Shown piece after piece: positions 1-64,000 of a stretch of 64,000 bases of DNA. The DNA comes from Pirellula sp. SH-Sr6A (GTDB lineage: Bacteria; Planctomycetota; Planctomycetia; Pirellulales; Pirellulaceae). The first letter of the stretch is position 1; every line of letters starts with the position of its first letter. The position numbers were made by a program, and so were the translations under genes. The stretch spans positions 62,001-126,000 of the forward strand of contig NZ_CP011272.1 in the NCBI RefSeq assembly GCF_001610875.1, in the 5' to 3' direction. The notes beneath the pieces were generated by a model. The model saw only the letters and a list, made by a program, of their open reading frames with translations, was not told the DNA's origin and did no database searches.

Positions 1-371
1 TCCAGGAGTGTTTGGAGGATGGACGGAGGACGCTGTTCCGATTCTGCCCCTGCGGTGACTTGAAGAATATCCCATCGCGGATTGGATGTGGGGGCTGTCA
101 GGTGCTGGAGCACCGGTTTGGTGACCCGGGAGCTCGCGGTTCCCAGCGCTGTTGCCGAAAGTCGGATTTTGGTCCCCGGAATACGGCGGTAGGAAAAGGT
201 TCTCGTTTGGAAGGTTTGGGGGGAGAATTCCGTGCCGGTGATTTGGGTCCCCACCAATAAATAGAGGGAAAGGAAGAGCAAACCCACTATAAAGATCAAA
301 ATGGCGGAGACTGAAAGGAGCCGCTTGGTACCGGCAGGGGCTTTTGGCGACGTTTTCGATTGCAAATTCAT
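1..371 (-). CDS. Membrane-anchored protein, N-terminal part (runs off left edge)
   Basis: Reading the minus strand from an ATG at 371 gives an open frame to the left edge with no stop, so about 123 residues are visible and the C-terminus lies outside the window. A basic start (MNLQSKTSPKAPAGTKR) is followed by one strongly hydrophobic segment (about residues 18-42, ILIFIVGLLFLSLYLLVG) and then a polar region, which suggests a single-pass inner-membrane protein facing the periplasm. GGAG sits five bases before this ATG, which is why it was preferred over an in-frame ATG at 401. The gene is divergent from scpB, 140 bp apart. I do not recognise the family. The topology resembles small LptC-like or secretion-accessory proteins, but no motif supports such a call. 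Confidence 0.72.
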   Translation of the reverse strand, partial: MNLQSKTSPKAPAGTKRLLSVSAILIFIVGLLFLSLYLLVGTQITGTEFSPQTFQTRTFSYRRIPGTKIRLSATALGTASSRVTKPVLQHLTAPTSNPRWDILQVTAGAESEQRPPSILQTLL

Positions 372-511
372 GGCCACTCCGATCTTTCCGTGCGATCGCA
401 TCGGGTCTGGATCCCAAACCGGTTTGAGCGGTATCTTACGGGAGTGGACGGGAGGCCTCCAGTCCACGGTCGTGGAAAGGCAGCCAGTAGATCGGTCCCA
501 GGAGAGTGGAT

Positions 512-1366
512 ATGAGAGCGCGAATGGATAGAAAGGGAACGATCGTCCCCAGCTATTCCCTGCCATTCTTGACGGCCCAGCGCGACCTCCTGGGGAGACA
601 CCGCGACATCGAAGCGGAAGTTAGCCATCGTCGCAGTTCCATTCGATACCGATCCCTCGCCTTCAAGAGAGAAGGCCGGTTCGATGCGGGTGTGCCGAGC
701 TTGGTACAGGCTCAATCGGCCAGGGAGAATTCTTCGGATACTGGGGTGCATGCGGCGGGGTCTCAGCCCATTTCGTTGAGCAAACAAGCCGTTTTGGAGG
801 CGATACTGTTTATTTCTAAAGAGCCGCTTTCGGCTCGCAAACTCGCGATGTTGGCGGAGTTGACCGATCCGACGGAAGCGAGAACATTAGCCAAGTCCTT
901 GAACGAGCAGTACGACCAGCAGGACTACTCCTTTCGCATTGAGGAGGTTGCTGGGGGATTGCAATTGCTGACCCGTCCCCAGTTCGCACGTTGGATCCGT
1001 CGATTGGAGCTTGCGCCTGGCGAAGTTTTGCTCAGTCAGGGGATGCTGGAAACCCTTTCGATCATCGCGTATCGGCAACCGGTGGAGCGTGCGGAGATCG
1101 AGGCAATTCGGGGGGTTAGCTCCGATGAGGTCCTGCGACAATTGATGCAACGGGATCTGGTTCGCATTGCAGGCAGGTTAGAGGATCTCGGTAGGCCCTA
1201 CCTATACGGGACAACACGCAAATTTTTACAGGTGTTTGGGCTTCAATCCTTGGAATATCTTCCGAGGGCGCAAAAGATTCGCGAAGCGGAAGCCGAAATT
1301 GCATCAAGACTTGCGGACCAGACGCCAACTGCTCAAGATATGGCCCCTCAGCGAGCCGAGGAGTAG
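512..1366 (+). CDS. scpB: Segregation and condensation protein B (ScpB)
   Basis: ScpB binds ScpA and the SMC ATPase to form the bacterial condensin that compacts and separates the chromosome. The ScpB core, two winged-helix domains, covers about residues 91-255. It begins QAVLEAILFISKEPLSARKL and contains the family stretch ETLSIIAYRQPVERAEIEAI and the segment GRPYLYGTTRKFLQVFGL. The first 90 or so residues are an unusual polar extension with no match I recognise. ATG 512 is chosen because AGGAG lies seven bases upstream. A GTG at 506 overlaps that site, and in-frame GTGs at 692 and 746 would give a product of more usual length. No scpA is visible nearby; it is often elsewhere in planctomycetes. 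Confidence 0.92.
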   Translation: MRARMDRKGTIVPSYSLPFLTAQRDLLGRHRDIEAEVSHRRSSIRYRSLAFKREGRFDAGVPSLVQAQSARENSSDTGVHAAGSQPISLSKQAVLEAILFISKEPLSARKLAMLAELTDPTEARTLAKSLNEQYDQQDYSFRIEEVAGGLQLLTRPQFARWIRRLELAPGEVLLSQGMLETLSIIAYRQPVERAEIEAIRGVSSDEVLRQLMQRDLVRIAGRLEDLGRPYLYGTTRKFLQVFGLQSLEYLPRAQKIREAEAEIASRLADQTPTAQDMAPQRAEE

Positions 1367-1510
1367 CGACTCCCTCCCAAAACAGGTCGGAAAAAGTATC
1401 AACTTTTCCGTCCTCTGGGTCAGTGTTCAACCCCCGAATGCCCGCTAAGATAGTCCTACTTGTTTGCGAAGAGAACCTCACGTACGACGGATAGATTAAG
1501 GAGTTCACCT

Positions 1511-1948
1511 GTGAAGATGACGCTAACCGCACGAGAGTTGTCAACGATGTCAACATCCGAGCAGTTAACCTGGGAATTCGCATCTTGGTCCCCCAGTGGC
1601 CAAACATTCGTCATGTCTGACGAAGATGAAGATTTCGAGGACGAAGACGAGCTTGAAGACGAAGAAGACGACGACTTCGAAGACGAGGAAGATGAGGAGT
1701 TCGACGACGAGGATGATCTCGACGACGAAGATGATCTCGATGATGAAGAAGAGGAAGACGAAGACGACCTAGAAGACGAAGAGTGGGAAGAGGTCGAAGA
1801 AGACGAGGACGACGAAGAAGACGAGGAGTCTGACGAGGAAGAAGACGAAGAGGATGATTGGGACGACGAGGACGACGATTGGGATGACGATGACGATGAC
1901 GACGACGAAGAAGAAGAAGAAGAAGACGAAGAAGAAGAGTGGGATTGA
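1511..1948 (+). CDS. Ultra-acidic Asp/Glu-rich protein
   Basis: The 145-residue product has a neutral head of about 34 residues (MTLTARELSTMSTSEQLTWE) and a tail of 111 residues starting at ATG 1613. In the tail all but 15 residues are Asp or Glu, with isolated Phe, Leu, Trp and Val spaced along it and no basic residue. GTG 1511 is chosen because AAGGAG (1498-1503) lies seven bases before it; ATG 1517 and ATG 1613 are alternatives. Such a chain would be disordered and extremely negative, suited to binding basic proteins or divalent cations, but function is unknown. It follows scpB by 144 bp on the same strand. The opposite strand is also open because GAC/GAA/GAG/GAT repeats read as serine codons; that serine-rich frame is a composition artefact. 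Confidence 0.7.
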   Translation: MKMTLTARELSTMSTSEQLTWEFASWSPSGQTFVMSDEDEDFEDEDELEDEEDDDFEDEEDEEFDDEDDLDDEDDLDDEEEEDEDDLEDEEWEEVEEDEDDEEDEESDEEEDEEDDWDDEDDDWDDDDDDDDEEEEEEDEEEEWD

Positions 1949-2158
1949 TCTCGTCGCTCTTTAAAAGTTCTAGGGCGGTGCACCCGATTGTTTGGGGAGC
2001 CGCCCTTATGTTTTCGCATTCTGCTTGTCGAGGGAATGGTTACAGTCGTTCGATCAGGGGCCCTTTCCTCCCTGGAGTCCTTGCTATACTTCTGGAAAAG
2101 GGTTCTGCTGAACTCTTGATCCCCCTCCGCGACAAGCCATCGATCTGCTAGTCAAACC

Positions 2159-3052
2159 ATGCCAAACGCAACATGTTTTCTCCTTGCGTACGCGTTGGTT
2201 CTGTTGCTTGAGTTTGCACGTTGGCGACCGCTTTCGAGCGTGTGGGACCAGCGGTTGCGCATCTCGCTAGTGGTAGCAGTGGGCGTGGCATTATTCACGC
2301 ACACGCTTTATCTCCTTGAACGGGCATTGATCGGCTATCGAGCCGAAACCAGCTGGACTGCTATTTCGTGGCACGATTGGGCGGTACTTGCCAGCTGGGC
2401 TTTGGGCGCGACGTATTCATTTTTGCTGTTAAGACGTGGAAATAGCCGCATCGGGATCTTCGTCCTACCGATCGTCTTGTTGCTTGTGGGGGGAGCGATC
2501 GCTCTTCCTCCTGAAGTTGGGGTTCCACCCGATTCTGCCGCGTCGGCTTGGCGATTCGCCCACGGGCTCGGTATGGCTGCCGGAACGGTTCTGGTTTCGC
2601 TCGGTTTTTCGATGGGTGTGATGTACTTCCTCCACTCCTCTCGCCTCAAAAGCAAACGACCGCTCCAATCCCGATTTCCTCTCCCTTCTCTGGAATATTT
2701 GCGGTCTTCTGGACGAGTCTGTTTGGTCGGTAGCGCCGCCTCGATCGGATTTGGGATGGTGTCTGGCGTGATTATGAATCTGACCCAAGACGGGAGGGTG
2801 GAATGGCTCGATCGCGGAATCCTCTTCTCGGCAGGTTTGTTTGTTTGGCTCGTTATCGCTTCCCTTGCGCAGTGGCTATTGGCTCGGCGCGGATCGGGGC
2901 ACGCGATCGCCTGGATGAATGTGCTGTCTTTTCTCATCGTCGCCATCGCGGTGTTGCTCGTGTTGAGTACACCCCACGGTGGCAATCAGCCTGGAGTTCG
3001 CCCAGAGGAAAGTCGACCGAATCCCACCTTGCAACCTGGTGAGGTTCCATGA
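2159..3052 (+). CDS. HemX/CcsA-like cytochrome c assembly membrane protein
   Basis: A 297-residue protein with eight predicted membrane helices (about residues 4-21, 32-54, 72-91, 96-116, 132-158, 186-206, 220-241, 249-270). Helix five carries the pattern AWRFAHGLGMAAGTVLVSLGF, which resembles the conserved Trp/His helix of the cytochrome c assembly (CcsA/HemX) family. A second His sits in helix two (FTHTLY, H48). The classical WGxxWxWD haem-handling motif is not evident, so it is nearer HemX than a full haem lyase. The stop overlaps the hemA start by four bases (ATGA). The hemX-hemA pairing is known from other bacteria, where HemX affects glutamyl-tRNA reductase level, so a role in haem supply is inferred. 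No strong ribosome site is seen before ATG 2159; TATACT at 2085-2090 may be a promoter -10. Confidence 0.8.
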   Translation: MPNATCFLLAYALVLLLEFARWRPLSSVWDQRLRISLVVAVGVALFTHTLYLLERALIGYRAETSWTAISWHDWAVLASWALGATYSFLLLRRGNSRIGIFVLPIVLLLVGGAIALPPEVGVPPDSAASAWRFAHGLGMAAGTVLVSLGFSMGVMYFLHSSRLKSKRPLQSRFPLPSLEYLRSSGRVCLVGSAASIGFGMVSGVIMNLTQDGRVEWLDRGILFSAGLFVWLVIASLAQWLLARRGSGHAIAWMNVLSFLIVAIAVLLVLSTPHGGNQPGVRPEESRPNPTLQPGEVP

Positions 3053-4326
3053 AGATTCGAATGATCGGCTGCAGCCATCACTCGACGCCGGTGGAAATTC
3101 GCGAGCGATTCTCTTTCACCGAGCAGCAAAGTGACGCCGCCCTGAACCTTCTCAAGGACCAGTACGCCGACTGCGAGACGGTTCTTTTGAGTACCTGCAA
3201 CCGCGTCGAACTTTACGTGGGTGCATCGAGCGACGCGGCGTTGCCAACCACCGAGCAACTCGTGGAATTCGTCGTGCAATTTCACGGACTCCCTTTAGAG
3301 TCCCATCGCGATTACTTTTTACAACTCGATGGAGAGCAAGCGATGGAACACTTGTTTTCTGTCGCGAGCAGTCTCGATTCGCTCATCGTGGGCGAATCGC
3401 AAATCGCCTCCCAAGTCCATGAGGCTTACGAGAGAGCGGTGTTGAAAGGTTTTGCAGGGCCAGCCCTCCACACCGCCTTTCAACATGCGAACCAGGTTGC
3501 CAAGCGAGTCACCAATGAAACGGAGATTCATCGACGGAGGATCAGTGTACCGAGCGTCGCAGTAAGCGAAGTGGCATCGGAATTCTTTGAGCGATTCGAC
3601 GACAAACATGTCGTTCTCATCGGAAGCGGTGAGATGGGGCGAGAGACGCTGATCTACCTTCGCAACGCGGGCGCGTCGCATGTTTCCATCGTCAATCGAT
3701 CGCTGGAGAACGCCGAAAAACTCGCGTCGGAATTCGGCGTTCGCGCGTTCCCATGGAGCGATCTCGAGAAGCAGATCGCGAGTGCGGATTTAATCGTCAG
3801 CACGACCGGGGCAACCGAGCCGATCGTCACAGAAAGCAGCTTCCGAAAGATGCTCGACGCGCGAAGCAAAGGGACATTGCTCATTCTCGATCTGGCTGTC
3901 CCTCGGGATTTCGAACCCTCCATCGGGAGGCTTCCGGATGTCTATCTCTACTCCGTCGATGATCTTCAAGCGGTTTGTGACAGGAATCGCAATTTGCGCG
4001 AGCAGCAGGTTCCCCGCGCGAAGCGAATTATTGTCGAAGAAGTCGATCGCATCATGTCCGATTGGCAACACCGCGCGTCAGGGGATACGATTCGGGCTCT
4101 TCGGGAGCGAGCCGCCCAAATTCGGGAGTCGGAACTAGCCCGCTTGCTCGCCAAACAACCGATGCAATCGATCACCCCGGACATGCAGCAAGAAATCAAC
4201 CACGCTTTCGATCGACTCGTTAACAAGCTGCTGCATCAACCCTTGCAGTCGATCCGAGAAGTCTCCCACGTCGAGCAACGAGACTCCCTTGTCTCCGCGC
4301 TCCGAAAGCTCTTTCAAATTCGGTGA
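3049..4326 (+). CDS. hemA: Glutamyl-tRNA reductase
   Basis: This enzyme reduces glutamyl-tRNA(Glu) to glutamate-1-semialdehyde with NADPH, the first committed step of tetrapyrrole synthesis by the C5 route. The product has 425 residues, usual for the family. The N-terminal catalytic domain starts MKIRMIGCSHHSTPVEIRER and holds the catalytic cysteine C50 in LLSTCNRVELY. The segment SLIVGESQIASQVHEAYERA (about 111-130) follows. The NADPH-binding Rossmann domain begins at VVLIGSGEMGRETL (188-201). The C-terminal helical dimerisation domain ends in the family-like HVEQRDSLVSALRKLFQI. It is translationally coupled to the upstream HemX-like gene. The next gene is convergent 17 bp away, and no obvious terminator lies between them. 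Confidence 0.97.
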   Translation: MKIRMIGCSHHSTPVEIRERFSFTEQQSDAALNLLKDQYADCETVLLSTCNRVELYVGASSDAALPTTEQLVEFVVQFHGLPLESHRDYFLQLDGEQAMEHLFSVASSLDSLIVGESQIASQVHEAYERAVLKGFAGPALHTAFQHANQVAKRVTNETEIHRRRISVPSVAVSEVASEFFERFDDKHVVLIGSGEMGRETLIYLRNAGASHVSIVNRSLENAEKLASEFGVRAFPWSDLEKQIASADLIVSTTGATEPIVTESSFRKMLDARSKGTLLILDLAVPRDFEPSIGRLPDVYLYSVDDLQAVCDRNRNLREQQVPRAKRIIVEEVDRIMSDWQHRASGDTIRALRERAAQIRESELARLLAKQPMQSITPDMQQEINHAFDRLVNKLLHQPLQSIREVSHVEQRDSLVSALRKLFQIR

Positions 4327-4343
4327 GGAACCGGCGCATCCCG

Positions 4344-5918
4344 CTATCGTGACGACACGATCTCCGTCGTGTGTCCTTTTCGTTTCGATAATTTCAGTTT
4401 TGCAGCCAAGAAGTCCGCGACTACATCGGACTCGCGTCGCGAGGACAAAACCGAAAGCATGATCACTCTCTTGGATTGACCACGAATGGTCAGAACAACG
4501 TCCCAGCGTTCTCCTGCCGTGTTGTGAACCACTTGATGGCTCCCGATCTGGCACTCATCAGAGGAAGGGCAGGTACCACGAGACCGAAAACCAAAGACCC
4601 CTGACTCGAATTGAATTTGGAAATGCGGACGCCCCTGCAGTGCAGCGAGTTTTCGCTTATCTTGGTTTTGCGGTCTCGGGTGGGGGATAAATCGGAGGTG
4701 GCAGCGCCACGTGCACAAATCGTAAAGACCATAAAGCCCCATCGCCAGGAAGACACCGGGGAAGACTGCGACGAACAATGCGGTGTTCCAGGGGCGAATG
4801 GCGAGCAGGATCCAAACAACCGGCCCCAAGCAGATGGCGGAGAACAAAAGCAAACCCAGAAAGTAAGATTGCCTCCAATGCGAAAAGGTCCATTGGATTT
4901 CGCCATCGGTCGAGACCTTTTCTCGCATGTGATACCGTGCAACGACTTGTTCGGGATCGACGCGGTCGATGAACGGTTCGACGAGAGAGTCGTCAGGTTG
5001 GTAGTGCAGCTGGCTTTCCGAGGTTCGGAAAACAGGGACGATAAACGAGGATTGCATCCCTGGCAGGCTATCTTTTGTACTCGCCGATAGCTCCCAATAT
5101 ACGGGCTGCTGGGATACGAAATCGGTCTGCACGCAGGAATAAGGGATTGTGAAGGAAAAAGGGACGGCTGTCGTCCCCAATCGGGGGGCTTGAAGGGTTT
5201 GTGAAAGATGCAAAGTCTCACTCCAAATGGTCTCCGTGTAGCTCTGCGTCTTCGTCTGACCATTCTTTCGCGTTCGACTTTGCTTCGATTTCGTGCATCG
5301 CAGCGTAATCGCGTAGACGGTGCCTTCGGGGAAGACGTCGTGCAGGATTACTGCACCACTCAATGGGCCTCCGATGATTCCCGGCACATCCGCCAACTTC
5401 AGTTCCGCGGTATTCCACTTCCTACCCATCCAGAACATACGAACGACCAACAACCATAGGACAGTCGCGGCAATAGCGATTCCGTAACTGACATTGGTCG
5501 CTCTGCCAATCGCGAACGGCCAAGCAATCAGTAGCAAGGCGAGGAAAAGTACTCCTCCGACTCTCCACCCTACTCGATTGCTTAGAACGATGTGTTTGCG
5601 AGCCCAGTCGCTGCGAGCGAGCCACGGTTTGTCGGGATTCCTCCGAAGTCCCTCGCGAACGCTTTCCGTACTTAGCCACCACTGAGGAAACAAGAGGAGA
5701 ACGATAGCCAAGAAGACTGGCCACGCAACCATATAGAAAGTGTTGGCAAATGCAGGCCAGTCAATTGCCTGCCCGTGAAGACCACCGACGAAATGGTTTT
5801 GAAGGGGTGGCCATTGTGTATAGGCCCAGTACAAAAATGGGACGGATAAGAACTGGATGCACCTGCCGATCAATATAGATGGCCAGGCGTGAGGATAACG
5901 TTGGTAATCAGATTCCAT
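4344..5918 (-). CDS. Multi-spanning membrane protein, unknown function
   Basis: The product from ATG 5918 has 524 residues. Four hydrophobic helices lie in the first 190 residues (for example VGWRVGGVLFLALLLIAWPF), then comes a soluble region of about 200 residues rich in beta-type sequence (LSQTLQAPRLGTTAVPFSFT), then two more helices (FLGLLLFSAICLGPVVWILL and TALFVAVFPGVFLAMGLYGL) and a basic C-terminal tail. Membrane segments flanking an extracytoplasmic domain recall DUF3592-type proteins, but I do not recognise a defined family. The frame stays open upstream to 6041, overlapping the sialidase-like gene. ATG 5918 is preferred because it gives a normal membrane-protein N-terminus and avoids that overlap. 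It lies 80 bp downstream of the sialidase-like gene, so the two may be co-transcribed. Confidence 0.75.
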   Translation of the reverse strand: MESDYQRYPHAWPSILIGRCIQFLSVPFLYWAYTQWPPLQNHFVGGLHGQAIDWPAFANTFYMVAWPVFLAIVLLLFPQWWLSTESVREGLRRNPDKPWLARSDWARKHIVLSNRVGWRVGGVLFLALLLIAWPFAIGRATNVSYGIAIAATVLWLLVVRMFWMGRKWNTAELKLADVPGIIGGPLSGAVILHDVFPEGTVYAITLRCTKSKQSRTRKNGQTKTQSYTETIWSETLHLSQTLQAPRLGTTAVPFSFTIPYSCVQTDFVSQQPVYWELSASTKDSLPGMQSSFIVPVFRTSESQLHYQPDDSLVEPFIDRVDPEQVVARYHMREKVSTDGEIQWTFSHWRQSYFLGLLLFSAICLGPVVWILLAIRPWNTALFVAVFPGVFLAMGLYGLYDLCTWRCHLRFIPHPRPQNQDKRKLAALQGRPHFQIQFESGVFGFRSRGTCPSSDECQIGSHQVVHNTAGERWDVVLTIRGQSKRVIMLSVLSSRRESDVVADFLAAKLKLSKRKGHTTEIVSSR

Positions 5919-5998
5919 AGTCGTTGAAAAGGGCTTCAAGAATCCATTGTCGAACCCTGGTAGATCCGTGAAAAACAAAAGGAAGGAACGGGATTCGA

Positions 5999-7207
5999 TT
6001 ATGGTATGGGTTGGACAGTCGAAGGTTGGCTTGTAACCCAATTCTCGTCAAAGGCCACGTACTTCATGCTCTTTCCTTCTGGAACAAAGTAGCTGTAGAC
6101 CGCGTGAATCGTTCCGTCTTTCCCTTGGATGATCGCGGGGTAGTGGAACGAGTTGCCAGGCAAATCTTCGAGATGCTTGGTCCATCGCCAGCTCTTTCCC
6201 TCATCCTCGGAAATGGAAACAGCCAAACGATGTCGGCCCTCGAGTGTATCGTTGTAAATGAGGACCCAATGCCCATTTTGCAATCGAACCACATCGAGAC
6301 CGGATCCGGGATTTGGGAGGTCCGAGGAGAATGCATCGGTCCACGTTTCCCCTTGGTCACGCGATTCGCAGATGCGGATTTTGCCAGTGAATCCATTCTC
6401 CCGCATGTAGGCGACCAAAGATCCATCCCTTCGTTCCAGGACGGCCGGTTGTATGTTGCCATATCCAATCAGTGGTCCGCTAGCTCGCCAAGTTTGTCCG
6501 CCATCATCGCTGATCGCCATCAGGGATATCGAAAAGGTATCGGTATAAAGGGGCAGAAGTATGCGTCCGGAGCGGAGCACGGTCGGTTTGCAGCGCGGTT
6601 GCCAACCCAAGCGTTGATAAAGCTTGTCGCTTAATCTCGCCTTCACCAAATCGACTCCAGCCTGTTGCTTGGCATCCAGTTGAATTCGGTTGTTCTGGAG
6701 AAATGCATCCAGTTTCCCAAGAACTTCGGGGCCAAAGTCCATGGGTTTTAAAAACATGGTCTCTCGCCGTTTCCAACGAGGAGAACCGGAACCGGAATAA
6801 TCCGAGGATACGGCGACTTGCGTCAAGCAGGATTCCCATGTGTTGGCGAGGATCACCGGCCAAAACAAAAACAGTTGGCCATTCGGATCCACCATCATGC
6901 AAGTATTGCAATCGGGTAGGTCGGGAGTGTCGACCATCAAGAAGGGCTCCGACCATTTGTCTTCGTCTGGCTTCTTTCGACTCCCAAGCACCCTAACGTC
7001 ATCGGCCTTCCTCTCCCCGGAACCCCGATACCAGGATACAAGCAACTCCCCGTTGGGCAATTCGACGATCCCAGGTGCATGGTTGTGTTGCGCATTGAGA
7101 GGAAAGACGAGCTCCGCTCTTTGTTCTTCTGCGCAGCAGCATTCGGGTGTTGAGATTGCAACGGTTGCGACGAGGCACAACGCGAAAAAGAGATGGGAAT
7201 GCTTCAT
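5999..7207 (-). CDS. Secreted sialidase-like (BNR/Asp-box) protein
   Basis: A 402-residue protein with an N-terminal signal peptide (MKHSHLFFALCLVATVAIST, then a Cys-rich PECCCAEE junction). It belongs to the BNR/sialidase superfamily: LVFPLNAQHNHAPGIVELPN starts the propeller, and Asp-box motifs SDDGGQTWRAS, SRDQGETWTDA and SEDEGKSWRWT mark blades. Planctomycete members of this group are annotated as exo-alpha-sialidases. They are plausible glycan-active enzymes in the periplasm or on the surface, but the substrate cannot be read from sequence. An arginine triad typical of true sialidases was not assigned. The three adjacent cysteines near the cleavage site might allow lipidation. It is divergent from the Gfo/Idh gene, a common partner in glycan catabolism. 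Confidence 0.85.
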   Translation of the reverse strand: MKHSHLFFALCLVATVAISTPECCCAEEQRAELVFPLNAQHNHAPGIVELPNGELLVSWYRGSGERKADDVRVLGSRKKPDEDKWSEPFLMVDTPDLPDCNTCMMVDPNGQLFLFWPVILANTWESCLTQVAVSSDYSGSGSPRWKRRETMFLKPMDFGPEVLGKLDAFLQNNRIQLDAKQQAGVDLVKARLSDKLYQRLGWQPRCKPTVLRSGRILLPLYTDTFSISLMAISDDGGQTWRASGPLIGYGNIQPAVLERRDGSLVAYMRENGFTGKIRICESRDQGETWTDAFSSDLPNPGSGLDVVRLQNGHWVLIYNDTLEGRHRLAVSISEDEGKSWRWTKHLEDLPGNSFHYPAIIQGKDGTIHAVYSYFVPEGKSMKYVAFDENWVTSQPSTVQPIP

Positions 7208-7354
7208 GATCCATGTGTGGGAGTGGATTTGGGGAGGTCGGAATATTTTCAGTCCCTGTCATCGCAGAGCGGCTGAAAATAGCTGCACCAATCTAGCAAT
7301 TCCTTTTGGCTCAAGGTAGGAATCCATAGGTGGCGGGACGATCTTTTAGGTCTT

Positions 7355-7384
7355 TTCCGAAGTGGATCGGTTTTTGTTTATAAT
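7355..7384 (+). promoter_or_regulatory. Candidate sigma-70-type promoter for the Gfo/Idh gene
   Basis: A perfect TATAAT lies at 7379-7384 with a weak -35-like TTCCGA at 7355-7360, 18 bp apart, in the 273-bp gap between divergent genes. Transcription would begin near 7391, leaving a leader of about 90 bases. The -35 match is poor, so the call rests mostly on the -10 box. Confidence 0.4.
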
Positions 7385-7480
7385 GAGGACCCGCGATCCG
7401 AGTATCCAAGATGGGTCGGTCATCGTTTCGACGCTGAACCACCCTGCTTCCCCCCACCTGAATTGAGGTTTTACACCACC

Positions 7481-8761
7481 ATGCAACGCAGATCTTTTCT
7501 CGCCAATAGCTCAGCCGGGCTGGCCGCAGTTGGAATCGCCCAGGCTGCCGGAACAGGAGCAGCAGCATTGGACGACAAGCCGACCGTCATCGGTATCATG
7601 GGTTGTTCTCGTGGCCGCGACTTGCTCCGAGATTTCCTAAAGATGTCTAATGTTCGGGTGAAGTATGTTTGCGATCCGGATTCCGGTCGGCTCGCAGGGG
7701 CGGCAAAGGTGGCCACCGATGCGGGACAGAAAACCGAGGCCATCGCCGACTTCCGCAAGATTCTCGACGATAAAGAAGTGGACGCACTTATCTGTGCTGC
7801 TCCCAACCACTGGCACGGCCCGGCGACCATTATGGGTTGCAATGCAGGTAAGCATGTTTACGTCGAAAAACCTGCCTGCCATAACCCCCAGGAGGGGGAA
7901 TGGATGGTCGCTGCAGCAGCGAAAGCGAATCGATGTGTACAAGTCGGGACGCAGCGACGTAGCGGTCCTGGATACCAAGAAGCAATTGCGAAGCTTCATG
8001 CAGGGGTTATCGGAAAAGTCTATTTGTCCCGCTGCTTCTTCAATCGATTGCGAGGGTCGATCGGATCGGGTAAAGACGAAACACCCCCTGACACACTGGC
8101 GTACGATCTTTGGCAAGGACCTGCACCGAAGCGGCCCTATCGCTCGAATGTGGTGCATTACAATTGGCACTGGTTCTGGCATTGGGGGAATGGAGAACTC
8201 GGCAATAATGGCGTTCACGGTCTCGATGTCTGTCGATGGGGATTGCAAGTCGATTACCCAATTCGAACCGTTTCCAGCGGCGGCCGTTACTGCTACCAAG
8301 ATGACCAAGAGACGCCCGATACCCAACAGGTAGCTTGGGAATTCGAAGGAGGAAAGCAAATCACCTACCAGGGGCTTTCATGCACTCAGCATCCTCCTGG
8401 CTCGCTCGTTTCCTTTTATGGAACGGAAGGCTATATGGAGATCGACGGCGATGGCGTCTACTCGATCTACGATGCGAAGAATAAGTTGGTAGAGTCGGGA
8501 GGAAAGAAAGCGTGGGGACAAGAAGAGCATCTGAAAAACTTCATCGATGCGATCCGTGCCAACGATCCTAAGATGCTCGCACAGCCAATTCTGAGCGGCC
8601 ACCAAAGTACCCTCCTTTGCCACCTTGGCAATATCGCACAGCGCGCAGGGGAAGTGGTAAAAACAAACGCGAAAAACGGGAAATGGTCCGACGGTGCATT
8701 GCCTAATGAATACTGGCGCCGAGAGTACGATCCGCAATGGGAGAAGTGGATTGTCTCGTGA
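7481..8761 (+). CDS. Gfo/Idh/MocA family oxidoreductase, twin-arginine exported
   Basis: An NAD(P)-dependent sugar or cyclitol dehydrogenase-type protein of 426 residues. ATG 7481 starts MQRRSFLANSSAGLAAVGIA, a twin-arginine (Tat) leader followed by an Ala-rich segment, so the enzyme is probably exported folded with its cofactor. The Rossmann fold begins TVIGIMGCSRGRDLLRDF. The family EKP motif is present as HVYVEKPACHNPQEGEWM, and the C-terminal alpha/beta domain contains YNWHWFWHWGNGELGNNGVH, a conserved feature of the planctomycete subgroup. Substrate is unknown. It starts downstream of a TATAAT box and overlaps tilS by about 11 bp. A TTG at 7463 in the same frame would place extra residues before the Tat motif and is not favoured. 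Confidence 0.92.
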   Translation: MQRRSFLANSSAGLAAVGIAQAAGTGAAALDDKPTVIGIMGCSRGRDLLRDFLKMSNVRVKYVCDPDSGRLAGAAKVATDAGQKTEAIADFRKILDDKEVDALICAAPNHWHGPATIMGCNAGKHVYVEKPACHNPQEGEWMVAAAAKANRCVQVGTQRRSGPGYQEAIAKLHAGVIGKVYLSRCFFNRLRGSIGSGKDETPPDTLAYDLWQGPAPKRPYRSNVVHYNWHWFWHWGNGELGNNGVHGLDVCRWGLQVDYPIRTVSSGGRYCYQDDQETPDTQQVAWEFEGGKQITYQGLSCTQHPPGSLVSFYGTEGYMEIDGDGVYSIYDAKNKLVESGGKKAWGQEEHLKNFIDAIRANDPKMLAQPILSGHQSTLLCHLGNIAQRAGEVVKTNAKNGKWSDGALPNEYWRREYDPQWEKWIVS

Positions 8762-9848
8762 GGACACCGGTAGCGATAATCCGTCCGACTTGGGTTCCAT
8801 CCCTTCCGAATCGTCGCAACTCGATGCCCGTACCGCGCTGTTGATGAGGGAGTTCGAATGCCGTTGGCCCCTGACAGAGTGGACGAGGAAGACCGTCCTC
8901 GTCGGGGTCAGCGGTGGCTCGGACAGCATGGCTTTGCTCGAATTGATACTCCGACATGCCGAGGATTTCGATCGGGTCAAAGTTCTTCATTGCAATCATG
9001 GATTGCGAGGGGACGAGAGCGACCAAGACGAAGCCTTCGTGATCGATACTTGTTTGGAACGAGGAATCGAATGCCTATCGGTCCGAATCGACCCCTCCGA
9101 ACTCTCCTCGTCGAGCGAGGAAACATTGCGAAGGATTCGATTCAAGCACTATGTAGAGGCTGCTATGGCTTTTGACGCTCGCTGGATTGCGCTGGGCCAC
9201 CATCGAGACGATAATCTCGAAACGTTTTTTCTTCGCCTTTTTCGCGGTTCAGGCCCTCGAGGGCTTTCTGGAATCCCCTTGCGGCGATCGGTTCCCACGA
9301 CCGATGGTCGGCCGCTGGAGATCATTCGACCCATGCTTTCTATTTCGAAATCCGAGTTGGAAGCATGGCTTGCAGATCAGGGAATTCCATTTCGAGAGGA
9401 CTCCAGCAATCGGCTCGGAATCTACCAACGTAATCGATTGCGGAACGAACTGCTCCCGATCCTGGATTCGCTTTATGGGCAGGGATGGAGAAAGCACGTA
9501 CTCCAGGTCATCGATTCGATGACAAACCAGACCCAATCAAGCGAACTTGAGGCGAATCGCATTTTGGCGGAGCACTGGAATCGCGCTTTGCCAACAAAGG
9601 ATATATCCCTCCCTCTTTCGATTTTTCAGCAGGCGGATTGGAACGTCACTCGCGAAATTGTCCTGGCCATCTGGCATACCCAGCATTGGTCGCTCCGCCC
9701 CTGGACACGCAAACACTGGCAACGTTTGCAACAATTCTTTGCGGTTGCATCTCAGACGCCCCACCCAAAACGGATCGAGTTGCCAGGCAAGATCGTCGCG
9801 AAAGTTCGAAAGGGCGTTATCACCTTCGAACAAACTACAGATGCGTAA
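8751..9848 (+). CDS. tilS: tRNA(Ile)-lysidine synthase
   Basis: TilS ligates lysine to C34 of the AUA-decoding tRNA(Ile) using ATP, changing both its codon and amino-acid identity. The N-terminal PP-loop ATPase is clear: VLVGVSGGSDSMALLELIL with SGGSDS at about residues 54-59, then VLHCNHGLRGDESDQDEAFV, IRFKHYVEAA, and WIALGHHRDDNLETFFLRLF. The segment FREDSSNRLGIYQRNRLRNE matches the family's tRNA-contacting region. Length (365 residues) is shorter than E. coli TilS, so the C-terminal domains are reduced. The start is uncertain. TTG 8751 has GGGAG seven bases upstream and overlaps the previous gene; GTG 8694, ATG 8706 and ATG 8844 are in frame. The 3' end overlaps the convergent large gene by 14 bp. 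Confidence 0.93.
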   Translation: MSREDTGSDNPSDLGSIPSESSQLDARTALLMREFECRWPLTEWTRKTVLVGVSGGSDSMALLELILRHAEDFDRVKVLHCNHGLRGDESDQDEAFVIDTCLERGIECLSVRIDPSELSSSSEETLRRIRFKHYVEAAMAFDARWIALGHHRDDNLETFFLRLFRGSGPRGLSGIPLRRSVPTTDGRPLEIIRPMLSISKSELEAWLADQGIPFREDSSNRLGIYQRNRLRNELLPILDSLYGQGWRKHVLQVIDSMTNQTQSSELEANRILAEHWNRALPTKDISLPLSIFQQADWNVTREIVLAIWHTQHWSLRPWTRKHWQRLQQFFAVASQTPHPKRIELPGKIVAKVRKGVITFEQTTDA

Positions 9849-12800
9849 TACGCCCCTTCGAAGCCCGCTTAGGAATCGGCGACGATCTGCGAATCAGAAT
9901 GTTATCTAAGAGAGTCACCAAACTAGCCAGGAGGAGAGCACCCGCCAAGAGCCAGAGACCTGTCGCAATCCACGTTATGCCTGCGAGCCAACCCAACAAT
10001 TTATCGGGAGCACTTCGCCATATCCAGCCGAGGAGAAAGATCGAAACAATCAATAGTGCCGAGCCAATCCAATAAGCCATCGCAATGGATTCGTTCCCCA
10101 AGGAGCTACGGTCCGTTTCGCTCCTGCCGTCGTTTGGAATTGCTGGGATAATCTCGAGTAAAGTCCATCGGAGCTGCGGCCAACGGTTGTTTAAGACTAC
10201 CAAAAACTCTTCTAGAGCATCGAGAGACGAAGCATCATAGATGCTAGGGGAGCGATCCGTCTCGAAGACTCCGTATGGCTCGATCGCCGCTCGAATCACA
10301 TCTAGCAACCAACGATGTGCGAAGCTCCCCTCTTCGATTGTCGAGGGAATCCATTCCAAAGACCCTTGCAACAACTCAAGCGTCCGAGGTAAGCGATCGT
10401 CACCCGAAATCAACTCGGGTGCTTCGCGGTGTTTTGGAGCAACCGGGATGGATTCCCGATCTGATCCGTCGGTTGCCACACGAAATGCAATATATGCAGG
10501 GATACCCAAAGGGAGCCGTGGAATTTGAAGAGTGATCGTGTCGTCTTGTTGTTCCCAGGAAGCCAATTCGCCATTCACTCGGACATCGAAGACTTTAACA
10601 CCTGGAAGGAGCACATAGGTCCGGGAATTTTCGGTTCCTGAAATCCAATAATCTACTCGCGTGAGGGAAGGACCACCGGTTTGGGACGGGCTCTGCCAAA
10701 CAGAGACGAATTCGATGGGTCGATTCCTTTCCTCGTTGGTTCCTGATGTCGAACGTTGGAGATCCGCCTTGCTCAACTGGTGTTGTGCCAGCCAATCCTT
10801 GACCATCGCCGTCGGGAATGCGATCGATGGCTGATCGATGACTCGAAATCGATCGGAACTCGCGACCAGAGCTTCGAGTTGTTTCTCGGAGAGAGTGAGC
10901 TGAAGCGACCAATCGACGGATTGTTCTGTCGCCTCCGCTGTGTTCATATCGATTTGCCACCAACTAAAGTCGCTGATAGGACTGGGGATCTGTGCAATCG
11001 GACGATCGCATCGAACGCTCTCGTAGGCACCCGTCGGCAGCTCGATGGTCAGTTTCGACCGGGTTTCTTGCGAGACATTGTTTCGACCCCTGACGATGAC
11101 ATCGATGCGATCGCCCGCACCACTGGGCTCGATTTCCCATCGAACATCCGATACTTGAAGAGGTCGCCGAATTTTCCATTGAATGCGATCGGACTGGGCG
11201 AGCATGGCGATCGGATTGCTCGCTCCTTTGCCGATATAACTACGAACAGAACCATCCTGCGAAGTGATTTGAATGGAACAGAGTTCACTTGCTGCGATGT
11301 CGATCGATTGAGATTGTTCCGCAATGGTTAAGACGGGGCTTGTCACCCACGGCACCTCCACTTCCGACTCCGAGTTTCGCTTTTCCGCGCGAAGTTCAAT
11401 CTCGTAGTTTTCTGTTAATTGACGCTCCGCGAACAATTGCACTCGGTTAGGACTCTGGGGCCCCTGAGAGTTCTCCAAGTTTTGTACGACGTGCAGGTTT
11501 CCAAGTCGGTTTCGGTGGGATGCATCCGTCACGATGAAACCGCGTGGCAAAACGAGTTCCAAGCTATCTGAATTGGTCGTTCCCAACGTATCGATGCGGA
11601 CATTGATCGATTGAGATTCAGGGAGGAGTGTCCACCGCGTTGAGACGCGGGCCTGCATTGTGGGAACCGCCGAAACTCTCTTCAATGCGCCGAAACCGCC
11701 GCTCGCGGGGAATCGAAGAGACGAGGCGCGCGGGTTGGAACTGTTTTGAAGTTCGGGCCAATCCAAACGTTCTCGTTCGTTGATGGCAGGGATCCACGTA
11801 CTAACCTGTTCCAAATTCCACTCCGAGCCGGGAAATCGAGCGTAGCGCAGCGTGCTCGGTCGTACGCGTCGATCAACACACTCCGCAAACAATACGTTTA
11901 AAGCTAAAAGGGATTTGTCTCGCAGCCCCCACAGTATGGGAATATCAAATTGCGATTGTGATAACAATTCGCGGTCCACTTCGAACACGTATCGACGCCG
12001 AGAAAAGGTGCTGGCCGGCTTTGTATCCACTAACGTGACTCCTCCCCATCGGTTGCCGATGGGTTGCCAAGGATCATCTGCCTCCATCTCAAAAGTCCGC
12101 TCCCAATTCGATCCCTCGGGGATGCGCAAAACGGTTTTGGCGCGAATGTTCGAATTCTGAAGGAACAACTCGATGTTGAGTGACGGAGGAGTCAAGGCAT
12201 TCGATGGCGAAGGAACCGTCAGGTTGTTCGCGATCTGAAAGCGAGTCGATCCGCGTAGCGAGGTCTTATTCCCCAAGGCGACCAGATAGCGTCCCGGAGA
12301 AGGGTTGGTAATTCCTCCCACCGACTCGACATCGATTTGAATCGCTGGGTCAAGCGATTCGACTTCTACAAATGCATTCGGGCAAGGAAGTAATCCCAAT
12401 TCAAAGGCTTGGGTCGTCGCCTCATCGCCTCGGCCTGAAAGACTTGCGGGGGGGTCTTGTGTCACCCATTTAGGACTTAGTGTCAATTGCACAATACGCC
12501 TCCCTGCCCTCTCGGGAACCCACTCAATCCCTTCGGGTTTATGTTGATAACGCAGCACGTCTTGATCATCGACCGTGATGCGAATCAACGACGCCTGGGA
12601 CGTCGCTACGGGAAACTGGATCGGCACACCAGCTTTGCCGATCCACAGATCGTATACCATCGTGATTTGATCAGGAATCGCAGTAGGTCGATTGCGAAAA
12701 TTGACTTTCCATTGGAACCGCGACGAGTAAATGAGGTAATCCGTAGCAGGGGTGCCCTTCAGAGCCGACAAAAGTTGATTCGGTACATAAATCGAATCTC

Positions 12801-15800
12801 GCAACACTTCGCCGTTGCTATCAAGTGGAAAGAGAATATCGGCATTTGCTCCAGGTGCGGAAACGTCAATCGATTGCCCTAGCCCACTACTAGACAAGGG
12901 AACTGACAAACAGCAGGCCAACAGAACTCGCATCGCTGACACGGCTTCGATTTCGCGGCTGGCGTTGGAGCCCTCCCAATTGGAGTTGGGGGTCCGACTG
13001 GCATGAATGGGCTTGGTTCGTTTTTTCTGCAAAGAAGCGAGGATCGCAGAGGTAACTAATCCTATAAAAAGTCCGCTGACTATCGTCTCGATCAATTTCA
13101 CTCCTTGCCATTGCATGGCTGCGAAACCGATCGCTGCACCAGCGGCAATACACAACACAAGTGCTTGCACCCAAGCAGCTTTTCCGCGTAGGACAACAGG
13201 CAGAAGGATAAAAAGGAGCATTGCAAAGCCTCGCACGGCGCGATGCAATCGCCCATCTACCACGACGATCGTCGCTGGACTGTCCATGCTGCGGACCGAA
13301 TCGACGTGCGTCCAGTCGGAAAACCGCAGTGCCACATCGGAATCAAGTGATGGCAACGCCGGACTCAAATTCTTGGAGGAGGCTGCTTTTGAGTCTTTTC
13401 CAGAGAGAAATGCGATCGATTCTTTCCACCATCGAAAACCGGAATCCGGTTCCCAGAACAAGGCATCTTCGTCCGCATCGTCGCTTCGAATCGCGAGCGA
13501 ACTATGGAGGGGCATCCAGAAATGGGCCAGGCTGGGGAGACTCGATCCATTGAGCAAAATTTCCGGTGCAGCGAGGGACGTACCATCCCATCTTTGGAAC
13601 CAAGTCAAGGGAAAGGGGGAACGGTCGATGGAATCCGCGGTGAATTCAAGCACTTCGGTGTACAACCGCGTTGCGTGGGGGGGTGTTGTGACATCCGTTT
13701 GAATCTGTCCGGATCGAATCCGAATGGTGCCCTTGGTTTGATCGGGTTGGACCCAGAGATCGTTAGCATCCGTAAGCCACCGAATCGATGCAAAATCGAT
13801 TTTCCACTCCGGTCCGATTGCAACTTCGTAATCGGTGAAACCAACCGGAGGCAAGGAAAGATGGGCGACCAACCGTCTCATGCCATCGGAGTCCGTGAGA
13901 TAGTGCGTCACTAACTTCGCCGCAGGGGTCGCGTACGAGCCTGAGTTCGTCGAGCGTCGGACGGTCAAGGGGATTCGGTAATCGAGCCTCTCGCCTTGCA
14001 GTTGTCCCTGCGCGTCCAGTTGCCAAGCGTCCCTGTCCCCCATACCTTCGACGGTTACTAGTCCGTCAGAAAGTTCGACCGTATGTTGGACTTGGACGGC
14101 GGAATCGAACTGTGGCAAAGGAATCGCGGTATTGACTTCCGCCATCGGAATTTGATTCTCGATCAAGACCACCAGCGAGGGAAGTTCGGGCCCAAGCCGA
14201 ATCGAGAACGACTCGTTTGTGGCATCCACTGGCAGAACATCGAGCCATTCTTCGGAGATCTTGTTTCCGAGCGAAGGAGTGGTTACTCGTCCCACGATCC
14301 AGGGTTGCTGTTGCTTTGGGATACGAATAGGAACCTTTTGCTTTCGACTCACAGGTTCCCAGTCCAATCGATGCTTTACCTGGAGTCTATGGTTGTCGAT
14401 TTGATCAACCTTCGTGCGTATCCTTACTTTCGTCGGACGTTCGGATCGCCTCTCTTGGATCACCAGCCTGTTGTCATTCCAACGCCAAATGGCAGATTTC
14501 TCCGACGAAGTGATGAAGGACCGTTCCACCGAAGAAAGGGAATCGAGAGGTACCGATGAGAGATGCTGGAGGTTGGATAGAGTCAGATAGTTCGGTATGT
14601 TTTCCGCCACTAGCCAATGTTCCACCGAACTCCCCGCGACACGTATCCACCCACGCGTCGACTCCGAGAGAGCGCGAAAGGATCTTGTTTCTCCCGCGAG
14701 CGATTCCTGTGGATCGAGTTGAATATCCACGGCGCCCGATACTCCGGCCAAGTTTTCTTGGGTTAATCGGATAGATACCCTCGGTGAATCCGGTTTCGAT
14801 ACGACTTCCCAAGGGATCGTTCGTTTGGTTTCGGACTCGAGAACATCTAGAATGCCCCACCCCGTTTCAAGCTCCAGAACCAAATCCTGGGCGAACAACC
14901 GCTTGGCAGGCTCATTGGTTGGGACAACTCGTCCCCAGAATGCGACACTCCCTTCCGACCCCATGATCTTGTTCAAAACGCGCAGCGTTGGCGCCCGTGG
15001 ATTCGATGTCATCACCATTTGAATCGTGCACGGTTGGTCCCACCATTGAAAACGGAGCATGTTGGGTGCTGTCGATTCAAGGAATTGGCTGCCGGGCGCA
15101 CTGATCGATGCCAATTTATGATGGTTGCCCAAAACCACTTGGCTTTCCCCGCGGAAAACGAACGCTTTGTCGAGGGCTAGCGCAGGCAATGGCAAGGCGT
15201 TTCGAATCGTATCGCTGGAACGAACTGAATCATTAGTAGGATGCGGGACATAGAGCCACGGCTCTGCGCGGTAGGACCATTCCACGATCACTTGTAGTCG
15301 TCCAGCCCTCGGAGGTGTCAAATTGCTCAACGCACTCCCAGTTACTTGGATCCATTCTCCATCTTGACTCCAGTCCAATTCCTTTCCTGCTGCAGAAACG
15401 CGTCGGACCTTGCCCGGAGATTCCAGCTTGAACCGAAGCATTTTATCGAGGGTGGGTACATCCCATTGAAGCTCCATTGTTGCTCGGCAGTCGAGAAACT
15501 GATCGCTGAATCGATACTCATTCAATTGCTCAAGCACAAGATGCTCGAAGGACGACCCTTTCGCTCCCCCGTTTTTCCCGATCTCGTTTCCGAAACCCGG
15601 AGTCACCACTTCAAACGAAACATTCTCTACTCCTCCCAACTCGATAAGCCAAAGCGAATTGGAAGCTGTATCCAAACTGGTCCGTTCAAAACCAGGGCGA
15701 ACTTCAGCGGGCACCCGACTCAAACGCGCATCAATTTCATTGGCGTTCAGGATGAGTCGTGCTGGAACATTCGCCCGAACGACTTGAGTGTTCGGAGGCA

Positions 15801-16497
15801 AGGTCAAGAGAAGACAGCTATTGGTACAACGCGGGATAGCCGTCTCGTAACGAAGAGACGACGTGGGCAGTGTTTCTCCCCGCAGCGTCCAACTAAATGG
15901 AAAATCAATCGGCTTGCTGGCTGCCGCGAGCGAATCGCTGTGGAGTTTTAAAAGGGGCGTACCTGCTTCGTCGAATCCCCACTGCGGTTCTAATCGCCTG
16001 TTACTTGGAGCCACTCTCGGGTCAGAGGAAGCTGGAGATACTGCACGATCGGACCCAGGTGTGAGGGCAAACCCCCACGGGGCAAGTCGCAAACGTTCGG
16101 AAAGCATGGACCCGCGCGAGACTCGAATCATCGATCGAGTGGACACCAAATCCGGACCTACCAGTCGAGCGGAATAGATGGCATCGAGTAGTTCGGGCGG
16201 ACGCTGTGGATTGGCCGCTTGGGGGTCCGAGGACTGAAAAGGTTTTAACAACTCGGAGAGCTCGTCCAACGACCGGGTTGTGTATTGAAGGTCCAAACCA
16301 TCCAGTTGATTTAGATCCTCCAGAGGGAGAAAAACGCGACGGTAAGGAAGCTCGCTCTTCTTGTTAGACTCCTTCTCTTGGGAAAAGCCTGTGCGCTGCA
16401 ATCCGCACAATACGAAAAGCAACACAAGACAGTACCATGGCGTCCGCCGGGCGAGTGGCCTAGCGAAGATGTGATTTTGAATTCGCACAGAGCTCAT
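9835..16497 (-). CDS. Giant exported membrane protein, two repeated modules (2220 aa)
   Basis: A 2220-residue protein of unknown function. A signal or anchor helix (about 20-38, WYCLVLLFVLCGLQRTGFSQ) precedes RRVFLPLEDL and roughly 1000 residues of predicted beta-rich extracytoplasmic sequence. A cluster of hydrophobic helices follows at about 1087-1165 (GFAMLLFILLPVVLRGKAAW). At about 1189 a second signal-like stretch appears (MRVLLACCLSVPLSSSGLGQ), followed by DILFPLDSNGEVLRDSIYVP, another long beta-rich region, and two C-terminal helices (about 2140-2200) with a basic tail. The plan looks like two copies of the architecture seen singly in the upstream gene. Its ATG overlaps that gene's stop (ATGA), so the two are translationally coupled and may work together. 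Large envelope proteins are common in planctomycetes; no catalytic motif was seen. Confidence 0.88.
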   Translation of the reverse strand: MSSVRIQNHIFARPLARRTPWYCLVLLFVLCGLQRTGFSQEKESNKKSELPYRRVFLPLEDLNQLDGLDLQYTTRSLDELSELLKPFQSSDPQAANPQRPPELLDAIYSARLVGPDLVSTRSMIRVSRGSMLSERLRLAPWGFALTPGSDRAVSPASSDPRVAPSNRRLEPQWGFDEAGTPLLKLHSDSLAAASKPIDFPFSWTLRGETLPTSSLRYETAIPRCTNSCLLLTLPPNTQVVRANVPARLILNANEIDARLSRVPAEVRPGFERTSLDTASNSLWLIELGGVENVSFEVVTPGFGNEIGKNGGAKGSSFEHLVLEQLNEYRFSDQFLDCRATMELQWDVPTLDKMLRFKLESPGKVRRVSAAGKELDWSQDGEWIQVTGSALSNLTPPRAGRLQVIVEWSYRAEPWLYVPHPTNDSVRSSDTIRNALPLPALALDKAFVFRGESQVVLGNHHKLASISAPGSQFLESTAPNMLRFQWWDQPCTIQMVMTSNPRAPTLRVLNKIMGSEGSVAFWGRVVPTNEPAKRLFAQDLVLELETGWGILDVLESETKRTIPWEVVSKPDSPRVSIRLTQENLAGVSGAVDIQLDPQESLAGETRSFRALSESTRGWIRVAGSSVEHWLVAENIPNYLTLSNLQHLSSVPLDSLSSVERSFITSSEKSAIWRWNDNRLVIQERRSERPTKVRIRTKVDQIDNHRLQVKHRLDWEPVSRKQKVPIRIPKQQQPWIVGRVTTPSLGNKISEEWLDVLPVDATNESFSIRLGPELPSLVVLIENQIPMAEVNTAIPLPQFDSAVQVQHTVELSDGLVTVEGMGDRDAWQLDAQGQLQGERLDYRIPLTVRRSTNSGSYATPAAKLVTHYLTDSDGMRRLVAHLSLPPVGFTDYEVAIGPEWKIDFASIRWLTDANDLWVQPDQTKGTIRIRSGQIQTDVTTPPHATRLYTEVLEFTADSIDRSPFPLTWFQRWDGTSLAAPEILLNGSSLPSLAHFWMPLHSSLAIRSDDADEDALFWEPDSGFRWWKESIAFLSGKDSKAASSKNLSPALPSLDSDVALRFSDWTHVDSVRSMDSPATIVVVDGRLHRAVRGFAMLLFILLPVVLRGKAAWVQALVLCIAAGAAIGFAAMQWQGVKLIETIVSGLFIGLVTSAILASLQKKRTKPIHASRTPNSNWEGSNASREIEAVSAMRVLLACCLSVPLSSSGLGQSIDVSAPGANADILFPLDSNGEVLRDSIYVPNQLLSALKGTPATDYLIYSSRFQWKVNFRNRPTAIPDQITMVYDLWIGKAGVPIQFPVATSQASLIRITVDDQDVLRYQHKPEGIEWVPERAGRRIVQLTLSPKWVTQDPPASLSGRGDEATTQAFELGLLPCPNAFVEVESLDPAIQIDVESVGGITNPSPGRYLVALGNKTSLRGSTRFQIANNLTVPSPSNALTPPSLNIELFLQNSNIRAKTVLRIPEGSNWERTFEMEADDPWQPIGNRWGGVTLVDTKPASTFSRRRYVFEVDRELLSQSQFDIPILWGLRDKSLLALNVLFAECVDRRVRPSTLRYARFPGSEWNLEQVSTWIPAINERERLDWPELQNSSNPRASSLRFPASGGFGALKRVSAVPTMQARVSTRWTLLPESQSINVRIDTLGTTNSDSLELVLPRGFIVTDASHRNRLGNLHVVQNLENSQGPQSPNRVQLFAERQLTENYEIELRAEKRNSESEVEVPWVTSPVLTIAEQSQSIDIAASELCSIQITSQDGSVRSYIGKGASNPIAMLAQSDRIQWKIRRPLQVSDVRWEIEPSGAGDRIDVIVRGRNNVSQETRSKLTIELPTGAYESVRCDRPIAQIPSPISDFSWWQIDMNTAEATEQSVDWSLQLTLSEKQLEALVASSDRFRVIDQPSIAFPTAMVKDWLAQHQLSKADLQRSTSGTNEERNRPIEFVSVWQSPSQTGGPSLTRVDYWISGTENSRTYVLLPGVKVFDVRVNGELASWEQQDDTITLQIPRLPLGIPAYIAFRVATDGSDRESIPVAPKHREAPELISGDDRLPRTLELLQGSLEWIPSTIEEGSFAHRWLLDVIRAAIEPYGVFETDRSPSIYDASSLDALEEFLVVLNNRWPQLRWTLLEIIPAIPNDGRSETDRSSLGNESIAMAYWIGSALLIVSIFLLGWIWRSAPDKLLGWLAGITWIATGLWLLAGALLLASLVTLLDNILIRRSSPIPKRASKGRITHL

Positions 16498-19400
16498 TGC
16501 CGGCTCCCGTGCGAGCCCATCTCCCCCGCCACCGGACCTCCTGCAATCACCTCAGCACCAGGAGCGATGGTGGTGAGAACTGACTTGGAAGCACTACCGG
16601 AAGGCGACTCACTGCGCGAGTCCATGCGTGATCCCGACACCGAACCCGCGAATGTTCCTCGACCTGCAAAAACACTTTTCTTTCTGGCGTTGCGATCGAG
16701 AAGCCATTCGACGAAGGCGTAAATCAACAGTATTGCACATGACACCACCATCGATTGAGTCACCAAGATCGTTATGTCTAGCGACCATGAAATCAAACCT
16801 GCCAAGAGAGGGATCGCGACGATCAAAACAATCGCTTTTCTATTCCACCCATTCCTCAGGAGCAACGAACTTAATGTCAAGGTGAGCAGCGCGAGCGGGG
16901 TCCACAAGAGGAATCGAGGTATGAACGTCGCATGGACAGCTTCCTTCGTGTCCAAGGAAATAAGAGAGTATTGATTGACCTGTTGCCCAACATCGGGTTG
17001 CACCGAAGCCCCTATTTCCTTCTCTAGATCGCTTTGTGATCGAGTGTCCTGTCTCGCCATCCAGACTTGATTCCAACTCCATTGATAATCGGGCAGGAGT
17101 GAATCTGAGGTCGAAATCAGATGCTCGGAAGAGGGCGTGACGAGTTGCCAAACACACGGAGCCCGTTCGAGATTGCTATTCAAGATCCGAACCTGTGGCA
17201 TCTCAATCCTCTTCCACCAGGACGACGGATTCGCGGGCCACGAGAAGAGTTCTAAGACATAGGCGTTCTCACTATCGGCCCCCGATGGTTCTCCAGCATC
17301 ACTGGGTAGCCTCGGGGCGTTGCTTAAATCGATTCGATACGAGTTTTGTCCGGACGATAGGAGAGAGAGCTCGCAGGGGGCATGATTCAGTACCGCCTCG
17401 ATATCTTCGGAGAGGGATGCATCGAGTTGGATTTCGACCGTCGGTTGTGAGCTTCTGAACTTAACAACATAGCGGTGGCGATTGGTTCCAGGTTTCGTAA
17501 TGGTTTGTATCCACACGCGATCGACGTTCACCGAATGCGCGATCTGATTTTGCTCGGGCACCAACGTCACGTCGAGGCAAGGGGCGTCGAGCGGAAATGT
17601 TATCTTGGTTTGCGTCCACAGATCTTCACCGATGCGAATCTCTGTTTGGGAACGATTTAACACGGTGGTGTTGAGCAACACGCGGGTGCTCGGGCGGCTC
17701 TGAAGCAATCCGACGGGATTCCCATAACGAATAGGGGCTTTTAGATTCGAAGTGTCTAGGTGAGCAAAGAGTTGCTTCAACGAATCGGCCTCATCGGCAT
17801 TCCGAGGAGGTGGACGGAGCGCTCCTAAGGTTATCAGCCAAGTAAAGTCCCCCGTCGCTGTTAAGTAAACTTGCTGGGGAATTTCAATGCGGGTCCATTC
17901 CACATGATCCTTCAAACTCGGGTATCTATCCCCCCACATGCGAGCTTCGTCCACGGAAAGACGCTCGATTTTCGTTATAGCGACGCCATTGACATTGAGG
18001 TCGATTGCAGAAGCAAAGTTAGACGACTCGGAATCTGCGATCCAAGCTTTTGGAACCGCGAGAAGCAAATGGTCTGGAAAGGTACCACGGATCTGTAACA
18101 ACCAATCTTGCTCCACTTTCCATGAGCTCTCCAATGCGGTCGCGCGCAGCGTACTGGTACCCTCGATGAATGGCTCGAGCGGGATCGATAAGAAGTCGCA
18201 ACGGGTCGAGGCTTTATCGCCGCGCAGCTGCAATCCGAGGGAAAATCGAGGAATGCCTTCCCTCGGATTGATCATCCTGGCATCTCGCAGTGCCTGTTCC
18301 AATGTCGGCGCCGTGACAGTGGTCAGTGACCAACGACTTCCCTCCGCCTGAACATTCGTTGGCGCAAGGCTTGCGAGCGATGAAAAAAGCGAGAGACTCC
18401 CCGAGGGACTCCACGTCGAACGCTGCTGACTCGATTCGTTTAGCCAAGTGAGTACCGGCAAGTCGAATCCCAGTGGAGAGGATTCATTCGATGCCCCTTC
18501 CGCGGTCGTCGGTGAACTGATTTTGTAGGACATCCTCAGTTGAATGCGCCGAGTGGGAGAACCTTCGGTGGACGTCGTCGCCGTCACGGTTCCCGTCGCT
18601 CCTTCACTGGATTCCGCCCAATCGCTTAGGCTCAACGGGATAATTGTATTGTTCCCCGCTGCAGCGTCGGCGTCGGTAAAGGCTAACTCCCGCCCGGTCG
18701 ACGCGACGGTAACACGTTCGACGTCCCAGCCTTTGCTCTCTAACTGAAGAAATGGAAAACCACGCGGGTCATCTCGGAATTCGAGCGTTCCCGTCAATTG
18801 CCATCGATCGGGAAAGAGCCAAACCCGATAGTCCATACGAATCGAAGGGGTGATTTGTGGCTCGAGCAATCGACATCGAAGCGAAGTGGCTTGATCCAAC
18901 ACGCGGAATGAGTGCTGAATGAGGTCGTTGGACTCCGGTGCAACTGTGCGCTTGTTGAATTCCACCCCCGACTGGGAATCCCACAATAACGTTCTCGATC
19001 GGGGTAAGACCAACTCGACATTTCCTCCGTGCCGCTCCACTCCAGCTACCAATGGTATGGAGAACAGATTGTCCGATTCCACCTTGGGGGATTCCCAAGT
19101 CCAATCGAGAGGAAACTCCAGCTCGAAGCGAGAGACCGACTCGTCGATCATCAAATTGAATGATGGTGCGCCATCTTCGCCGGTGCCGAGGGAGTTCAAG
19201 CGGTATCCAGCGACGGGTGGCACCTCACCCGATGACTCCCTGGCGACTCCTCCCTTGGGAAGTTGGATCAAGAATTGTCTTCCACCAAGCCTCTTTGGGC
19301 CGCGAATGGTGATGCGCGAGCTGGCATCAAATTTTGGATTCCCTGAAGATTGCGTGAATTTGGTCACGCTGATTGCCTCGGTCGCTTGGACGTTGTCGGA

Positions 19401-20225
19401 AGCGGCGCGCCGAGTCCATATCAAGTCGATGGAGCCGCCCGAGGCTCGGATTCGGTAATGGGTAAAGGGAGCTGCCCCGGGAATCGGTTCGACAACTTCC
19501 GATCCAGCACCGGTGACGTTGAGATCCCATTCCCCTTCAGGAAGATGCAGATCGACCACCGTCGTCGCGGTAGGAAGATCCAATCGGACTTGGCTTGACT
19601 GAACGGTTGTCTGCACCTTCGCGACGGCTTGAAAGGAGAGCGAACGTTCCAGAATCTCCGAAGGCTCTAGCCTCCACTGGTAGCCGGTCGCCACCGAAGC
19701 CAGACCGATCGCGAATGGAGAATTGTCTTCGGGTGGGAGCAGTTGAATGGCGCCTAGGGCGAGTGGCACACTTCCCCATTTTCGATTTGGGGAGTTCAAC
19801 CTCGCCTTCGCTGTTCCGCGGATCCTCGCAACATTCTCTTCGATCTGCAGATCGAGATTGAGCATTTCCAGAATGGCCTGACTATCGGCGGAGGCATCGT
19901 TGGATGCCTTGAGGAACCGCTCGAACTCCTCGAATCGGACCTTCGGAACGAGGATCGATTCTCCTTTTTCGTTCTTGAGTAGAACAAGGTCGGGACGCAA
20001 TCCTTCGGGTACGCTTTGGAGCAGATCGTCGGCCGGTGGCATCGGCATGAGCTCCGGTTCCTGCGCCGAGAGATTTGTCGCGTGCAGGAGCCAGACCCCC
20101 AGGAGGCCACACAGTAGCATCAACACACAGCGGAAGAAGGCCGTCAAGGGTCGCGGCCTAGCTCTGCGATCCGTTGACGATTGTTGAAGCACAATATCTG
20201 CCTTGGTGAGGAGCTCGAATTCCAC
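16494..20225 (-). CDS. Large exported membrane protein, partner of the downstream giant
   Basis: The product has about 1243 residues. A hydrophobic segment near residues 31-53 (FFRCVLMLLCGLLGVWLLHA) ends in NLSAQEPELMP, a likely signal peptide or anchor. The segment ESILVPKVRFEEFERFLKAS near residue 95 corresponds in position and pattern to RRVFLPLEDL and DSIYVPNQLLSAL in the two modules of the downstream protein. A long beta-rich region follows. Near the C-terminus are three helices (LLWTPLALLTLTLSSLLLRN, AIVLIVAIPLLAGLISWSL, SMVVSCAILLIYAFVEWLL) and a Ser/Gly-rich basic tail. The start codon is GTG 20225; a GTG at 20192 preceded by AAGG would give a more ordinary signal peptide. Function is unknown. 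The stop-start overlap with the next gene indicates one operon. Confidence 0.85.
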   Translation of the reverse strand: MEFELLTKADIVLQQSSTDRRARPRPLTAFFRCVLMLLCGLLGVWLLHATNLSAQEPELMPMPPADDLLQSVPEGLRPDLVLLKNEKGESILVPKVRFEEFERFLKASNDASADSQAILEMLNLDLQIEENVARIRGTAKARLNSPNRKWGSVPLALGAIQLLPPEDNSPFAIGLASVATGYQWRLEPSEILERSLSFQAVAKVQTTVQSSQVRLDLPTATTVVDLHLPEGEWDLNVTGAGSEVVEPIPGAAPFTHYRIRASGGSIDLIWTRRAASDNVQATEAISVTKFTQSSGNPKFDASSRITIRGPKRLGGRQFLIQLPKGGVARESSGEVPPVAGYRLNSLGTGEDGAPSFNLMIDESVSRFELEFPLDWTWESPKVESDNLFSIPLVAGVERHGGNVELVLPRSRTLLWDSQSGVEFNKRTVAPESNDLIQHSFRVLDQATSLRCRLLEPQITPSIRMDYRVWLFPDRWQLTGTLEFRDDPRGFPFLQLESKGWDVERVTVASTGRELAFTDADAAAGNNTIIPLSLSDWAESSEGATGTVTATTSTEGSPTRRIQLRMSYKISSPTTAEGASNESSPLGFDLPVLTWLNESSQQRSTWSPSGSLSLFSSLASLAPTNVQAEGSRWSLTTVTAPTLEQALRDARMINPREGIPRFSLGLQLRGDKASTRCDFLSIPLEPFIEGTSTLRATALESSWKVEQDWLLQIRGTFPDHLLLAVPKAWIADSESSNFASAIDLNVNGVAITKIERLSVDEARMWGDRYPSLKDHVEWTRIEIPQQVYLTATGDFTWLITLGALRPPPRNADEADSLKQLFAHLDTSNLKAPIRYGNPVGLLQSRPSTRVLLNTTVLNRSQTEIRIGEDLWTQTKITFPLDAPCLDVTLVPEQNQIAHSVNVDRVWIQTITKPGTNRHRYVVKFRSSQPTVEIQLDASLSEDIEAVLNHAPCELSLLSSGQNSYRIDLSNAPRLPSDAGEPSGADSENAYVLELFSWPANPSSWWKRIEMPQVRILNSNLERAPCVWQLVTPSSEHLISTSDSLLPDYQWSWNQVWMARQDTRSQSDLEKEIGASVQPDVGQQVNQYSLISLDTKEAVHATFIPRFLLWTPLALLTLTLSSLLLRNGWNRKAIVLIVAIPLLAGLISWSLDITILVTQSMVVSCAILLIYAFVEWLLDRNARKKSVFAGRGTFAGSVSGSRMDSRSESPSGSASKSVLTTIAPGAEVIAGGPVAGEMGSHGSRQ

Positions 20226-20491
20226 TGGGACATAGACGTCCTATTCTACGCAATCAGCAAGGTCAGTTGAACGTGGCATCGCTTCCAAGTGCAAAATGGG
20301 GGCTACTCCTCCCGTTACAGCCCGATCGACCGCCCTAATCGGACTCCGATCCGCCCGACCAGAGACCTTGCGTGCGGATTTTCCAAGTCCAGCATTTTCG
20401 GATGGAGGCGAAGGTTGTCGCTGAAACAGGACGCTCCATGCGTTACAATATGGTTCCCACCGTTCCCCTCCCTCCCCTTTGACTGCGTGCA
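20226..20491. promoter_or_regulatory. Divergent intergenic region with a possible promoter
   Basis: A 266-bp gap between the minus-strand giant-protein operon and the plus-strand PSCyt gene, so it should hold promoters for both. TACAAT at 20444-20449 on the plus strand could be the -10 box of the PSCyt gene, but no convincing -35 lies at the right distance. No operator or RNA structure was recognised. Confidence 0.3.
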
Positions 20492-23359
20492 ATGTTCCCA
20501 CCGCGTGCAATTTTCACATTCCCAAGTGGATCGACGCTCCGTGAATCGAAATGTTTCCGCTCGCTGCGTCGAATGCCCTTTTATTGGGCTGCGGGCATGG
20601 CGTTGCTCTTCGTTGCCCCTCTCGCAGTGTTCTCCGATGATTCGCTAGCGTCGAGCGAATCAAACGAGGAACTCGTCGCCACCGCCGCGCAAACGGAGTT
20701 TTTTGAGAAGAGAATTCGACCGATCCTGGAGTCGCACTGCATGGAGTGCCACACCGAGGCTGAGAAAAGCGGGGGGCTCTCGCTAACCCATCGGGGCTCT
20801 CTGTTGCAAGGTGGGGATACCGGTCCCGCCATCGAATTGCAGGAACCGTCCCAAAGCCTGCTTCTCAAAGCGGTCCGTTATCAGGACGAATCGTTGAAGA
20901 TGCCACCTAACGGGAAGCTATCCGATCAAGAAATCGCTTGGCTGGAGGAATGGGTAGGACAAAAAGCGCCCGATCCCCGTCCTGAACCAAACGATGCGCC
21001 CGCTACTCCCCTCGAAGGGATGAGTATCGAAGAAGGACGTGAGTTTTGGTCCTTTCGACCGATAAATCCTCCCCATATCAGTTCGCTTTCTTCCGAGCAT
21101 CTCGATGTGGCAAATGCCCCGACTACCCCAATCGATCTTTTCATCGAGCGCAAATGGGCAGAGGCAGGCCTCACCCCAGCACCCGAAGCCTCCAGACACG
21201 TTTGGCTTCGACGGGTGACCCAGGATCTAACCGGCCTCCCCCCCTCTGCGAGTGAGATCATCGAATTCGAACAAGACGATGCACCTGATGCCTACGAAAA
21301 AGTAGTCGACCGACTGCTGAATTCACCGCAATATGGGGTCCATTGGGGACGTCATTGGCTCGATACGGTTCGATATGCAGACTCCAACGGTCTGGATGAA
21401 AATTTAGCGTTTGGTAACGCTTGGAGATTCCGAGATTATGTCATCCATTCCTTCAATGCGAACAAACCGTTTCACCGATTCATCAAGGAGCATCTCGCAG
21501 GAGACTTGCTTGACGATGCCTCGGTCGAATCGCAAACCGGTACTGGATTTCTGGTTCTCGGTGCAAAGGTGCTGGCGGAGCCCGATCGCGAGAAGCTAAG
21601 TGTTGACACGATCGATGAACAGATCGACACAGTTGGGAAGGTGTTCTTAGGGTTGACGTTCGGCTGCGCTCGTTGCCATGACCACAAGTTTGATCCGGTC
21701 AAGCAGGAGGACTATTACTCGCTGGCTGCGATTTTTCAAAGCACGCGTACGTTTGCTGATTCCAACACCGGAGCGATTCGCCATTGGAATGAGATCTCCA
21801 TTGCATCGGACGAGGAACGCAAGGAGATCGCAGAACTGAATAAAGAGGTTGCAGCAAAGCAAGCGGCGTATAACAAAGCCAAAAGCTCTGCCATGGAGGA
21901 ATTGCGACAAAACACCCGAGCCAAAGTCCTGGACTATCTTTCCGCATCGATGGAATTGAAACCGGATTGCACGCTTTCGCAATGCGTCCCCCTCGCGGAG
22001 AAGTACTCGCTCCACCCACGCGTTTTGTTGAATTGCCGACTGTATCTTGCTCGATTCGCGGACGGCGAACTCTTTCGCGTTTGGGATGACTGTTACCAGC
22101 GGCAAGCTCGCGATGAAATGCTGAATCACTACCGAGTTCTGTTCGACCCGAAATCGGACCAACCGGAGGAGTCCAAAAAAGCCGCTGCGGCCGCCTTGGC
22201 CAATCCCACCGGATTTCTCGCGGTACCAGCCAAATTTGAACATGCGCTCACCGAGGCGCAAATTCAAGAGATCAATCGTCTAGCCGAAGAGGCTCGACTG
22301 TTCGAGAGTGCCGCAAAGGACGAGGCGGCCGTGATGGGCGTTCGCGATGCCCGTGTCACGGACGAAATGCCGATCCACATTCGTGGAAACTATCTTTCGC
22401 GCGGACGACTCGTTTCCAGGTCTTTCCCAAAGGTACTACTGGGCGAGCGCGAAAAGCCAATCTTCCATCGCCAACAGAGTGGGCGACTCGAATTGGCCGA
22501 ATGGCTGGTCGATCCACGCCACCCTCTTACGTCGCGAGTGGTCGTGAATCGGTTGTGGGGATGGCACTTCGGACGAGGTATCGTTTCGACCACAGAGAAC
22601 TTTGGTTTGCTCGGTGAGAAGCCGACACATCCTGAGCTGCTCGATTTCCTCGCCCGCGATTTTCTGGAATCGGGATGGTCGATGAAAGAGTTTCACCGCA
22701 TGGTTGTCCTCTCCAGAACGTACCGAATGGATTCCTCCCATCCGCAAGAAAAAGAAATGGCGGAAAAAGATCCCGAGAATCGGTTGCTGTGGAAATTTCC
22801 GATGAGGCGGCTCACGGCCGAGGAGATCCGCGATGGAATTCTTTTTCAACTCGGAGAGTTGGATCTGCAGCTGGATGGAAAGACGGTGCCTCTGCGCAAT
22901 CGACAGTTCGTGTTCGATCACACGTCGATCGATCATACCAAGTACGACATGCACCGAAGGACTGCCTACTTTCCGATCATTCGCAATAACTTGGCCCCCA
23001 TTCTCCAGCAATTCGATTTCCCGGATCCGACGATGCCAACCGGGGCTCGCAATACGACTTCTGTTGCGCCTCAATCTCTATTGCTTATGAATGCGCCTTG
23101 GATTCTCGAAGCTAGTCGCCGCGCCGCGGTAAGACTTCTGGACCGAGAGCCTTCCGATTCCGCCCGGCTTCATGCAGCTTTCCAATCGAGTTTGGGGCGC
23201 TCGCCGACCGAACGAGAAACGGGAATTTTTTCGAACTTCCTGCATGCCGATTGGCATACCGCAACGGGGGAAACGGAGCCCCGCGATCGGGAAGCCATGA
23301 TTTGGTCACTCGTCCTTCAGAACCTCGCCATCAGCAACGAGTTTTTTTATGTTCGATAA
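20492..23359 (+). CDS. PSCyt1-DUF1549-DUF1553 cytochrome-like protein
   Basis: A 955-residue member of the planctomycete-specific cytochrome family. A signal segment (FYWAAGMALLFVAPLAVFS) is followed by the PSCyt1 haem site CMECHTE near residue 86, in the context FEKRIRPILESHCMECH. DUF1549 (PSCyt2) follows, with RHWLDTVRYADSNGLDEN and a second haem-type site GCARCHDHKFDPVKQEDYYS. DUF1553 (PSD1) takes the C-terminus (RLAEWLVDPRHPLTSRVVVNRLWGWHFGRG is its typical entry, across residues about 665-695). These proteins are thought to be periplasmic c-type cytochromes; physiological partners are unknown. ATG 20492 gives a long pre-signal; ATG 20573 is an alternative. It overlaps the following DUF1501 gene by 11 bp, the usual arrangement. 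Confidence 0.92.
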   Translation: MFPPRAIFTFPSGSTLRESKCFRSLRRMPFYWAAGMALLFVAPLAVFSDDSLASSESNEELVATAAQTEFFEKRIRPILESHCMECHTEAEKSGGLSLTHRGSLLQGGDTGPAIELQEPSQSLLLKAVRYQDESLKMPPNGKLSDQEIAWLEEWVGQKAPDPRPEPNDAPATPLEGMSIEEGREFWSFRPINPPHISSLSSEHLDVANAPTTPIDLFIERKWAEAGLTPAPEASRHVWLRRVTQDLTGLPPSASEIIEFEQDDAPDAYEKVVDRLLNSPQYGVHWGRHWLDTVRYADSNGLDENLAFGNAWRFRDYVIHSFNANKPFHRFIKEHLAGDLLDDASVESQTGTGFLVLGAKVLAEPDREKLSVDTIDEQIDTVGKVFLGLTFGCARCHDHKFDPVKQEDYYSLAAIFQSTRTFADSNTGAIRHWNEISIASDEERKEIAELNKEVAAKQAAYNKAKSSAMEELRQNTRAKVLDYLSASMELKPDCTLSQCVPLAEKYSLHPRVLLNCRLYLARFADGELFRVWDDCYQRQARDEMLNHYRVLFDPKSDQPEESKKAAAAALANPTGFLAVPAKFEHALTEAQIQEINRLAEEARLFESAAKDEAAVMGVRDARVTDEMPIHIRGNYLSRGRLVSRSFPKVLLGEREKPIFHRQQSGRLELAEWLVDPRHPLTSRVVVNRLWGWHFGRGIVSTTENFGLLGEKPTHPELLDFLARDFLESGWSMKEFHRMVVLSRTYRMDSSHPQEKEMAEKDPENRLLWKFPMRRLTAEEIRDGILFQLGELDLQLDGKTVPLRNRQFVFDHTSIDHTKYDMHRRTAYFPIIRNNLAPILQQFDFPDPTMPTGARNTTSVAPQSLLLMNAPWILEASRRAAVRLLDREPSDSARLHAAFQSSLGRSPTERETGIFSNFLHADWHTATGETEPRDREAMIWSLVLQNLAISNEFFYVR

Positions 23360-24749
23360 TCGACGACAGTTGCTTCAATCCTCCGCAGCGGGATTTGGAT
23401 ATTTAGCTCTCCAATCGTTGCTGGCGTCGACGGGGTATTGCAACCAGCCATCCAACAATCCACTTCGTCCAAAAGATCCTCACTTCCCGGCGAGGGCCAA
23501 GCGGATTGTTTTTCTCTTTATGAAAGGGGGGCCGTCGCACGTCGATACGTTTGATCCAAAACCCGCGCTCGATCGCGACGATGGAAAGCCACCTCCGTTC
23601 GCACTGCCACGCGTTGTATTTGCAGCGCAAGGCAACTTGCTCAAGTCTCCTTGGAAATTCAAGCAGCATGGACAGTCGGGGCTTCCGGTCAGCGAGTTGT
23701 TTCCGAATGTTGCCAAGCACGTGGATAAGCTATGTGTTCTTCGATCGTTGCATGGTAGCAATCCAGCACACGGCGGCGCGTTACTGAAAATCCATACGGG
23801 GAGTGACCAGTTTGTACGCCCCAGCATGGGTGCCTGGGTCAGTTACGGATTGGGGACGGAGAATCAAGACCTTCCCGCATTCGTTACGATTTGCCCCACC
23901 TTAGCTCATGGCGGCGTGAACAATTGGGGATCAGCGTTCTTGCCATCTAGCTATCAGGGGACGCCCATTGGAAACGCGAGCCTGCCAGCCACCGCGGCCA
24001 CGGTGGGTAACATCCGAAATCCGATGATCGATTCAGCAGTCCAACGAAAACAATTGGATTTACTACGCGAGATGGAGTTTGCGGAGACTTTGCCAAGCGA
24101 TCGAAATCGAGAACTGGATATCCGATTGGATCACTTCGAACTCGCCTACCGGATGCAGAATTCCATTCCGCGCATTCAGGATCTGGCGTCCGAGTCCGAA
24201 GCTACCATGCGTCTCTACGGCATGGACGATCCGATGACGGAGAATTTCGGGCGGCAATGCCTGCTCGCCCGACGATTCCTCGAAGAAGGAGTTCGATTCG
24301 TTCAAGTCACCCATAGCGACAGCGAGGTGCAGTGGGACCAGCACAGCGACCTCTATTTGGGACACACCAAAAATGCCGCCGAAGTCGATCGCCCCATCGC
24401 CGGGCTGCTGACCGATCTGGAACAACGAGGATTGCTCCAGGATACTCTCGTCCTGTGGGGAGGCGAATTCGGTCGAACTCCTACCTCCCAAGGAAACGGC
24501 CGGGATCACAATCCTCACGGCTTCACCATGTGGATGGCCGGAGGGGGTGTCAAAGGAGGATTCGCCTACGGTGCGACCGACGAATACGGGTATTACGCCG
24601 TCGAGGACAAGATGCACATACATGATCTTCACGCCACGATCTTGCATCTGCTCGGATTGGATCACGAACGGCTGACCTATCGCTATGCAGGACGTGACTT
24701 CCGATTGACCGATGTCGCAGGTCAAGTCGCGACAAAGATCTTGGCATAA
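23349..24749 (+). CDS. DUF1501 family protein
   Basis: A 466-residue DUF1501 protein, a family related to the alkaline phosphatase/sulfatase fold and nearly always encoded next to PSCyt/DUF1553 proteins in planctomycetes. It begins with a short leader (FDNRRQLLQSSAAGFGYLAL; Arg-Arg fits a Tat-type signal). Family motifs are RIVFLFMKGGPSHVDTFDPK, VLRSLHGSNPAHGGALLKIH, WGGEFGRTPTSQGNGRDHNP and HDLHATILHLLGLDHERLTY. The His/Asp-rich motifs look metal-binding, but no biochemical activity is established for the family. Translation is probably coupled to the upstream gene through the 11-bp overlap. The convergent recQ-like gene ends 6 bp beyond, with no room for a separate terminator. Confidence 0.93.
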   Translation: MFDNRRQLLQSSAAGFGYLALQSLLASTGYCNQPSNNPLRPKDPHFPARAKRIVFLFMKGGPSHVDTFDPKPALDRDDGKPPPFALPRVVFAAQGNLLKSPWKFKQHGQSGLPVSELFPNVAKHVDKLCVLRSLHGSNPAHGGALLKIHTGSDQFVRPSMGAWVSYGLGTENQDLPAFVTICPTLAHGGVNNWGSAFLPSSYQGTPIGNASLPATAATVGNIRNPMIDSAVQRKQLDLLREMEFAETLPSDRNRELDIRLDHFELAYRMQNSIPRIQDLASESEATMRLYGMDDPMTENFGRQCLLARRFLEEGVRFVQVTHSDSEVQWDQHSDLYLGHTKNAAEVDRPIAGLLTDLEQRGLLQDTLVLWGGEFGRTPTSQGNGRDHNPHGFTMWMAGGGVKGGFAYGATDEYGYYAVEDKMHIHDLHATILHLLGLDHERLTYRYAGRDFRLTDVAGQVATKILA

Positions 24750-24755
24750 GGGGTT

Positions 24756-26213
24756 TTACGCCGGAACGTCGACTCCGAAGTAGCGGTGCAAATATTCTTT
24801 GCGATCCTCCGCTTGCACATATTCGACCAACGCGTAGAGCTTCTTCTGATCGCGTTGGAGCTTGGCAGAGCGGTCCGCATCGCTCGCTAGCGTCGCCGGA
24901 AGCGGAGCCTGAACGGTGACATTGGAAAGATCGTTTTCATCTTCGATGACACCGTACCGTTGCAACATGGAGAGCGCGGTTTCCAAGCGTCGATCTTGTT
25001 TGCGACGATCGGACAACCGCTCGCGCAACCATTCCAGTCCAAACGCGCGGACCTCCACCGTGTCGAATTTCAAAAAGTCATAAACCCGATGGTAGAAATC
25101 AGCGTCGGGATTGCTCCACTGATTGAATTCCATCTGTGTGAGCAAATCATCTTGCGAATATAGCAGGGTGCAGAGGGACGGTTCGCCATCGCGTCCAGCA
25201 CGACCAATCTCTTGGTAGTAGGATTCCAGCGAACTCGGGACCTCGGCATGGAGGACGAAACGTATATCCTCTTTATCGATTCCCATCCCAAATGCATTCG
25301 TGGCTAGAACAAGTGGTGCATCCCCACGCATGAATCGATTTTGAATTTCGTTTCGGCGGTGCCTTGGTAAATCGCCGTGATACTGGATGTGTGGGATTCC
25401 TCTCTTCCTCAACCGTTCACTCATCTCTTCGAGCTTGCGAATGAGCGTGAAGTACACGATTCCAGGTCCCCGCGGCCAGCGATCGACCGTTTTCGCGATC
25501 GCATCGAGCTTCTCATCAACTCCCCACACGGTTTCAACTGTCAGCTCGAGATTAGGACGATCAATTCCCTCGTGAAAAATTTTGCAGTGCAATCGAGTCT
25601 CATCGCTACCAGACAATCCTAGCTGCTCGATGATATCGATTTGGACATCGCGAGTTGCCGTCGCCGTTAATGCAATGGTCGTGGGATCGCCGAGCACTCG
25701 GCGAATCTCTCGCATACGCGAGTAATCGGGACGGAAATCGTGCCCCCATTCGCTGATGCAGTGGGCCTCATCCACAGCCATTAGAACGATGTGCCTGGAA
25801 CGCAAGACATCGAGGAAGTCGGGCTTTCGAAATCGCTCGGGAGTGACATAGAGAAGTTTGAATTCACCACTCTGAATCCTTCGGTATCGGTCTTCACGCT
25901 GCTCGCGACTTAGCAATGAATTGACCATCGCTGCTTCGATTCCCTTGCGGTTCAACGTATCGACTTGATCCTTCATCAAAGCGACCAAGGGCGAAATTAC
26001 GAGAGTCAACGGAGGAAGAGAACCACTCTCTTGTCTCGATTCTCCCGCGAGTACCAAGGCGGGGACCTGAAAACAAAGAGACTTCCCACCACCGGTAGGC
26101 ATCAGGACGAGCGAATGCTCGCCAGCGAGAGTCCTCGCGATTACCTCGCCTTGGCAGCCTCGAAACGCCTCATAGCCAAAGGAATCGCGAAGGACATGAT
26201 AGGCCTCTTTCAT
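24756..26213 (-). CDS. recQ: Short RecQ-family ATP-dependent DNA helicase
   Basis: A superfamily 2 3'-5' DNA helicase for recombination and fork repair. The 485-residue product has Walker A MPTGGGKSLCFQVP (G42-S45 region), motif Ia VISPLVALMKDQV, the Walker B DEAH box (148-151, VDEAHCISEWGHDFRPDY, including the RecQ aromatic-rich loop), ALTATAT, and motif VI YYQEIGRAGRDGEP. It stops soon after EYVQAEDRKEYLHRYFG, where canonical RecQ has its zinc-binding cysteines. Those cysteines, the winged helix and the HRDC domain are missing, so it is nearer to short RecS-like helicases. ATG 26213 follows the DJ-1 gene stop by two bases, so the two are co-transcribed. The frame stays open upstream to 26450, but that part overlaps the DJ-1 gene. 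Confidence 0.92.
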   Translation of the reverse strand: MKEAYHVLRDSFGYEAFRGCQGEVIARTLAGEHSLVLMPTGGGKSLCFQVPALVLAGESRQESGSLPPLTLVISPLVALMKDQVDTLNRKGIEAAMVNSLLSREQREDRYRRIQSGEFKLLYVTPERFRKPDFLDVLRSRHIVLMAVDEAHCISEWGHDFRPDYSRMREIRRVLGDPTTIALTATATRDVQIDIIEQLGLSGSDETRLHCKIFHEGIDRPNLELTVETVWGVDEKLDAIAKTVDRWPRGPGIVYFTLIRKLEEMSERLRKRGIPHIQYHGDLPRHRRNEIQNRFMRGDAPLVLATNAFGMGIDKEDIRFVLHAEVPSSLESYYQEIGRAGRDGEPSLCTLLYSQDDLLTQMEFNQWSNPDADFYHRVYDFLKFDTVEVRAFGLEWLRERLSDRRKQDRRLETALSMLQRYGVIEDENDLSNVTVQAPLPATLASDADRSAKLQRDQKKLYALVEYVQAEDRKEYLHRYFGVDVPA

Positions 26214-26215
26214 CC

Positions 26216-26803
26216 CTACGCTTCGATCTTGGAACCGAGTAGCTTTGCAAATTGAGAAATCCAAGCGGGGTGGGCTGGCCAAGCAGGGGCGGTGACCAAG
26301 TTGCCATCGGTGTGTGCCGAATCGAATCCTTCGCTCGGAGCCATGTACTTCCCACCCGACGCGACGACTTCGTACTGGCAAGCGGGATAGCAACTGCAGG
26401 ATTTGCCTTTCAGTACACCAGCCGCTGCTAGGATTTGGGGTCCATGGCAAATAGCGGCGATCGGTTTATTGGTCTCTGCAAAGTGACAAACGATCTCCAG
26501 TACTCGAGCATGAAGTCTCAAGTACTCCGGTGCACGGCCTCCGGGGAGCACCAAAGCGTCGTAAGTCTCCGGTTTCACGGAATCGAAGTCTCGGTTCAAT
26601 CGAAATCGGTGCCCCGGTTTCTCCGAATAGGTTTGATGACCTTCGAAATCATGAATCGCTGTTGAGACGAAATCACCAGACTTCTTATCCGGGCAAATTG
26701 CATCGCACTGGTGACCAATCATCCCTAGCATTTGATAGGGAACCATCACTTCGTAGTCTTCGACGAAGTCACCGACGATAAAAAGTATCTTTTTGGAGGC
26801 CAT
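26216..26803 (-). CDS. DJ-1/PfpI family protein
   Basis: A 195-residue protein of the DJ-1/PfpI superfamily (class I glutamine amidotransferase-like fold), whose members act as protein-repair deglycases, chaperones or proteases. The nucleophile elbow is [14 protein letters not shown] with Cys119 followed by His120. The conserved acidic residue is Glu15 in [26 protein letters not shown] matches the family's strand before the active site. The full length and intact residues suggest an active protein, but subfamily function cannot be fixed. Start ATG 26803 is chosen to match family length; the frame is open to 26860. It is divergent from the uxaA-like gene and lies immediately upstream of the recQ-type gene. 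Confidence 0.93.
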
Positions 26804-26972
26804 ATCCCTGTTTCCCTTCGATCTTGGTGCACGGAATCCGAATACGATAACAAATCCCACCCATTGCCTAAAGGAGTGTTTGGCACTCGACCTCCGACCT
26901 TTTGTCGCGGGTCGCGATCGGTTACGCTTTTCACATCACTCCACATTGCTCCCTCCCCGCAACCAAAACACC

Positions 26973-28529
26973 ATGGGCAATCTCGCCAAGGCTTGGATTC
27001 AGCTTCATCCCAACGACAACTGCATCGTCGCATTGCGGTCGCTTCAAACCGGCGAAACGGTCGAGAACAGCGTTAATTCCACCTTGGTCCGGCAGCCGAT
27101 TGACGCTGGCCATAAAATGGCGATCCAATCGATCCAGCGGGGCGAGAGCATTCTGAAGTACGGCTGGCCGATCGGCGTCGCGACAGAGCCCATCGCTGCA
27201 GGAACTCATATCCACGATCACAATCTCAAGTGCGAGCATCGAATGGACTATGAGGGGCTCGCATCCATGACCCCCGAACCACCCCAACCGCTTGTTGGCA
27301 AAACATTTGAAGGTTATGTACGACCGAACGGAAAAGTTGGGACGCGGAACTACATCGGTATTATCTCGACAGTCAATTGCTCGGCTTCCGTATCACGTTA
27401 TATCGCAAATCATTTCACCCCTGAACTGCTGAGCCAATACCCTAACGTCGACGGTGTCGTCGCTTTCAAGCATGACAGCGGCTGCGGATTGGCTTATGAG
27501 GGGATCAAACACCGAACATTGAGCCGTGTCTTAGGTGGCATTGCGAAGCATCCGAACATCGCGGCTTATCTGCTGATCGGTCTTGGGTGCGAACAGAATA
27601 CGCTCGGGCATCTGATGAAGGCACAGAGATTGGTTTCACTTCGCATGCCAGGGCAGTCCACCGCTGCGACGATGGACATTCCAATTCTTTCGATGCAGGA
27701 CATCGGCGGAACGGCAAAGACCGTCGCAAAGGGTGTCGAACTGGTTCAGGAGCTCCTTCCGATCGTCAACAGCTATCGACGCACGACCGTTCCTGCCAGC
27801 GAACTTATTCTTGCGACTAAATGCGGTGGTTCGGATGGTTATTCAGGCATCACAGCCAATCCAGCTCTTGGAATCGCATCCGATCTACTGATTGCAGCTG
27901 GAGGTACCTCGATCTTGGGAGAGACTACCGAGCTGTACGGAGCGGAGCAGCTCTTTACAAAGCGAGCTGCAAACGAAGCGGTTTCTCGCAAACTGCTCAC
28001 CAAGATGGAATGGTGGATTGATTACACAAAACACTACCATGAAGAATTCGACAACAACCCATCCCTTGGGAACAAGGCGGGGGGACTCACCACCATTATC
28101 GAGAAGTCCCTCGGAGCTGCTGCCAAAGGGGGGAGCACGGCGCTGCAAGACGTGTACGAATACGGTGAAATCGTCGACCGCAAGGGGCTTGTGATTGTCG
28201 ACTCACCGGGGTTCGATCCTGTTTGCGTGACCGGAATGGTCGCAAGTGGCGCCAATGTCGTTGTGTTCACGACTGGCCGAGGAAGTTGCTTTGGGTGCAA
28301 ACCTGTTCCCAGTATCAAAGTCGCAACCAACAGCGCCCTCTACCGACGTATGCCCGATGATATGGACCTTAACATGGGAACCGTTCTGGAAGACGAAAGC
28401 CTGCAGGACGCCGGCGAGCGCTTGTTTAACGAAATCCTAGCTACTGCCAGTGGAAAGAAGACGAAGAGCGAATTGCTCGGATACGGGGACGACGAATTCT
28501 GCCCCTGGCCAATCGGCCCGACTCTTTGA
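26973..28529 (+). CDS. UxaA-family altronate/galactarate-type dehydratase
   Basis: A 518-residue sugar-acid dehydratase of the UxaA/GarD family, which removes water from altronate, galactarate or related acids in hexuronate catabolism. The N-terminal SAF domain is seen as WIQLHPNDNCIVALRSLQTG with GHKMAIQSI. The main domain begins GYVRPNGKVGTRNYIGIIST, followed by FKHDSGCGLAYEG, LGCEQNT, ATKCGGSDGYSGITANPALG and the C-terminal FTTGRGSCFGCKPVPSIKVA. Conserved cysteines in these motifs are candidates for the metal site. Both domains are on one chain, as in E. coli UxaA. No other hexuronate gene is close, so the exact substrate is left open. ATG 26973 is chosen over upstream in-frame codons, which overlap the divergent DJ-1 start. 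Confidence 0.9.
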   Translation: MGNLAKAWIQLHPNDNCIVALRSLQTGETVENSVNSTLVRQPIDAGHKMAIQSIQRGESILKYGWPIGVATEPIAAGTHIHDHNLKCEHRMDYEGLASMTPEPPQPLVGKTFEGYVRPNGKVGTRNYIGIISTVNCSASVSRYIANHFTPELLSQYPNVDGVVAFKHDSGCGLAYEGIKHRTLSRVLGGIAKHPNIAAYLLIGLGCEQNTLGHLMKAQRLVSLRMPGQSTAATMDIPILSMQDIGGTAKTVAKGVELVQELLPIVNSYRRTTVPASELILATKCGGSDGYSGITANPALGIASDLLIAAGGTSILGETTELYGAEQLFTKRAANEAVSRKLLTKMEWWIDYTKHYHEEFDNNPSLGNKAGGLTTIIEKSLGAAAKGGSTALQDVYEYGEIVDRKGLVIVDSPGFDPVCVTGMVASGANVVVFTTGRGSCFGCKPVPSIKVATNSALYRRMPDDMDLNMGTVLEDESLQDAGERLFNEILATASGKKTKSELLGYGDDEFCPWPIGPTL

Positions 28530-28553
28530 TCTATTAACGCAATGCAACCTGAT

Positions 28554-28596
28554 CTCGGGATCCTTTGAGTTAAACCAACGCAAAAGGATCCGCGAG
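28554..28596. terminator. Hairpin between convergent genes, possible bidirectional terminator
   Basis: An inverted repeat GGATCCTTT (28558-28566) and AAAGGATCC (28583-28591) is extended by CTCG/CGAG across one bulged base, with a 15-16 base loop. It sits between the uxaA-like gene and transketolase, which converge. No U-tract follows on either strand, so action as an intrinsic terminator is likely but not certain. Confidence 0.5.
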
Positions 28597-28658
28597 AAAG
28601 GTTTCTTAACTTGCCGGACAAAAGTTGGTTGCAGTCCCAACGCGACTCGTGCAGCGTT

Positions 28659-30713
28659 TTACTTCTTCGCCAACATCGTCTCGACTTGGTTGACGATGTT
28701 CTCTGGGGTGATCTTGAAGTGCTCGTAAAGTTGGTTCGCTGGTGCGGATGCCCCGAAGGTGCTCATGCCAACGAATTTACCATCGATACCGATGTATTTA
28801 TCCCAACCGAGTCGAATGCCAGCCTCACATGCGACGCGAGCCGTGATCGAACTTGGCAATACCGTCGCCTTGTAGGAATCGTCTTGCTCGTCGAACAACT
28901 CCATGCACGGGACGCTGACGACGCGAGCCTTGATACCCTTGGCTGCAAGTAGTTCTTGGGCTTTGAGGCAGATGGGGATCTCCGATCCCGTTCCAAGAAT
29001 CAGTGCCTGTGCTTCGCCATCGCATTCGCTCAAGACATAAGCGCCCTTGAGTACTCCTTCGGCAGCCCCGTATTGGGTGCGATCCAAAGTCGGTACATTC
29101 TGTCTCGAAAGGACCATGGCAGTGGGATGATTGTCGATGCTCAAGGCCGCTTTGTAGGCGAACAGCACTTCGTTCGCATCCCCAGGGCGGAATACGTACA
29201 GCCCAGGAATTGCGCGGCATGCTGCCAAATGTTCGACCGGTTGGTGGGTCGGGCCATCCTCGCCCAGACCGATCGAATCGTGCGTCAACACGTAGAGGAC
29301 CGGCTGATGCATGATGCTGCTCAATCGCATCGACGGTCGCATATAGTCGGTGAAGACGAAGAAGGTCGCGCCGTAGGCTCGTAGTCCCGAAAGACTCATT
29401 CCGTTCAGAGAAGCCGCCATGGCATGTTCGCGAATACCGAAGTGCATATTGCGGCCCGTATAGTTAGCGGACCCAAAGCTTCCGAAGCCATCCAAGTTGG
29501 TCATGGTGGAAGGAGCCAAGTCCGCGGAGCCGCCAAAGAGGCTCGGAAGGTTGGGAGCGAGCATGTTCAACACCTTGCCACTGCTCACGCGCGTCGCCAA
29601 ACCCTTCGCATCGGTCGCGAACTCTTTGAGTCCGGCATCCCAGCCTGCCGGAAGCTTGCGATCGATGATGGATTGAACGTCCGCAGCCTCCTTCGGAAAC
29701 TTCGCTTTGTATTCGGCAAACTTTGCCATCCAAGCGGCCGAAGAGGCGGCACCCTTTTTACCGATAGTATCGGCGAAGACTTTGCGGGTGACGTCGGGCA
29801 CATGGAACTTCTCATTCTCAGGCCATCCATATGCCTTCTTCGTCAATTTGATTTCTTCATCACCGAGCGGTGCCCCGTGTGCTCCGTGGGTGTTGGCTTT
29901 GTTGGGAGATCCGAATCCGATCACCGACTTTACGATGATCAAGGTTGGACGATCCTGGGTCGATTTGAAGCTCGCGAACGCTGCCTGAAGTGCAGACAGG
30001 TCGTTGGCGTCGGCGACTTGAACAACGTTCCAACCAAGACCTTGGAACTTAAGGGCTACGTTTTCACTGTAAGCTAGATCCGTGTGCCCTTCGATAGTGA
30101 TCCCGTTGTCGTCGTAGATCCAGCATAGGTTCGACAGCCGCAAGTGACCGGCGAGCGAGGCTGCCTCGCAAGCGACACCTTCCATCAAATCGCCATCACC
30201 GCAGAGTGCGTAAACGTTGTAGTCGAAGAGATCGTATCCAGGCTTGTTGTAGGTCGCTCCGAGAAACTTGGACGCGATCGCCATCCCAACCGAATTCCCG
30301 ACTCCTTGACCTAGTGGTCCGGTAGTCGTTTCGATACCCGTCGCGTATCCGAATTCTGGGTGACCTGCGCAGGGGCTATGCAGCTGACGGAAATTCTTCA
30401 GGTTATCAAGCGTGAGAGCAGGTTCGGCAGTCACGTTTCCATGCGCATCGACATTGCGAATGCCCGCGAGATGGATCAACGAATAGAGGAGCATGGACGC
30501 ATGGCCGCACGAAAGAACAAAGCGATCGCGATTCGGCCAAAGTGGCTGAGCTGGATCGTAGTTCATCGCGTCGGTCCAAATCTGAAACGCGACAGGAGCC
30601 AGAGCCATCGGTGTACCTGGGTGCCCGCTATTCGCAGCTTGCACGCCATCCATGCTAAGGGTTCGAATGGTGTCGATAGCGACTTGGGTTGGGCTGGTAA
30701 CGGGTGCGTTCAT
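28659..30713 (-). CDS. tkt: Transketolase
   Basis: A thiamine diphosphate enzyme that moves two-carbon ketol units between sugar phosphates in the pentose phosphate pathway. The 684-residue product has the usual three-domain layout. The N-terminal domain has ANSGHPGTPMALAP (28-40) and the ThDP/Mg motif GDGDLMEG (172-179) followed by IYDDNGITIEGHTD. The pyrimidine domain has HFGIREHAMAA and HDSIGLGEDGPTHQPVEHLA, which includes catalytic and cofactor-binding residues. The C-terminal domain starts near LILGTGSEIPICLKAQELLA. It is complete and looks functional. It faces the uxaA-like gene across a strong hairpin and is divergent from fumC by 250 bp. Confidence 0.97.
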   Translation of the reverse strand: MNAPVTSPTQVAIDTIRTLSMDGVQAANSGHPGTPMALAPVAFQIWTDAMNYDPAQPLWPNRDRFVLSCGHASMLLYSLIHLAGIRNVDAHGNVTAEPALTLDNLKNFRQLHSPCAGHPEFGYATGIETTTGPLGQGVGNSVGMAIASKFLGATYNKPGYDLFDYNVYALCGDGDLMEGVACEAASLAGHLRLSNLCWIYDDNGITIEGHTDLAYSENVALKFQGLGWNVVQVADANDLSALQAAFASFKSTQDRPTLIIVKSVIGFGSPNKANTHGAHGAPLGDEEIKLTKKAYGWPENEKFHVPDVTRKVFADTIGKKGAASSAAWMAKFAEYKAKFPKEAADVQSIIDRKLPAGWDAGLKEFATDAKGLATRVSSGKVLNMLAPNLPSLFGGSADLAPSTMTNLDGFGSFGSANYTGRNMHFGIREHAMAASLNGMSLSGLRAYGATFFVFTDYMRPSMRLSSIMHQPVLYVLTHDSIGLGEDGPTHQPVEHLAACRAIPGLYVFRPGDANEVLFAYKAALSIDNHPTAMVLSRQNVPTLDRTQYGAAEGVLKGAYVLSECDGEAQALILGTGSEIPICLKAQELLAAKGIKARVVSVPCMELFDEQDDSYKATVLPSSITARVACEAGIRLGWDKYIGIDGKFVGMSTFGASAPANQLYEHFKITPENIVNQVETMLAKK

Positions 30714-30963
30714 AGATGGCCTGCGGATTAGTTGAGTTAATCAAAGAAGTGGCGTGCATCATTAGAACTCCGGGAAAATCCCTCTCCGGAGACCACTTTC
30801 TAAGACCGGAAGAATAACGCTTTCGAAGAGGTTAGGCAATGAGTCCTGACGGGACGGAAACAGCCGGTGGATGGGGGGGATTCTCGACTCGCGGGGCGGG
30901 ACATCTCTGATAGAATCTCAACGACACTCAGGACTCGTAACGCAAACCCTTCATCAACCGAAC

Positions 30964-32388
30964 ATGTCTGAATATCGAATCGAAGTGGACTCCATGGGCG
31001 AGGTACAAGTCCCCGCCAATGCTTACTACAGCGCTCAAACTCAGCGTGCCGTCGAGAATTTCCCCATTTCAGGCTGGGAGCTCCCGATCCCCCTCATCCG
31101 AGCGATGGGAAGAGTGAAATTGGCATGCGCGATCGCCAATCACGATTTGGGAAAGCTGACGGGTTCCGGAAAAACACGATTGAGCGAAGAGCAAGTCGCT
31201 GCGATGAAATCCGCTTGCCATGAGGTGATCGACGGGAAAATGGACGGCGAATTCCCGATCGATGTGTTCCAAACCGGCTCCGGTACCTCGAGCAACATGA
31301 ATGTGAATGAGGTCATCTCGAACCGAGCGATCGAGATATTGGGGGGGGATCGATTCTCCAAATCGAAACCAATCCACCCCAACGACCACGTCAATATGGG
31401 GCAAAGCACCAACGATACTTTCCCCACTGCTATTCACGTTGCAACCGCAGTTGAAATTGAGACCAAGTTGATCCCGATGCTGAAGCGATTTCACGAATCA
31501 CTTCAGGAGAAGGCCAGCAAATGGGATCGGGTTATCAAGATCGGACGAACCCACTTGATGGACGCAACGCCTCTTCGGCTGGGGCAAGAATTCGGAGGGT
31601 TTGCACGCCAAATCGAGCTGTCGATCGAGCGTGCCAAACAAGCCTTGAAGGGTGTTTTGGAACTGCCCGTGGGTGGAACCGCCGTAGGAAGTGGGATCAA
31701 CACCCACCCCGAATTCGGTGCGCGCGTAGCCAAAGCGCTCGCCGACCAAACGGGAATCCCATTCATCGAGGCGGTCAATCACTTCGAAGCCAACGCCCAA
31801 CGGGATGGATTGGTCGAATCGCACGGCCAGATCAAAGCGATTGCCATGACTCTTTTCAATCTATCGAACAATATCCGTTGGCTTGGATCAGGACCTCGTT
31901 GCGGGTTCTACGAAGTCATTTTGCCGGATCGCCAACCTGGCTCTTCGATCATGCCCGGAAAAGTGAACCCTGTAATGTGCGAAAGCATGATGCAACTCAC
32001 CGCCCGCGTCATGGGAAATGATACGACGATGACTCTATGCGGCGCATCGGGAGGCAATTTCCAGCTGAATATCATGATGCCCGTGATGGGACACGCCATG
32101 TTGGAGAGTATCATGTTACTCACCAACGGTGTCGGAGCGTTTATCGAGTTCTGCATGGACGGACTGGAGGCCAACCCGGAAGCGTGCGAGGCGAGCGTCG
32201 AGCAAAGCTTGTCCATGGTAACGAGTTTGAACCCACACATCGGATACGAGAAAGCGGCAAAGCTAACCAAGGAGGCGTTCGCATCCGGCAAAACGATCCG
32301 CGAACTTTGCTTGGAACAAAATGTGCTTCCGAAAGAGACGCTCGACGAAGCCCTTGACCCGTTCACAATGACCGAACCCCAGGCGTAG
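30964..32388 (+). CDS. fumC: Class II fumarate hydratase
   Basis: This enzyme hydrates fumarate to malate in the citric acid cycle and needs no iron-sulfur cluster. The 474-residue product begins SEYRIEVDSMGEVQVPANAY and has the superfamily motifs GSGTSSNMNVNEVISNRA (about 105-122), HVNMGQSTNDTFPTAIH (142-158) and the signature GSSIMPGKVNPVMCE (about 326-340) with the catalytic loop serine. Class II assignment rests on length and these motifs; aspartase shares the fold but the N-terminus fits FumC. ATG 30964 was chosen; upstream in-frame codons to 30871 add non-conserved residues. TAGAAT at 30911-30916 may be a -10 element. The tkt gene is divergent upstream. Confidence 0.95.
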   Translation: MSEYRIEVDSMGEVQVPANAYYSAQTQRAVENFPISGWELPIPLIRAMGRVKLACAIANHDLGKLTGSGKTRLSEEQVAAMKSACHEVIDGKMDGEFPIDVFQTGSGTSSNMNVNEVISNRAIEILGGDRFSKSKPIHPNDHVNMGQSTNDTFPTAIHVATAVEIETKLIPMLKRFHESLQEKASKWDRVIKIGRTHLMDATPLRLGQEFGGFARQIELSIERAKQALKGVLELPVGGTAVGSGINTHPEFGARVAKALADQTGIPFIEAVNHFEANAQRDGLVESHGQIKAIAMTLFNLSNNIRWLGSGPRCGFYEVILPDRQPGSSIMPGKVNPVMCESMMQLTARVMGNDTTMTLCGASGGNFQLNIMMPVMGHAMLESIMLLTNGVGAFIEFCMDGLEANPEACEASVEQSLSMVTSLNPHIGYEKAAKLTKEAFASGKTIRELCLEQNVLPKETLDEALDPFTMTEPQA

Positions 32389-32434
32389 CTCGCCCGCTGC
32401 GTGCTCGGTCGATTTGGTTGACAGAAACTAGCCG

Positions 32435-32464
32435 ATCGATGAACTGGCCCATCGATGAACTGGC
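32435..32464. repeat. Short tandem direct repeat, 14 bp unit
   Basis: ATCGATGAACTGGC occurs at 32435-32448 and again at 32451-32464 in the 285-bp gap downstream of fumC. It is a simple two-copy duplication with a 16-bp period. No gene or RNA structure was recognised in the rest of the gap. Confidence 0.7.
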
Positions 32465-32673
32465 GCAACGATCGTTTTGCCGAGGCTCTCGCTACATTTT
32501 GCAAGCCTGGGTGAATGATGGTTCACTCCGAGCAGAGCAAACAGCAGCACTTTGCGTAGAGCATAGTGGGGCGAAGCCACAGAGCGTGGAATACCAAAAG
32601 TCGCGATCATCCCATTCCTTTCCAACACCTCCTGGCTCGTGGTCAGTGGGTGCAAGTCCCCGGAGTTCCTATC

Positions 32674-33645
32674 ATGCGAAACCAAACCATGCGTTCCCTG
32701 ATCTCTCTTTGGTGCAAGCCCTTGCTCATTGGATGCATTGCTTTGTTCGGTTCCACAGGATTGAGTGCAGCAGAACCTCGTTCCTTTGAGTTGCCTCTTT
32801 GGAAGGATGGAGCCCCAGGTGCATTGGGGAGCGAGCCGAAGGACATTCCCTTGGCGATGGTACGTCTTCCGGAAAGCGGTGCTCCGACCGCTGCCTTGGT
32901 GGTTTGTCCTGGAGGTGGTTACGGGAATCTCGCAATGGGGCATGAGGGTCATGAGATCGCTGCTTGGGCGAATGAACTCGGGATGGCGGCCATCATTTGC
33001 GACTACCGACATCGCAACAAAGGCTATGGCCACCCAGCTCCGATGCAAGATGCGATGCGAGCCGTCCGATTGACGCGAGCTATGGCAAAGGAGTGGAATA
33101 TCGATCCGAATCGGGTCGGGATTATGGGGTTCTCGGCAGGCGGCCACCTTGTTTCGACGGTACTAACTCAGTTCGATCTTGGGGACGCGAATTCAACCGA
33201 TCCCATCTTGAAGCAATCCAGCCGACCTGATTTCGGAGTCCTTTGCTATCCGGTGATACTGTTTGGGAAACCGAAATCGCATAAAGGAAGCGAGAACAAT
33301 TTGCTTGGAAAATCTCCGGATCCAGAGTTGCTAGCATCGCTGCAGAACGCGGATCGCGTTACGAAGGAAACCCCTCCGACGTTCCTTTTCCACACGATGG
33401 AAGACACGGCCGTACCTCCTGAAAACTCGTTGGAGTTTTACGCGGCGATGGTGAAAGCGGGCGTGCCGGGAGAGCTACATATCTACGAAAAGGGTCGGCA
33501 TGGTGTCGGTCTCGGGAAAGCAATTCCTGCTACTGGTGATTGGTCCAACGCACTCCAACGCTGGCTGGCTTCTCGTGGCATTGTTGAACTCACTGCACCG
33601 GTAAGTTCGGGCCGCAAACCAGCGACTTTGGAAGCGAAAGAATAG
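32674..33645 (+). CDS. Secreted alpha/beta hydrolase (esterase/BD-FAE-like)
   Basis: A 323-residue exported alpha/beta-hydrolase. A signal peptide (LLIGCIALFGSTGLSAAE, cleavage near 34) is followed by LPLWKDGAPGALG, typical of planctomycete esterase/xylanase-like hydrolases. The oxyanion-hole region is VVCPGGGYGNLAMGHEG, the nucleophile elbow is GFSAGG with Ser154, and the acid and base are likely the Asp in HTMEDTAVPPENSLEFY and the His in EKGRHGVGLG. A role in removing acyl groups from polysaccharides is inferred from the family, not shown. ATG 32674 is favoured because GGAG lies eight bases upstream; ATG 32689 is an alternative. It stands alone between fumC and the methyltransferase gene. 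Confidence 0.9.
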   Translation: MRNQTMRSLISLWCKPLLIGCIALFGSTGLSAAEPRSFELPLWKDGAPGALGSEPKDIPLAMVRLPESGAPTAALVVCPGGGYGNLAMGHEGHEIAAWANELGMAAIICDYRHRNKGYGHPAPMQDAMRAVRLTRAMAKEWNIDPNRVGIMGFSAGGHLVSTVLTQFDLGDANSTDPILKQSSRPDFGVLCYPVILFGKPKSHKGSENNLLGKSPDPELLASLQNADRVTKETPPTFLFHTMEDTAVPPENSLEFYAAMVKAGVPGELHIYEKGRHGVGLGKAIPATGDWSNALQRWLASRGIVELTAPVSSGRKPATLEAKE

Positions 33646-33714
33646 CAATCCATTCTTGACGCCCCTTTGTACTTTTGTTCTGTACTCCAGTCCGAGACGA
33701 AACCGACCGATTTT

Positions 33715-35010
33715 ATGGATGATTCCCTCAAAGCGTTGATCCCTAACCGAAACGCTTCGATGCCTGCGGTCTTCGTCAACCGACCGATGCTTCACCCCAA
33801 TATCTACCGCAAACGGATCCTTCAAACGGAAGGGAATCCAGTCGCTGGCCAATGGGTTGCTGTTTATTCGGTGAATTCGGATTACCCAGATCGCGATTCG
33901 GAGGGAAGAAGAACGGGTGGAACTCGATCCGAGTCTGAGCCAAGTCTCTTCGCCTATGGGATCTACAATCCTCGATCCGAAGTGGCCGTTCGACTGATGT
34001 CTTGGTGGGGAGAGTGGCCGGACGACGCCTTTTGGGATCGGATTGTCGATCAAGCCGTTTCGCTGCGACGGGATGTTCTCCGACTCGATGAGACCACCGA
34101 CGCCTATCGAGTCATGCACGGCGAAGCGGACGGCGTGCCAGGCTTAGTCGTCGATCGCTACGGGGATTGCCTGAGCGCTGAGCTCTTCAGTTTGGGCATG
34201 TCGTATCGATGCGAGGCAATTCTGGAGCGATTGCAATCGCGACTGGGGACCAAGCACTGGCTGATCCAAGAGTGCCCCCAATTTCTCAGCCAAGAGGGAT
34301 TGTCCGTTCCCTCGCGAAAATCGGAAGGATTGTCTCCGACTGTCACCGTCCAAGAAAACGGCGTGAAGTATCGCATCCATTTCGGCACGGGACATAAAAC
34401 AGGGTTCTTCTGCGATCAACGGGATAATCGAAAGCAGTTGGCGCACTTTTCTAAAGGAAAATCGGTTCTCGATCTTTGCTGCTATACGGGAGGATTTTCT
34501 GTGCAAGCGGCGAAAGCGGGGGAAGCGTCCGATGTGACCGGGGTCGATCTCGATGATGAGCCTTTGTCCATGGCCAAGAAGAATGCCGATATCAATCAAA
34601 CCCGAGTTCGCTTCGTTCAATCCGATGCGTTTGCCTTCATGCGTGATATGCTGCGAATCGGCCGACAATACGATGTAATTGTGCTTGATCCTCCCAAACT
34701 CATTCGTTCGCGAGCCGAATTGGAAGAAGGGAGCAAGAAGCATTTCGATTTGAACAAATTGGCGATGCAATTGGTGAAGCCAGGTGGGATCCTGTTGACT
34801 TGCTCCTGTGCCGGTTTGTTGGATTCCGAATCCTTCCAAGGTATTGTCCGCTCGGCCGCCAAAGCGACAGGCTTTGATACCGAAGGAAAGCCTCACCCGC
34901 CGCGTACGCTTCAAATTCTTCATTCCACTGGTGCAGCCCCCGATCATCCCGTCGTGGCGCACTGTCCCGAGACAGGCTATCTCAAAAGCATTTGGGCTAG
35001 GGTGCTTTAG
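33715..35010 (+). CDS. RlmI-like class I SAM-dependent rRNA methyltransferase
   Basis: A 431-residue member of the RlmI family, whose characterised member methylates C1962 of 23S rRNA. An N-terminal PUA-like region includes VAGQWVAVYSVNSD and LFAYGIYNPRSEVAVRLMSW. The middle contains ADGVPGLVVDRYGDCLSAEL and KTGFFCDQRDNRKQLAHFSK. The SAM-binding domain starts VLDLCCYTGGFSVQAAKAG, with the acidic VTGVDLDDEPL and the catalytic-loop VIVLDPPKLIRSRAELEEGS. The motif LLTCSCAGLLDSESF fits the Cys-containing loop of this family. The family is well supported, though exact rRNA position is inferred. ATG 33715 was chosen over TTG 33667; neither has a clear ribosome site. Confidence 0.92.
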   Translation: MDDSLKALIPNRNASMPAVFVNRPMLHPNIYRKRILQTEGNPVAGQWVAVYSVNSDYPDRDSEGRRTGGTRSESEPSLFAYGIYNPRSEVAVRLMSWWGEWPDDAFWDRIVDQAVSLRRDVLRLDETTDAYRVMHGEADGVPGLVVDRYGDCLSAELFSLGMSYRCEAILERLQSRLGTKHWLIQECPQFLSQEGLSVPSRKSEGLSPTVTVQENGVKYRIHFGTGHKTGFFCDQRDNRKQLAHFSKGKSVLDLCCYTGGFSVQAAKAGEASDVTGVDLDDEPLSMAKKNADINQTRVRFVQSDAFAFMRDMLRIGRQYDVIVLDPPKLIRSRAELEEGSKKHFDLNKLAMQLVKPGGILLTCSCAGLLDSESFQGIVRSAAKATGFDTEGKPHPPRTLQILHSTGAAPDHPVVAHCPETGYLKSIWARVL

Positions 35011-35039
35011 CCGCGTTTCCCGACTCCCATCGATTGAAC

Positions 35040-35045
35040 TATACT
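35040..35045 (+). promoter_or_regulatory. Possible -10 box for the PQQ-propeller gene
   Basis: TATACT occurs 49 bases before the ATG of the beta-propeller gene. The region 17-18 bases upstream (TTTCCC) is a poor -35 match, so this is a weak candidate. Confidence 0.25.
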
Positions 35046-35093
35046 GGAGACGGTGCATTCCCCTCCCCTCCCTTCCCACCTTGGCACGTTGCA

Positions 35094-36473
35094 ATGCGTT
35101 TCCTCGTCATGAATTTAGCCATCGGACGTCTCCATTCTGCTTCGAAGCGAATGCTGTCGGGCCTAGCTTTATCGATCGCCGTCGCGAACTTCGGGGCAAC
35201 GCTCGGTTATGGGCAAGCCTCCGATCCTGCCTATTCCGTTGAGTGGGCTTGGTCGCAACAGGATGTTGCTAGTGCAGGTAGTTCCTTCTGGCCGCAATAC
35301 CGAGGCCCACGAGGCGATGGTCATGCCCTAGCAGACGCGACACCTCCAATCCATTGGAGCGAGGAGAAGAATCTTACTTGGAAACAGGAACTAACGGGGA
35401 AGGCGTGGTCTTCACCGGTGGTTTGGGGGGATAGGCTATGGCTCACCAATGCAACGGACAATGGGCTATCCATGTCGGTCCATTGCTTTGAATTGGCAAC
35501 CGGAAAAGCGCTCTGGGAACGTGTCTTGTTTAAGAACCAAGAAGTGCAAAAGGATTTTCACGTCTTCAATTCCTACGCATCACCGACTCCCGTAGTGGAT
35601 GGAAAGCACCTCTTTGTCAGTTTTGGTGCTTACGGAACGGCTTGCTTGGATAAAGAAACAGGGGGCACCATCTGGGAGCGACGCGACCTCCCCTGCAATC
35701 ATTACCGAGGAGCAGGTTCTTCACCGATCCTTTTCGAAAACTCTCTTATCTTCCATATGGATGGGTTCGACGTGCAGTACATTGTCGCCCTGGATCGATC
35801 CAACGGCACGACGCTATGGAAGACCGATCGCGACATCGACTACGGGACTGACAATGGGGATTACAAAAAGGCCTATGGAACACCTCATGTTATTCCAGTG
35901 AAAAACGGCGACAGAACCGACCTTCAGCTGATCAGTCCCGCCGCCAAAGCCGTGATCGCATACGACCCTCATTCGGGGAAAGAGTTATGGAAGGTCAGAT
36001 ACGAAGAACATTCGGCATCCCTGCGTCCTCTGTACGATGGGAGTGTCATCTACACGAGTACTGGTTTTAGCAAAGGGAAGTTGCTCGCGATTCGTCCGAT
36101 CGGTACGGGTGACCTGACCGAGAAAGGGGTGCTCTGGCAAGCTTCCAAATCGATTGGCGCCAAGCCGTCCCCACTCTTGATAGGAAACCAAGTGATTGCC
36201 CTGGAAGATCGCGGAGTGCTCTCTGCAATCAACAAAGAGACAGGAGAGACGGTTTGGCAGAAAAGGCTCGGTGGTGACTTTAGCAGCTCTCCCATCTTCG
36301 CCGGTGGCAAAATCTACTGCATGGACGAGCAAGGCAAAGGGCATGTTGTTTCACCGGAGGGAGAGGTATTGGCTGAGAATATCCTCTCTGCTGGTTGTCT
36401 AGCCTCTCCCGCCGCGGTTGGCGGCACCTTGCTTATTCGAACACGAAATGCTATCTACGCATTCCGCGAATGA
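35094..36473 (+). CDS. Secreted PQQ-like (BamB-type) beta-propeller protein
   Basis: A 459-residue exported protein with repeated PQQ/quinoprotein-type blades. The leader MRFLVMNLAIGRLHSASKRM continues into a hydrophobic stretch ending near LGYGQASDP. The mature part starts FWPQYRGPRGDGHALADATP, the typical opening of planctomycete proteins of this group, and the blade signatures include ELATGKALWERVLF, DKETGGTIWERRDL, DRSNGTTLWKTDRD, DPHSGKELWKVRYE and NKETGETVWQKRL. No quinone ligands or catalytic residues were identified, so it is probably a binding or scaffold protein rather than a dehydrogenase. It has no close operon partner: the DUF486 gene starts 65 bp downstream. Confidence 0.9.
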   Translation: MRFLVMNLAIGRLHSASKRMLSGLALSIAVANFGATLGYGQASDPAYSVEWAWSQQDVASAGSSFWPQYRGPRGDGHALADATPPIHWSEEKNLTWKQELTGKAWSSPVVWGDRLWLTNATDNGLSMSVHCFELATGKALWERVLFKNQEVQKDFHVFNSYASPTPVVDGKHLFVSFGAYGTACLDKETGGTIWERRDLPCNHYRGAGSSPILFENSLIFHMDGFDVQYIVALDRSNGTTLWKTDRDIDYGTDNGDYKKAYGTPHVIPVKNGDRTDLQLISPAAKAVIAYDPHSGKELWKVRYEEHSASLRPLYDGSVIYTSTGFSKGKLLAIRPIGTGDLTEKGVLWQASKSIGAKPSPLLIGNQVIALEDRGVLSAINKETGETVWQKRLGGDFSSSPIFAGGKIYCMDEQGKGHVVSPEGEVLAENILSAGCLASPAAVGGTLLIRTRNAIYAFRE

Positions 36474-36538
36474 ATCCTTAGCGAAGGTCTGCCACTCGGA
36501 AGGATTCACATTTTTTCATTGCAGCGAGGGAGTGTGTG

Positions 36539-36907
36539 ATGGCGATCGTTTGGACGATTCTATTATTGGTGGTGTCGAATGTCTTTATGCTCTTGGCTTG
36601 GTACGGCCATTTGAAGGATCTTGCCGAGAAGCCGTGGTTCATCGCGGTCCTCGTCAGTTGGGGGATCGCGTTTTTTGAATACCTTATTCAGGTTCCAGCC
36701 AACCGAATTGGTTATGGGCATCTGTCTCTCGGGCAGTTAAAGATCCTGCAGGAAGTCATCACCCTCTGCGTCTTTGTCCCGTTTGTCTATTTGTACATGA
36801 AACAAGGGCTGAAGTGGGACTATCTTTGGGCTGCGTTATGCATGTGTGGTGCGGTGTACTTTGTATTCCGAAGCGGCTTCAATCCCATCTCTGAAACTCC
36901 ACAATGA
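36539..36907 (+). CDS. DUF486 (DMT-type) small membrane protein
   Basis: A 122-residue protein of the DUF486 family, related to drug/metabolite transporters. It has four predicted helices: VWTILLLVVSNVFMLLAWYG, WFIAVLVSWGIAFFEYLIQV, ILQEVITLCVFVPFVYLYMK and LWAALCMCGAVYFVFRSGF. The conserved core FEYLIQVPANRIGYGHLSLG is typical of the family. Function and substrate are unknown. ATG 36539 has GAGGGAG at a normal distance upstream; an in-frame GTG at 36536 would be too close to it. It overlaps selO by four bases (ATGA), so the two are translationally coupled. Confidence 0.93.
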   Translation: MAIVWTILLLVVSNVFMLLAWYGHLKDLAEKPWFIAVLVSWGIAFFEYLIQVPANRIGYGHLSLGQLKILQEVITLCVFVPFVYLYMKQGLKWDYLWAALCMCGAVYFVFRSGFNPISETPQ

Positions 36908-38502
36908 AATTTGAATCTCGTTTCGTAGATGCATTGCCGGGCGATCCATCCACCGACTCCCGTCCTCATCTGGTATGGAAAGCCATGTATTCGCTCGTGG
37001 CTCCGACCCCGGTGCGAGCCCCTTCCCTGCTAGCCTACTCCATTCCCCTCGCAAACGAGATCGGCATAGATCCCCGATGGATCGAGAGTTCGGAGGGAGT
37101 AGAGGTTCTCGCTGGAAATCGATTGGTCGAAGGGATGAAGCCTTACGCGATGTGCTACGGCGGTCATCAATTCGGCAATTGGGCCGGGCAGCTTGGAGAT
37201 GGGCGGGCCATCAATCTAGGAGAATGGATCGACAACGCCGGTCAGTCCTGGACGTGGCAATTAAAAGGATCTGGACCAACGCCTTATTCGAGATTTGCCG
37301 ATGGACGCGCGGTCCTTCGTTCTTCTCTTCGAGAGTATTTGTGCAGTGAGTCCATGCATGCCCTCGGTGTACCCACCACGCGAGCTCTAAGCTTAGTCGC
37401 TTCGGGTGAATCCGTTGTGCGCGATATGTTCTACGATGGAAACGCAAAGCACGAACCGGGTGCCATTGTGTGTAGAGTTGCTCCAAGTTTTATTCGTTTC
37501 GGCAACTTTGAAATCTTTGCGGCGAGACAGGACACTGAAAACCTGCGTGCACTGGCGGACTACACCATGGCTAACCACTTCCCGCACCTAGGGACTCCAT
37601 CGCCGGAAACGTACGAAGCTTGGTTTCGCGAAGTATGCATCCGGACGGCTGCGATGGTTTGCGATTGGATGCGTGTTGGGTTCGTGCACGGAGTGATGAA
37701 TACTGACAACATGTCCATCTTAGGCCTTACCATTGACTATGGTCCCTATGGTTGGATCGATGGCTTCGATACGGATTGGACCCCTAACACAACCGATTTC
37801 GAGATGCATCGCTATGCATTTGGGAATCAACCGCAGATCGCCCAGTGGAATCTTGTCCAACTGGCAAATGCCTTGTTTCCGCTGTTTGAGCAAACCGAGC
37901 CATTGCAGAGAGGATTGGATACCTTTGTCTCCGAAATTGCGAACTCGTATCTCTCGATGCAATTGGCGAAGCTTGGTTTGCCTGATGACCGAAAGTCGTC
38001 GGGGAGAAACGTTGTGGAGGCCCTGGAAAACTGTTGGCGGTTGACGGAGATCGACATGACGATCTTCTACCGACAATTAGCGAGAATCCCTGAAACTTGG
38101 TACACCAGCACGGCTTCTTCGGAAACATCGTTGGTCCACGAGTTCTGGGATCATGTCGGACCCGCGTTCTATGACTCGATCGAGCCCGATGCGCCGGGCT
38201 TACGACCGTTGTGGGATTGGGTACTCCAATATCGGCTAGGCGTTCGCGAGAGCACTACTGATTATCGCAGCAGGGCAGAATCCATGAATCGTGTGAATCC
38301 GAAGTATGTACTCCGGAATTATCTTGCGCAACAGGCGATCGATCGAGCCGAGCAAGGGGATTTGAAGCCGCTACACGAATTGACGAGCCTGCTCCAAAAT
38401 CCATACGAGGAGCAACCGGACCAAGAAGCGAAATTCTATGCGAAGCGTCCGGAGTGGGCGCGTCACAAACCGGGTTGTTCCACTCTTTCCTGCAGCTCGT
38501 AA
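36904..38502 (+). CDS. selO: SelO family protein adenylyltransferase (AMPylase)
   Basis: SelO is a pseudokinase-fold enzyme that transfers AMP from ATP to Ser, Thr or Tyr of target proteins, with a role in redox stress. The 532-residue product has the family motifs YGGHQFGNWAGQLGDGRAIN, WQLKGSGPTPYSRFADGRAV, RSSLREYLCSESMHALGVPT, HGVMNTDNMSILGLTIDYGP and FQRLARIPETWY-like sequence, plus NPKYVLRNYLAQQAI near the C-terminus. The nucleotide-binding Asp/Asn pair is in GVMNTDNMS. The chain ends CSTLSCSS, matching the conserved C-terminal redox motif, with Cys where some homologues have selenocysteine. It is coupled to DUF486 by a start-stop overlap. No SECIS-like requirement arises because the codon is Cys, not UGA. 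Confidence 0.95.
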   Translation: MKFESRFVDALPGDPSTDSRPHLVWKAMYSLVAPTPVRAPSLLAYSIPLANEIGIDPRWIESSEGVEVLAGNRLVEGMKPYAMCYGGHQFGNWAGQLGDGRAINLGEWIDNAGQSWTWQLKGSGPTPYSRFADGRAVLRSSLREYLCSESMHALGVPTTRALSLVASGESVVRDMFYDGNAKHEPGAIVCRVAPSFIRFGNFEIFAARQDTENLRALADYTMANHFPHLGTPSPETYEAWFREVCIRTAAMVCDWMRVGFVHGVMNTDNMSILGLTIDYGPYGWIDGFDTDWTPNTTDFEMHRYAFGNQPQIAQWNLVQLANALFPLFEQTEPLQRGLDTFVSEIANSYLSMQLAKLGLPDDRKSSGRNVVEALENCWRLTEIDMTIFYRQLARIPETWYTSTASSETSLVHEFWDHVGPAFYDSIEPDAPGLRPLWDWVLQYRLGVRESTTDYRSRAESMNRVNPKYVLRNYLAQQAIDRAEQGDLKPLHELTSLLQNPYEEQPDQEAKFYAKRPEWARHKPGCSTLSCSS

Positions 38503-38512
38503 GCAAACTCAA

Positions 38513-38563
38513 CGACGCGACCACCGCTCCGTTATTCCGCAAAGCTGTCCGGTGGCCTCGTCG
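38513..38563. terminator. Weak hairpin between convergent selO and DUF1501 gene
   Basis: CGACG-3 nt-CCACCG (38513-38526) can pair with CGGTGG-3 nt-CGTCG (38550-38563), giving a stem with one internal loop in the 80-bp gap between convergent genes. No T-tract follows, so a terminator role is only possible. Confidence 0.3.
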
Positions 38564-38582
38564 TCGAAAAGGCCAACCGATC

Positions 38583-40031
38583 TTAAGTGCGGAGGATATC
38601 GCTTACGACTTTAGCGGGGCGTTTCGCAGTGATGATCTGCATTTGATTGTTATACGGATAGGTAACATCTTCCCATTTCAATCCGAACAAGTGCATGACC
38701 GTCGCTTGGAAGTCGTTAGGAGTCACAATGTTCTCCACTGCTTTGTGGCCAAATTCGTCTGTTGCCCCGTAAACCTTTCCACCTTGGATCCCGCCACCTG
38801 CCATCCAGATGCTGAAACCTTGCCCGTTGTGATCGCGCCCCGCCTTCTCCGGCGAACCATGTTCTTGTGTAACGGGCAGTCGTCCGATCTCTCCTCCCCA
38901 ATGTACGAGGGTAGAATCGAGCAAGCCTCGCTGCTTGAGGTCTTGGATCAAGCCCGCGACTGGTTTGTCGGTCTTCTTACAAATCGAGGTAAGCCCCGCT
39001 TTCAAATTGTCATGATTATCCCAAGGTTGATTGGCGTGAAACAGTTGCACGAACCGCACCCCCCGTTCTACCAATCGTCGAGCCAACAAACAACGCGTGC
39101 CATATTCTCGTGTGGCTGGCTCATCGATGCCGTATAGCTTCAATGTCGCTTCTGTCTCTTTGGAAATATCGAGCGCATCGGAGGCAGCGATCTGCATCTT
39201 GGCAGCCAATTCGTAGCTGGCGATGCGCGACTCCAAATCGGATTCCCCAGCGTGACTTTCCAAATGCAAACGATTCAATTCCTGAAGCAGATCCAGATTC
39301 TGTCGTTGCACTTCACCTGCAAGATGGGGCGGCGGCTGCAAATTGAATATCCGGGGTTCTTTTGGACGAAGAACCGATCCCTGGAACATCGCGGGCATGA
39401 AGCCATTGGACCAGTTGGTTACCCCGTCGACCGGATGACCTCCGGGATCGGACAATACCATGTAAGCGGGCAGATCCTGCGACTCGCTACCGAGTGCATA
39501 AGTCAGCCATGACCCCAGTGTCGGTCGTCCTAGAATACCGGGAATGCCTCCGTGGAAGTAACGGATCGAAACCTCATGCCCATTCGCTCCGGTGTGCATA
39601 CTCCGAATCAGACAGATGTCATCGACAATTTCCGAGGTGTGGGGGAGCAATTCCGATAACTCCATTCCACATTCGCCGCGAGGTTGAAAGGAAAATGGAC
39701 TTCCCAACAACTTCTTGCTCGCTTGATTGACAAACGAGAAGTGGATATCTCCTGTGTAATCGGTCCCATTGTATTTGGACAACTCGGGCTTAGGATCGGT
39801 CAAATCCATGTGCGATGGCCCGCCGTGCTGAAAAAGCGAAATCATGGCTTTCGCTTTGGGTTCGAAGTGCGGTGTTCGGGGCTTCAAATCATTGTGAGGC
39901 TTCGCTTTGACGATAGGCGGAGCGCCTTGGCTTCCCTGCGACGCCAACATCCACTGCAACGCGATAGCACCAATGCCCATCCCCGAGTGCTTAAGCCAGA
40001 GCCTTCTCGAACCTATCGGTAATGCATCCAT
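38583..40031 (-). CDS. DUF1501 family protein
   Basis: A 482-residue DUF1501 protein, partner of the PSCyt gene just upstream. The N-terminus DALPIGSRRLWLKHSGMGIG resembles a Tat-type leader (Arg-Arg then hydrophobic). Motifs shared with the copy at 23.3 kb are AMISLFQHGGPSHMDLTDPK, HTGANGHEVSIRYFHGG, VHWGGEIGRLPVTQEHGSPE and KAGRDHNGQGFSIWMAGGG. Some residues in these motifs differ (for example FQHGGPSHMDL against FMKGGPSHVDT), so the two paralogues probably serve different partners. ATG 40031 is preferred; the frame is open to 40091 but overlaps the preceding gene. It starts 10 bp after that gene's stop, so both are co-transcribed. Confidence 0.92.
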   Translation of the reverse strand: MDALPIGSRRLWLKHSGMGIGAIALQWMLASQGSQGAPPIVKAKPHNDLKPRTPHFEPKAKAMISLFQHGGPSHMDLTDPKPELSKYNGTDYTGDIHFSFVNQASKKLLGSPFSFQPRGECGMELSELLPHTSEIVDDICLIRSMHTGANGHEVSIRYFHGGIPGILGRPTLGSWLTYALGSESQDLPAYMVLSDPGGHPVDGVTNWSNGFMPAMFQGSVLRPKEPRIFNLQPPPHLAGEVQRQNLDLLQELNRLHLESHAGESDLESRIASYELAAKMQIAASDALDISKETEATLKLYGIDEPATREYGTRCLLARRLVERGVRFVQLFHANQPWDNHDNLKAGLTSICKKTDKPVAGLIQDLKQRGLLDSTLVHWGGEIGRLPVTQEHGSPEKAGRDHNGQGFSIWMAGGGIQGGKVYGATDEFGHKAVENIVTPNDFQATVMHLFGLKWEDVTYPYNNQMQIITAKRPAKVVSDILRT

Positions 40032-40041
40032 GTTTATGATC

Positions 40042-43000
40042 TCAATCGATGTAGAGGAACTCGTTCGAACAAAGCAGCATCTGGCAAACATTCGTCAACA
40101 ACTGCTTGGAAACACTACTTCCTTTGGAGATCCGCTCGGGTTCTGACTGAAGCAGTGATAGTTGATTAATTGCAAACCGCTTCACCGAAGCCAACTCGCG
40201 TGGATCTGGGTCTCGGTGAAGGACGATTCGCCAAGCGGATTGGATTTGGATGGGGAGTTCGGCGTGCGATTCCATGGGGCCAGCAAACTGCTTCACGGAG
40301 TCGAAAACGAGCGACTGGCCGGCTTCCGTCTTGAGGTTGAGAACGACAGGCCATTGGAAGGAGTCCGAGGTTTCATTTTCCCCACATCGAACGAGGAAGT
40401 CGACAGTCTCTCCTTGGCGCACCGAAACATCTGTAAGTGCGGTGGGCGCCGATCCTTTCTTGGCACTCCAGCTTCCAATCGGGCTCCCATTCTTCAGGAT
40501 AACTGCGGAGATTCCGTCACCATTTTCACTTGGGTGATCGACTTTCCCATCGATGTGAAGGGTGCCGTCGACAGGTACATTAAAGCGTCGAATGGCGGGG
40601 AATTGCTTGTTTCCTGGATGGCCACCCGACGCATGCAAGAGGGACCAACCGGTGCGTTCATCAGGGACCTTTGCCGAGCCTTGCCACTGTGTACCGTTGA
40701 AATGCTCCAATGCTTCGAACCCCTCGAGCAGCTGAGTTTTCTCGTTCCATGAACCAGTACCGTAGGACCAATTGGGTTTAGGGGGGGCTGGCAGATCCCA
40801 GGACTCAAAGTGTTCGGGGCGAGTTTGATGGGCGAGCTCGATAGCCCGCGAGGCAATCTTGCTAGCCTGTTCGATGGCAAACTCTCCATTGATCAGCATG
40901 AGCGATTGGGTCGGCACCGTGGAAGAGGTTCGCACATCGCAATGGATTCCCATCACGGGCGCATCGAAGCTTTGGAGCATGGCAACCGGTTGGGTGCGTC
41001 TCCATTTCGCGTAGATGCTTCGGCGGTTCTGACTCGGATCGATGCGAACTTGTCCCGTCTCGTCTTCTTGCAAGGGAATCGGACGTCCAAAAAAGTTGGT
41101 ATGAAGAGTGCCCGACATGCTTAGCATGGAGTCTCGAATGGCTTCCGCCTCAAGACGTATCGTCGGCTTGCGCCAGTAGGTTCGATTGTCCGGATCGAGC
41201 GAATCTCCCGTTTCATGTCTTGCGGAACTCTGCCTGTAAACGCTCGCCGTGAGCAGCTCTCGATGAAGCCCTTTGAGGCTCCAGTCCCGGTCCAACCAAA
41301 TCACAGCCATAGCATCCAAGAGTTGGGGATGGGTAGGGGCTGAACCAAGCCGCCCAAAATCGCCTGGGGTCTCAACGATTCCACGGCCAAAGTGATGCAT
41401 CCAAATCCGGTTCACCATCGAACGAAGGAACAGAGGGTTGGGATTGTCTCGATCGGTTAGCCAATGAGCAAATGCTAATCGACGCCCCGTCGTAGGCAAA
41501 ACGTCATCATCATCTGGCAAAGATGACGGGCGGTCCTCAGACACGAGCACAGAGAGTTTTCCAGGCTTCACCTCTCGCGTTGGTTGATTGGGATCTCCGC
41601 GATGAAACAATTGCGTTTTGGGCATATGGTTTGGGGGTTCGGCCAGTGCGTGAACAAACTCTTCCGTTGGTTTCTTCGCCCGGATCTCAGCGACTTTGGC
41701 ATCCAATTTTTTGAGTTCCTCCGCGGCCATCGGGGAGTACTGGTAGAGAACGCCCGGGGTGATATTGATGCTAGGGTTCTTCCGTAGAAGCTCCTTCTGC
41801 TCATCGGATCGTTTATCGGCGGGCGTTTCGTAGGCAGTGCGCAGAACATCGCGTTCTCCATCTGGAAACTTCGCCAACTCCTTATCAAGCGCATCCTTAA
41901 TAAATTCCGCTTGCTTTTTTGCTTTGTCCTCCAGCAACTTCACCGCTTCGGCTTCAATCTCTTGCGAACGCGCCTTATCGGCCTCGGATTGCAACGAAAT
42001 CAGGCGTTCCGAAGGCGTCTTCCAATTCTTCCAATCCAACGATGGTTCCAGGACGGCCCGCAATGCAAAATAATCTTGCTGCGAGATAGGATCGTAACGA
42101 TGGTCATGGCACTGAGCGCAGTGGAGACTGGAGCTGAGAAGTGTGCTCCCCAAAATCTGGATGGTATCGGAAATCGTTTTGTTTCGACCTTCCGTAGTGT
42201 TATCGCCACTTCCTGTGCCATCGGCTGCCATGCGCAAGAATCCTGTTGCGACCAGACATTCTTTTTGGGATTCGGTCCAGTCGCCAGCACGCGGACCTGC
42301 TATTTCATCCCCGGCCAATTGCTCTCGCATGAAGAGATCAAATGGTTTGTCTTGGTTCAACGAGTGGATAACGTAGTCTCGGTACCGCCACGCCCATGCC
42401 CGTTCGGCATCGGCGATCGTTGCGCCGTCGCTATCAGCGTAGCCAACGGCATCCAGCCAATGCCTTCCCCAACGCTCCCCATAGCGAGGGTCTGCGAGGA
42501 GTGCATCGACTAGTTGCTCGTACCAATCCACATCTTGGCAATGGTTCCACCGCTCCCAATCGTCCGCCGACGGGGGCACTCCTAACAGGTCCATGTAGAC
42601 GCGACGAATCTGGACGGGCTTCGGTGCATCCTCTTGCAATGCTAATCCATCGGTCATGCTTTGAAGGATGATTGCGTCGAGAGAGTTGCGAGCGCTAACC
42701 CATTCGCGAGATTGAGACATGGGGGGCCAAGAAATGGGCTGATACGCCCAGTAAGATCGCTCTTCGTCCGTCAAAGGGATGCCGTATCCGATCGTCTCGG
42801 GTTCGGGCCTTCGTGTCGGTGCTTTCGCTTGGAGCCACTGGCGAATTCGCTCTTTCTTTTCGGCGCTTACTTTTCCTTCCCCGGGTGGCATCTCGTCGCT
42901 GGCGATTCGCTCCCATAGCAGACTGGATTCGGGAGAATCCAAATTCAAGGCGGGTCCAGAATCACCGCCTTGGATCATGAATCGAACCAATCGAAGATCC

Positions 43001-43221
43001 AGCGACCCGTCGGGGTTTTCTGACGCACCGTGGCAATCCAAGCAGTACTCTCGCAGGATCGGGCGAATATCCGATTCAAAGTACTGTTTCGATCCCCCTT
43101 CTTCTGCAATGGCGTTCCTTGGGAAAGAAAAAGCGATCGCGATCAGCAATCCTAAGATGGAAGGCCATCGGATGAAAATTGATGAAGGTGATGGAGAAAC
43201 CATCCATGTAGACATAATCAT
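40042..43221 (-). CDS. PSCyt1-DUF1549-DUF1553 cytochrome-like protein with C-terminal insertion
   Basis: A planctomycete cytochrome-type protein of about 1059 residues. A signal helix (WPSILGLLIAIAFSFPRNAI) precedes PSCyt1 with FESDIRPILREYCLDCHGAS, the CxxCH haem site. DUF1549 includes RHWLDAVGYADSDGATIADA and a second site LHCAQCHDHRYDPISQQDYF. A charged helical stretch (DKARSQEIEAEAVKLLEDKA) links to DUF1553, which begins RLAFAHWLTDRDNPNPLFLR. Residues about 810-977 form an extra beta-rich insertion (for example RRFNVPVDGTLHIDGKVDHP) that the homologue at 20.5 kb lacks. The DUF1553 terminal part resumes at SAWRIVLHRDPDPRELASVK. The insertion resembles a carbohydrate-binding or sandwich domain but is unassigned. 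Starts at 43221, 43215 and 43203 are all possible. Confidence 0.9.
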   Translation of the reverse strand: MIMSTWMVSPSPSSIFIRWPSILGLLIAIAFSFPRNAIAEEGGSKQYFESDIRPILREYCLDCHGASENPDGSLDLRLVRFMIQGGDSGPALNLDSPESSLLWERIASDEMPPGEGKVSAEKKERIRQWLQAKAPTRRPEPETIGYGIPLTDEERSYWAYQPISWPPMSQSREWVSARNSLDAIILQSMTDGLALQEDAPKPVQIRRVYMDLLGVPPSADDWERWNHCQDVDWYEQLVDALLADPRYGERWGRHWLDAVGYADSDGATIADAERAWAWRYRDYVIHSLNQDKPFDLFMREQLAGDEIAGPRAGDWTESQKECLVATGFLRMAADGTGSGDNTTEGRNKTISDTIQILGSTLLSSSLHCAQCHDHRYDPISQQDYFALRAVLEPSLDWKNWKTPSERLISLQSEADKARSQEIEAEAVKLLEDKAKKQAEFIKDALDKELAKFPDGERDVLRTAYETPADKRSDEQKELLRKNPSINITPGVLYQYSPMAAEELKKLDAKVAEIRAKKPTEEFVHALAEPPNHMPKTQLFHRGDPNQPTREVKPGKLSVLVSEDRPSSLPDDDDVLPTTGRRLAFAHWLTDRDNPNPLFLRSMVNRIWMHHFGRGIVETPGDFGRLGSAPTHPQLLDAMAVIWLDRDWSLKGLHRELLTASVYRQSSARHETGDSLDPDNRTYWRKPTIRLEAEAIRDSMLSMSGTLHTNFFGRPIPLQEDETGQVRIDPSQNRRSIYAKWRRTQPVAMLQSFDAPVMGIHCDVRTSSTVPTQSLMLINGEFAIEQASKIASRAIELAHQTRPEHFESWDLPAPPKPNWSYGTGSWNEKTQLLEGFEALEHFNGTQWQGSAKVPDERTGWSLLHASGGHPGNKQFPAIRRFNVPVDGTLHIDGKVDHPSENGDGISAVILKNGSPIGSWSAKKGSAPTALTDVSVRQGETVDFLVRCGENETSDSFQWPVVLNLKTEAGQSLVFDSVKQFAGPMESHAELPIQIQSAWRIVLHRDPDPRELASVKRFAINQLSLLQSEPERISKGSSVSKQLLTNVCQMLLCSNEFLYID

Positions 43222-43355
43222 ACCGGTGGGTGTCGTGAAATCGACGGCGGGATAGGGGTGGGAGCTGGAAGTCCAGCCGCCGATCATTCTAGCAAGCGAC
43301 ACGTGTGGAAGCGAGGTGATTTACTGTCCCGGTCCGAACTAATACGTCCCAATCA

Positions 43356-43387
43356 ATCGACGCCCCCTAATATCGACGCCCCCTAAT
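43356..43387. repeat. Perfect 16-bp tandem duplication
   Basis: ATCGACGCCCCCTAAT is repeated without a gap at 43356-43371 and 43372-43387, overlapping the stop of the transposase remnant. It lies at the 3' end of the insertion-sequence relic and may mark its boundary or a slippage event. Confidence 0.8.
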
Positions 43388-44843
43388 ACAGAATGTGACC
43401 ATCCAACCGGGCGTTCCAGCCTAGCAGGCGGTTGAAAATATCGGGTGCTGGGTGAGACACTGGTGATTTTGGATTTCTAGTAGCCGGTAGCCAAAATGGG
43501 TTCGGAGATGCTGGGGCCTTCGGTTGGAATTGCCCCCAACGGAGTGGAAGCTGTTCCGAAAGCGCTCTAAAGTCCTCAATAAAGGCGAGAATCGCTCGCA
43601 TCATTCCCTGTAATCCCATCGAAGTGCCGATTCCGAATAGCATGCGCTTGGCGCCCCCAAGGTTGTAACCCACTGTCATCAGGCAGTACCGTTTCTGGAT
43701 ATTCTCGGTGCCACGCAATCGACATCGACGTCCTCCTCCGGTCTTCAGCACAAGCGCGAAAGTTCTTTCCACTTTCTCGCTTTCCAGCCTCTGAAGATTG
43801 CGTCCCTTATTCCCTTTCTTTATTCGTCGGTTCGCCTGAACCGTTTTGCGTTCCTTGCGAGTGACCTTGCTCCAATTGCGTCCGCCAAGCAACTTGGGCT
43901 CAGGGATGTACGTTCGGTAGTTCGTGTGTTCGTCCAACTCATTCAATGTGTTGGGCGCATGGTAGCCTTTGTCCGCGGCAACATCGCGAATCTCGGTTGC
44001 GCTGACAGCAGCTTCCAGGTGACTTTGGGCCTTGTGAAGGCTCTCCTCCAGCGATTGCGTGTCTGGCGTATCGGCCGGAGTGATCTCCGCGCCGACGATC
44101 ATTCCCGAATCGAATACGACTGCATGCTCAGCTCTATATGCCAAGAGGGTTGTTCCATCTTTCATCCTTGCGATTTTGGCTTCTGGATCGAGTCCGCGTA
44201 CTCAATCTTGGTGGATACTTTTTTCTTCGGCGTTTCCTATCGAATCGCCGGATCACTTCATCCGAAGGCAATTCGTTGTCCTTCATAACGCATTCAGCTC
44301 GCATCAGGCAAATGACATACGATCGCCAGTCTTCGCCGGCATCACGACGAATGATGCTATTCATAGCAGCATCGGCTTCGAGCGTCGTCGAGCCGACAGC
44401 TACGGTCTTGCCTCCGAGAAGCCTCTTCTCCTTGGCAAGCCTCAATACCCATTCGAAGACCGATTCGTGAGCTGTGTCGCGCAAGCGTTTCCGAATAACG
44501 GTCAAGGAGGAATGATCCAGGGAGTGGTCGGTTAACTTGAGGCCAAGGAACTGACGAATCGACGAGATAGCGGCGCATCGCCAAGCAATACCGCATTGCG
44601 TTTCGTTCCTTCGAAATAGCCTAACAAGAGCGAGCGGAAGTAAACCGCAGGTGGAATACCGGGGCGTCCGTAGGGTTGGTTGTAATGCGGAGCACAGAGC
44701 TTCTCGATCCAGGGATCGAAGCCAGCTTTATTGAGAAGTCGATTGAGGTTCGCATAGAACACATGCCCGTCCGAGCGGGGAAGATCATGGGTAGCGATAA
44801 AGAAGGCTGGTTGCTGAACCGATTTGCGTCGTCCAAAGTCCAT
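43383..44843 (-). pseudogene. Degraded IS1182-type transposase
   Basis: Reading from ATG 44843, the N-terminal domain is recognisable (GHVFYANLNRLLNKAGFDPW, GRPGIPPAVYFRSLLLGYFEG). Just after GYFEG (about 44595-44612) the frame breaks; the next frame continues GIAWRCAAISSIRQFLGLKL, HSSLTVIRKRLRDT, KTVAVGSTTLEADAAMNSII and RRDAGEDWRSYVICLM. A further break, probably two shifts around an A-run near 44170-44225, leads to DPEAKIARMKDGTTLLAYRA, VAADKGYHAPNTL, RTYIPEPKLL and the C-terminal VERTFALVLKTGGGRRCRLR. In the family the motif is VDSTTLEANAAM, so the first catalytic Asp has become Gly (codon at 44392-44394). With three frames and a lost active-site residue this is an inactive relic. Inverted ends were not identified. 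Confidence 0.88.
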
Positions 44844-44844
44844 C

Positions 44845-44984
44845 GACACTCCCCCGAGATACCCGTGACACTCCCCCAATCCACTGGGGACACTCACCAC
44901 TTTTTGAGGGACACTCACCAACACTGGTAACCCTGGGGACACTCACCATTTTTTGATAACTCAAGACCCTGGGGACACTCACCA
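44845..44984. repeat. Six-copy GACACTC-centred direct repeats next to the transposase relic
   Basis: GACACTC occurs at 44845, 44867, 44889, 44910, 44938 and 44974, so the first four are 21-22 bp apart. The right four share a longer core GGGACACTCACC, or GGTGAGTGTCCC on the other strand; the left two continue as GACACTCCCCC. The array directly abuts the start of the transposase relic. It is not a CRISPR: units are too short and spacers are not of constant length. Confidence 0.75.
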
Positions 44985-45328
44985 GGGGTGACTCGAATAG
45001 TCGTTTAAATCCTATCGTGGTTTCAGCATGATCGAAGGCTTAGCAAGAACCTAAGAAGAGAACTGCTACTACCTCAAATCTCACCAACAAAGGCCCTGTG
45101 TGGCCCATCGCCTACGCTCGCTTGTCAGTCGCCATTCGCTCCGTTCGAAGACTCACTTCGCCGGGGTGAGCGACCGAAAATCGGCTCCGACGAAGGCCCA
45201 CACTTAGAAACTCATTTCGCAACGCGAAACCGATGGCTGCTGCGCCCAAAAAGACAACCGATCGAAAAAATATTCCACCCCCCCTTGCCCGACACAAGAC
45301 TACATAGTCGTACGCTAATTGTTCAGCT

Positions 45329-45390
45329 GTAAAACAATTGGCCCAATTGTTTGGCCGTGCAAAGTCGCGTTTCGCTCGCGCAAGAGAGAA
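45329..45390. repeat. Palindrome-bearing repeat, copy 1
   Basis: Contains the perfect palindrome ACAATTGG-C-CCAATTGT (45334-45350), extendable by two bases each side, followed by a GTGCAAAGTCGCGTTTCGC-type tail. A diverged copy lies 248 bp downstream at 45577. Confidence 0.7.
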
Positions 45391-45531
45391 CGTCCCAATT
45401 ACTTGAACGGCAATCGCGCGAAGCGAAAGAAACCGAACCCGTCGGGAAAATCAAGAACCCGTCTGCTGCCCTTAACCTCCGTATACAAGTCCAAGAACGC
45501 GTCGTACTGTAGCCGGGACCTTCGCTCTGCT

Positions 45532-45553
45532 GAACAATTGAGGCCAATTGTTC
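45532..45553. repeat. Inverted repeat GAACAATTG / CAATTGTTC
   Basis: Two nine-base arms (45532-45540 and 45545-45553) separated by AGGC form a perfect hairpin. Its arms share the core of the neighbouring palindromic repeats, so it is likely another member of the same repeat family. Confidence 0.7.
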
Positions 45554-45576
45554 GACAGTGAAGCAATTGATGGACC

Positions 45577-45638
45577 GTAAAACAATTGGCCCAATTGTTC
45601 GACGGCGCAATCGCGAGTTTCGCTAACGCGAAAGACAG
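45577..45638. repeat. Palindrome-bearing repeat, copy 2
   Basis: Shares the first 23 bases (45577-45599) exactly with copy 1 (45329-45351), including the 17-bp palindrome, and then a diverged tail GGCGCAATCGCGAGTTTCGC. The lower similarity of the tails suggests an old duplication with the palindrome conserved. Confidence 0.7.
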
Positions 45639-45755
45639 TTGCCGAATGCCTGCAAGGCAATGGAAGCAATAACTTCAGAAATCCCAGCGTTCAAGCTGCC
45701 GGTGCCGCTCACGGCCTCGGCATAATGCCCCGATCGTTGCCAATTCAACTCTACC

Positions 45756-45792
45756 AAAAAAGAAAGGCCCACTCCAAAGGAGATGGCCTTTC
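45756..45792 (-). terminator. Intrinsic terminator after the PEP-CTERM gene
   Basis: On the minus strand GAAAGGCC (45792-45785) pairs with GGCCTTTC (45769-45762), with an inner CTCC/GGAG stem around a TTT loop, followed directly by six Ts. It lies 58 bases downstream of the PEP-CTERM stop. No terminator was seen in the 54-bp gap after the giant gene, so this probably ends transcription of both. Confidence 0.9.
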
Positions 45793-45849
45793 GTGAACAT
45801 ATTCGAATTTATTCGACCTACAGGGGGGGATTGCGTTGTCAGAGAACAA

Positions 45850-46548
45850 TCAAACTCCTGATCCGCTTTCCCCTACACTGCAGCAACCTTTTCGTCGCAT
45901 TCGCCGCAAAGCAAATCCACCAAGACCGGCAATTCCCAAAAGCGCCATCGAAGACGGTTCTGGAACTGCTGTGATTTGGAAAGAACCTTGCTCGACACGG
46001 AAAACATAGGGCGCAGTGTTCACGGAAACCTGCGTCGCGTTCGTCGGAGAAAGGGCATTTGGCACAATGTTAATTCCAAATACTCCTACGGAATTACCTG
46101 CGTTGAACTTGAGATCAAACAAACGCTGAGGCGTTGTCGTGAAACTGGCCGGACTCACAAAAGTCGCACTCAATCGCCTGTCCCAGTTTGCATTCGTTGA
46201 AGGCGGATTACCTTCGATAAATGAAGAGTATCCGCCTCCAAGCGTTACCCCTGTAGTGGAAAACGAAGTTGTTGATGGCGGCGGATCAGGAAACACAAAC
46301 GCGTTGGTGTTGACGAATCTCCCGTCTCCACCCAAATCAAATGCGACACTAAATCCTCCAACAGTTAGGTTCGTCGCCTCAGCAGCAGTGTCAAAGTAGC
46401 CGTAAATAGGCACTATCACACTACCACCCTGCAACACTTCAATAGGATTAGAAGTACCGGTCCCATTCCCTACGCGAAATGTAAATTCGGCGAAAGCTTG
46501 GCTTTGGAGCCATCCTACCAAGACCAAGCTAAAAAGTAGACTTCTCAT
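45850..46548 (-). CDS. PEP-CTERM sorting-domain exported protein
   Basis: A 232-residue exported protein. The signal peptide is RSLLFSLVLVGWLQSQAFA with cleavage before EFTFRVG. The mature region is beta-rich (GGSVIVPIYGYFDTAAEATN, VGGFSVAFDLGGDGRFVNTN) and resembles a cohesin/PEP-CTERM-type sandwich. The C-terminus carries the sorting signal VPEPSSMALLGIAGLGGFAL followed by an Arg-rich RRMRRK, so an exosortase probably processes it; the following residues (GCCSVGESGSGV) extend beyond the usual end. ATG 46548 has AGGAAGG five bases upstream. It lies 54 bp after the giant gene on the same strand and shares its terminator, so co-expression is likely. Confidence 0.92.
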   Translation of the reverse strand: MRSLLFSLVLVGWLQSQAFAEFTFRVGNGTGTSNPIEVLQGGSVIVPIYGYFDTAAEATNLTVGGFSVAFDLGGDGRFVNTNAFVFPDPPPSTTSFSTTGVTLGGGYSSFIEGNPPSTNANWDRRLSATFVSPASFTTTPQRLFDLKFNAGNSVGVFGINIVPNALSPTNATQVSVNTAPYVFRVEQGSFQITAVPEPSSMALLGIAGLGGFALRRMRRKGCCSVGESGSGV

Positions 46549-46602
46549 AAATACCTTCCTTAAAAAACTTTTGAGCAAAATTAATTCGCAGTCAGCTCCA
46601 CC

Positions 46603-49600
46603 CTATGGGCGAAGTAGTCTACTTGCGATTCTTCGGACCACCGATTCAACATCAATAGAATCGACCGAATCCCCAGAACCATTTATATCGGCGAAAATTG
46701 AGTAAGGAGACTCGACGTATCCATCCTCAATGAAACCTGCTTGCGCGCCGATTACGAGCAAGCCGTCAGTACCAAAACTGACCGCCGCATTGCTGTAGGT
46801 TTCATTTGGAATAACCTGTGCTGCCTTCCCAGGAAGTACATTGAACTGGAAGTTGAAATCACCTCCTGCAAAACCGTTTCCTGAAATCGCACTAAGCGTG
46901 TTACTCCACTCACCATCAAGCCTATTTCCGCTTGAATCTGTGACGCCCGCTGCGAGAACCTGAAGGTTAATCACCGACGCATCAAGTGATTGATTCAACG
47001 TCAACGTTGCAATGAACGTAGTTGGATTGAAAGCAACCGATACAACTTGCGGTATCGAAGATGTCGCTCCATCAGCTCGAATTCCAGCTACCGAACTGAG
47101 AAGACTGAAGTCGCTAACGGACAAACTAGCTCCGACGTCTTCTGTGAACTGAACAAGAATCTGATTGATGTTGACCCAAGGTAGGGTCAAGAGCTGGTTG
47201 GATGATCCCAATGGAATAGCATATCCGCGAGCATTGGAATCAAAACCTCCGTCCGCAAAATCCCTAAATACAGGATTCCAGGCGGCCGAATTCACATAGA
47301 CACCACTAATTTGCGGTGCTGTCGTGTCCGTGGAAGCTACGCTGAACGTAATTGTCTTTGCTGTCAGATCCTCGTTCACACCGCCATTCAAAGTACCGCC
47401 GTTGTCGATGACGCGGAAACTAAACGTGCTTGCCGCAGCTCCGAAGACATTCATGGCTGGGAAGAACTCCAACTTTCCAGCAGCAATGTCGGCCTCACTC
47501 ACTACCTGACCTGCCGTCACAGCCACATTGTTCAATCGAAGCTGTCCTGTGGTGGGAAGCGAAGCGATTCGAACCGCATCGAGCACATTGACTGGCGAAT
47601 CCTTTGGATCCGTTAACTCAAAGTCAGACAAAATCAGGGTGTAAGCACCAGGAGTTACCCCAGGGGCCCTGTTCAAAGCTATTGTTTTGTTCACGCCAAC
47701 AGGAGCGTCGTTGGTCGAGGCCATGTTGAGGGTGACCGTGGCAGTGTTTATTCCACCGCGACTGTCGATGACTCGATACATGAACCGAGCAACACCAAAG
47801 AAATCTGGCACCGGTGTGTAAACAAAGCTTCCGTCCGCCAGCATCGAAACCGTTCCTGCACTCGTTGTCGTTGGATTGCCACCAACCACGGCGACTGGCT
47901 GGCTTAGTAGAACCGCTGTAAGCGGCGTATTTCCATCGATATCCGAATCGTTATCAAGCACGTTTCCGGTGACAGCCAAATCCTCGAATCCATTGAACGT
48001 GTCCGCTCCCGCTGTCGGTGCGTTGTTAACCCCGGCGATGGACAAGGTTACCGTCGCGGTCGATGTAGCACCTGAACTATCCTGAATGGTGTACGTGAAC
48101 ATAGTTGTTCCGCTAGGACCAGCAGGATTGAAGTTGAAGTTCGTTGCGGGTGGACTTGTGACCGAAGCCACGTTCAATGTCCCAAACGATCCCAGGAGCA
48201 CGATGGAACCATCGTTGACCGCAGTACCATTGACATTGATGATGGTGATGATCTGAGCTGGCGAATCGACATCGAAATCGTTTGCTAACACGTTCAACGC
48301 AATCGTCGCGTTATTGCTCGCGGCAAAGAAATCATTAACCGCGACCGGCGCGTCGTTCGAGTTTGTTACTGTGACGGCAATCGATTGGCTGTCGGTCAAC
48401 GCCCCATCCGAAACTTGCACGATCACGTCGTAAACGTTATCTGCACCAACATCGGTTGGCATTTCGAAGTTTGGAGCTGCGACAATGCTCAATGCACCTG
48501 TCGTTGGGTGGATGGTGAACTTGATCGCGTCCGCACCTCCGGCAATGCTGTACACCAGATTTTGTGCAGGAACATCACTATCGGTCGCCACTACCGTTGT
48601 AACCGCAGTCGAATTCTCGCTCACGCTAACCGACGCCGAATCACCACCACCATTGCTAGTAATGGTCGGTGCGTCGTTAACCCCGAGTACCTTGAAGCTA
48701 AAGTTTCCTACGTCAAATGGTGTGCCATCGTTGTTGAAGTTATCGGTCACCCCAAACTTGATGTTCACAAAGGCGATCTGACCTGCTCCGAGCGTCTTAA
48801 GAAGCGCCGAGCCGGTGGGATTGAATACCATCGCTCCCGTCGCAGGCGTGTAGCTAAAGCCGATATCAGCAACTGGCACTGTTTGTGGTACGCCGTTGAC
48901 GGTGACCGTCGCAGTGGCTCCAAACTGGAACGATGCTGGTGACAACGTGCTATCCACGTCGGTTGCCAACAAGGAGATTGGAAACTCCAACGCATTGGCC
49001 GGTGCGCCACTTACCAACGTCAACGTGATCGACGAGTTGGCTGGGAATGGATTCTCAAGCGGTCCTGTCAGATCCAGATCGAACGCAACCGGAGCATCGT
49101 TCACCGGATCAACGGTGAGGGTCGCACTGTTGGCCACGGCCGAAGCAATCGTATCCGATACTTGATAGGTAAAGGTTGCAGTTCCGTTGAAATCTGCGGC
49201 CGGGGTAAAGGTCCAAGTATCGTTTCCATTGTTAACGACCACTCCATTGGGTGAAGCCAAGTTCAATACGTTCAGAACTGGTCCATCCACGTCGACCACA
49301 TTGCTCAGCAACGCTGCCTTCGTGATAACGAACGGGTTGTCTTCCAACGTCGTTCCTAACGGAACCACAGGTGTGGTAGACGAAACCACAGGGGCTTCAT
49401 TGACGTTCGTCACGTCAATTGTAATCTCGGCCGTATCGGTCAATCCGCCCGCATCGGTCACGGTAACGTTGAGTGAGTAGCTCGCTGCCGATTCAAAATC
49501 CAAGGCACTGCTGTTGACCACAGTGATCTGGCCCGTAACAGGGTTCACTGCGAAGATCGCAGCTCCCGTTCCACCCGTCACAACCGTAGTACGCGTATCA

Positions 49601-52600
49601 CCAGCATCCACATCGCTCGATGCGATCGACCCAACAATCGTGCCGTTGGCACTATTCTCGGCAACACTGAACGATTGGTCGCTCACGACCGGTTGCTCGT
49701 TTAAGTTGGTTACCGAGAACGTGAAATCGGCCGAACGTTTCTTGGTGAATGAAATATCTTGTACGTTCACCTTACCTGAATAAGTCGGCTTGACCTCGAA
49801 GTCGAGCGAAGTTCCCGCCCTGAGATAAAGGGCATTGCCCACGATCTCAAAGTACGCTGCATCAGCACCTTCAAGACTCAACTCGTTTGTCCCCAAGCCA
49901 TCGTCGGTGACGACGATATCGGCAATCTTGACGCGAGACGAAGTATCGGAGTTCTCCGGTAGGCTCGCGACGACGTTGTCCAAGCTGACGGTGGACGGTG
50001 CATCGTTTGCGTTTGGAATCACGATCGAGACCAGAGCGGGAGCGCTCGAGCCATCAATTGGCTTGCTATCGGTCGCAACGTATTTGAACGTCGCTGTCCC
50101 GAAGAAGTCCGCGTTTGGCGTGAAGGTCACTGTTCCGTCAGGATTGAGCACAACGCTTCCGTCGGTCGCATCACTCACGGACAGGATTTTCAGTGAATTT
50201 CCATCGGGATCTGAATCGTTACCGAGCAGTTGGGATGCGATGAAGGTAACCGCAGTGTCCTCCGTACCGGTCAGCGAATCGGGAACAGCCACAGGTGCCT
50301 TGTTCACAACCACTTCGATCTTATTCGCCAGGACTTCAGAGCCGTTGACACGGTTCCTTGCGATGACTTCGATCGTATAGGTTGCCGATTCATTCGGATC
50401 GAATGCGGACCCGAATAGACCTTCGAAGTTAAGGCTGTCTTGATAGAGCGACAAGTTGTTGATCACAGGAATCAACGCTGCTTGTCCAGCCGCGATGAGA
50501 CCTTGTTCCAGGGTTCCACTTCCGAGGATGGTGTTGGTCGTTTGATTTCGCAGAACGAAGGTGTATTGGAAATCGCCGATCTTGCCCGTTTCGGTACCAG
50601 ATGGATTGGTATCCGCGTTGATCGAAATCCAGTAGTTCCAACGTGCCCAGTTATCATCGAAGTCACCAACAATATCGTTACCGTTGGGTGTCCCTTGAGC
50701 TGTTCCCGCTGGAACGAAAAACTTCGTTGGGTTGGCGGGATCGCGTTGAGCTACTCCTTGTAATCGTAAATCGGCTCTCAAGCCAATTTCCAGACCAGGA
50801 GCATCCACTGGGTCCGTCGCAACAACAAAGTTGGATGCCGAATTACCCGTTCCCTCAGTGAGCTGCCCATTGCCGTTCGTGGAACTGACATGCAATGACG
50901 CATTAGGCTGAATCGTATCAGGATCGCTCGTTGCAAAGATGTTCAACGTCGCAGTTCCAGATGCTATCCCGGGCGTGGCGAGTACCCCGTCACTTACGGT
51001 GAAGCTGAAGCTGACCGTTCCGCTAAAATTAGCGGCCGGTGTGAATGTCCACGATGGACCGGTACCCGACAACGTACCGGCTGAAGTCGTCTCCAACGTC
51101 AATCCAGTGATGCTTAGCGTTTGAGGAGGCAAGTCACTATCGCTTGCCAACGCTAGCAGTTGCGCCGCAGTGATCGAGATCGGTGCACTGTCCTCCACGA
51201 TCGTTCCCAAGTTCGTTGGACCGCTGACAACAGGATCGACATTTGATTCCGCAACATGGATCGTGACAGGCTTGCTGACCGTGACCAAGCCATCGCTTAC
51301 CAGGACGTCAAATGTCACGCTGGTACCACCATCCGTCTCGCCTGGTATCCAGCTAAACGCTCCGGTTGTTGGATTGATCGACGCCCCAAGCGGAGCACCT
51401 GCCAAATTGAATGTCAGCGTTTGAGCAGGTGAATCGGTATCGACTGCCGATGCTGTAAACCCGACAGCCGTTCCCTCGCTTGCAGCAACCGGACTGGTTG
51501 GCACTGTCAACACAGGAGCTGTATTGGCAGGTGCAGTTACATTGATCAGGACCTGAGCACCCGAGAATCCGCCGCGTCCATCGGTAACGAGATAGCTGAA
51601 TGCATCAAGACCTGTAAATCCTGAAGCAGGCATGTAAGTGATCGTTCCACCGGAGATCGACAGTGTTCCACCACCGCTCGTTGCTGGTATGGTACCAGGC
51701 AACATCACGCCATTGACCGCGATCACCGACATCGTATCGAAGTCAGGATCGAAGTCATTCGTGAGAACGTTTACACTCACCTCATTACCACGCGTCGTCG
51801 ACGCAAAATCCCCAATCGCAATCGGAGATTGGTTCGAGCTGAGGATAGCCATAGTGACCGTAGCGGTTGTTTCCAAACCGTCGTCAGAAACTGTGTAACT
51901 AAAGGTATCGAACCCAAACGCATTTAGATTCGGAACGTAAAGCAGCGATCCATCCGCCTGGACGGTAACTGTTCCACGAGTCAATATAACGGGAGTTCCC
52001 ACATTTGCAGCACCATTGACCTTCACGACGGTGCGGGAAACATTGTCCACGTCATTGTCATTAGCGAGCAGGCCATTGACCGCGTTGACGACGAGTGGTG
52101 CGTTGAGTGCGGTGAAGTAAGCATCGTTGCCAGCCGCAACCGCATCGTTCCTACCATTAATCGTGATGCTGACAACCTGACTTGTTCCATCAGCCGTAGT
52201 GACCGTGAATGAATCGTTAAGTATTTGCCCCACGTTCAGTTGATTGACCGCTGGAAGATTGTTGTTCAGCGTGTAGCTCCAACCACCATTCGCATCGATT
52301 GAATAAGTTCCATAGAGCGCTGAACCACTAGCACCAATAAAGTCTTCTGAGCTATCCACATCCGCAGCGCTCAAATCGCCAGTAGCTGTCGGCGTTCCCA
52401 GATCAACCGCAGAATCGCCACCACCACTTGCTTCGACTACTGTGCCAGTTGAATCTCCATTGATGACCGCTGCATCATTGGTACCAGTGATCGTGATGAC
52501 CACTTCCTGGTCATCCGATGCCGTACCGTCACTGGCGCGGACCGTGTACGTCAAAATCAGCGTCTCGCCTGCTGCTAGGTAGTTGAACGCTTCGCTGACA

Positions 52601-55600
52601 CTATTAAACGCCCATGTGAATTGCTCACTGGTTGAGGACGTATCACTCAACAGTGTCGTTGGCGACACTGAGAACATGCCTAGCAATGCGGCGTTTGCCG
52701 GACGGCCAGTGGTCGGACCTGTTCCACTCTCAACAACGCTCACTACCGATGTGGTAATCATGTTGTTGCGATCCAACTCCGTCACCGTCAACGTGTCTGT
52801 CGCTGTCAAACCAGCGTTGCCCTCTGTCAAGAACGCAGATGCACCATTTCCCGTCTCGATGCTAATCACCGGCGCATCGTTGGTACCAGTGATCGTGATG
52901 ACGATGTCTTGCGTGGCGGAACCAGCAGGCACATTGTCATCGGAGACGGTGACAGTATAGGTCAGAACAATCTGCTGCCCCGCTGCTAGATAGTCAAACG
53001 CTCCGGCCGCAGCATTAAACGTCCAGTCCACTGTACCGGTGGTTGCTGTACCATCGATGATGGTCGCATTGAGCTCTGCAGTGAACAGCCCCAACAGATT
53101 CGTAGGCGCTCCTGTGGTCGTGCCTGTGGCCGCGACCGTGATGTTCGAAACGGTCACCACGTCGGTGACATCGACATCTTCAATATTGAACGAACCACTG
53201 GTCGACAAGGCCGCATCGCCTTCGGACAGCGTCTCACTGACGTCCGTCGTGGCGGTCACTGTCGGCGCATCGTTGGTACCAGTAATGGTAATCGTTACAG
53301 TTTGGCTGGATGTCGCGCCCGTTGGAACGTCGGTAACGGTAATGGTGTAAACCTGCGTTAGGGTCTCGCCTGCAGCAAGGTAATCCAACTCGCTGTTGCT
53401 CGCGGTGAACGTCCAGCTCACGGCTCCCTGACCACTGCCCGTGGCTACATTGGAAATCGTTGGCGTGAACACACCGATGTAACCTAATGCGCCCGCAGTC
53501 GCTGCGACCGTATGCGTATCGGTCAAGTCAACATCGGAGAACTTGATCACGCCGCTGTCACTGTATGTCGCTGTGGCTTCGCCCGCAGTTCCATCGGCAA
53601 CTTCTGTAATCGCTCCCTCATAAACGCCAAGCTTGAGGTTATCGATCGCCAAACCGCTAGGCAGACTAATGTCGGTGAACCAACCGTAGCGAATGCCGCC
53701 AACTGCAGTTGCAATCAAATCTGATGGATCAGACAACGTAGCGATCGTTTGCGAAGCGCCAGTGGACTTGTTGGTCAAGATCAAGTCGACCGAAAGGACG
53801 CCACTAACATCATTGAATACATGCGTTAGTGTATACCAGCCACTGGCCAAGACTGTGGCCGCATTCGAAGGTGTCGAGGTCAAGGCCGTCTGTGTGGCTC
53901 CATTGGCAGCTCCAATCTCGATCCTTCCCGTGCCAGTCGAACGAACCAAGAATGCGAAGTCACGTCGATGCGTGCCAGCTTGGTTGTTAGCAGCAACCGA
54001 GTACTGGAAGCCTTCGTTCAATGCCCATGTGATATCCAAGTAGACGTCAACGCCCGCTTGTTGGCCGTTCACAAATTCACTGGTGTAGCCACCGAAGCGT
54101 GTGAATGGACCAGTATCCGGAGTTCCGTCGGCTTCACTGACAACAGCGTACGAACCAGTCGCGCCTGTGAGTCCCGTGGCTGGACCGCTGACCGCTCCGT
54201 AGCCACCGGCTGTGACAAGACCGGAAGTATCCGTCTCAAAGTCCTGAACGAAACCAAGAACAGGCGCATCATTGGTACCAGTGATCGTGATGACGATGTC
54301 TTGCGTGGCGGAACCAGCAGGCACATTGTCATCGGAGACGGTGACAGTATAGGTCAGAACAATCTGCTGCCCCGCTGCTAGATAGTCAAACGCTCCGGCC
54401 GCAGCATTAAACGTCCAGTCCACTGTACCGGTGGTTGCTGTACCATCGATGATGGTCGCATTGAGCTCTGCAGTGAACAGCCCCAACAGATTCGTAGGCG
54501 CTCCTGTGGTCGTGCCTGTGGCCGCGACCGTGATGTTCGAAACGGTCACCACGTCGGTGACATCGACATCTTCAATATTGAACGAACCACTGGTCGACAA
54601 GGCCGCATCGCCTTCGGACAGCGTCTCACTGACGTCCGTCGTGGCGGTCACTGTCGGCGCATCGTTGGTACCAGTAATGGTAATCGTTACAGTTTGGCTG
54701 GATGTCGCGCCCGTTGGAACGTCGGTAACGGTAATGGTGTAAACCTGCGTTAGGGTCTCGCCTGCAGCAAGGTAATCCAACTCGCTGTTGCTCGCGGTGA
54801 ACGTCCAGCTCACGGCTCCCTGACCACTGCCCGTGGCTACATTGGAAATCGTTGGCGTGAACACACCGATGTAACCTAATGCGCCCGCAGTCGCTGCGAC
54901 CGTATGCGTATCGGTCAAGTCAACATCGGAGAACTTGATCACGCCGCTGTCACTGTATGTCGCTGTGGCTTCGCCCGCAGTTCCATCGGCAACTTCTGTA
55001 ATCGCTCCCTCATAAACGCCAAGCTTGAGGTTATCGATCGCCAAACCGCTAGGCAGACTAATGTCGGTGAACCAACCGTAGCGAATGCCGCCAACTGCAG
55101 TTGCAATCAAATCTGATGGATCAGACAACGTAGCGATCGTTTGCGAAGCGCCAGTGGACTTGTTGGTCAAGATCAAGTCGACCGAAAGGACGCCACTAAC
55201 ATCATTGAATACATGCGTTAGTGTATACCAGCCACTGGCCAAGACTGTGGCCGCATTCGAAGGTGTCGAGGTCAAGGCCGTCTGTGTGGCTCCATTGGCA
55301 GCTCCAATCTCGATCCTTCCCGTGCCAGTCGAACGAACCAAGAATGCGAAGTCACGTCGATGCGTGCCAGCTTGGTTGTTAGCAGCAACCGAGTACTGGA
55401 AGCCTTCGTTCAATGCCCATGTGATATCCAAGTAGACGTCAACGCCCGCTTGTTGGCCGTTCACAAATTCACTGGTGTAGCCACCGAAGCGTGTGAATGG
55501 ACCAGTATCCGGAGTTCCGTCGGCTTCACTGACAACAGCGTACGAACCAGTCGCGCCTGTGAGTCCCGTGGCTGGACCGCTGACCGCTCCGTAGCCACCG

Positions 55601-58600
55601 GCTGTGACAAGACCGGAAGTATCCGTCTCAAAGTCCTGAACGAAACCAAGAACAGGCGCATCATTGGTACCAGTGATCGTGATGACCACTTCCTGGTCAT
55701 CCGATGCCGTACCGTCACTGGCGCGGACCGTGTACGTCAAAATCAGCGTCTCGCCTGCTGCTAGGTAGTTGAACGCTTCGCTGACACTATTAAACGCCCA
55801 TGTGAATTGCTCACTGGTTGAGGACGTATCACTCAACAGTGTCGTTGGCGACACTGAGAACATGCCTAGCAATGCGGCGTTTGCCGGACGGCCAGTGGTC
55901 GGACCTGTTCCACTCTCAACAACGCTCACTACCGATGTGGTAATCATGTTGTTGCGATCCAACTCCGTCACCGTCAACGTGTCTGTCGCTGTCAAACCAG
56001 CGTTGCCCTCTGTCAAGAACGCAGATGCACCATTTCCCGTCTCGATGCTAATCACCGGCGCATCGTTGGTACCAGTGATCGTGATGACGATGTCTTGCGT
56101 GGCGGAACCAGCAGGCACATTGTCATCGGAGACGGTGACAGTATAGGTCAGAACAATCTGCTGCCCCGCTGCTAGATAGTCAAACGCTCCGGCCGCAGCA
56201 TTAAACGTCCAGTCCACTGTACCGGTGGTTGCTGTACCATCGATGATGGTCGCATTGAGCTCTGCAGTGAACAGCCCCAACAGATTCGTAGGCGCTCCTG
56301 TGGTCGTGCCTGTGGCCGCGACCGTGATGTTCGAAACGGTCACCACGTCGGTGACATCGACATCTTCAATATTGAACGAACCACTGGTCGACAAGGCCGC
56401 ATCGCCTTCGGACAGCGTCTCACTGACGTCCGTCGTGGCGGTCACTGTCGGCGCATCGTTGGTACCAGTAATGGTAATCGTTACAGTTTGGCTGGATGTC
56501 GCGCCCGTTGGAACGTCGGTAACGGTAATGGTGTAAACCTGCGTTAGGGTCTCGCCTGCAGCAAGGTAATCCAACTCGCTGTTGCTCGCGGTGAACGTCC
56601 AGCTCACGGCTCCCTGACCACTGCCCGTGGCTACATTGGAAATCGTTGGCGTGAACACACCGATGTAACCTAATGCGCCCGCAGTCGCTGCGACCGTATG
56701 CGTATCGGTCAAGTCAACATCGGAGAACTTGATCACGCCGCTGTCACTGTATGTCGCTGTGGCTTCGCCCGCAGTTCCATCGGCAACTTCTGTAATCGCT
56801 CCCTCATAAACGCCAAGCTTGAGGTTATCGATCGCCAAACCGCTAGGCAGACTAATGTCGGTGAACCAACCGTAGCGAATGCCGCCAACTGCAGTTGCAA
56901 TCAAATCTGATGGATCAGACAACGTAGCGATCGTTTGCGAAGCGCCAGTGGACTTGTTGGTCAAGATCAAGTCGACCGAAAGGACGCCACTAACATCATT
57001 GAATACATGCGTTAGTGTATACCAGCCACTGGCCAAGACTGTGGCCGCATTCGAAGGTGTCGAGGTCAAGGCCGTCTGTGTGGCTCCATTGGCAGCTCCA
57101 ATCTCGATCCTTCCCGTGCCAGTCGAACGAACCAAGAATGCGAAGTCACGTCGATGCGTGCCAGCTTGGTTGTTAGCAGCAACCGAGTACTGGAAGCCTT
57201 CGTTCAATGCCCATGTGATATCCAAGTAGACGTCAACGCCCGCTTGTTGGCCGTTCACAAATTCACTGGTGTAGCCACCGAAGCGTGTGAATGGACCAGT
57301 ATCCGGAGTTCCGTCGGCTTCACTGACAACAGCGTACGAACCAGTCGCGCCTGTGAGTCCCGTGGCTGGACCGCTGACCGCTCCGTAGCCACCGGCTGTG
57401 ACAAGACCGGAAGTATCCGTCTCAAAGTCCTGAACGAAACCAAGAACAGGCGCATCATTGGTACCAGTGATCGTGATGACGATGTCTTGCGTGGCGGAAC
57501 CAGCAGGCACATTGTCATCGGAGACGGTGACAGTATAGGTCAGAACAATCTGCTGCCCCGCTGCTAGATAGTCAAACGCTCCGGCCGCAGCATTAAACGT
57601 CCAGTCCACTGTACCGGTGGTTGCTGTACCATCGATGATGGTCGCATTGAGCTCTGCAGTGAACAGCCCCAACAGATTCGTAGGCGCTCCTGTGGTCGTG
57701 CCTGTGGCCGCGACCGTGATGTTCGAAACGGTCACCACGTCGGTGACATCGACATCTTCAATATTGAACGAACCACTGGTCGACAAGGCCGCATCGCCTT
57801 CGGACAGCGTCTCACTGACGTCCGTCGTGGCGGTCACTGTCGGCGCATCGTTGGTACCAGTAATGGTAATCGTTACAGTTTGGCTGGATGTCGCGCCCGT
57901 TGGAACGTCGGTAACGGTAATGGTGTAAACCTGCGTTAGGGTCTCGCCTGCAGCAAGGTAATCCAACTCGCTGTTGCTCGCGGTGAACGTCCAGCTCACG
58001 GCTCCCTGACCACTGCCCGTGGCTACATTGGAAATCGTTGGCGTGAACACACCGATGTAACCTAATGCGCCCGCAGTCGCTGCGACCGTATGCGTATCGG
58101 TCAAGTCAACATCGGAGAACTTGATCACGCCGCTGTCACTGTATGTCGCTGTGGCTTCGCCCGCAGTTCCATCGGCAACTTCTGTAATCGCTCCCTCATA
58201 AACGCCAAGCTTGAGGTTATCGATCGCCAAACCGCTAGGCAGACTAATGTCGGTGAACCAACCGTAGCGAATGCCGCCAACTGCAGTTGCAATCAAATCT
58301 GATGGATCAGACAACGTAGCGATCGTTTGCGAAGCGCCAGTGGACTTGTTGGTCAAGATCAAGTCGACCGAAAGGACGCCACTAACATCATTGAATACAT
58401 GCGTTAGTGTATACCAGCCACTGGCCAAGACTGTGGCCGCATTCGAAGGTGTCGAGGTCAAGGCCGTCTGTGTGGCTCCATTGGCAGCTCCAATCTCGAT
58501 CCTTCCCGTGCCAGTCGAACGAACCAAGAATGCGAAGTCACGTCGATGCGTGCCAGCTTGGTTGTTAGCAGCAACCGAGTACTGGAAGCCTTCGTTCAAT

Positions 58601-61600
58601 GCCCATGTGATATCCAAGTAGACGTCAACGCCCGCTTGTTGGCCGTTCACAAATTCACTGGTGTAGCCACCGAAGCGTGTGAATGGACCAGTATCCGGAG
58701 TTCCGTCGGCTTCACTGACAACAGCGTACGAACCAGTCGCGCCTGTGAGTCCCGTGGCTGGACCGCTGACCGCTCCGTAGCCACCGGCTGTGACAAGACC
58801 GGAAGTATCCGTCTCAAAGTCCTGAACGAAACCAAGAACAGGCGCATCGTTGGTACCAGTGATTTGAATCAGGAAGCTCCTGGCTCCTTCGTTGTTTGCC
58901 GCTTCTCCATCGTTGATGGCAATTGAATAGGTGAGATTTAGGACGTCTCCCTGGCGAAGATAGTCAAAAGCGGCGCTCGGCGCACTAAAATTAAGATTAA
59001 CGGATCCGGTTGACGCACCACTGTTCTTGATTACCGCGTTAGGCGTTATTAGAGCAAGTAAGTCTGCCGTTGAAAGAGCTAGGCCCGTGGTAGCTCCGGA
59101 GGCAACTACGCTGTTAACACTTACTACATGGCCGATATCAACTAAGTCAGCGTCCGAAAACGTCACTGGTATCGTCGCGACAACTGGGTTTGTATCCGTT
59201 TGCTCATTGAGACTCGTTGATGCAATCGAGTTAATGACCGGAGCATCATTCGATCCGGTCACAGTCACTGTGACCGTAAATTCGTCGAACTTTGTTGCAT
59301 CGGAAGGATCACTTAGACGAACTCGGAAGGTTCGTGTAAGCGTCTGCCCATACGCGAGGAAATTGATTGCCGCGTTGCTTACGCTGTATGTCCACTCAAC
59401 TTCGCCCAACTGATCATCGAACGCCGAATCTGTCGTCGAAACTGACAGCGAGCCAACTGGTCCAATCGGTCCTCCGGGCAAGCTCGGAGAGACTACTTGC
59501 GAGAGTGGAGTCAGAGTGATGCTGGGGTCTTCGGATTGCAAATCTTGAAAGGAAATTGTGCCCGTGGCAATACTCAAACCTGCAGTAGCTAAAGGTTCAA
59601 GAACATCTCCTGTGCCCGACACTGCGTAAATCTCGGGCGCCTCTGTTTCAATTACTAAGGTGAAGGCTGCGGAGGGAGGACTGGGGTTACTGGCGTTGTC
59701 GGTCGCAATGGCCGTGATGCTGTATGTTCCGTCCGCCAGAGTCGTGCCAGTATAGTCAAACGACCATAGCCCTGCCCCATCAGCAACGGTGTCCCCTAGA
59801 AGGCCAACACCGCTATAAACTGAAATTGAGCTGTTTGGCTCAGCGGTGCCACTGAAAAGAATCGTGTTGTCGCTTGTTTTTCCATTTGTCGATACTAACC
59901 CGGTATCCCTAGTGATGGACAACACAACCGGAGCATCAGGACTATCGGTGTCCTTTGTCGTGCTGTCACCTGCCCCGGTAGCCACATTGCCAACGTTATC
60001 GATCACCGACACGGCAAGTGTAATAACGCCATCCACCAAACCGGCCAAGTCAACAGCTCCATTTGAAATTACATTGCTCACTTCAACCGTGTTAAATAAA
60101 GAATCCGTAAAGGTCAACGTCGCAACAGCGTCGCCATCCAACCCCGAGACAACATAAGGAACCGACGAGACGGTACCATTTCCGGCGAAGGCAGGAAGGG
60201 ACACACTAACAGGCAAAGACTCATCTGCCTGCAAGTCCCGGGCAAGTACTATTCCACTGGCACTCGCGTAAGACACATCCCACTTCGTGTCAGCAATTGA
60301 CTTCGCGTTTGGTCGGCTGACGATACTTACCGTCGTATTCGAAAATTCCCCTGTCACCGTGCCCGTGGTTGAAACAATTGCTAGGGCGTCATTATGCAAT
60401 GGAACGTAGGAGGGATCGACGACAAAATTCAAGGTCGCTCCCGAAACAACCACATTCCCATTCACGACAAAATTATCATACTCCGACGCCGCATTTGTGC
60501 CAAACGCCTCAATCAGCAGAACATCGCCCGAGTTTAGGACGAGGTCCCCATCAACAGTAACTCTTGCAGGACTACTGCCGGGTGACAAAATAATGGATTT
60601 GCCTGACGCATTAGCTCCCCCGGTATAGCTAGATCCGCCCTGAATATGGACCGTATCCCCCGCAGACGCAGCATCAATTGCTCTTTGCACGCTAGGCGAA
60701 GCATTTGTTGACGCAAAGCTATTGGGGGTGACATATACATGTCCACTATTCACCCTTACGAAGCCGGTGTTTTCATCATCGATGGCATGAACGATTTTAT
60801 CTTCGATCGCAAAGTTCTGAGCTACCGTTACAGCCGCACCCAAGAAGCCCTCAAACGTTGCTTGAATAGCGTTGATCTCTAGATTGTCCAAAGCATTACT
60901 GCTTAGCACCACATAATCCACCGCTTGGCCACTGAAGCTAAGATTGTTGAGCGAGTTTCCCACCAACGAGGCTGCAGTTCCGGAGAAACTTAGGCCGACA
61001 TCACCGCCAGTTACAGCACTTCCTGGCAGAACCTCAAGCGACCCTGCGGAGCTGGTCGACACTCCGGTTTCATTATTCGCAAGCGTAGCGCCTGAAAGAA
61101 CCGCTACACCACCCGTCACAAGTACACCAGTAGATGTGTTCGATACTGAATCGGCAACAATTGCTCGCCCTCCGGTTACTTGCACACCCGTGCTAATTCC
61201 CAAACTGTAGGTATTGTCTCCTGTTCCACCGATAGTTACACCAACAAAATTGCTTGCCGGCAAAGTGTCCGAGATCTGAATTGCTGTTCCGGTAGACCCG
61301 GTCGATGCACCAAATGCATTGTCGTCGATCACCGTATTAACGGGGCTAGAATCAGCGCCATTCGAACTTGCTGACTGCGAATTGACACGAACATGGGTAA
61401 AGGTAAGGCCTGCGGCCGTCAAATCTCCCTTCGGGTTGAAGACATTGCCATTGACGGACACATCGCGAGCACCGCCTACATCGACGGCCGTAACACTATT
61501 ATTAAACGTGTTGCTTATAATCGAGATGGGGGAACCGCTCGCTACGTTACGATTGACCTGCAGAGAGGTGCGCGGAACAGAAGCCGCGATACTCAGAGAC

Positions 61601-64000
61601 GGGTTAAAAGCATTATTCTGGATCGTCACTGGAGCACCCGCATTCGGATCTGCAACTACCAAGCCGCCGCCACCGCTAATATGGGCACCATTGAATGCGT
61701 TATTGGTTATGGAGGAAGGAGCACCGGATGGAAATTGGAAAATCAAGTCGTTTGCAGAACCTGCAAATGTGTTACCAGTAACAGTCGCATTCAATTGCGC
61801 AAACCAAACCGCCCGTTGGAAGAAGCTGGTGCCACTCGTGACATTCACATTGTTGTTGGTAATCGTGATCGCAGGAATTCCCCCAGATGGGCTGTCATAA
61901 AGCACTATCCCCGCCGCTCGCACACTAAAGCTTGGAGACCCTGACCAATTTGCAGGGGAATTGCCAATCGACGTGATCGTATTGTTCTCGATGACCAAAC
62001 CATTGAAGTCCGACGTGGTTGCGGGCGTGGCTCCTATCCCCACCGGGGCGATGGGTTGCCCCGCGCCGTTATCATTCTGGTTTACTTGAATGCTCAGATC
62101 TCGAATGGTGACGTTGGTAGAGGCGATTGTGGAAATAATCTGCTGCGATCCAGAGGTTCTTTTAATCGAAGCAACACCAGTACCATCGATCGTGGAGGGC
62201 TTATTGACGATGAAAGTCTCATCGTAGATTCCTTCGGTAACCTCAACCATTCTCGCCCCCCCCGTCAGGACGCCGTCTGACAAGAGATTTATCGCTTCTT
62301 GAATCTTACCGACAGAACCAACTTGTGGGCTGTTCGCATGCGTCAAGAGATGGGACAAATCCGGTTGGAAACCAACCGTGCCAGGATTCGTGTCTATTCC
62401 CGATGCAAGAGTCGGGCTGAAGTCAATGTTTGCGGAAGCACTGCCACGAATTGCTTCAAGGCCGGGACCAGCGGGAGGAGCGACGGCGGCACCACCAAAG
62501 CCTACTGGTATTTGATCCGCGTATCCCGGTTCACCCCCCTGAACCGTACTCACCGAAGGAGTGGACGAACCAAACCAGTTCGATGAGAAATTCTTTAAAT
62601 TCGTACCTGGCGCTGCCACTGAACTACCGTATTGGCGATCCTCTACCTGTGCATACCAGTTTCCACTTATGTTATTAAACCGGAATGCTGAGTTCAACGC
62701 TTCTTGAACGGGAACGTTGCTGCCATTACTTGCATCGAGGAACAATACGCCCGAGGTCCAGTTGTTTGTAATAAAGTTGCTTTCAACCGTCAGGTTGTTC
62801 GTTTGATTCCTAAGTATCATTCCGGTACGGTTATTCGTGATCGTGTTATTCACGATTGTGTGGCCCGACGTATTGTTGATGTCAATGCCCGTGCGATTGC
62901 CCACAATTAACGTACGACGAACCGTCATTCCAGAGATTGCCGTCCCGATCACAGCGACTCCGGCGGAGTTCAGACCAGAGTTATTCCAGTCGGTTGTGTT
63001 ATTTCCCTCACGCGTAATTCGAACGTCTTCGATGGTCACGTTGCTTGCGCTGACCTGGATCGTTGCAACTGCCCCGCCTATCGCTCCGCTAACCGTGGTA
63101 GCGTCGCTACCTGCCCCCTTGACTGTAACGCCCGCTTTAGTGACGTTTACATCCTCGACGAATGTTCCAGGAGCGATCAAGATGATGTCGCCGGCGTTCG
63201 CGGCATCGATCGCCGACTGAATGGAATCGAATCCACCTCGACCTACCAAGCGATAGGTCTTTCCGGTCGAATCAACGACCGTTTCCACGTCGATCAATTG
63301 GTCTGTACCGCTGGTAGTGGTACCTGTTACTTTCCAACCAGCCAGCGTCGTTGAGCTAACCAAGACACTACCATCTGGAGTAATCTGGGATTCTGTCAAT
63401 GCTTCGGTGTAAATCGCGGTATCGTTGCCACCCTTGCCTAGAATGGTGTCGTCGCCTGCGCCACCGGTGAATGTGTCATTGTCCGAGTTGCTATTCAAGT
63501 TATTGCCGTCCAGGAAGTCGGCTCCTGATGTTCCCACGATCGTATCACTGCCTACACCACCGAGCACGACGGTGACTTGACCGCTGCTAGAGGTATTGCC
63601 GCCAGCGCTGAGGTCAATTGAGAAATTGCCTGGGACGTTACGCGCGTTGATGTCGGAATCAACATCGACGAATGTGTTGTTGGTCAAATTCGAAACGGCG
63701 AATGGTCCAACCGGGCCGTACGAAATGCCCGTTCCTGCAAGTGCGAACGTGTTGTTCGAAACAACTGGATCCGTTGTCGGTGTGTCAAGATTAATCGCGG
63801 AACGCGTGCTGTTGAACGTGTTGCCGGATATGGTCAACGCTACTCCGCTACCGTCGGACCAAATTCCACGCCCCCACGCCGCTGTACCATATTTGCCAAG
63901 CGACGTGCCTGTGATCAAGTTATTGGTGATTGCGATCGATCCCATGGCAATTGGAGAAATCGAAATCGCGCGTGCATCGGAAGTGCCACCGTTTGTCTCG
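46603..64000 (-). CDS. Giant repetitive secreted/surface protein (5' end outside window)
   Basis: The frame is open to the right edge, so at least 5798 residues are visible and the N-terminus is missing (an internal Met at 63945 is not the start). Residues below count from that Met. An RTX-like calcium patch lies at 131-178 (GSDTIVGTSGADFLDGNN, GGAGDDTILGKGGNDTAIY). Right-handed beta-helix stretches surround it (GFDSIQSAIDAANAGDIILI; SVQRAIDAASAGDTVHIQGG). Ig-like and VCBS/cadherin-like domains follow, many ending ITGTNDAP. The middle (about 1702-3824) is the duplicated A/B array, and more VCBS and cadherin-like domains run to the end. The C-terminus (FADINGSGDSVDSIDVESVV) recalls a degenerate dockerin loop. 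I noticed no cysteine where I checked. Role in adhesion, biofilm or S-layer-like coats is inference. Confidence 0.9.
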   Translation of the reverse strand, partial: ETNGGTSDARAISISPIAMGSIAITNNLITGTSLGKYGTAAWGRGIWSDGSGVALTISGNTFNSTRSAINLDTPTTDPVVSNNTFALAGTGISYGPVGPFAVSNLTNNTFVDVDSDINARNVPGNFSIDLSAGGNTSSSGQVTVVLGGVGSDTIVGTSGADFLDGNNLNSNSDNDTFTGGAGDDTILGKGGNDTAIYTEALTESQITPDGSVLVSSTTLAGWKVTGTTTSGTDQLIDVETVVDSTGKTYRLVGRGGFDSIQSAIDAANAGDIILIAPGTFVEDVNVTKAGVTVKGAGSDATTVSGAIGGAVATIQVSASNVTIEDVRITREGNNTTDWNNSGLNSAGVAVIGTAISGMTVRRTLIVGNRTGIDINNTSGHTIVNNTITNNRTGMILRNQTNNLTVESNFITNNWTSGVLFLDASNGSNVPVQEALNSAFRFNNISGNWYAQVEDRQYGSSVAAPGTNLKNFSSNWFGSSTPSVSTVQGGEPGYADQIPVGFGGAAVAPPAGPGLEAIRGSASANIDFSPTLASGIDTNPGTVGFQPDLSHLLTHANSPQVGSVGKIQEAINLLSDGVLTGGARMVEVTEGIYDETFIVNKPSTIDGTGVASIKRTSGSQQIISTIASTNVTIRDLSIQVNQNDNGAGQPIAPVGIGATPATTSDFNGLVIENNTITSIGNSPANWSGSPSFSVRAAGIVLYDSPSGGIPAITITNNNVNVTSGTSFFQRAVWFAQLNATVTGNTFAGSANDLIFQFPSGAPSSITNNAFNGAHISGGGGLVVADPNAGAPVTIQNNAFNPSLSIAASVPRTSLQVNRNVASGSPISIISNTFNNSVTAVDVGGARDVSVNGNVFNPKGDLTAAGLTFTHVRVNSQSASSNGADSSPVNTVIDDNAFGASTGSTGTAIQISDTLPASNFVGVTIGGTGDNTYSLGISTGVQVTGGRAIVADSVSNTSTGVLVTGGVAVLSGATLANNETGVSTSSAGSLEVLPGSAVTGGDVGLSFSGTAASLVGNSLNNLSFSGQAVDYVVLSSNALDNLEINAIQATFEGFLGAAVTVAQNFAIEDKIVHAIDDENTGFVRVNSGHVYVTPNSFASTNASPSVQRAIDAASAGDTVHIQGGSSYTGGANASGKSIILSPGSSPARVTVDGDLVLNSGDVLLIEAFGTNAASEYDNFVVNGNVVVSGATLNFVVDPSYVPLHNDALAIVSTTGTVTGEFSNTTVSIVSRPNAKSIADTKWDVSYASASGIVLARDLQADESLPVSVSLPAFAGNGTVSSVPYVVSGLDGDAVATLTFTDSLFNTVEVSNVISNGAVDLAGLVDGVITLAVSVIDNVGNVATGAGDSTTKDTDSPDAPVVLSITRDTGLVSTNGKTSDNTILFSGTAEPNSSISVYSGVGLLGDTVADGAGLWSFDYTGTTLADGTYSITAIATDNASNPSPPSAAFTLVIETEAPEIYAVSGTGDVLEPLATAGLSIATGTISFQDLQSEDPSITLTPLSQVVSPSLPGGPIGPVGSLSVSTTDSAFDDQLGEVEWTYSVSNAAINFLAYGQTLTRTFRVRLSDPSDATKFDEFTVTVTVTGSNDAPVINSIASTSLNEQTDTNPVVATIPVTFSDADLVDIGHVVSVNSVVASGATTGLALSTADLLALITPNAVIKNSGASTGSVNLNFSAPSAAFDYLRQGDVLNLTYSIAINDGEAANNEGARSFLIQITGTNDAPVLGFVQDFETDTSGLVTAGGYGAVSGPATGLTGATGSYAVVSEADGTPDTGPFTRFGGYTSEFVNGQQAGVDVYLDITWALNEGFQYSVAANNQAGTHRRDFAFLVRSTGTGRIEIGAANGATQTALTSTPSNAATVLASGWYTLTHVFNDVSGVLSVDLILTNKSTGASQTIATLSDPSDLIATAVGGIRYGWFTDISLPSGLAIDNLKLGVYEGAITEVADGTAGEATATYSDSGVIKFSDVDLTDTHTVAATAGALGYIGVFTPTISNVATGSGQGAVSWTFTASNSELDYLAAGETLTQVYTITVTDVPTGATSSQTVTITITGTNDAPTVTATTDVSETLSEGDAALSTSGSFNIEDVDVTDVVTVSNITVAATGTTTGAPTNLLGLFTAELNATIIDGTATTGTVDWTFNAAAGAFDYLAAGQQIVLTYTVTVSDDNVPAGSATQDIVITITGTNDAPVLGFVQDFETDTSGLVTAGGYGAVSGPATGLTGATGSYAVVSEADGTPDTGPFTRFGGYTSEFVNGQQAGVDVYLDITWALNEGFQYSVAANNQAGTHRRDFAFLVRSTGTGRIEIGAANGATQTALTSTPSNAATVLASGWYTLTHVFNDVSGVLSVDLILTNKSTGASQTIATLSDPSDLIATAVGGIRYGWFTDISLPSGLAIDNLKLGVYEGAITEVADGTAGEATATYSDSGVIKFSDVDLTDTHTVAATAGALGYIGVFTPTISNVATGSGQGAVSWTFTASNSELDYLAAGETLTQVYTITVTDVPTGATSSQTVTITITGTNDAPTVTATTDVSETLSEGDAALSTSGSFNIEDVDVTDVVTVSNITVAATGTTTGAPTNLLGLFTAELNATIIDGTATTGTVDWTFNAAAGAFDYLAAGQQIVLTYTVTVSDDNVPAGSATQDIVITITGTNDAPVISIETGNGASAFLTEGNAGLTATDTLTVTELDRNNMITTSVVSVVESGTGPTTGRPANAALLGMFSVSPTTLLSDTSSTSEQFTWAFNSVSEAFNYLAAGETLILTYTVRASDGTASDDQEVVITITGTNDAPVLGFVQDFETDTSGLVTAGGYGAVSGPATGLTGATGSYAVVSEADGTPDTGPFTRFGGYTSEFVNGQQAGVDVYLDITWALNEGFQYSVAANNQAGTHRRDFAFLVRSTGTGRIEIGAANGATQTALTSTPSNAATVLASGWYTLTHVFNDVSGVLSVDLILTNKSTGASQTIATLSDPSDLIATAVGGIRYGWFTDISLPSGLAIDNLKLGVYEGAITEVADGTAGEATATYSDSGVIKFSDVDLTDTHTVAATAGALGYIGVFTPTISNVATGSGQGAVSWTFTASNSELDYLAAGETLTQVYTITVTDVPTGATSSQTVTITITGTNDAPTVTATTDVSETLSEGDAALSTSGSFNIEDVDVTDVVTVSNITVAATGTTTGAPTNLLGLFTAELNATIIDGTATTGTVDWTFNAAAGAFDYLAAGQQIVLTYTVTVSDDNVPAGSATQDIVITITGTNDAPVLGFVQDFETDTSGLVTAGGYGAVSGPATGLTGATGSYAVVSEADGTPDTGPFTRFGGYTSEFVNGQQAGVDVYLDITWALNEGFQYSVAANNQAGTHRRDFAFLVRSTGTGRIEIGAANGATQTALTSTPSNAATVLASGWYTLTHVFNDVSGVLSVDLILTNKSTGASQTIATLSDPSDLIATAVGGIRYGWFTDISLPSGLAIDNLKLGVYEGAITEVADGTAGEATATYSDSGVIKFSDVDLTDTHTVAATAGALGYIGVFTPTISNVATGSGQGAVSWTFTASNSELDYLAAGETLTQVYTITVTDVPTGATSSQTVTITITGTNDAPTVTATTDVSETLSEGDAALSTSGSFNIEDVDVTDVVTVSNITVAATGTTTGAPTNLLGLFTAELNATIIDGTATTGTVDWTFNAAAGAFDYLAAGQQIVLTYTVTVSDDNVPAGSATQDIVITITGTNDAPVISIETGNGASAFLTEGNAGLTATDTLTVTELDRNNMITTSVVSVVESGTGPTTGRPANAALLGMFSVSPTTLLSDTSSTSEQFTWAFNSVSEAFNYLAAGETLILTYTVRASDGTASDDQEVVITITGTNDAAVINGDSTGTVVEASGGGDSAVDLGTPTATGDLSAADVDSSEDFIGASGSALYGTYSIDANGGWSYTLNNNLPAVNQLNVGQILNDSFTVTTADGTSQVVSITINGRNDAVAAGNDAYFTALNAPLVVNAVNGLLANDNDVDNVSRTVVKVNGAANVGTPVILTRGTVTVQADGSLLYVPNLNAFGFDTFSYTVSDDGLETTATVTMAILSSNQSPIAIGDFASTTRGNEVSVNVLTNDFDPDFDTMSVIAVNGVMLPGTIPATSGGGTLSISGGTITYMPASGFTGLDAFSYLVTDGRGGFSGAQVLINVTAPANTAPVLTVPTSPVAASEGTAVGFTASAVDTDSPAQTLTFNLAGAPLGASINPTTGAFSWIPGETDGGTSVTFDVLVSDGLVTVSKPVTIHVAESNVDPVVSGPTNLGTIVEDSAPISITAAQLLALASDSDLPPQTLSITGLTLETTSAGTLSGTGPSWTFTPAANFSGTVSFSFTVSDGVLATPGIASGTATLNIFATSDPDTIQPNASLHVSSTNGNGQLTEGTGNSASNFVVATDPVDAPGLEIGLRADLRLQGVAQRDPANPTKFFVPAGTAQGTPNGNDIVGDFDDNWARWNYWISINADTNPSGTETGKIGDFQYTFVLRNQTTNTILGSGTLEQGLIAAGQAALIPVINNLSLYQDSLNFEGLFGSAFDPNESATYTIEVIARNRVNGSEVLANKIEVVVNKAPVAVPDSLTGTEDTAVTFIASQLLGNDSDPDGNSLKILSVSDATDGSVVLNPDGTVTFTPNADFFGTATFKYVATDSKPIDGSSAPALVSIVIPNANDAPSTVSLDNVVASLPENSDTSSRVKIADIVVTDDGLGTNELSLEGADAAYFEIVGNALYLRAGTSLDFEVKPTYSGKVNVQDISFTKKRSADFTFSVTNLNEQPVVSDQSFSVAENSANGTIVGSIASSDVDAGDTRTTVVTGGTGAAIFAVNPVTGQITVVNSSALDFESAASYSLNVTVTDAGGLTDTAEITIDVTNVNEAPVVSSTTPVVPLGTTLEDNPFVITKAALLSNVVDVDGPVLNVLNLASPNGVVVNNGNDTWTFTPAADFNGTATFTYQVSDTIASAVANSATLTVDPVNDAPVAFDLDLTGPLENPFPANSSITLTLVSGAPANALEFPISLLATDVDSTLSPASFQFGATATVTVNGVPQTVPVADIGFSYTPATGAMVFNPTGSALLKTLGAGQIAFVNIKFGVTDNFNNDGTPFDVGNFSFKVLGVNDAPTITSNGGGDSASVSVSENSTAVTTVVATDSDVPAQNLVYSIAGGADAIKFTIHPTTGALSIVAAPNFEMPTDVGADNVYDVIVQVSDGALTDSQSIAVTVTNSNDAPVAVNDFFAASNNATIALNVLANDFDVDSPAQIITIINVNGTAVNDGSIVLLGSFGTLNVASVTSPPATNFNFNPAGPSGTTMFTYTIQDSSGATSTATVTLSIAGVNNAPTAGADTFNGFEDLAVTGNVLDNDSDIDGNTPLTAVLLSQPVAVVGGNPTTTSAGTVSMLADGSFVYTPVPDFFGVARFMYRVIDSRGGINTATVTLNMASTNDAPVGVNKTIALNRAPGVTPGAYTLILSDFELTDPKDSPVNVLDAVRIASLPTTGQLRLNNVAVTAGQVVSEADIAAGKLEFFPAMNVFGAAASTFSFRVIDNGGTLNGGVNEDLTAKTITFSVASTDTTAPQISGVYVNSAAWNPVFRDFADGGFDSNARGYAIPLGSSNQLLTLPWVNINQILVQFTEDVGASLSVSDFSLLSSVAGIRADGATSSIPQVVSVAFNPTTFIATLTLNQSLDASVINLQVLAAGVTDSSGNRLDGEWSNTLSAISGNGFAGGDFNFQFNVLPGKAAQVIPNETYSNAAVSFGTDGLLVIGAQAGFIEDGYVESPYSIFADINGSGDSVDSIDVESVVRRIASRLLRP
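52472..55657 (-). repeat. 3186-bp tandem supra-repeat, copy 1 (B, A, A in plus-strand order)
   Basis: Composed of unit B (52472-52873, 402 bp, 134 codons) and two A units (52874-54265 and 54266-55657, 1392 bp, 464 codons each). Unit A encodes a LamG-like segment (starting GFVQDFETDTSGLVTAGGYG) plus two VCBS-type domains ending ITGTNDAP; unit B encodes one more such domain (starting ISIETGNGASAFLTEGNAGL). The two A units compared by eye differ only at one base near their start (GCATCG against GCATCA). Confidence 0.9.
55658..58843 (-). repeat. 3186-bp tandem supra-repeat, copy 2
   Basis: Same order as copy 1: B (55658-56059), A (56060-57451), A (57452-58843). All landmarks are offset by exactly 3186 bp from copy 1, including the G/A difference at the A-unit borders, and stretches compared by eye are identical. 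Identity ends at 58843-58860, where the sequence changes to a different domain. Confidence 0.9.

Follow-up and report, generated by a model that had tools for sequence, protein, structure and literature searches.

A nested, perfectly repeated array of lectin-like and VCBS domains in a giant, probably surface-located protein of Pirellula sp. SH-Sr6A

An apparently perfect head-to-tail repeat inside a giant protein gene raises the question of whether it is real and, if so, how it could have arisen and what it would do to the encoded protein. The locus was analysed in a window of 64,000 bp (the whole stretch of DNA considered) from a planctomycete of the family Pirellulaceae, the genome of which consists of one contig of 6,534,136 bases.

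Identity, order and borders of the repeat

Self-comparison of the window revealed that positions 52472-55662 are identical to 55658-58848 (3191 bp, lag 3186, zero mismatches). This exact match bears out a sequence-only reading, in which a B-A-A order was reported to occur twice on the plus strand with borders 3186 bp apart; the reported span (52472..58843) was correct at its end to within 5 bp, as the match ends at 58848, and the base-by-base alignment of the units, which had been proposed as a check, gave no mismatch over the 3191 bp. The duplication is thus real in the sequence and goes beyond a two-copy repeat. Runs at lags of 1392, 1794 and 4578 gave a nested structure with two A blocks (1392 bp) and one B block (402 bp) per unit (2 × 1392 + 402 = 3186), and the A copies within a unit match each other as well (exact runs of 1415 and 1391 bp at lag 1392). 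Read along the coding (minus) strand, the blocks follow each other as A-A-B-A-A-B (B-A-A-B-A-A on the plus strand), with A copy 1 at 57469..58860, A copy 2 at 56077..57468, B copy 1 at 55675..56076, A copy 3 at 54283..55674, A copy 4 at 52891..54282 and B copy 2 at 52489..52890. When compared base by base, the two B copies are identical to each other and so are A copies 2, 3 and 4, from which A copy 1 differs by a single silent base (58849, coding C instead of T). This base lies just outside the 3191-bp match, at the upstream edge of the array, and amounts to 1 difference in 3186 if the units are phased on the hinge described below.

The array forms a single open frame without stops, in which A encodes 464 aa (a ConA/legume-lectin-like domain and VCBS Ig-like domains) and B 134 aa (one VCBS domain), so that each 3186-bp unit corresponds to 1062 aa with two ConA/lectin-like and five VCBS Ig-like domains. 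Every unit contains approximately 823 synonymous sites, none of which differs in the match (upper 95% bound of dS between units 0.0036, given zero differences). The silent sites therefore match, as had been noted before, the many silent differences that would have spoken otherwise were not found, and the proposal of a very recent duplication and/or homogenisation is supported. The repeat is far beyond chance, because no 40-mer was repeated outside the array in the window, either direct or inverted, and the unit was present at two places only, both in the array, when the 6.53-Mb genome was searched; a chance or low-complexity repeat was ruled out on the same 40-mer evidence. No donor copy was found elsewhere in the genome (next best lectin-like match E 0.05), nor did the unit have a match in a plasmid collection (megablast, which needs high identity). 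Far from the array, positions 1636-1939 of the window hold GAA/GAC-rich low-complexity tandem repeats.

The giant gene and its lectin-like domain

The array occupies residues 2373-4496, about 33% of a 6457-aa protein, the gene of which covers 46603..64000 of the window (minus strand) and continues as an open frame to G000:C1:127976, 1976 bp past the window. The N-terminal part of the protein comprises a beta-helix region, one RTX stretch and a Big_13 domain, followed by a diverged VCBS domain, V0 (58861..59256, minus strand), at the upstream edge of the array; a stretch of 274 aa including V0 is 50% identical in genome G071 and 46% in G217. Another diverged VCBS domain, C (52165..52488, minus strand, with its far end set by us for comparison), marks the downstream edge and leads into the C-terminal tail (46603..52164, minus strand), taken here as one block of nine tandem-95 (or Big_9) stretches and cadherin-like domains without borders for single domains. 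The VCBS model TIGR01965 scored 60.5 bits in A and 31.6 bits in B (curated cut-off 15.5), and PF00353 nonapeptide repeats reached 25.3 bits in one stretch of the N-terminal piece (cut-off 23) and 22.6 bits, below the cut-off, in an overlapping piece from the window. At the N terminus, PF07595 (Planc_extracel) attained 17.2 bits (cut-off 25.5), and no secretion or anchoring motif was over its cut-off in the giant protein. Of the giant surface protein suggested earlier, the giant size holds, while the surface location is only probable, with PF07595 below its cut-off; we infer that the protein is secreted or surface-located. Its downstream neighbour on the same strand encodes a PEP-CTERM protein (45850..46578), and transposase genes of several families flank the giant gene (window 43383-44165 and L003 3918-8047), at least one of which matches only part of its model.

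The lectin-like domain of A copy 1 is found at 58180..58848 (minus strand) and those of the other A copies at 56788-57456, 54994-55662 and 53602-54270. The structure predicted for A is nearly all-beta (pTM 0.53, mean pLDDT 78.6), and its structural matches assign the domain a predicted ConA-like fold. ConA-like folds occur also in enzymes and in non-binding domains. In comparison with known ConA-like, legume-lectin, GH16 and CBM folds, sequence identity is 5-13% and a family-model match is missing (0 in Pfam and NCBIfam at E ≤ 1), so sugar binding by these domains is putative. Stand-alone relatives of the domain in other bacteria are PEP-CTERM proteins; kinship with the neighbouring PEP-CTERM protein was considered and dropped, as no sequence similarity was seen. 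The distribution of the domain is patchy: of 241 family genomes, 9 have a match, among them the own genome, the only one from its genus, and G061, in which the match is weak and interrupted by stops. The GC3 of A+B is 0.59, as opposed to 0.46 in V0 and 0.41 in C, and amounts to 0.515 and 0.537 in the coding stretches of the window before and after the array. A recent import of the lectin module may have taken place: the GC3 contrast with V0 and C and the patchiness would fit it, the smaller contrast with the other coding stretches and the same lectin-VCBS-VCBS order in the G204 gene less so.

Hinge DNA, related loci and the origin of the array

All block borders fall in the codons of an ITGTNDA "hinge" between VCBS domains. 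The hinge 20-mer ATYACTGGTACCAAYGATGC, located at V0|A1 (58844..58863, minus strand), has 11 copies, all in the array or at its edge (the other ten start at 52472, 52874, 53267, 54266, 54659, 55658, 56060, 56453, 57452 and 57845). The third bases of the N and A codons vary among junctions (V0|A c,G; A|A t,G; A|B c,G; B|A t,G; B|C t,A). B|A combines the t of B|C with the G of V0|A and is therefore chimeric, with a crossover inside GATGC that is placed within 5 bp. The t found at the B end recurs at the A|A junctions, suggesting that A|B and B|A exchanged sequence at a time when B|A was already present, and the alleles taken together suggest several exchanges rather than one duplication; the earlier mention of gene conversion fits with this, as exchange between copies would have followed the first duplication. 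A breadth-first search allowing exchanges at hinges and between homologous copies, limited to 4 events and to states of no more than 12 domains, returned a single shortest path, which leads in 3 events from AB via ABAB and AAB to AABAAB. Two duplications plus one silent mutation have an equal step count, with the mutation having to fall on exactly that base. An 8-bp palindrome, TGGTACCA, also lies inside the hinge (window 52472-58863), with no evidence of any role.

The giant protein of G071, from another genus of the same family, aligns at 67% over 874 columns and then at 48.7% over 817 columns, ending at the array border, and in the tail the identity is 43.5% (439 columns) and 43.3% (926 columns). 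At the same position it contains 12.7 copies of a 393-bp VCBS unit, every base of which is identical over 4982 bp, and no lectin-like domain was found in this protein. Based on the best match and the order of parts, the G071 gene is probably an ortholog; the case for a specifically B-derived unit is weak (59/129 residues identical to B vs. 55/125 to the last VCBS domain of A). Contigs C62 and C49 of G217 resemble the parts before and after the array and respectively end and begin in VCBS repeats, which match each other (93% over 826 bp), and the two may represent one gene broken by its own repeats. A giant-gene fragment in G204 (VCBS-lectin-VCBS-VCBS, ~52% over 650-700 columns) has one lectin-like copy before the contig stops, any array beyond lying outside the contig; a duplicated contig end found no support, as this end occurs once.

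A broad habit of exact repeats in giant genes was unsupported: exact repeats ≥ 1 kb were present in 2 of 33 examined loci (the own gene and overlapping stretches included), this gene being one of the two, and among 35 homologous giant proteins other than the own, 8 had an exact repeat ≥ 60 aa. What looked like a long repeat in L069 proved to be a run of N and was set aside. One homologous giant protein, P0127 of Rubripirellula amarantea (7583 aa), has an exact 516-aa internal repeat, 845 residues apart. Another giant gene of the own genome (L045, G000:C1:1965001-1984000, at ~4400-9000) contains an older nested array, partly decayed, in which repeats of ~105 aa are arranged in a higher-order period of four (315 × 4 = 1260 bp) with exact runs ≤ 429 bp. 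Repeated stretches of several periods (exact runs ≤ 191 bp) were also seen at ~4400-7300 of L042 (G000:C1:255001-270000), some kb before C1:268030, another locus similar to the N terminus of the giant protein.

The explanation that we consider probable is a giant secreted or surface protein with a central array that can be expanded by recombination. Short, near-identical hinge DNA between VCBS domains may have permitted the first unequal exchanges, by which complete domains would have been joined without loss of frame; after that, identical copies of kilobase length would have been enough for homologous recombination of the ordinary kind to raise or lower their number and to homogenise them. 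Both this mechanism and the order of events are our interpretation of the junctions. Points that weigh against the explanation are the equally short route by two duplications and a silent mutation, the rarity of long perfect arrays in other giant genes, the deviating hinge sequence at the start of V0, the secretion and anchoring motifs below cut-off and the occurrence of ConA-like folds outside lectins. Gain or loss of units would change the reach of the protein and the number of putative carbohydrate-binding sites. Copy number may vary among cells; with one genome per species and a 90% cluster of the 6457-aa protein (P0123) that has one member, the copy count rests on the assembly.

Among the alternatives, a single recent duplication that arose through replication slippage or unequal exchange and is neutral, transient and without any tuning role is unlikely. 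The zero differences in the 3191-bp match would fit such a young event, as would the scarcity of unit DNA in the 26 other genomes of the genus, in which two short matches were found among at most five scored candidates per genome, both in G003 (77% over 70 bp and 68% over 168 bp), but A is also duplicated within each unit, the hinge alleles suggest more than one event, and the G071 slot holds another perfect array. We regard as somewhat less likely still an old array with a stable copy number, kept identical by frequent gene conversion: the A|A junctions do carry the B|A allele, as expected from conversion, and G071 is likewise perfect over 12.7 units, yet in searches of genus and family relatives a moderately diverged form of the same AABAAB array did not turn up in any genome.

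That the true gene has one AAB unit, or some other copy number, and was duplicated by the assembler seems very improbable. The usual short-read error is collapse and not expansion, which counts against such an artefact. The assembly is also a single contig, A copy 1 differs from A copies 2-4, and the B|A junction is chimeric at the level of single bases, for which a purely assembler-made copy offers no reason; on the other hand, a false duplication would give perfect identity, and repeat errors in databases are documented (PMC6868369). We give hardly any credence to the hinge DNA being a specific recombination site kept by selection (e.g., via the palindrome TGGTACCA). Its T, G, T and D codons are indeed identical at four different junctions, between domain bodies only 27-45% identical in protein (chance ~3e−6 under independent codon draws, calculated after the fact), but a shared origin of the junctions is the simpler explanation, other VCBS genes that were examined have different hinge codons, and the 20-mer was absent from 59 relatives. 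The start of V0 has a different hinge sequence.

A further, tentative reading, which we hold to be possible but not probable, extends the expandable array to a conserved "module slot" between V0 and the tandem-95 tail of giant Pirellulaceae surface proteins. Different modules (AAB with its lectin-like domains here, VCBS alone in G071 and probably in G217, lectin-VCBS-VCBS in the G204 gene) would be loaded into this slot and multiplied into perfect arrays through recombination at the hinges, and reach and lectin valency would thereby evolve on strain time-scales.

Comparison with known systems

Giant genes, most of them of unclear use, abound in planctomycetes, and this locus is a testable case of whole-domain exchange: its crossovers are resolved to the base, its history can be read, and a gene with a different perfect array in the corresponding position is there for comparison. 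The available portions of PMC5177795 and PMC11573180 name Big_9, Cadherin_4/5 and haemolysin-type Ca-binding domains as typical of huge planctomycete proteins. The very long open frame with such domains agrees with these accounts, which, in those portions, describe numbers and domains and not perfect internal amplification. Titles and abstract openings of the papers surveyed yielded nothing on perfect VCBS arrays in planctomycetes. Similarity to the VCBS-repeat RTX adhesins (extender of Aeromonas hydrophila, PDB 6xi1) consists in TIGR01965 over its cut-off and a sequence match to 6xi1, a tandem extender, whereas the own protein differs in having beta-helix and tandem-95 domains and, at its N terminus, a planctomycete motif that stays below threshold.

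Of the known classes, the nearest is that of the Periscope Proteins (SasG, Rib, Sgo_0707, CdrA, CshA), described in the available parts of PMC8201768 as surface proteins with near-identical tandem domains, the number of which changes by recombination. The main text of PMC8201768 contains the term "VCBS" 0 times, and "Planctomycet*" has 0 occurrences in the accessible part of a 2022 review (PMC9704523). Likenesses are the long tandem domains, here predicted to be folded, with near-identical DNA (here a 1062-aa unit with an exact 3191-bp match and A copies identical or one base apart), in this case in a predicted surface protein, and intragenic recombination as the proposed source of length change. 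The differences are that the perfect unit is a nested AAB carrying a ConA-like domain, and therefore valency would change with length, and that the same slot in another genus holds another unit. The decisive feature of the class is a repeat number that varies between close strains, and with one genome per species the locus is best read as working like a Periscope Protein rather than as an established one. Variation in the length of surface proteins, known from the stalks of pathogens, would thereby reach environmental bacteria and include lectin valency. A lectin-like domain inside the repeated unit is unusual among the known kinds and, if the slot reading were true, the protein would be a periscope with a replaceable, multipliable binding head.
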